Of a stretch of DNA of 20,417 nucleotides, positions 1 to 20,417 are shown in pieces (position 1 is the first letter of the stretch; every line of letters starts with the position of its first letter). A model generated the notes under the pieces. It ran no database searches. It saw only the letters and a list, made by a program, of their open reading frames with translations, and was not told the origin of the DNA. The DNA is from a virus, in IMG/VR virus record IMGVR_UViG_3300031787_001036, positions 1 through 20,417 of that record; one strand, 5' to 3'. A program made the position numbers and the translations under genes.

Positions 1-1041
1 CATTGTGCGACTTTCTGTGGCTCTAACAGCACCTGTGTTGGCCATTTTATCTATGGCATCAGTTGATTGGCGAATGGCTGCTAGAATGTTGTTGATATCA
101 CTAGATCCAAAGTTAAGCACATATGGCTTTAATCCAGGATCACTGTTCTCTTCTACACGAATGATAGCACCACTGCCAGTGCCTACCTGTGTTTGCCCAG
201 CAACCACTAGACTGGGATGTGTGTCCATTTGTATGCTTTGGAATATTTCACTGTAACTGTTGTAGATATACTTCTGATGATCAGCAATGTCAGCAATGGC
301 ACTTATACCAATGCCACGAACTGTTGAACGTTTGTTATAAACACAGACAGCAGGAATCTTACCTAGACCATTGGCCTCTATGAGTTTTTCTGATATTACT
401 TGATCTTTTAGGTTTACCACTGTGGTGATAATTTCTGTCTGTGTCCATTCTTTTACTGTGCGAACGTCACCGTTGACATCTTCAAGGTATTTCAAGTAGA
501 CTAATTCAAAGCGTCCATTAGGACTACGCTGCCATGTCCAGTCTAATACCACCATAGGTGTCAATAGATTAACATAGGGACGCACACCCTGTGCTTGTTC
601 ATCTGCTAGTGTTACTGCGCCTACATTGGGTTTGGCTACCATGATCCATGTGTGACCAAACACACTAGCCCATGTTGCTACATCTTTCATAAACGCATTA
701 AGACTGCGTCCTTCCATGTCTGCGTCACGTAAGAACATTTCTAATTCAAATGATTCACCATTGTTTTCAAAATCACGATCTGGTTCTTCACGGAATAGAA
801 AACTATTAAACACTGATATCACTGAAGCACAGTGATTCTCTACAGGTGTTGCTTTGAGTCTATTGTTGTATTCTTGATCAGTTTCCAGTTGGTATCTGGT
901 TAGATGTCCAGCACGACGATATTCATCGCCGCCCATGTAACTTTCTAGATAGTATTTCCATATTGGGTAATAAGTTTGATAGACCTTGTTGCCTGTGATT
1001 GTGGCAGCAATTTCTTGAACTAGTGTTTCAATTGCGTTCAT
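1..1041 (-). CDS. Portal protein (3' end beyond window)
   Basis: This open frame begins with ATG at 1041 and runs 347 codons to the window edge without a stop, so the C-terminus is missing. The start overlaps the terminase stop in an ATGA, implying translational coupling. The protein begins MNAIETLVQEIAATITGNKV and has an early segment around YLESYMGGDEYRRAGHLTRY followed by ATPVENHCASVISVFNSFLF. This arrangement, a helical N-terminal region, a 'shared stem' segment and then a mixed beta region, is what I associate with dodecameric phage portals that form the DNA entry vertex and bind the terminase. Position directly after the large terminase is the strongest support. Residues such as VCVYNKRSTVRGIGISAIAD followed by DHQKYIYNSYSEIFQSIQMD fit the typical 'loyal to structure' loop and long stem helix. 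The family assignment is inference from gene order and general pattern; the coding call is firm. Confidence 0.8.
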   Translation of the reverse strand, partial: MNAIETLVQEIAATITGNKVYQTYYPIWKYYLESYMGGDEYRRAGHLTRYQLETDQEYNNRLKATPVENHCASVISVFNSFLFREEPDRDFENNGESFELEMFLRDADMEGRSLNAFMKDVATWASVFGHTWIMVAKPNVGAVTLADEQAQGVRPYVNLLTPMVVLDWTWQRSPNGRFELVYLKYLEDVNGDVRTVKEWTQTEIITTVVNLKDQVISEKLIEANGLGKIPAVCVYNKRSTVRGIGISAIADIADHQKYIYNSYSEIFQSIQMDTHPSLVVAGQTQVGTGSGAIIRVEENSDPGLKPYVLNFGSSDINNILAAIRQSTDAIDKMANTGAVRATESRTM

Positions 1042-2285
1042 AAGTTTGTCCTTGATAGTGCGTGACCAAATCTCTGTGGCTGAGCCAAACTTGGATCTAG
1101 TTCACGTTTAATTGGGAATAGATAGTCCACAGCGTATGACAGTGCGTCAAACATATGGTCATACTGTCCCTTGTCTGGGGTCTGTGTGCCCTCTTTGTAA
1201 CAGAATTTTTCTAGACTCTCAATAGTATATTTACACCTGGGAGAGATAAACAGGTGTCTTAAGCCATCACTGGAGCATAAACGACTGTTCAATGCGTTGA
1301 TTCTGTCTTTGACTGGAGTGTGTGCTCTGGGACTTTTGACAACAAATCCTGCGTTGGCCAAGATGGTGTGGTCAGTAAGGCCGCCACTGGACGTTTTTCT
1401 CGCGGAGCCTGCTGGGTCTGGATAGAAGTATATTTTACTATTGGGATACCTAGTCTTAAGTTCTTCTGCCAATTCGTGAGTATTACTGGAATACATTTGG
1501 ATTTCGTCAACGGCATACAGCATGTCTCCATCTCGCAACATGATCACAGCACAAATTGGGCTGACGTTAAAGTCGCCGCCCACTATGATGGTGCGTGTGT
1601 CTAACTGTGGGGGTGCGTTACACACATTCAATTCACGATTAAATGCCCAGGCAATGCGTCCTGAATATGTTTCAAATGTGGCCATATATTCCTGACGGAA
1701 TGTGCGCTCATCTAGATCACGCTGTGCCTGTTCTACTTCTTCTCTGGGCACATTGTTGCCGTCTAGAGTGGTATATTGAAAACTGGCCCAGTTGTCAGGA
1801 TCTTCTTTGTGATTTTGAAATAGATCATAGAACCAGTTCATTCCTGAGGGCGTGGTAATAAACAAAGCCTTGCCCTGCTTGTCACTCAGCATGGGACGAC
1901 ATACTTCAAACCATGCTTCAGGATCTATCACTGCGGCTTCATCTATAATCAATCCATCTAGTCCTGCTCCACGTAGACTGTCATAACTGTCAGCACCTTT
2001 CAGTGAGATAGTTGAATCATTCTTTAACTGTATGGTTAATTCACTTTCGTTGATCTTGGCAATCCAGTTGAGATCACTGAGTTTGCGCTTTAACTTCTTC
2101 CAAGCAATCATTTTAGCCTGACGATATGTGGGTGCCAAATACCATACTTCTTTATTGGGTATTCTAGCCCACTGTGCCAGTGTGCGTATGGCCAAGTGTG
2201 TTTTTCCAAATCTACGTCCAGCACAGACACAGATAAATCTTTTGTCGCAGAGTGCTATGTTCTTTTGTGCGGCACTTAATGGCAT
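1038..2285 (-). CDS. terL: Terminase large subunit (ATPase-nuclease)
   Basis: This is the DNA packaging motor that docks on the portal and cuts the concatemer. The ATPase motifs are clear: Walker A GRRFGKT at residues 23-29, Walker B LIIDE at 112-116 with the catalytic Glu, and coupling motif TTPSG at 144-148. The C-terminal RNase H-like nuclease shows GGDFNVSP with Asp238, YPDPAGS with Asp290, and a final DHMFDALSYAVDYLF with Asp380, the usual acidic set. About 415 residues is normal for a compact TerL. I chose ATG at 2285 because it overlaps the small-subunit stop in a TAATG. The longer frame starts at TTG 2303, adds only six residues and lies inside the upstream gene. The stop overlaps the portal start by four bases. 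The order TerS-TerL-portal is standard. Confidence 0.96.
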   Translation of the reverse strand: MPLSAAQKNIALCDKRFICVCAGRRFGKTHLAIRTLAQWARIPNKEVWYLAPTYRQAKMIAWKKLKRKLSDLNWIAKINESELTIQLKNDSTISLKGADSYDSLRGAGLDGLIIDEAAVIDPEAWFEVCRPMLSDKQGKALFITTPSGMNWFYDLFQNHKEDPDNWASFQYTTLDGNNVPREEVEQAQRDLDERTFRQEYMATFETYSGRIAWAFNRELNVCNAPPQLDTRTIIVGGDFNVSPICAVIMLRDGDMLYAVDEIQMYSSNTHELAEELKTRYPNSKIYFYPDPAGSARKTSSGGLTDHTILANAGFVVKSPRAHTPVKDRINALNSRLCSSDGLRHLFISPRCKYTIESLEKFCYKEGTQTPDKGQYDHMFDALSYAVDYLFPIKRELDPSLAQPQRFGHALSRTNL

Positions 2286-2734
2286 TATTCTTCGTCCGTC
2301 CAAGGTAAGGGCAGTTTGTCTTCAGAATTAACTGGTGTGTCACTCATACCTAGGAAGTTCTTGGCCAAGAATATTTGTAAGGCCGCATTGCCACCCAGTG
2401 CGTTCTTAATCATTGCTCTGCGTAGGCTATGTTTAAGATCTTCACGACCTTTTGCTATGATACTGCTGAAGTTGTATTTTAATGTATTTTCATTGATGTC
2501 AAACCACAAGGCTATCTCACGGTCATTACAGCCTATCACTGCTAGGTTATAGACATCTTTAGGCACTACCACACGTTTACGGCGTCCGCGACCCACTTCA
2601 TAGCCATAGACTTCTACAGCCACCAGTTGCTTGGGTTTGTTGCCAGTCTTTGAAGGATCCACAGGCTCTTCAATGTAGGGTATGACATCGTCATATTCTA
2701 CTGTAGAGGTGGGATTATTGTCAGGTTCGTCCAT
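2285..2734 (-). CDS. terS: Terminase small subunit
   Basis: The small terminase subunit recognises phage DNA and regulates TerL. The 149-residue product has a basic segment GRGRRKRVVVP at about 48-58. A helix-turn-helix-like stretch follows at about 60-90 (VYNLAVIGCNDREIALWFDI, then a KYNFSSIIAKGREDLKHSLR helix). The end is AALQIFLAKNFLGMSD, a tail common in phage small terminases. It lies directly upstream of TerL and shares a TAATG junction with it. The frame is open back to a TTG at 2797, but that extension would encode the terminator hairpin at 2754-2788, so I start at ATG 2734. No Shine-Dalgarno sequence precedes this ATG. Instead an ATAAATA motif ends five bases before it, so the mRNA may have almost no leader. 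Confidence 0.9.
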   Translation of the reverse strand: MDEPDNNPTSTVEYDDVIPYIEEPVDPSKTGNKPKQLVAVEVYGYEVGRGRRKRVVVPKDVYNLAVIGCNDREIALWFDINENTLKYNFSSIIAKGREDLKHSLRRAMIKNALGGNAALQIFLAKNFLGMSDTPVNSEDKLPLPWTDEE

Positions 2735-2739
2735 ACTTT

Positions 2740-2746
2740 TATTTAT
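2740..2746 (-). promoter_or_regulatory. ATAAATA late-promoter-like motif before terS
   Basis: The minus strand reads CCAATAAATAAAAGTATG, with ATAAATA five bases before the terS start codon. The heptamer equals the core of T4-type late promoters (TATAAATA in T4, NATAAATA in T4-like cyanophages). It lies between the 2754-2788 terminator and the gene, where a fresh start of transcription would be expected. Function is inferred from motif and position only. Confidence 0.45.
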
Positions 2747-2753
2747 TGGACGC

Positions 2754-2788
2754 CACAAAAAAAGCCCCTGATATTGAGGCTTTTTTGT
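2754..2788 (-). terminator. Intrinsic terminator after the 2790-3146 gene
   Basis: On the minus strand GCCTC (2780-2776) pairs with GGGGC (2768-2764), with one G-T wobble, around a seven-base loop, and is followed by seven Ts. The A-tract before the stem pairs with the T-tract and lengthens it, so the element could act in both directions. It begins immediately after the stop at 2790. Confidence 0.85.
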
Positions 2789-2789
2789 G

Positions 2790-3146
2790 TTATTCAAACA
2801 GCGTGTGAAACTGTGACTTGTTCATGTCCTGAGCCTGCCACTGCTCTTTGAGTATCTCTACTAGTTGATCCACTGAGTCAACGTCTGCCAGTATTGTTGG
2901 AGCATGATCAGCATTGATCAATAACTTCTTTGCGTCTTTGATTTTGAGGTCTTTGACTATAAATCCTCTTGTGGGCTGAGTGACAATCTCTTGCCACAGT
3001 TGATGATTGCGTAGACTGTGATCCACATAGGTGTGATACAGCATTCTATCTTTGGTGCCAATGAATTCAATTTTTACCATGGGGTAATCACTGACTCTGC
3101 TCAAGGTCTGTGTCTGTGTGAACACAATATAATTTTGATTGGTCAT
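2790..3146 (-). CDS. Conserved-looking phage protein, function unknown
   Basis: The gene encodes 118 residues beginning MTNQNYIVFTQTQTLSRVSD. I do not recognise the family. The N-terminal half looks beta-rich (YPMVKIEFIGTKDRMLYHTY), then come basic segments (FIVKDLKIKDAKK) and an acidic C-terminal helix (VDSVDQLVEILKEQWQAQDM). No signal peptide, membrane segment or cysteine cluster is present. ATG at 3146 is preceded by AAGGA at good spacing, so the start is well supported. A sigma70-like promoter (3169-3197) lies upstream and a terminator follows the stop directly, so it looks like a single-gene transcription unit placed just before the packaging genes. A small nucleic-acid-binding or regulatory protein is possible, but nothing in the sequence proves it. 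Confidence 0.85.
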   Translation of the reverse strand: MTNQNYIVFTQTQTLSRVSDYPMVKIEFIGTKDRMLYHTYVDHSLRNHQLWQEIVTQPTRGFIVKDLKIKDAKKLLINADHAPTILADVDSVDQLVEILKEQWQAQDMNKSQFHTLFE

Positions 3147-3168
3147 GTAGGTTTCCTTTGTATATGTT

Positions 3169-3197
3169 ATTATTTACTCAAATGATTTAAAAAGCAA
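3169..3197 (-). promoter_or_regulatory. Sigma70-like promoter for the 2790-3146 gene
   Basis: The minus strand shows TTGCTT (3197-3192), a 17-base spacer and AATAAT (3174-3169), about 23 bases before the start codon. The -10 sits in TAAATAATA, the same local sequence as the -10 of the 6724-6752 promoter. Confidence 0.5.
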
Positions 3198-3208
3198 GTA
3201 TTTTGATG

Positions 3209-3241
3209 AAAAAAATCCCCCAAAGATTGCTCAATGGGGGA
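3209..3241 (-). terminator. Strong intrinsic terminator after the coiled-coil gene
   Basis: On the minus strand TCCCCCA (3241-3235) and TGGGGGA (3222-3216) form a perfect 7-bp stem with a 12-base loop, followed by seven consecutive Ts (3215-3209). It lies 33 bases beyond the stop of the 3275-3511 gene. Confidence 0.92.
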
Positions 3242-3267
3242 AGGGTTTGAGGATTTTATTAAATGCC

Positions 3268-3285
3268 GTGACAATCACTTGTCAC
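3268..3285 (-). repeat. Perfect hairpin overlapping a stop codon
   Basis: GTGACAA and TTGTCAC are perfect 7-bp arms around a TCAC loop. The hairpin covers the last codons and the TGA of the 3275-3511 gene. Five bases upstream (3289-3295, inside the coding sequence) is an ATAAATA motif, and the strong terminator follows. A structural role at the RNA 3' end, such as protection from exonucleases, is plausible. Confidence 0.6.
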
Positions 3286-3511
3286 TGTTATTTATTCTAT
3301 AGAGGTTTTTTAACTGCTCAATTTCTCTCTTGTGATTGTGTAGTGCCTCTATGACGTCATTGTGCTGTGTGATTAGGTCTTTGTAGGCCTGGCCCAATTG
3401 ATTCTGTGCTTGAACCAATGCTCGTTCATTAACTTCTAGTTGAAGAATTTTATTGCGGCTCACTATAAGTTCTTCCATGGGATCAAATGAAGGTTGCCAC
3501 CAGTTATTCAT
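3275..3511 (-). CDS. Small coiled-coil protein, function unknown
   Basis: The product has 78 residues, beginning MNNWWQPSFDPMEELIVSRN. From about residue 12 to 70 it is an almost continuous heptad-like helix rich in Glu, Gln, Leu and Asn (LQLEVNERALVQAQNQLGQA, then KDLITQHNDVIEALHNHKRE), which predicts a coiled coil. There is no membrane segment or cysteine. ATG at 3511 overlaps the TGA of the upstream gene (ATGA) and is preceded by GGAG, so the two genes are translationally coupled. The last codons form a hairpin, and a strong terminator ends the unit. A small structural spacer or an oligomeric accessory protein would fit. I do not recognise a named family. Confidence 0.85.
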   Translation of the reverse strand: MNNWWQPSFDPMEELIVSRNKILQLEVNERALVQAQNQLGQAYKDLITQHNDVIEALHNHKREIEQLKNLYRINNSDK

Positions 3512-3891
3512 TTCTGCTCCTTGTGTTTTTTATAATGTGTGCCCACTCTCAGTTGATTGTGTGCCAATAAATGTTGATATCGCAGTATCACATGGCAGTT
3601 TTCTCTGCTCCAAGCACCTAGACTGTCTATTCTGGTCAATACTGTGGCTGTGCTCTTACGACCACGTCTAGCCCAAGCATCGTCTTGATCCCAGATCTCA
3701 CACCATTGTTCATAGGTCAGTGTGTGTGCTTCTTTACGATAAGCGGCCTGTGCTTTGTGTTTGCTCCAAGCAATGTGCTGTTCATGTCTGACGAGATCTG
3801 GTCCACTGACCCATACGTGTGGACGGGGTCCTGTGCTGCCAAATTTAGTGGGTCTTTTTTTAGCGGGGATATAGTATCTTCCTTCTGGCAT
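3508..3891 (-). CDS. Phage protein with HNH-homing-enzyme-like C-terminal motif
   Basis: This is a basic 127-residue protein rich in Trp, Arg and His. The segment RPHVWVSGPDLVRHEQHIAW is followed by helices with KAQAAYRKEAHTLTYEQW and WARRGRKSTATVLTRIDSLG, then AWSRENCHVILRYQHLL. The pattern 'LTRID..G.WS..NC.V' resembles segments seen near the end of HNH/AP2-type phage proteins, where it marks the DNA-binding part. No complete HNH catalytic motif is visible, so I do not call it a nuclease. The start ATG 3891 has a strong GGAG ribosome site, and an ATAAATA motif lies 17 bases upstream. It is coupled to the coiled-coil gene by an ATGA overlap. A DNA-binding accessory role is inference. Confidence 0.85.
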   Translation of the reverse strand: MPEGRYYIPAKKRPTKFGSTGPRPHVWVSGPDLVRHEQHIAWSKHKAQAAYRKEAHTLTYEQWCEIWDQDDAWARRGRKSTATVLTRIDSLGAWSRENCHVILRYQHLLAHNQLRVGTHYKKHKEQK

Positions 3892-3908
3892 GGCTGTCTC
3901 CTTTGTTG

Positions 3909-3915
3909 TATTTAT
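3909..3915 (-). promoter_or_regulatory. ATAAATA late-promoter-like motif before the 3508-3891 gene
   Basis: The minus strand reads GTAATAAATACAACAAAGGAG and then the ATG at 3891. TAATAAATAC is identical over ten bases to the motif at 14664-14675. It lies between a terminator and the gene's ribosome site, the expected place for a promoter. Assignment to a T4-like late class is inference. Confidence 0.5.
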
Positions 3916-3922
3916 TACAAAG

Positions 3923-3953
3923 CAAAAGAAAAGCCCCTATTTCTAGAGGCTTT
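3923..3953 (-). terminator. Intrinsic terminator
   Basis: On the minus strand AAAGCCTCT pairs with AGGGGCTTT around a six-base loop (3944-3939), with one G-T wobble, followed by a TTTTCTTTT run. It ends transcription coming from 4065 and the lipoprotein gene and insulates the 3508-3891 unit. Confidence 0.88.
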
Positions 3954-4065
3954 CCCAAGTCACCAAACTTGCTATAGGCAATCACTTTTTAAAAGATCAG
4001 AAGCAACAAAGATACTTCCTTTCTAAAAAAAATTGACTGTGTAAAGAACCCCATGTCCCTTACAC
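3923..4065 (-). ncRNA. Candidate small RNA of about 140 nt
   Basis: A sigma70-like promoter (4072-4099) and an intrinsic terminator (3923-3953) frame a stretch with no convincing gene. The predicted transcript opens with a hairpin in which TGTGTAA pairs with TTACACA around a loop containing GGGACATGGGG. A run of eight Ts follows, then AGAAAGGAAG and the terminator. A 21-codon frame (ATG 4054, stop 3989, reading MGFFTQSIFFRKEVSLLLLIF minus its last residue from FFTQ on is hydrophobic) exists but has a poorly spaced ribosome site. Alternatives are a leader peptide or simply the 3' untranslated part of the lipoprotein mRNA. No known RNA family is recognised. Confidence 0.35.
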
Positions 4066-4071
4066 ACCTTA

Positions 4072-4099
4072 ATTGTAACAGATATTTTTCTGTTGTCAA
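4072..4099 (-). promoter_or_regulatory. Sigma70-like promoter with spacer dyad (possible operator)
   Basis: The minus strand has a consensus TTGACA (4099-4094), a 16-base spacer and TACAAT (4077-4072). The spacer contains AACAGA and TCTGTT in inverted orientation around AAAATA, so a 6-bp-arm palindrome lies between and slightly overlaps the two boxes, a common placement for a repressor operator. It lies just beyond the lipoprotein stop at 4102 and points into a stretch without a clear gene. Confidence 0.6.
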
Positions 4100-4101
4100 T
4101 G

Positions 4102-4347
4102 TCATTTGGCAATATAGCCCTGACGCTGTCCCTGTTGATTATAGATATAGGTTCTGCCCTGAGTGGCACCGCAGAAATTGGGTGCTTGGTAGCCCACAGG
4201 ACGTCCCAGGCGTTGTCGTTCTTGTTCTGAAAATCTGCCTGTTTGGCAAGGATCTTGACTGTCATAGAAATTGGCCACTGTGTCAAAAGCAGTGGCACAG
4301 CCTGTGAGCAATAGCAGGGCTAGGAGATTAAAGATCACTGTCTTCAT
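4102..4347 (-). CDS. Small phage lipoprotein
   Basis: The gene encodes 81 residues starting MKTVIFNLLALLLLTGCATA. This is a typical lipoprotein signal: a charged N-terminus, a hydrophobic core and the lipobox LTGC with Cys17 as the lipidation site. The mature part of about 65 residues is polar, contains two further cysteines (Cys34 and Cys59) that could form a disulfide after export, and ends in a Gln/Arg/Tyr-rich stretch (GRTYIYNQQGQRQGYIAK). Small lipoproteins of this kind occur in many phages and may act as outer-membrane spanins or in exclusion. No matching inner-membrane spanin is seen beside it, so a lysis role is unproven. The start lies inside the end of the upstream gene (20-base overlap) and has only a weak ribosome site. 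Confidence 0.85.
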   Translation of the reverse strand: MKTVIFNLLALLLLTGCATAFDTVANFYDSQDPCQTGRFSEQERQRLGRPVGYQAPNFCGATQGRTYIYNQQGQRQGYIAK

Positions 4348-4594
4348 AGATTTCTTTGCTGGTAGAAGGATTATTGGCCTTGGTTATTTCTAATTCTTGT
4401 TCATCAGTGAACTTGTCTGGCATGCCATCAGGAGTGACATCCTGTAGCCACATTGTGGGATTCTCCAATAAGAGATCTTTAACTGCTCTCTGTTGAACAA
4501 AGTCATCCCAGGTAATTTCTGGGGTCACAGGCAAGTCCATGGTGTGTTCTAGCATTATTCCTATGTCGTTGATTAAGATTAAGTGGTATATCAT
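4328..4594 (-). CDS. Small acidic protein, function unknown
   Basis: The product has 88 residues and begins MIYHLILINDIGIMLEHTMD. The first part is hydrophobic but mixed with charges and is not a convincing membrane helix. The rest is acidic, with WDDFVQQRAVKDLLLENPTM and a C-terminal tail rich in Glu, Asp, Ser and Thr. No known motif was recognised. Its ATG overlaps the stop of the ADP-ribosyltransferase-like gene (ATGA), and its own 3' end overlaps the lipoprotein start by 20 bases, so it is the middle gene of a translationally coupled operon driven by the promoter at 5123-5151. Small acidic proteins encoded beside host-takeover enzymes can be inhibitors or partners, but this is only a possibility. 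Confidence 0.8.
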   Translation of the reverse strand: MIYHLILINDIGIMLEHTMDLPVTPEITWDDFVQQRAVKDLLLENPTMWLQDVTPDGMPDKFTDEQELEITKANNPSTSKEIYEDSDL

Positions 4595-5085
4595 TCTGCG
4601 GCCTCCAATTGTTTAATTTGTTTTTCAATCATTGTTTTGAGTTCTGGATTTGCGTCAATGTATGCTTGAAAAGCCGCCATGTCAACAATTTTCATACCTA
4701 ATTTCTTTGTGCCTTGTTTAATGATTTCAACACCAGGTAGGTTAAATTCAGGACTATTACATACTGTGCCATCTTCTGCCAACACTTTTACTTTGTCCAA
4801 ATGACGCATACAGATCATATTCAATTCTTTGGGCATACTATCTGCTTGTCCTAAAAACATTTTATTTGAGTTCAATCTCTCTCTAGGGATCTTAAAAACT
4901 ACATAGTCAGTAATACCACGCATAATCATCCATTGTGCGGCATTCATCATTGTGTTGGCAAAGAACACACCCAATGTAAGATTATCTTTGTGTGCTTGTG
5001 GAATAAGATATCCAGATTGGACAATTTTATTGGCTGTGTCAATGTCAGTGGCATGATACCAATATTTTAATTTGGGCAGTTTCAT
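4591..5085 (-). CDS. Possible ADP-ribosyltransferase-fold protein
   Basis: From ATG 5085 the product has 164 residues. The N-terminus carries YWYHATDIDTANKIVQSGYL. A Tyr-His-Ala-Thr followed by a helix and 'G-Y-L' resembles the first motif of the ADP-ribosyltransferase (ART) fold, where His contacts NAD. About 28 residues later comes GVFFANTMMNAAQWM, similar to the second motif (G-(I/V)-(Y/F)-(F/L)-(A/S) plus helix). A clear third catalytic Glu is not obvious, so activity is uncertain; Glu86 and Glu119 are candidates. Phage ARTs modify host RNA polymerase or other targets early in infection. The longer frame to 5115 is rejected because a promoter -10 lies only eight bases upstream of that ATG, whereas ATG 5085 has GAAAGGT at good spacing. 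Confidence 0.8.
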   Translation of the reverse strand: MKLPKLKYWYHATDIDTANKIVQSGYLIPQAHKDNLTLGVFFANTMMNAAQWMIMRGITDYVVFKIPRERLNSNKMFLGQADSMPKELNMICMRHLDKVKVLAEDGTVCNSPEFNLPGVEIIKQGTKKLGMKIVDMAAFQAYIDANPELKTMIEKQIKQLEAAE

Positions 5086-5122
5086 TTTAGCACCTTTCTG
5101 TGTGCTGTTGAACATAGTAATG

Positions 5123-5151
5123 ATTATACAGTCTACTGTGGATTATGTCAC
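5123..5151 (-). promoter_or_regulatory. Sigma70-like promoter for the 5085-4102 operon
   Basis: The minus strand shows GTGACA (5151-5146), exactly 17 bases, then a consensus TATAAT (5128-5123). The -35 overlaps the end of the 5143-5403 gene. Predicted initiation at about 5116 places the ATG at 5115 at the very start of the RNA, which supports ATG 5085 as the real start of the next gene. Confidence 0.7.
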
Positions 5152-5403
5152 TGATTTTGGCTGATAACTCAACAGCCAAATGGTGATGTCTTTTGGTTTG
5201 CCTATAATTTGAATACCAATGTCCACCATTTGTGTGTTCATGTCCCATGATCCCAGTAGGAATTGGAAACTACAACCTAGACTTTGGGCAAGGTCAAAAG
5301 CATCATGACCAATAAGATGACGAACCATTTCTTGATCATTACGATTAAATGTATCTATAAGATCCCTAGGTAATTGCTTGCGATAGAAGAGATGTTTGGT
5401 CAT
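5143..5403 (-). CDS. Small protein, function unknown
   Basis: From ATG 5403 the product has 86 residues and begins MTKHLFYRKQLPRDLIDTFN. The N-terminal half is charged and helical (NDQEMVRHLIGHDAFDLAQS). The C-terminal half alternates hydrophobic strands (CSFQFLLGSWDMNTQMVDIG, then IIGKPKDITIWLLSYQP), suggesting a compact alpha/beta domain. There is no signal peptide, membrane helix or zinc motif, and no family is recognised. The frame is open to a TTG at 5424, but ATG 5403 is the more likely start although its ribosome site is weak. It lies between the polymerase-like gene and the ADP-ribosyltransferase-like gene and probably shares the upstream transcript, with a 62-base gap. Confidence 0.75.
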   Translation of the reverse strand: MTKHLFYRKQLPRDLIDTFNRNDQEMVRHLIGHDAFDLAQSLGCSFQFLLGSWDMNTQMVDIGIQIIGKPKDITIWLLSYQPKSVT

Positions 5404-5436
5404 TCTAGATGAGAACCGTAACAATATAATGCTGTT

Positions 5437-5449
5437 TGTGTGTGTGTGT
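5437..5449. repeat. TG/CA dinucleotide run
   Basis: Six TG units in a row sit in the short gap between the 5466-6470 and 5143-5403 genes, about 34 bases before the start codon of the latter. Such a run can vary in length by slippage and would alter leader length; no promoter with good spacing was found across it. Confidence 0.7.
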
Positions 5450-5465
5450 TATAGTAAAGTCTCTC

Positions 5466-6470
5466 TTATTCATATATTGTCCAATCAATGCCTATAACGA
5501 ATCCAGTAGTTCTCTTTACATTGTGAACCAATTCACGAATATCAACTGCTTTCCTAGCACTCCACCCATCATGTTCAAAGAAGTGTTGATTCTTTGTCTT
5601 TTTCAAATACCTCTGTATCATCTTTCTCACTTGAGCCTCTAATTCCCTATAAATTTCACTTTTCATCTTGGCATTGAGTCTTTGTCCTTTGTTCATAGAT
5701 CTCTTACTTCTTATGAACTTCCACATCAATCTCAGTTCTTGTTGATATTGCTGTATCCATGTATTCTGTTTTAATTGATTAATCATAAATCTATTGAAAT
5801 TCACATAGGCATAGATGTTGCCATTGTATCTTGTAGAGATCTGTGCTCCAGTGAGTAGGGCATGTAGGATCTTTTTGATTGTCTGCGTGTCTAACTCTAA
5901 CTGTTCACTGAGTTGCTGTCTTACCTCAGTTCTGTCCTCAATATATTGGTCTAGATGGGGTGTGGGGTGTGCGAATCCCATTTGGCGTGCGTGTTGTAGG
6001 ATCAGTGTTTGGGCACAACAACGGATGTCATATTCATAGTCATAGCCAGCACGGGCTAATATAGTGCGTTTGACTCGTTTGGGATAATTCTGTAGTTCAT
6101 GATAGAGCCTATGCCCTTGCTCTTTATATTCTATTTGGCCTGTAGCCAACTGATCTAACGTTGCCTGTTTGACTGCGGGTTCTAGATTTATAAGACCCAA
6201 TTGTTGTTTGAGATCTTTTACTGATTCAACTCGTTGACGATATCGTTTACATTGACCTGTGGCCATGTTCCAATGACTGTCAACACATTCTAATAAATGT
6301 GTTTTGAGATATTGGGCAAGAGGTCTAGCAGTGTTGCCCCAGTATCGTGTAAACTGTGTTTGAGCCACAGGTCTTACTTCACCTGGCTTGAGATATAGGT
6401 CAATGAATTCTAATGCTTGTAGACATCTAGATCTTATTCTGGGATCATTAAAATTGGGTGTGTAGGTCAT
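5466..6470 (-). CDS. Palm-polymerase-like protein (tentative), function unknown
   Basis: The 334-residue product is basic in its C-terminal half. Three segments in order resemble the A-family DNA polymerase / T7 RNA polymerase palm. The first is YDYEYDIRCCAQTLI with Asp148 (motif A-like). The second is TIKKILHALLTGAQ, in which Lys199 and Gly208 are nine residues apart like the Lys and Gly of motif B, though the usual Tyr is Thr207. The third is HFFEHDGW with His300-Asp301 (motif C-like), followed by a final strand after TTGFVIGIDW. The spacings (about 51 and 102 residues) are near those of bacterial Pol I. At 334 residues it is far smaller than those enzymes and has no visible exonuclease domain. 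It follows a small Cys/His protein gene with an ATGA overlap. A replication initiator or primase is an alternative. Confidence 0.9.
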   Translation of the reverse strand: MTYTPNFNDPRIRSRCLQALEFIDLYLKPGEVRPVAQTQFTRYWGNTARPLAQYLKTHLLECVDSHWNMATGQCKRYRQRVESVKDLKQQLGLINLEPAVKQATLDQLATGQIEYKEQGHRLYHELQNYPKRVKRTILARAGYDYEYDIRCCAQTLILQHARQMGFAHPTPHLDQYIEDRTEVRQQLSEQLELDTQTIKKILHALLTGAQISTRYNGNIYAYVNFNRFMINQLKQNTWIQQYQQELRLMWKFIRSKRSMNKGQRLNAKMKSEIYRELEAQVRKMIQRYLKKTKNQHFFEHDGWSARKAVDIRELVHNVKRTTGFVIGIDWTIYE

Positions 6471-6685
6471 AAGTTCAAATCATCCGCAGTTTTTATCATT
6501 TTGATATGTCTTGGTCTTATTTCAGCAAGATCATTATCCAATAACATTCGCATGTCTTGACGACTTAACCATTGAATCCATTTTTTATGTGTTTTACACA
6601 CAAGACTGGCTGTGTGTATTTTTTCTGGATGATAGACAATCCAGACTGGACACGTGTCGTGACGTGTGTGAGAAGTTATAGACAT
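6467..6685 (-). CDS. Small Cys/His protein, possibly zinc-binding
   Basis: The product has 72 residues: MSITSHTRHDTCPVWIVYHP, then LVCKTHKKWIQWLSRQDM. Cys12, Cys30 and His33, with several nearby histidines, could bind a metal. The segment 'C..H.K.IQWLS..D' is one I associate with small phage proteins encoded near replication genes, but I cannot name a family. ATG 6685 has an AGGA ribosome site seven bases away. A sigma70-like promoter (6724-6752) lies directly upstream, so this is the first gene of the non-structural operon. Its stop overlaps the polymerase-like start (ATGA), suggesting that the two proteins are made in linked amounts and may work together. Confidence 0.85.
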   Translation of the reverse strand: MSITSHTRHDTCPVWIVYHPEKIHTASLVCKTHKKWIQWLSRQDMRMLLDNDLAEIRPRHIKMIKTADDLNL

Positions 6686-6723
6686 AGATTTTTCCTAGAG
6701 TAAATTGTGCGGCTGTCACCACT

Positions 6724-6752
6724 ATTATTTAGCATTTATAGGAAAAAGTCAA
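6724..6752 (-). promoter_or_regulatory. Sigma70-like promoter of the polymerase-like operon
   Basis: The minus strand has TTGACT (6752-6747), a 17-base spacer and AATAAT (6729-6724), 38 bases before the start codon. The spacer also includes TATAAATG, one base off a T4-type late motif, so early and late use are both conceivable. It follows the terminator at 6781-6806. Confidence 0.6.
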
Positions 6753-6780
6753 TAATTTTTGGTTGGATTGGGCAAAATAG

Positions 6781-6806
6781 TCAAAAGAAAGCCCCTTGCG
6801 GGGCTT
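6781..6806 (-). terminator. Strong intrinsic terminator with GCAA loop
   Basis: AAGCCCC and GGGGCTT form a perfect 7-bp stem closed by a GCAA tetraloop (GNRA class), followed on the minus strand by TTTCTTTTGA. It ends the structured RNA stretch and isolates the promoter at 6724-6752. Confidence 0.93.
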
Positions 6807-6955
6807 CCCAACCCATAGGATAGGTTTGCGGACTGGTATACGGAGTGTAAAAGATGACAGCCTTTACATTAAGGAACCCAAACATGACTTTGGTCCAGTC
6901 CTGGATATGAGGGGACATATCCTAGTAGAGCACGAATGGCAATACGTTTTCTACA
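6781..6955 (-). ncRNA. Candidate structured RNA of about 170 nt
   Basis: On the minus strand, between the stop of the 6959-7354 gene and a strong terminator, five hairpins follow one another. They are 6954-6925 (GTAGA/TCTAC with inner ACG/CGT), 6922-6903 (GGATATG/CATATCC), 6896-6873 (GGA-CCAAA/TTTGG-TCC with a two-base bulge), 6868-6846 (TGTAAAG/TTTTACA) and the terminator. An ATAAATA motif at 6960-6966 precedes it. A 45-codon frame (ATG 6918 to TGA 6781) exists, but its AGGA is only one base from the ATG, it contains three CCG codons that look unusual next to neighbouring genes, and its end is the terminator itself. The plus-strand frame over the same bases starts at TTG and lacks a ribosome site. 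No known RNA family is recognised. Confidence 0.5.
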
Positions 6956-6958
6956 AAA

Positions 6959-7354
6959 TTATTTATCTCTGTTTAAGAAAAAAGTAATAAAAACAGGTTG
7001 GCTTTTTTCCGTATCAACATCAAAAACTCCAGTTTCTGGATTGCGTGTTTTACGGCAGTTTTCACAACTTTCACGCCAATGACGCTGAGGATATTGATAG
7101 ATCTTTTTATTAACCACACGGTTTACCACAACTAAATGGCAGTCTTCACAGACCTGTGGCTTGTGTTTGATCCGTTTGACTTTGACGCCCAGGGTTGAAT
7201 TTTTCTTGTGGTCTATAACCAATTCTTGTCCTTGACGCCAAACACTTTCTGGCTGTGTGGCCTTGCGTATTGAAGGTCCTACGGGTGGTTTAGCAGGCGC
7301 AATTTCCGCCAACTGAGATAGTGTTTCTATAAATTTTTTGTGCTCCATGCTCAT
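6959..7354 (-). CDS. Zinc-ribbon-like protein, function unknown
   Basis: The product has 131 residues. It shows two CxxC pairs, Cys69-Glu-Asp-Cys72 and Cys97-Glu-Asn-Cys100, with a basic segment between them (VNRVVNKKIYQYPQRHWRES). This is the layout of a zinc ribbon that binds nucleic acid or protein. The N-terminus has a helix (EHKKFIETLSQLAEIAP) and a proline-rich linker. The C-terminus, KSQPVFITFFLNRDK, is a likely strand. ATG 7354 lies 18 bases after the upstream stop with no good ribosome site; an in-frame ATG at 7348 is an alternative. The stop codon overlaps the ATAAATA motif of the structured RNA. It is the last gene of the fiber/holin-like cluster, and a transcription-factor role is only a possibility. 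Confidence 0.85.
   Translation of the reverse strand: MSMEHKKFIETLSQLAEIAPAKPPVGPSIRKATQPESVWRQGQELVIDHKKNSTLGVKVKRIKHKPQVCEDCHLVVVNRVVNKKIYQYPQRHWRESCENCRKTRNPETGVFDVDTEKSQPVFITFFLNRDK
6960..6966 (-). promoter_or_regulatory. ATAAATA late-promoter-like motif before the structured RNA
   Basis: The minus strand reads GAGATAAATAATTTTG, containing the T4-type late core ATAAATA. It overlaps the stop codon of the 6959-7354 gene and lies six bases before the first hairpin of the candidate RNA, close to where a transcript start would be expected. Confidence 0.4.
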
Positions 7355-7372
7355 ACTTATGGAGCGGATCTG

Positions 7373-7654
7373 TTAACCTAAAACAAATTTGGCTATGACA
7401 GCCACAGCAGCCGCAAAGCCCAAAGTATACCAACGCCAGTTTTCCAAACTCATAATGCGTTGATTCTGCTCTTTGTGAGCGGAGTTTTCACTGTCTCTCA
7501 GTGCTTTTACTTCATTTAAGATAAGTTCACGTGTTTTGTGTAGGCAGGCATGAACTTCCTTTATATCCGCCCTTACTTCGTCTAACTTGACGCTTATTGT
7601 TTCTACTTTTGTTTCTAATACAGCAACGCGGCTGTTCACTGATTCTCTTGTCAT
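7373..7654 (-). CDS. XhlA-like coiled-coil membrane protein
   Basis: From ATG 7654 the product has 93 residues. Residues of about 5-65 form a long charged helix with heptad spacing (SRVAVLETKVETISVKLDEV, later NEVKALRDSENSAHKEQNQR). Then come LENWRWY and a hydrophobic C-terminal helix TLGFAAAVAVIAKFVLG. This layout, an N-terminal coiled coil with one membrane helix at the end, matches the XhlA family, which acts with a holin in phage-mediated lysis. Tail-anchored membrane proteins of other function look similar. The ORF could start at TTG 7660, but ATG 7654 has AAGGA at proper spacing within the stop region of the upstream gene. No endolysin gene is visible in the window. Confidence 0.85.
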   Translation of the reverse strand: MTRESVNSRVAVLETKVETISVKLDEVRADIKEVHACLHKTRELILNEVKALRDSENSAHKEQNQRIMSLENWRWYTLGFAAAVAVIAKFVLG

Positions 7655-7663
7655 GATCAATCC

Positions 7664-8368
7664 TTATGTAAATTGTGCGTAAAATGTAAACAGGCCCATT
7701 TGTTGTGCTGAGGCAGCACTTATACTGATGGTTGAGTCTGTGGCTGTGTCATTTTGATCCCATAGGAACGTTTTTACATACAACACAGATCCTTGTGTGT
7801 ATTCTTGAACTGTGCCCTGACCATCTGTTGACAATGTTGAACCTCTGGTCAATGTTCCTGTAGTGCCAAATCCATAAAAAGCAAAGCCAATACCTGGTTC
7901 TACAAGATTGCTCAATGACAGAGTTTGATTGGTCACAGTAGTTCCACTGGCCACGTGATTTTGTTCCAAATCACCAATAGTAGTTGATGCTATAGTCCAG
8001 TTTGGTCTATAGAATAACATAAGTTTTCTATGCGCGGTTGCGGCACTGGCTGATTGTCCAGTGATTGTGGTGTTGACATCACCACTGCCTAATACCTTAT
8101 AACTCAGTGTCCATCTGTGTGTTGAACCATTGTAGGTAGTAATGTTGGTAAAGTTCAATGGTGTGGTATTGGTAGTTGTCAGTGTGTTGATACGATCAAA
8201 CAAGAAAGCAATGTCACCTGCCTGTGTGGTTGCGGGAATACTAATGGTGTAAGTGCCACTGGTAGCACTTTCAGTGCTGGTCACATAGGTAAAACTCTTG
8301 TTCACTGAGGCTCCTGCGCCACCTCCGCCCATGTATAATTGACCATGTAATCCAGAAGCAAATGGCAT
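7664..8368 (-). CDS. Fiber-associated structural protein
   Basis: The product has 234 residues starting MPFASGLHGQLYMGGGGAGA, followed by a Thr/Ser-rich beta sandwich (YTISIPATTQAGDIAFLFDR, then RWTLSYKVLGSGDVNTTITG and AHRKLMLFYRPNW). The pattern of 'T-Q-A-G-D-(I/V)-A', 'L-S-Y-K-V' and 'R-P' strands resembles single-domain structural proteins found beside phage fiber genes, possibly a carbohydrate-binding tip or fiber accessory. I cannot assign a family. Its ATG shares one base with the stop of the third fiber gene (TAATG), with AAGGAT upstream, so the two are translationally coupled and probably made in matched amounts. Its stop is followed by the ribosome site of the XhlA-like gene. Confidence 0.85.
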   Translation of the reverse strand: MPFASGLHGQLYMGGGGAGASVNKSFTYVTSTESATSGTYTISIPATTQAGDIAFLFDRINTLTTTNTTPLNFTNITTYNGSTHRWTLSYKVLGSGDVNTTITGQSASAATAHRKLMLFYRPNWTIASTTIGDLEQNHVASGTTVTNQTLSLSNLVEPGIGFAFYGFGTTGTLTRGSTLSTDGQGTVQEYTQGSVLYVKTFLWDQNDTATDSTISISAASAQQMGLFTFYAQFT

Positions 8369-10407
8369 TATGCGTATCCTTTGCTGAGTGTTGCGTAGTA
8401 GGTAGTGCCAATATAACTCACAGTCAGTATGTCAATGGCATTGGCTGCTGTTGACAGTGTTTTACTAGCACCAGCAAACTTCATTGTTGAAGTCAATGTT
8501 CTACTACCTGTGGCATCCTGTGTGATAATAAATGTGATAGTTTGTCCACTTACTGGACTGCTAAATGCTGACAGAGTAAAGTTGCCAGTGGCTGTGATAG
8601 TTTGAACGTTGCCGTTGGCAGCATTTGGCGTCAATGTTGTAGCACCACTGTTGCCTATGGCAAACACAGTATCACGATAATCTACAAGAGTAGGGCTGGT
8701 AATTGTAGCATTAGTGCTTAATACTGCTGAACCTGTGCCCGTGACAGATTCAAATTCACGCATTTCAACCCAACTTGTAGCATCATTAGATCCAGTATTA
8801 GTTACATGAACTCTCATGGCACTACCACTTGGAACAGTTCCTACAAGAGCACTGGTTGAAGTATTAACAGTTGTAGTCTGACCACTGTTATTAACAAAAT
8901 AGAATCCTTCACCAAAACTCATTGTGCTGGTAGAAGGCAGTGTGAAAGTAGTTCCTGACCCACCATAGATATGCTGTATGTAGTTGCTGGCATTAGTCAA
9001 TGTCGCTGTGGCACTATTTGTAGCAGTATATGTGGTCAAATTATCCCACGCATCTCTGGCTGTGGCGGCGTTGGTTCCGCCATTAGCCAATGGTAATGTG
9101 CCTGTGACAGCCGCTGTCAAACTTATTTGACTCCAACTGGCTTGATTTGAGCCGTTTGTGGTCAAAGCATAATTGGCTGTGCCTGCTGTTTGAGGCCAGT
9201 TTACACCATCAAGCACCACATTACCTGTGCCGTTGGGTGTAATTGAAATATTTTGATTAGCACCTTGGTTAATAGTGATATTACCACTGTTACTGCCTGC
9301 GTTGGTGTTCAGCACAAGACTACCACTGCTGTTGGTGGTCAATGTGGCAGTGATGTTGGGATCACCTATGCGAACTGTGTCAGAGTTAAGATACACGTCA
9401 CCAGTGCCTGCGGGTGAAAATTCAAAGTTTCCATTGGCACCAGAATTTATTAAAATTGATCCTGAACTAGTGCCATTATTTGTGCTGATTGTTAAACTGC
9501 CTGTGCCGTTTGTGGTTAACACAGCATTGGTGTTGGCATCACCAATTTGAACAGTATCTGCTACCAATTGAACGTCACCTGTGCCATTGGGTGTGATTGT
9601 GATAGCACCGTTTGTGGTAACGCCTGTGATAGCATCAGTGCTCACAGCACCAATGTGTGTGCCACGAAAGTTTGTGGCCTGTATGTCACCTTGTGTGCCT
9701 GAAAATACTTCACTGGTGTTGGTAGCATCAGGAATAAATGTCAAATAACCTGTTGAGTCATCATAGCCAAAGAATCCCACTTTGGCTGTGGTGCCGTTGT
9801 GCCAACGAAACTCAATGCCTCTATCTTTGTTATCATCTGTGGTAGGAGCAGTGTCGCCACCCAGTGTAAAAATTGGATCATCTACAGTGACAGTAGTTGA
9901 GTTTACAGTTGTGGTTGTTCCATCAACTTGTAGATCACTTGAGATTATGACCTTGCCTGTGCCTGAAGGTGTTAATGTGATATTGGCATTTGCGCCATTG
10001 CCAATAGTAATTGTGGGATCTGGATCATTGCCTTCATTGGTGGTCAATACTAAATTGCCAGTGCCATATGTTGAAATTCGTGCTTCTGAGTTTAAATCAC
10101 CAACACGCAGTGCGTCTGTTATTATGTGAACATCGCCAGTGCCGTTGGGTTCAATTGTGATATTGCCATTACTGGTGCTGACAATTGAGTTGCCGTTAAC
10201 GTCAAGATTGCCGCCAAGTTGTGGTGTTGTGTCTTCTACAACATTGTCAATGCCGCCAGCACCTTCACTGATAGTGACATAGGTGCCATTGCCCTTTTTA
10301 AAGTGTAGTGTGCCGTCTGTGAGATTAAGACCAATTTGGCCTTCTACTGTATCGCCTGACTGCCAAGTGTAGCCAGTTGTGGTTGTTCGTTTATGTCTGA
10401 TTGCCAT
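8368..10407 (-). CDS. Tail fiber protein 3
   Basis: The product has 679 residues. The N-terminus MAIRHKRTTTTGYTWQSGDT is a short attachment-type segment shared in style with fiber 2 (MAIRIKRSSGN). Then comes VVEDTTPQLGGNLDVNG, followed by three copies of a roughly 70-residue repeat: 'ITPNGTGDV.L..DTV.IGD......LTTNGTGSL...TN.G..SG.I.I..GANGNI'. A 'DGVNWP..AGTANYALTTNG' block and a long beta-rich C-terminal domain ending TYYATLSKGYA complete it. These repeats suggest a trimeric beta-helix shaft. The C-terminal domain differs from those of fibers 1 and 2, so receptor specificity probably differs. A GAGGT ribosome site precedes ATG 10407. It is coupled to the 7664-8368 gene. Confidence 0.9.
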   Translation of the reverse strand: MAIRHKRTTTTGYTWQSGDTVEGQIGLNLTDGTLHFKKGNGTYVTISEGAGGIDNVVEDTTPQLGGNLDVNGNSIVSTSNGNITIEPNGTGDVHIITDALRVGDLNSEARISTYGTGNLVLTTNEGNDPDPTITIGNGANANITLTPSGTGKVIISSDLQVDGTTTTVNSTTVTVDDPIFTLGGDTAPTTDDNKDRGIEFRWHNGTTAKVGFFGYDDSTGYLTFIPDATNTSEVFSGTQGDIQATNFRGTHIGAVSTDAITGVTTNGAITITPNGTGDVQLVADTVQIGDANTNAVLTTNGTGSLTISTNNGTSSGSILINSGANGNFEFSPAGTGDVYLNSDTVRIGDPNITATLTTNSSGSLVLNTNAGSNSGNITINQGANQNISITPNGTGNVVLDGVNWPQTAGTANYALTTNGSNQASWSQISLTAAVTGTLPLANGGTNAATARDAWDNLTTYTATNSATATLTNASNYIQHIYGGSGTTFTLPSTSTMSFGEGFYFVNNSGQTTTVNTSTSALVGTVPSGSAMRVHVTNTGSNDATSWVEMREFESVTGTGSAVLSTNATITSPTLVDYRDTVFAIGNSGATTLTPNAANGNVQTITATGNFTLSAFSSPVSGQTITFIITQDATGSRTLTSTMKFAGASKTLSTAANAIDILTVSYIGTTYYATLSKGYA

Positions 10408-10435
10408 AGAGTTACCTCATTAAATTGATTAGGCT

Positions 10436-10452
10436 GGGGGCATTTCACCCCC
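10436..10452. other. GC-rich hairpin between fiber genes 2 and 3
   Basis: GGGGG and CCCCC enclose CATTTCA. On the plus strand a T-rich run (TTGTGTTTTTAT) follows, so by sequence it looks like a terminator for plus-strand, antisense transcripts. On the minus strand no T-tract follows, so fiber transcripts may pass through with only pausing or processing. Confidence 0.6.
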
Positions 10453-10467
10453 TTGTGTTTTTATATA

Positions 10468-12003
10468 TTAAAATGTGCCGTCGTCAACGTGCTGACTGAA
10501 TTCCAGTGCTGAAGCGCCACTGTTGACTTTAACATAGTAACCACCTGCGCCACTGTAACTTGCTGGAACATCAGTTAGGCCAGTGAATACGCTTACGCCA
10601 CTGGTCTGTGCTACCCAACTTAACTGTCCTGAACCATTGGTCTTTAACACATAGTTGGCTGAACCATCGCTGGTAGGCCAGTTAAGGCCATCAAGCACAA
10701 TTTTACCTGTGCCATGTGGAGTAATTGAAATATCAGCATTTGATCCGTTGGCAATTTGAATAACACCACTGTCCAAGGCATTTGGAGCACCTGTAGTAAG
10801 GGCAAGATTCATTGTGCCCATTGAAGTAATGACCTGTGTTGTAGTTCCAGTGACATCACCTAATACCAACATATTTTGAGCCGCAGTTATTGCTCTAGTG
10901 CTTGATGTAAAGTTATTGCTGGAGAATTCAACAGCAAAACTGTGACCACCATCAGTAGCATATTCACCACCAGCACGAGCAAATGTAGACGAGGCAGCGG
11001 CACTGTCACGAACAGCATAAGCAACAGCACTCATATGTCCATCCATGTTGGCCAATACATCTGCTGTAAAATTACGTTGAGCAATTAGGGCATTTGATGC
11101 TGTGCCTGTTGATGCTGTTCTACGAGCCAAGGTAGCACTAGTGCCGTCTTTGTTAAGCACAATTGAACCACTGCCATTAGGAGCAATCACAATGTTGCCA
11201 TTGCTAACTGAAACTATTTCTTGAGAATTAACATCCAATGCGCCACCTAGTTGTGGAGTTGTATCTTGAACTAAATCTGTAATACCTTGAGTGATTGTTG
11301 TGGCAATAGCACCATTGGTAATGGTAATGCCTGTGCCTGCTGAAAAGTGAGCACGAACATCGCTGGCTGAAGGACCTGTGTAGGTAATAACACCTGTGGA
11401 GTTATCATAACTTAATGCGCCATCACCACCTGAATCTGTTACGCTGATGCTTTGACGAGCGCGACTTTGTGTAAAATAAAGATTTGTTGAACCTTCTGTA
11501 ACAGCATCAGTTGATCCTGGACTTGCTGAAATTTCAACATAAGTTGATCCACTCCAGCGATATGTTTTAGCAGTGTCTACTGTAACATAAATTTTACCAC
11601 TTGAACCAGTGGCTGGGAATCCTGCTAGGTTAGCATATTCTTCAACGTCATCTACATAACTAGGCAGTTGACTTGATGGAACTAGTCCTGAACTATCCAA
11701 TGACGCATAACCATTGGCCTGTCCTTTGGCACTTGTTGCTTGAGCACCGCTGACATCAGCAACACCAATTGTAACAGCACCAGTGCGACCAGCAACTGAT
11801 GTTACTGTGTTAACCTGAGCACCTGCTTCAATGCCGTTGACTTTGTCAACAAACTTACGTCCGCCAATTTCACGAACTGTGCCGCCAATCTCACCATAGT
11901 ATAGTGTTCCGCCATTGCTAGAGCCTTCTGCGTAGGCCAACTGACCACTTTCTAATAGTGAGGGCGCGGTATTCCCTGAACTTCTCTTAATTCTAATAGC
12001 CAT
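10468..12003 (-). CDS. Tail fiber protein 2
   Basis: The product has 511 residues. It begins MAIRIKRSSGNTAPSLLESG, a type of N-terminus common in marine phage fibers. This is followed by TSVAGRTGAVTIGVADVSGA and SYVDDVEEYANLAGFPATGS, then KIYVTVDTAKTYRWSGSTYV. A VQDTTPQLGGALDVN block, a repeat region of the type seen in the neighbours, and a DGLNWPTSDGSANYVLKTNG block come next. It ends QHVDDGTF. The ribosome site AAAAGGAGG before ATG 12003 is the best in the window, consistent with high expression. Its last residues (DDGTF) echo the end of fiber 1 (DDGFF). The gene is separated from fiber 3 by a 60-base gap holding a hairpin. Confidence 0.9.
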   Translation of the reverse strand: MAIRIKRSSGNTAPSLLESGQLAYAEGSSNGGTLYYGEIGGTVREIGGRKFVDKVNGIEAGAQVNTVTSVAGRTGAVTIGVADVSGAQATSAKGQANGYASLDSSGLVPSSQLPSYVDDVEEYANLAGFPATGSSGKIYVTVDTAKTYRWSGSTYVEISASPGSTDAVTEGSTNLYFTQSRARQSISVTDSGGDGALSYDNSTGVITYTGPSASDVRAHFSAGTGITITNGAIATTITQGITDLVQDTTPQLGGALDVNSQEIVSVSNGNIVIAPNGSGSIVLNKDGTSATLARRTASTGTASNALIAQRNFTADVLANMDGHMSAVAYAVRDSAAASSTFARAGGEYATDGGHSFAVEFSSNNFTSSTRAITAAQNMLVLGDVTGTTTQVITSMGTMNLALTTGAPNALDSGVIQIANGSNADISITPHGTGKIVLDGLNWPTSDGSANYVLKTNGSGQLSWVAQTSGVSVFTGLTDVPASYSGAGGYYVKVNSGASALEFSQHVDDGTF

Positions 12004-12015
12004 GAGGGCCTCCTT

Positions 12016-14085
12016 TTAAAAAAATCCGTCATCATTGACTGGTTCCCATCCACCATTGCGTGCCGTGTAAAACGCTCCAGTAACGGGTCTATACCAATGT
12101 TGACCTGTGCTTTGAATGTTGGGCTGACTGTCGTTTACCAAAGTAGGATCCTGCTTGTCAGCCCAATCTAGGGAGCCTGATCCGTTTGTTTTTAATACTT
12201 GTCCTGCTGATCCATCTGTGTTGGGATAAGCAATGTTACTTAATTTAACCTTACCTGTGCCATTAGCAGCAATTTTTACGTCAGCATTGGTCTGTGTAGT
12301 AGTAATGTTATAACCATTTACATCTAAATTGCCGCCTAGTTGTGGCGTTGTGTCTTCTACTATATCATTAATACCAGTGCTTAAACCTAGACTGTTAACA
12401 GAGGCCCAAGCAAGTTGTCCTGAGCCATTGGTCTTTAACACATAGTTGGCTGAGCCATCTGCCTGTGGCCAATTTAAGCCATCAAGAACAACATTACCAG
12501 TTCCGTTGGGAGTTATACTGATATTGCCATTGGCACCAAGAGCAATTTGAATACTACCTGAACTGGCACCACTATTAGTGTTTAATGTTAAACTACCATT
12601 GTTTGTAGTGATTAAGGCTGCGACTCCAGCATCACCTAATCTCACAGTGTCAGCATTGAGGCGAACATCGCCAGTGCCATCTGGTGTAATTTCAATGTGA
12701 CTGTTTGCGCTGCCACCTACTGAAATTTGTCCACCGCTACCATTAGCACCACGCAATAGAGCACCACCAGTGCCACTGTTTAATGTTAAATTGCTGCCTG
12801 TGTTGGCACTTGAACCACCTGTAATGACCACAGCACCTGTGCCATTGCTTTGTAATGAAACAGCACCATTAGGAGCACCATCAATTAAAAAATTTGTAGT
12901 AGAGCCTGCGGCTACCCAAAATCCTCTAGTAGTGGTAAATTCAAATCCATAGTCAATGCCATTGACATTCATTTCTGCTAGATCAAGAGTGCCAGGATGT
13001 GTGCCGTTTATTGTGGTTCTATTCTGTGATCTCCACATGGTCATGCCAGCACCAGCAGTAACACGCAGATTACCTGTGCCATTGCTGGTTAAGATAGCAG
13101 TAGTATCAACATCACCAATTCTAACAGTATCAGCATTGAGTTGAATATCTCCTGATCCATTAGGTTCTAAAACAATGTTGCCGTTGGCACCAGCAGCCAC
13201 TGTAATTTTACCACTGTTTAGGCCTTGATTAGTTGACAATTCAATACTGCGACTACCACTGCTGGTCAATTGCGCTGTGCTTTCACCTGTGCCAAATACT
13301 GTGATTTCTGCGTCATTTAATACACGGCCGCCAGGACCTGGACCAAATTCAACATCACCATTGACATCTAGACGTAGTGCTGCCTGACCAGCGTTATTTA
13401 ACGGATCACTTAATAATAAAAGACTTTGACTGCCACGAGCAAAGATAAATCCTGGACCAGTTCCATCGCCAACATTGACAATGCTTTCTAAATTAATTTC
13501 ACCTGTGCCACTGGCTTTGATGTTGACATCAGCATTGCCAGCACTGGTAATTTTGTTGCCGTTGACATCTAAATTGCCACCTAGTTGTGGCGTAGTGTCT
13601 TGAACTAGTTCAGTAAAACTACTGGCACTACTGATAGTAATAGTATTGGCATCTGTGCGAGCAATGGTGACATTTGACCCAGCAGCCAGTTTAACATCAT
13701 CTGTTGATGTGTCACTGCCTGTTAGTCTTAAGTTAGCACCACCAGTGGCAGTTTCTGCTGACAGGGAATATGTGGTGTTGAGATCACTGATATTGGCCCA
13801 GGCCACATCATAGTCAATGACGCCTGTTTTCTTAAGGAATTGCCCAATAGATCCACCTGCTGGTAATCCATTGGCAGCAATGCCGCCACCATCTTGAACA
13901 ATAATGCCATTGTAACTGACAGTTACAGGATATTCTATATTGGTAACACTGAGTTGATTGACCACGGGTGGCGTTATGGTTATACCATTGACCACTTCTT
14001 CTACGGTTACGTTAATGCCTAGGTCATTAACAGTGGCTACAGTGATACCATTTTGAATTTCTTCTATGGTTATGTTGTAGGCCAT
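12016..14085 (-). CDS. Tail fiber protein 1
   Basis: The product has 689 residues. The N-terminus has short tandem units (NITIEEIQNGITVATVND, then NVTVEEVVNGITITPPVV, then VTNIEYPVTVSYNGIIVQDG), different from fibers 2 and 3 and probably the part that docks on the tail. Then comes VQDTTPQLGGNLDVNGNKI, long repeat regions of the 'NGTGD(V/I).L.ADTVR(I/L)GD' type, a DGLNWP..DGSANYVLKTNG block, and a second VEDTTPQLGGNLDVNGYNI. The C-terminal part, YRPVTGAFYTARNGGWEPVN, is followed by DDGFF. It lies 12 bases from fiber 2. The start ATG 14085 follows the upstream stop by one base, with AGGAG in front. Confidence 0.9.
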   Translation of the reverse strand: MAYNITIEEIQNGITVATVNDLGINVTVEEVVNGITITPPVVNQLSVTNIEYPVTVSYNGIIVQDGGGIAANGLPAGGSIGQFLKKTGVIDYDVAWANISDLNTTYSLSAETATGGANLRLTGSDTSTDDVKLAAGSNVTIARTDANTITISSASSFTELVQDTTPQLGGNLDVNGNKITSAGNADVNIKASGTGEINLESIVNVGDGTGPGFIFARGSQSLLLLSDPLNNAGQAALRLDVNGDVEFGPGPGGRVLNDAEITVFGTGESTAQLTSSGSRSIELSTNQGLNSGKITVAAGANGNIVLEPNGSGDIQLNADTVRIGDVDTTAILTSNGTGNLRVTAGAGMTMWRSQNRTTINGTHPGTLDLAEMNVNGIDYGFEFTTTRGFWVAAGSTTNFLIDGAPNGAVSLQSNGTGAVVITGGSSANTGSNLTLNSGTGGALLRGANGSGGQISVGGSANSHIEITPDGTGDVRLNADTVRLGDAGVAALITTNNGSLTLNTNSGASSGSIQIALGANGNISITPNGTGNVVLDGLNWPQADGSANYVLKTNGSGQLAWASVNSLGLSTGINDIVEDTTPQLGGNLDVNGYNITTTQTNADVKIAANGTGKVKLSNIAYPNTDGSAGQVLKTNGSGSLDWADKQDPTLVNDSQPNIQSTGQHWYRPVTGAFYTARNGGWEPVNDDGFF

Positions 14086-14086
14086 A

Positions 14087-14611
14087 TTAGGCTCCTAGTG
14101 TCAGCGCGGTATATCCTGTGGCAGTAGTTGGATCTCCTACCACAACATCAGGTTCCCAGCATTGGACTAGGGCCCAACGATGGCTGTTGATCTGTGGGGG
14201 ATTTGAAGCATCTGTCCAGGTTAATGAAAACACAGTGATAGGCACATTTCTACGGGCATCTGGCACAATGGGTCCAGCATACATACTTGCGGGCAAGTTG
14301 ACTTTGACTGTGCCAGCACTTGCTGAAATAATTGCTGGAGCCAATCCACCACTTACTTCTACTTTGGCAAATGAACCTATCACAGTTGAGTTGCCAAAAT
14401 TGGGCTTGTTGGTGTTGCGATTGAAAGAAATTTCATCAATTACCAGTGTTTGGTAATCTGCGGCAAAAGTCCATCCAGTGATGTTTAGGGCTGTGCCTGC
14501 GTCATTTTTGAATGTATAGATCAGTGTTTTTTGATTTGAGGGAAATACATTTTCAACCTGAACTGAATCTGGGCCTCCAATGTATTGTTGGAAGTTTAAA
14601 ATACCTGGCAT
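14087..14611 (-). CDS. Small tail/baseplate-type protein, unassigned
   Basis: The product has 174 residues starting MPGILNFQQYIGGPDSVQVE. The central sequence TLIYTFKNDAGTALNITGWT followed by a strand with DYQTLVIDEISFNR suggests a beta-sandwich. 'D-x-x-G-x-x-L-N-(I/L)-(T/S)-G' is reminiscent of the N-terminal domain of siphophage baseplate upper proteins (BppU-like), which links the tail tip to receptor-binding proteins. This is a weak structural guess. It lies directly between the hub and the fiber genes, which fits an adaptor role. ATG 14611 has AGGAG upstream. The leader carries an ATAAATA motif and an 11-bp hairpin, so this gene starts a new transcription unit for the fiber cluster. Confidence 0.85.
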   Translation of the reverse strand: MPGILNFQQYIGGPDSVQVENVFPSNQKTLIYTFKNDAGTALNITGWTFAADYQTLVIDEISFNRNTNKPNFGNSTVIGSFAKVEVSGGLAPAIISASAGTVKVNLPASMYAGPIVPDARRNVPITVFSLTWTDASNPPQINSHRWALVQCWEPDVVVGDPTTATGYTALTLGA

Positions 14612-14629
14612 ATGTGCTCCTAGGGGATA

Positions 14630-14655
14630 CTTGTTTAAACTATGGTCTAAACAAG
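14630..14655 (-). promoter_or_regulatory. 5' leader hairpin of the fiber operon
   Basis: On the minus strand CTTGTTTAGAC pairs with GTTTAAACAAG around a CATA loop: 11 pairs with one G-T. It lies just downstream of the ATAAATA motif and before the ribosome site of the 14611 gene. Such leader hairpins can stabilise an mRNA or control translation. It lacks a T-tract, so it is not a terminator. Confidence 0.7.
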
Positions 14656-14663
14656 GTCTACGA

Positions 14664-14675
14664 TGTATTTATTAG
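14664..14675 (-). promoter_or_regulatory. TAATAAATAC late-promoter-like motif for the fiber operon
   Basis: The minus strand reads CTAATAAATACATCG, sharing ten bases with the motif before the 3508-3891 gene. It lies in the 95-base gap after the hub gene and 55 bases before the start at 14611, followed by the leader hairpin. No good -35 box is present upstream, as in T4-type late promoters. Confidence 0.5.
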
Positions 14676-14706
14676 CAAGTGGGCAAAAGTGTAGTAAAAG
14701 GCTGTT

Positions 14707-16119
14707 TTATTCAATGCCTGTAAGATCATTGCGGAACTGTGCTGTGTTATCTGTGGTGTCAAAAACAAAGTATCCCATAAGGTCACCTAATACAGTGGGA
14801 CTTTGACTGTTGCTATCAACGAACACTTTTACACCATCAATAAATCTACCTTTGGTATAGCCTGTGTTGACAAAACTAAATGTGTTAGGCGTAGTTGATT
14901 CTGCTATTGTTCCACCTTCATAGACATCTGCTGTCAGCAACACAGGCTTAATTCCTCTGGTGCCATACCAATTGCCTCTACATTCTAACACACAATATCT
15001 TTCATTGGGATACAGCGTTTTAAATCTAGCAATGTTTAAAAACACAGTTTCAACGGCAGCATCATTGCCGCCAGCACCTTGGTTGTCTCCGCCCCAACTG
15101 ATAATTGCGGACGTTAAATTACTGCCATCAGGCCAATACTCTTGACTGGTAGTATTTGGTGGAGTAGAACCATCTCCTGTCCATCCTAAATATTGATCAA
15201 CAGTTGTTTGTCCTATAGCAGGTTTATAAACGCGGCAACGAATGTCTAGGTCAGTGCCATCTTGATAGGTCCATTTTAACACAGCACTGGATCCATTAAT
15301 TGTAACCAATATACCTGCTTGACTTAATTCATATCTACCTGAAGAACTATTATAGTTAAATGTAAGACCCTGTTGTTTACCTGTGGGAGTAAGATCAAAA
15401 CCTACATTACTAAAAGCATTGTTGGCAGTGACAGCAGTATTGGTAGTTGGACGTAGCCCATTGCTCTTGTCTCTGAGATAGTAGTTAATGTCACTGAAAC
15501 TGTAAACACCATCACTGTATTCCAGTGCTGTGATGCTTAACACAATATTGCCTTCTTCATCGTCTTCTTCATTGACGCTGACAATTCTAAATTTCTTATT
15601 GGTAAAGCCATACATAGGGCTGGTAACATCTATGATATCGCCAGCCTTGATGCCTAGGTAACTGTAGTCAGTGCGGAACTCTATGATCTTGTCTACACGA
15701 CTTTGTTTGAGTTCACGCAGACCCAGCATCTGCGCCTGTATTTGATCATTGATTAGATCTGTGCTTATGTCTAGTGTGTTTAGGGGTTCATTGGCAAAAC
15801 GCTGATTGTCTGGTATCTGTAGAACCACATAGTCTTTTTCATCTCCTAACAATTTATTAGGAAAACTTACTTTGACAGAGTTATAAAGTTCATAGACACC
15901 TGTGCCTGTGATATTGATAGCGCCTAGTATATTGCCGTCGTTAAATGATGCTGTGCTTGACCCAGCACGATTAATAATCACTGCCCACTTGCCTGTGTGT
16001 ATGTCAAAGGTAAACCACACTCCAGCGGCTAGGCTGAGATTTTCTATGTTGGTCCATGCTGGTTGTGTGGTATCAATGACACCATTGATTGTGTAATAGA
16101 TATTGTTGAATGTGGTCAT
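14707..16119 (-). CDS. Tail hub (J-like) C-terminal part
   Basis: The product has 470 residues. It begins MTTFNNIYYTINGVIDTTQP and continues AWTNIENLSLAAGVWFTFDI, HTGKWAVIINRAG and then LYNSVKVSFPNKLLG. Near 154-181 is LGIKAGDIIDVTSPMYGFTN. This is the middle and later part of lambda J-like hub proteins (phage tail protein family PF13550 type), which form the tail tip and host-contact hub. The N-terminal part expected in this family is missing here and is found in the 19390-20160 gene. The remainder, from about residue 235, has a beta-sandwich with LKWTYQDGTDLDIRCRVYKP and SWGGDN, a type often found in phage tip proteins. The start has AAGGA, ten bases after the adhesin stop. Confidence 0.88.
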   Translation of the reverse strand: MTTFNNIYYTINGVIDTTQPAWTNIENLSLAAGVWFTFDIHTGKWAVIINRAGSSTASFNDGNILGAINITGTGVYELYNSVKVSFPNKLLGDEKDYVVLQIPDNQRFANEPLNTLDISTDLINDQIQAQMLGLRELKQSRVDKIIEFRTDYSYLGIKAGDIIDVTSPMYGFTNKKFRIVSVNEEDDEEGNIVLSITALEYSDGVYSFSDINYYLRDKSNGLRPTTNTAVTANNAFSNVGFDLTPTGKQQGLTFNYNSSSGRYELSQAGILVTINGSSAVLKWTYQDGTDLDIRCRVYKPAIGQTTVDQYLGWTGDGSTPPNTTSQEYWPDGSNLTSAIISWGGDNQGAGGNDAAVETVFLNIARFKTLYPNERYCVLECRGNWYGTRGIKPVLLTADVYEGGTIAESTTPNTFSFVNTGYTKGRFIDGVKVFVDSNSQSPTVLGDLMGYFVFDTTDNTAQFRNDLTGIE

Positions 16120-16129
16120 TTTTAAATCC

Positions 16130-19100
16130 TTAACTCATGTTAACCTGTATTAATACTGCGCCATGGCCGCCTGGTTCTCCAATGAACACTGAATCATTAT
16201 TAACTCTACCACTGCCACCTTGTCCTGGATTAGTAGGTCTTCCATAGACGCTGTCATTTTGACTTCTACCTTGTCCACCAGCACAGACAGTAGAATAACC
16301 AAAAGCAAAAACACTTACTCCAGCACCACCGTTTGAAGTTGTAGTAGAACTGCCAGCACCTCCTCCTCCGCCAGGAGCATTTACTGTAGGACTAGGGGCA
16401 ATTATATATGCTGAGGCGCCACTGTTGCTCTGTGGACTACCACTGTTTCCACCATTGCCACTAATACCAGCACCACCACCTCCAGCAGTAAGTCCAAATG
16501 CTGTAGTTGATTGTCCAGCACCACTTATGCCGCCACCTGAACCAATAATTAAAGTTTCATTTGTTCCCATAGTATCAAATATTTGAAATTGGAGGCCACC
16601 GCCACCTCCACCCCCACCTCCGTATCCAGTGTTAGTGCCACTGCCGCCACCTCCACCCCCAATCACATATACTTCAAATGCGTTGGTTCCTACATTAGAG
16701 TAGATAAATTCTTTTTGTGTAAAATTAAATGTAAAATTACCTGGACTTGTGTAACTATATTGGGTTGGCAAAAGATTCTCACTAGTTCCAGCATAGGCAA
16801 TGGTTAAATTCAATGTGATACAGTTTACAGTTTGACTGTTGATGGTCTTTTGTATTCTCACTGTGTAATTTGCTGTGGAAGTGATATTTTTATTAGGAGC
16901 AAATTTTAACTTGCTTAAATTGGCACTGATGCCAGTATCACTTCCGCTGAATACAAAATCACTTTGTCTTATATTTTGATTGTCATAGGTCCAAAAGCCA
17001 TCAGTGGTTTCAAAAATCACATCAATGTTGCTACTGCTCTTGTCTCTGACAATTGGAGGACTGTTTAGATAAAAACTGTTTACACTATTGCCAACATATG
17101 ATCTAGAAATAACCCAATTAACTAAAGCATAGACCACATCCTGTGACACAGTCTGTGTTTCATTTGAAGTAAGATTTGTTGCGGTATAGGTCAGTGTAAA
17201 AGATAATGTGGTAAGCACAGTGGCCTGTAAATTGGCCAATCTATTGTTGACCTGTGCTAGTGTGCCTTCTATGGTCAATACCTTTGTGGTATTGTTAAAA
17301 CTTATAGTGCCGCCAGTGCCAGTGCTGGTAATTTGAGATATGTTAGAACTAATGCTGGGTGTCACAGTTACTCGCATATTGTTAGTGCTCTGTGATCCAC
17401 TGTCTGTAATCTGTGGTGTTCCATAGACTTTAAAATTGTTAATGTCATAGAAACTAGCCTCTACAGGTGTGCTAATAAGATTGACATTTGTAATATTCAT
17501 AGTCACTGACCAGCCTAGACTGCCTGCGCTGGGACCACTCCAACTCACTGTAGCAGTATAATTAACTGCGCCTGTGCTGTAGTTGTTTAGATTAATTGTT
17601 GGACTTTTAATTTGATTCCATACTGTGGCGCCTGTTATCCCATTGATAACATAGATGTTAGCACTGGGATTGGTCACTGAACAACCACTAGGTATAGTTG
17701 GCCAGGTTACAGTTGATCCAGGTGCTTGTGTAAGGTCAATGGTATAAATTGGAGTTGTGGTTCCAAAATCGTTAACACCTATGACATTTATGCCCACAGG
17801 AACACTATGAGTAGCACCTTCTGTAGTATTGATAGATTGATTAGTGGCATTAACTGTGTCAAATGCCACTCTAGGACCATTTAATGGTATAGAATAGTTA
17901 GTCAACTGTTGAACTGAACTGCCACCAAATATCTTACTTTGATTATAGGTAATTGTGGTATTTTCAAATTGACCACTAGTAGGATTAAATGATATTTGAC
18001 TGAACAGGTTATTGACCTGTGTCTTTGTGCCTGTATAAGTCCAAGTTCTACTTGTGGTCGTGCCAGGTGCTGAAAATGTTCCCACACCCACAGGCACAGT
18101 TAATGTAATAGTGTAAGTAGAATCATTGTCTAGGTCTGTGATCTGTGGTGTTGAAGTGGCAAAAATATTGGCCACAACATTGTTAACATAGGTTCTTGTG
18201 ATGTTGATGTTAGAAACTTCATCATGCTGTGTGCCAAAGTTAACTGTTTGTGTTTTGGTCTGTGTTGCGCTCTGTGGATTAATCACAGTATAGTCTAATG
18301 TAAATCCCACAGCAACATCGCCACTAGGAGTTATTGTTATTTTAGTAAGATGATCATTGACCTGTGCTTTGGTTCCTACAATGCTCAATCTCTTTGTGGT
18401 ATTGTTAAATGTCACAGTTCCACCCAATGTGCCTGAACTGGCCATTGTTCTTACCAATACAGAGTTGCTGGGAATAATCTGTAGGAAATATCCACCTGAA
18501 GTTGTTTCAACGTCAGTGATCTGCGGAGCACCTGTGATCAATGTAGCAGTATCTTCATTGTAGGTAAAGGCAGAAACTGGACCTAGATATCTAATTAAAT
18601 TGCTTCTTATCTGCTGAACAGTTTGATCACTGCTGCCATCGCTAATAGCAGTGGCAGTATAGGTAAACGTCATATGGGCATTTATAGCACCATTAGTTAC
18701 CATGGTTATGGAATTTAAATGACTGTTAATCTGCGTGTTAGTGCCTACTATGGTCAATACTTTGGCAGAATCATTCCATACACTGGCTCCACCACTGCCG
18801 TTGGTAGCAAGACTAGCAACATAACTGCCTGTTGAAGGTGACACAGTCACCGTCCAAGCAGCCACATTACCTGCTGATAAATTAGGCACACCTGTGATTA
18901 AGTTTGATCCTGTGTTGAACCAAAATACTGTTGTGGCAGACCATTCATTAACATTTTGAATGTTAGTAGTTATTGACCAACCTGTGCTGGTGCTAAAATA
19001 GTCAATAGTGGCTGTGACAGTGAATGTGCCATTGATAATATCTGGTAAGTTAACAGTGGGACTACGCACCAATGCCCAATCTTCCACAGTTCTTATTCCG

Positions 19101-19393
19101 CTGACAGTATACTGTCCAGCACTGGGATTGGTAATGGTCATGTATGTGGGCAATGTAGGCCAAGACACAGTGGCGCCTGTGATAGCACTGACATTAACAC
19201 GATAACGAACATTGGCATCTTGATAATTAATAATGTCTGTGATTTCTCTAGCCACATATAAACTATAACTTTGTCCTTCAAGCACGTTCTGTGTGCCATT
19301 GCCTAAACTTGTATTAAAAGTCACTGAGGCAGTTCTTGGGTCTGTGAACTCTACTGGTTCAAATCCGTTGTTTAAGTCTTGTAATGAGTTCAT
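16130..19393 (-). CDS. Giant repetitive adhesin with polyglycine tail
   Basis: The product has 1087 residues. It is built from two module types in the order T1-T2-T2-T2-T1-T2-T2. T1 (about 38-150 and 523-640) contains (A/S)TV(S/T)WPT(L/I)P and a GWS(I/V)T..I.NVN strand. T2 (about 165-265, 285-385, 412-500, 655-750, 775-865) shows TPQITD, FNNTTK.L(S/T)I.GT.AQVN and a threonine-rich last strand; the fifth copy is diverged. From about 905 the protein switches to glycine runs (VIGGGGGGSGTNTGYGGGGG), like the polyglycine sandwich of phage adhesins, ending GHGAVLIQVNMS. No signal peptide is present. The first residues MNSLQDLNNG resemble a piece of the hub family. The start overlaps the hub N-part stop (ATGA). 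Confidence 0.92.
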   Translation of the reverse strand: MNSLQDLNNGFEPVEFTDPRTASVTFNTSLGNGTQNVLEGQSYSLYVAREITDIINYQDANVRYRVNVSAITGATVSWPTLPTYMTITNPSAGQYTVSGIRTVEDWALVRSPTVNLPDIINGTFTVTATIDYFSTSTGWSITTNIQNVNEWSATTVFWFNTGSNLITGVPNLSAGNVAAWTVTVSPSTGSYVASLATNGSGGASVWNDSAKVLTIVGTNTQINSHLNSITMVTNGAINAHMTFTYTATAISDGSSDQTVQQIRSNLIRYLGPVSAFTYNEDTATLITGAPQITDVETTSGGYFLQIIPSNSVLVRTMASSGTLGGTVTFNNTTKRLSIVGTKAQVNDHLTKITITPSGDVAVGFTLDYTVINPQSATQTKTQTVNFGTQHDEVSNINITRTYVNNVVANIFATSTPQITDLDNDSTYTITLTVPVGVGTFSAPGTTTSRTWTYTGTKTQVNNLFSQISFNPTSGQFENTTITYNQSKIFGGSSVQQLTNYSIPLNGPRVAFDTVNATNQSINTTEGATHSVPVGINVIGVNDFGTTTPIYTIDLTQAPGSTVTWPTIPSGCSVTNPSANIYVINGITGATVWNQIKSPTINLNNYSTGAVNYTATVSWSGPSAGSLGWSVTMNITNVNLISTPVEASFYDINNFKVYGTPQITDSGSQSTNNMRVTVTPSISSNISQITSTGTGGTISFNNTTKVLTIEGTLAQVNNRLANLQATVLTTLSFTLTYTATNLTSNETQTVSQDVVYALVNWVISRSYVGNSVNSFYLNSPPIVRDKSSSNIDVIFETTDGFWTYDNQNIRQSDFVFSGSDTGISANLSKLKFAPNKNITSTANYTVRIQKTINSQTVNCITLNLTIAYAGTSENLLPTQYSYTSPGNFTFNFTQKEFIYSNVGTNAFEVYVIGGGGGGSGTNTGYGGGGGGGGGLQFQIFDTMGTNETLIIGSGGGISGAGQSTTAFGLTAGGGGAGISGNGGNSGSPQSNSGASAYIIAPSPTVNAPGGGGGAGSSTTTSNGGAGVSVFAFGYSTVCAGGQGRSQNDSVYGRPTNPGQGGSGRVNNDSVFIGEPGGHGAVLIQVNMS

Positions 19394-20160
19394 GATACAG
19401 TAATCCTTGCGGGGTCAATGCCAGCACCATACCAAGCGTTGGTTAGATAATCATAGTAGACGTCTCCTGCCTGTGTCATGGTATTTCTTATTTTAAATTT
19501 AATATCAGCCAAGCCTGTAATACCCTTGTCTTTATTGTAGTCAACACGAACTAGAGCAAATATCATGCCTGGCATTTGATGATTCACAGTCCAACCTGGC
19601 ATAAGATTGGCAGCGTTTGTGGGATTGGTCAATGTATAACCAGTAGGTGGAATAGGCACATTGCTGGCACCACTAAAACAATAAATTTTAACTAGACCAT
19701 CTATTTTAGTGTCTACATTGCTATCTCTGTCCTGTGTGCTAGCGCAGGTTATTCCATCTGCGGCAAATGTGATCTTTTGATCATTCCAATATATTTCATC
19801 AAAGTATAGTCTGCTGAGTGCGCCCTGACCTAGATTTAAATATCCAGTTTGTTCGCATATGGTAAGGCAATACCACATTGTTTGATTTGAGTTAGTCAAC
19901 TGTGCGTCAGTGACAATGCCGCCAAGATAGGCTGTGCCATAAACTACGGGCACTTTATGATTGGGATTGCTGGCAACCTGCGCTCGCACTCCTGGATCAG
20001 GTTGACTGGGTGTTTGTTGTTGTTTAACTATGGCGCTGGTAGCCTTACGCACAGCATAGCCTGCCACTGCGGCTTTGGCTATGGTTGATATGATAGGATT
20101 GCCACTGAATACGCCAACAACGGCAGCACCAAAGCCTATGATTTTCTTAAGCCAACTCAT
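19390..20160 (-). CDS. Tail hub (J-like) N-terminal part
   Basis: The product has 256 residues. It begins MSWLKKIIGFGAAVVGVFSG with a hydrophobic helical segment to about residue 40. Then comes NPNHKVPVVYGTAYLGG at about 65-81 (the 'N..(R/H)KVPVVYGT...GG' strand seen in J-like hubs) and LTICEQTGYLNLG. The last visible part is YYDYLTNAWYGAGIDPARIT. In related hubs a 'DYLTN.(R/W)YGAGI' stretch is followed by more hub sequence, but here a stop comes two residues later. The expected continuation is found in the 14707-16119 gene, after the adhesin. The ATG 20160 overlaps the upstream stop (ATGA) and has GGAG before it. The protein is intact as a gene, not a random truncation. Confidence 0.88.
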   Translation of the reverse strand: MSWLKKIIGFGAAVVGVFSGNPIISTIAKAAVAGYAVRKATSAIVKQQQTPSQPDPGVRAQVASNPNHKVPVVYGTAYLGGIVTDAQLTNSNQTMWYCLTICEQTGYLNLGQGALSRLYFDEIYWNDQKITFAADGITCASTQDRDSNVDTKIDGLVKIYCFSGASNVPIPPTGYTLTNPTNAANLMPGWTVNHQMPGMIFALVRVDYNKDKGITGLADIKFKIRNTMTQAGDVYYDYLTNAWYGAGIDPARITVS

Positions 20161-20417
20161 TGTGGTGCTCCAAAGTTAAAGTAGGCATTGGTCAAATTAG
20201 GCACACGATCAAAACTTAAATCAGTGTAATTAAAATAACGATTGCTGTGTGCTTTAATATCTAGTGGATTGGTTCTGCGTCCTGGCACTTTGCCTTGTAA
20301 GAATCTAACCAATGTTGAACAACTCAGTTCAATGGTATTTGATGCTGATCTATCTTCATTGTCATAGTCTTCTTGTAGACTGTAGTTGTTAATAATACAA
20401 AAGAATCTGCCCACTGG
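20157..20417 (-). CDS. Small tail protein, 5' end beyond window
   Basis: The frame is open to the right edge, so the N-terminus is missing; 86 codons are visible. It reads GRFFCIINNYSLQEDYDNED, then SASNTIELSCSTLVRFLQGK, PGRRTNPLDIKAHSN and a C-terminus SFDRVPNLTNAYFNFGAPQ. By position, directly upstream of a J-like hub, it corresponds to the small tail-tip proteins (lambda L/K/I region) that assemble between the tape measure and the hub. Two cysteines are visible, too few to claim an Fe-S site. No family is recognised. Its stop overlaps the hub start (ATGA), so it is part of the same operon. Confidence 0.75.
   Translation of the reverse strand, partial: PVGRFFCIINNYSLQEDYDNEDRSASNTIELSCSTLVRFLQGKVPGRRTNPLDIKAHSNRYFNYTDLSFDRVPNLTNAYFNFGAPQ

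Follow-up and report, generated by a model that had tools for sequence, protein, structure and literature searches.

The tail hub encoded in the window, by which we mean the whole stretch of 20,417 nt of viral DNA analysed here, would be a J/pb3-type siphophage hub made of two chains and broken at the hairpin turn between hdII and hdIII, with an adhesin encoded at the break that begins with the helix and first hairpin strand carried by neither hub chain. Each of the three proteins would have its own translation start, the genes overlapping or abutting, and the adhesin segment most likely docks non-covalently between the N and C chains, with the hub fold completed. Up to three adhesins may be fixed in this way around the trimeric hub, the remainder of each being exchangeable and presumably devoted to host binding. 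A split hub completed by a docked, exchangeable adhesin is the best explanation of the data, and probably the right one.

The three open reading frames were found with the coordinates and ends given in an earlier note on this DNA, all on the minus strand. The hub N chain (256 aa, 19390-20160), recognized by its match to host specificity protein J of Methylophilaceae phage P19250A, would represent the hdII part and has the C-terminal end DYLTNAWYGAGIDPARITVS; the hub C chain (470 aa, 14707-16119) starts with MTTFNNIYYTINGVIDTTQP and would carry the second hairpin strand, hdIII-hdIV and a C-terminal extension, as judged from P19250A J and PF13550 (E=1e-4, bits slightly below the cut-off). Between them lies the gene of the 1087-aa adhesin (16130-19393), whose start overlaps the N-chain stop as ATGA (19390-19393). 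This product is predicted to comprise a hub-derived anchor of helix and strand (residues 1-20, MNSLQDLNNGFEPVEFTDPR, 19334-19393; from alignment with uninterrupted hubs), a body of beta domains (residues 23-899, 16697-19327) of which AlphaFold and Foldseek portray the first 340 residues as Ig/cadherin-like, and a C-terminal glycine-rich domain (residues 900-1083, 16145-16696; PF21722 Gly_rich_2, E=9e-7, above the cut-off). The gene is also present in contigs L003 and L004 (100%), and a diverged version in L006. Upstream, the window edge truncates a tail gene, whose remaining 3' part (20157-20417, minus strand) overlaps the N chain by ATGA and is a candidate for hub domain I or an attachment protein; the complete copy of this gene in L003 (7417-8001) matched PF09931 'Baseplate hub protein, N-terminal attachment domain' under the curated cut-off (E=0.0015), and phrog_2048 tail (E=3e-18).

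The N and C products had been described as parts of one J-like hub, the first stopping where uninterrupted hubs go on and the second resuming further along, and alignments and profile searches bore this out. In P19250A J, residues 3-240 align to the N chain (E=2e-34, 32% identity) and residues 276-493 to the C chain (E=3e-27, 28% identity), in the correct order within one uninterrupted protein and with 35 residues between them. About 26 residues of this J protein (SLTALNTYSNQTITYTLYSGGTSTMK) separate the end of the N chain from RFEFNG, the counterpart of YYTING. Furthermore, the profile of the split C family (A7) matched residues 521-717 of T5 pb3 (E 1e-10 and 2e-8) and that of the split N family (A6) matched, weakly, residues 249-478 (E=0.013), that is, adjacent stretches in order, and a profile of uninterrupted relatives matched pb3 across the break (E 1e-21). 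The break with its insert maps between pb3 residues 478 and 521, past hdII and ahead of hdIII. By homology over hdII-hdIV, the sequences identify the hub of the window as a J/pb3-type siphophage hub, in which hdII-hdIV are not one polypeptide: they are encoded in two open reading frames, with a stop codon, different frames and no slippery site. In the AlphaFold model of an uninterrupted relative (L116), the segment corresponds to a helix (255-265) and a strand (269-273), followed by a turn (274-276) and the second strand (277-281), so that the break is predicted to fall within the turn of a beta-hairpin where hdII meets hdIII. The fold of this model, which is of L116 and not of the window chains, matched T5 pb3 (E about 1e-22) and lambda J (E about 1e-19) in Foldseek.

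Our census covered IMG/VR relatives and yielded 130 distinct hubs in which both halves were present: 62 were split with an insert gene, 7 were split without an insert and 61 were uninterrupted, the latter carrying both halves in order in a single protein, as the comparison with relatives proposed earlier would have it. The split hub is thus general in a large group of uncultured aquatic phages. The recurrence in 62 distinct hubs, the adhesin-free two-gene form and the possibility of two anchored genes all go beyond the earlier note. A break that arose by chance and serves no function, be it an assembly error, a prophage in decay or a recent insertion, could be suspected, since the window is a metagenomic contig without a cultured representative; it is extremely improbable, however, because two further contigs show the arrangement at 100% and a relative shows it at about 50% identity, and because the 62 split hubs with inserts have open frames and all break at the same hairpin. 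An assembly artefact is ruled out by this recurrence. Regarding the evolution of the arrangement, 19 uninterrupted hubs were nested among split ones in the tree, a single clade of all split hubs was not rejected (p-AU 0.48), and one adhesin-free split hub (L036) was the sister of one with an insert (L039), requiring one additional gain or loss; the order from uninterrupted to two-gene to insert-bearing hubs is plausible, not proven.

All split cases are metagenomic. In tblastn searches with the adhesin and with three N and two C parts, we found no cultured split phage; the cultured matches inspected, which included some of the 155 records matched by the C part, were uninterrupted hubs (P19250A, Kolga, HTVC202P, CRP-823, DSL-LC06). 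The adhesin had no tblastn match in cultured phages, and one prophage scan of prokaryote genomes gave no match. No earlier report of a hub break at hdII/hdIII was found in the open-access papers searched.

The genes had been considered tightly linked in translation, and the sequences support separate initiation of three chains. In the window, a Shine-Dalgarno (SD)-like AAGGA stands 10 nt 5' of the adhesin ATG, within N-chain codons (19404-19408, minus strand), and a second AAGGA (16127-16131, minus strand) precedes the C-chain ATG in the 10-base gap between 16130 and 16119. Moreover, an SD core (GGAG/GAGG) was present at 68 of 80 split junctions, vs 1 of 54 homologous places in uninterrupted hubs, and SD-like sequences preceded 62 of 64 C genes. 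Programmed frameshifting, by which the three open reading frames would be fused into one hub-adhesin polypeptide, had been named as an outcome speaking against a split hub, and would agree with the -1 frame of 66 of the 80 junctions and with the 4-nt overlap seen in most of them. Nevertheless, 14 of the 80 were in the +1 frame and not one was in frame, the 80 open overlaps contained no canonical slippery heptamer, the open overlap of L006 is only 10 nt, some inserts (L195, L205, L181, L218) begin 2-17 nt past the N stop, and SD cores lie 5' of insert and C genes; with no signal among the 80 junctions, such a fusion is very improbable. An intron or intein was also rejected, as the 4-nt overlap and 10-nt gap leave no space and the insert has adhesin domains and no Pfam splicing domain.

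The beginning of the adhesin had been taken for a piece of the hub, and we reached the same view by comparison with uninterrupted hubs. MNSLQDLNNG is the counterpart of SLTALNTYS in the P19250A J stretch between the two halves, and the first 20 or so residues of the adhesin are the hub helix and strand absent from both hub chains. Across the family, insert genes start with M(N/K)(S/T)LxxLN...(V/I/L)x(F/Y)TDxR, matching the hub motif xSLxxLNxY...xVxYxD. An ungapped profile built from uninterrupted hubs alone was slid over the insert proteins and had its best-scoring position at the N-terminus in 55 of 71, with a mean anchor score of 6.4 vs -24.1 (sd 7.7) for the N-termini of 596 control ORFs; 54 of the 71 exceeded the control 99th percentile. 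The window's own anchor scored -17.8, with 57 other positions in the same protein equally high, owing to a 2-residue deletion, and its assignment rests on the family and on the alignment with L006, in which MNSLQDLN is identical, rather than on this score.

The N-terminus could, instead, be an insertion relic or reflect a constraint of the gene junction, with the adhesin attached elsewhere on the tail. The segment does lie directly at the junction, and besides the window some inserts fit it badly (L022, -14.4; L094, -13.1; L193, -14.4), partly through indels. However, each of M1, L7, N8, D18 and R20 is retained by 90% or more of 55 insert proteins despite their diverged bodies, and the anchor codons vary synonymously across insert genes, which points to conservation at the protein level; most insert genes share only 4 nt with the N frame. 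In two contigs (L201, L213) two tandem insert genes each bear their own anchor, although the second ones have no contact with the N chain. We consider this alternative quite unlikely. For a docked hub segment, in turn, it is relevant that in the adhesin-free two-gene hubs (L036, L119, L130, L131, L134, L152, L154) the same segment begins the C chain. Spare anchored genes were not found elsewhere in the fetched loci, except in L164, where the gene is cut at the contig end. The AlphaFold model of adhesin residues 1-340 (pLDDT 91) has a helix at 4-9, lower confidence over 1-20 and compact beta domains from residue 23; the residues expected as the hub strand form no strand in this isolated model, which fits a missing partner, without proving one.

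Outside the anchor, insert bodies diverge and carry different binding modules, including Gly_rich_2 (25 of 55 proteins), FG-GAP_2 (10), Laminin_G_3 (5) and DUF285 (3). For the window adhesin, the best Foldseek matches were Ig and cadherin tandems with low TM-scores, and its profile had no match among solved structures. The chains might form the hub jointly and the adhesin serve mainly as a structural collar or plug instead of a receptor binder, as the extra gene at the lambda and GTA hub break encodes a plug or iris (gpI; PMC10721106). Yet the bodies are long, with a median of 780 aa and a maximum of 1360, vary greatly and are rich in lectin-like or tail-fibre-type modules, and the hub C-terminal tail is shorter with an insert (median 330 aa vs 681 in related uninterrupted hubs, kinship ignored), which would fit a transfer of the binding function to the insert. 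We regard a mainly structural role as unlikely.

If a docked, exchangeable adhesin does complete the hub, the receptor-binding protein of this tail tip would be a structural piece of the hub, and host-binding modules could be swapped at a fixed point with the hub unbroken; our data suggest that the adhesin arms dock in the hub ring and are exchangeable. The gene arrangement is widespread in uncultured aquatic phages and was not found in the cultured phages searched, and its adhesin-free two-gene form offers a natural comparison. Annotation pipelines would label such hubs truncated, and the gene pattern distinguishes them. In T5, hub opening involves rotation of hdII and hdIII around the hdIII helix. 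How binding might be coupled to tube opening becomes testable in such a hub. More tentatively, and with considerable doubt, the hairpin may be a docking socket in which any segment-bearing adhesin plugs into one of three positions, with bodies freely exchanged, tandem genes (L201, L213) giving rise to mixed virions and, since the segment in sequence just precedes the hdIII helix, receptor binding passed directly to tube opening.

Compared with known systems, the hub resembles T5 pb3 (PDB 7zqb, 7zhj) and other single-chain siphophage hubs in hdII-hdIV sequence and predicted fold. Unlike pb3, a single polypeptide across hdI-hdIV (PMC10038345), the window hub has its break between the regions that match pb3 478 and 521, where the adhesin is encoded. 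Its nearest cultured relative, P19250A J (KX815270), is likewise a single protein, of 1099 aa, with a short hairpin loop, whereas the window hub is split. JBD30 has a multi-chain hub (gp53) with an upper baseplate protein (gp50) and a separate receptor-binding tripod (gp54), a likeness to the window in that a multi-chain hub bears separate receptor-binding proteins; there, gp54 binds the hub C-terminal domain VII and not a hub-core loop, and the passages on gp54 report no hub segment in it (PMC11445458). Lambda gpL/gpI/gpJ and GTA gp13/gp14/gp15 are multi-chain hubs in which the break holds an additional gene and hdI is encoded separately upstream (PMC10721106, PMC13243795). They share with the window hub domains distributed over several chains and the additional gene; the upstream gene of the window is a candidate for hdI. 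In the window, however, this candidate gene is directly followed by the N chain, with no gene in between, and the hdI/hdII boundary would be a separate, lambda-like break. The lambda and GTA break lies in the hdII-insertion region, whereas the insert of the window lies at hdII/hdIII, inside the equivalent of lambda gpJ; and lambda gpI is a luminal plug, whereas the insert is a long Ig/cadherin-like, glycine-rich adhesin that bears the missing hub segment. Multi-chain hubs are, in brief, already known from lambda gpL/gpI/gpJ, where the break lies elsewhere.

On the minus strand of the window, a linear IMG/VR virus record of 20,417 bases taken in full and probably a genome fragment, the 3' end of a tail gene clipped by the window edge (20157-20417) is followed by a 256-aa gene for the hub N chain (19390-20160), a 1087-aa gene for an adhesin (16130-19393) and a 470-aa gene for the hub C chain (14707-16119). 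The N chain and adhesin genes overlap at ATGA (stop TGA, start ATG), with AAGGA 10 nt upstream of the ATG, and the adhesin and C chain genes are joined at TAAGGATTTAAAAATG, a 10-nt gap containing AAGGA. These ORFs and junctions, read from the sequence, agree with the coordinates and residues of an earlier note, and the overlap and the AAGGA-containing gap bear out the translational linkage it had described. Elsewhere in the window, three consecutive large genes (8368-14085; 689, 511, and 679 aa) have repeated motifs in common, e.g., 'VQDTTPQLGGNLDVNG' and 'ITPNGTGDV', and encode probable tail-fibre proteins.

The earlier note had also taken both short products for parts of one J-like hub, as is now supported by their order within a single protein. 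The J protein of Methylophilaceae phage P19250A is one chain of 1099 aa, in which residues 3-240 match the N chain (E 2e-34) and residues 276-493 match the C chain (E 3e-27), and the N-then-C order is also found within one protein in Pelagibacter phages Kolga and HTVC202P. Moreover, a profile from 22 uninterrupted relatives matched pb3, the single-chain hub protein of T5, across the break (E 1e-21), while profiles from 14 split C parts alone (pb3 521-717; two pb3 sequences, E 1e-10 and 2e-8) and from 18 split N parts alone (pb3 249-478; a weak match, E 0.013) fell in order along it. The C chain matched PF13550 slightly below the cut-off. Kolga J (4950-9119 of its locus) has about 290 residues between the N-type match and its DYLTN-type stretch, an insertion at a different place.

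Relatives were collected in five scans of viral contigs, and the best 80 loci per scan were classified by script. Among the matches listed, at least 130 distinct hubs had usable N and C parts, at least 62 being split with one or more insert genes between the halves, at least seven split with nothing between them (two-gene hubs; gap 59-101 nt) and at least 61 in one frame, counts that come from the best 80 loci per scan and do not give natural frequencies. The arrangement is general and not unique to the window; two other contigs carry it at 100%, and IMGVR_UViG_3300021963_000487 (locus L006) has it with 49% identity in the N chain and 45% in the C chain. Two P19250A-like loci, L040 and L050 (hub frames 6848-8245 and 6851-7924), show a stop or frame change within the C part that, unlike the systematic split, is possibly a sequencing error. 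In two further loci (L096, 9944-11968; L124, 8078-9970) the C chain has about 270 additional residues after about residue 55, a second insertion site of the same hub.

Across the break site, uninterrupted hubs read ...YGAxI....IDTASLTALNTYSNQTFTYTD-turn-TQPRFxFNGVIDT. In split hubs the N chain terminates after ...I.., the C chain begins a few residues upstream of the second strand, and insert proteins begin with M(N/K)(S/T)LxxLN......(V/I/L)x(F/Y)TDxR; in two-gene hubs the same segment stands at the start of the C chain (e.g., MNSLTELNNYSALSVAYDDQGTGAQTLADRYQINGVIDT in locus L152). An ungapped 18-column profile, built from uninterrupted hubs only, ranked the insert N-terminus as the top window of its own protein in 55/71 cases (top three in 63/71), with a mean score of 6.4; the N-termini of 596 other ORFs averaged -24.1 (sd 7.7). 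The window's adhesin fails this test (score -17.8) because two residues are missing between helix and strand, and its anchor was assigned through alignment with the L006 adhesin, the first eight residues being identical. All 55 insert proteins examined share N8, and M1, L7, D18, and R20 are conserved at ≥90%, with synonymous codon variation at conserved anchor residues; past residue 120, the commonest residue averages about 0.3 per column. Arginine 20, which follows the TD motif in 52 of these proteins, is not typical of uninterrupted hubs. Motif and profile across the inserts, and the L006 alignment for the window copy, support the earlier suggestion of a left-over hub piece, and these comparisons indicate that the adhesin carries the piece missing from both chains.

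GGAG or GAGG occurs at -18 to -4 in 68 of 80 split junctions (among them those of the seven two-gene hubs, in which the C chain gene follows directly) vs. 1 of 54 homologous places in uninterrupted hubs, and an SD-like motif precedes 62 of 64 C genes. Frameshift fusion into one chain, named earlier as a possible refutation, was looked for: the downstream gene lies in frame -1 at 66 junctions, +1 at 14 and in frame at none, and a search of the split junctions for canonical slippery heptamers gave none. Together these results favour separate initiation of the chains.

In an IQ-TREE quick tree, split hubs group with 19 uninterrupted hubs, and six of the seven two-gene hubs cluster with the latter (support 99). 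The insert-free L036 and the insert-bearing L039 are sisters (support 99). The tree needs at least four changes for split or not and five for three states, and a topology in which a single branch sets all split hubs apart was not rejected (p-AU 0.48). The order from uninterrupted through two-gene to insert would be the simplest and is compatible with these results, short of a demonstration.

The AlphaFold model of an uninterrupted relative, L116 (mean pLDDT 80.6; residues 1-65 disordered), has a helix at 255-265 and strands at 269-273 and 277-281 separated by a turn, and Foldseek matched it to T5 pb3 (E about 1e-22) and lambda J (about 1e-19), as well as to GTA, chi, and JBD30 hubs. On this model, the insert takes the place of the hairpin turn. 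The uninterrupted hub of L042 (2405-4462) has an in-frame insertion of about 60 residues (a module of TLTVDKINTGTISVGYRLAG type) within this hairpin region, where split hubs have their break.

For adhesin residues 1-340 only, AlphaFold gave a helix at 4-9 and compact beta domains that begin at residue 23, with reduced confidence over 1-20, the nearest folds including Ig and cadherin tandems with low TM-scores. The window's adhesin is internally duplicated: residues 493-755 align with 3-278 of the L006 adhesin (34%), a stretch that residues 1-320 also match. Insert proteins are modular, with Gly_rich_2 in 25/55, FG-GAP_2 in 10/55, Laminin_G_3 in 5/55, and DUF285 in 3/55. Two tandem insert genes, one short (about 140 aa) and one longer, each with its own anchor motif, lie between the hub halves of L201 (3125-6675) and L213 (2751-4390). 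Beyond the hub core, the C chain of insert hubs has a median of 330 aa (n=57) vs. 681 aa in nested uninterrupted hubs (n=13; Mann-Whitney p 4e-8) and 743 aa in two-gene hubs (n=5; p 0.009), p-values that ignore relatedness of the hubs.

Most likely, the hub unit is built from three separately made chains, the adhesin docking through its hub-derived helix and strand, presumably in three copies, with its body displayed outside, where it may bind a receptor. What the sequences show directly is the homology of the parts, their order, their conservation, the initiation signals and the recurrence of the arrangement. During T5 tube opening, the hub domains hdII and hdIII turn as a rigid body about the long hdIII helix (PMC10038345), which the hairpin appears to adjoin, judging from sequence order; receptor binding could thereby be coupled to tube opening. 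Multi-chain hubs are known, formed 'by as many as 3 polypeptides as in lambda' (PMC13243795), and in open-access full texts we found no description of an additional J break with an adhesin bearing the missing piece. In lambda and GTA the break lies in the hdII-insertion region (PMC10721106), whereas in the window J itself is broken a further time, and the adhesin encoded there carries the missing piece.
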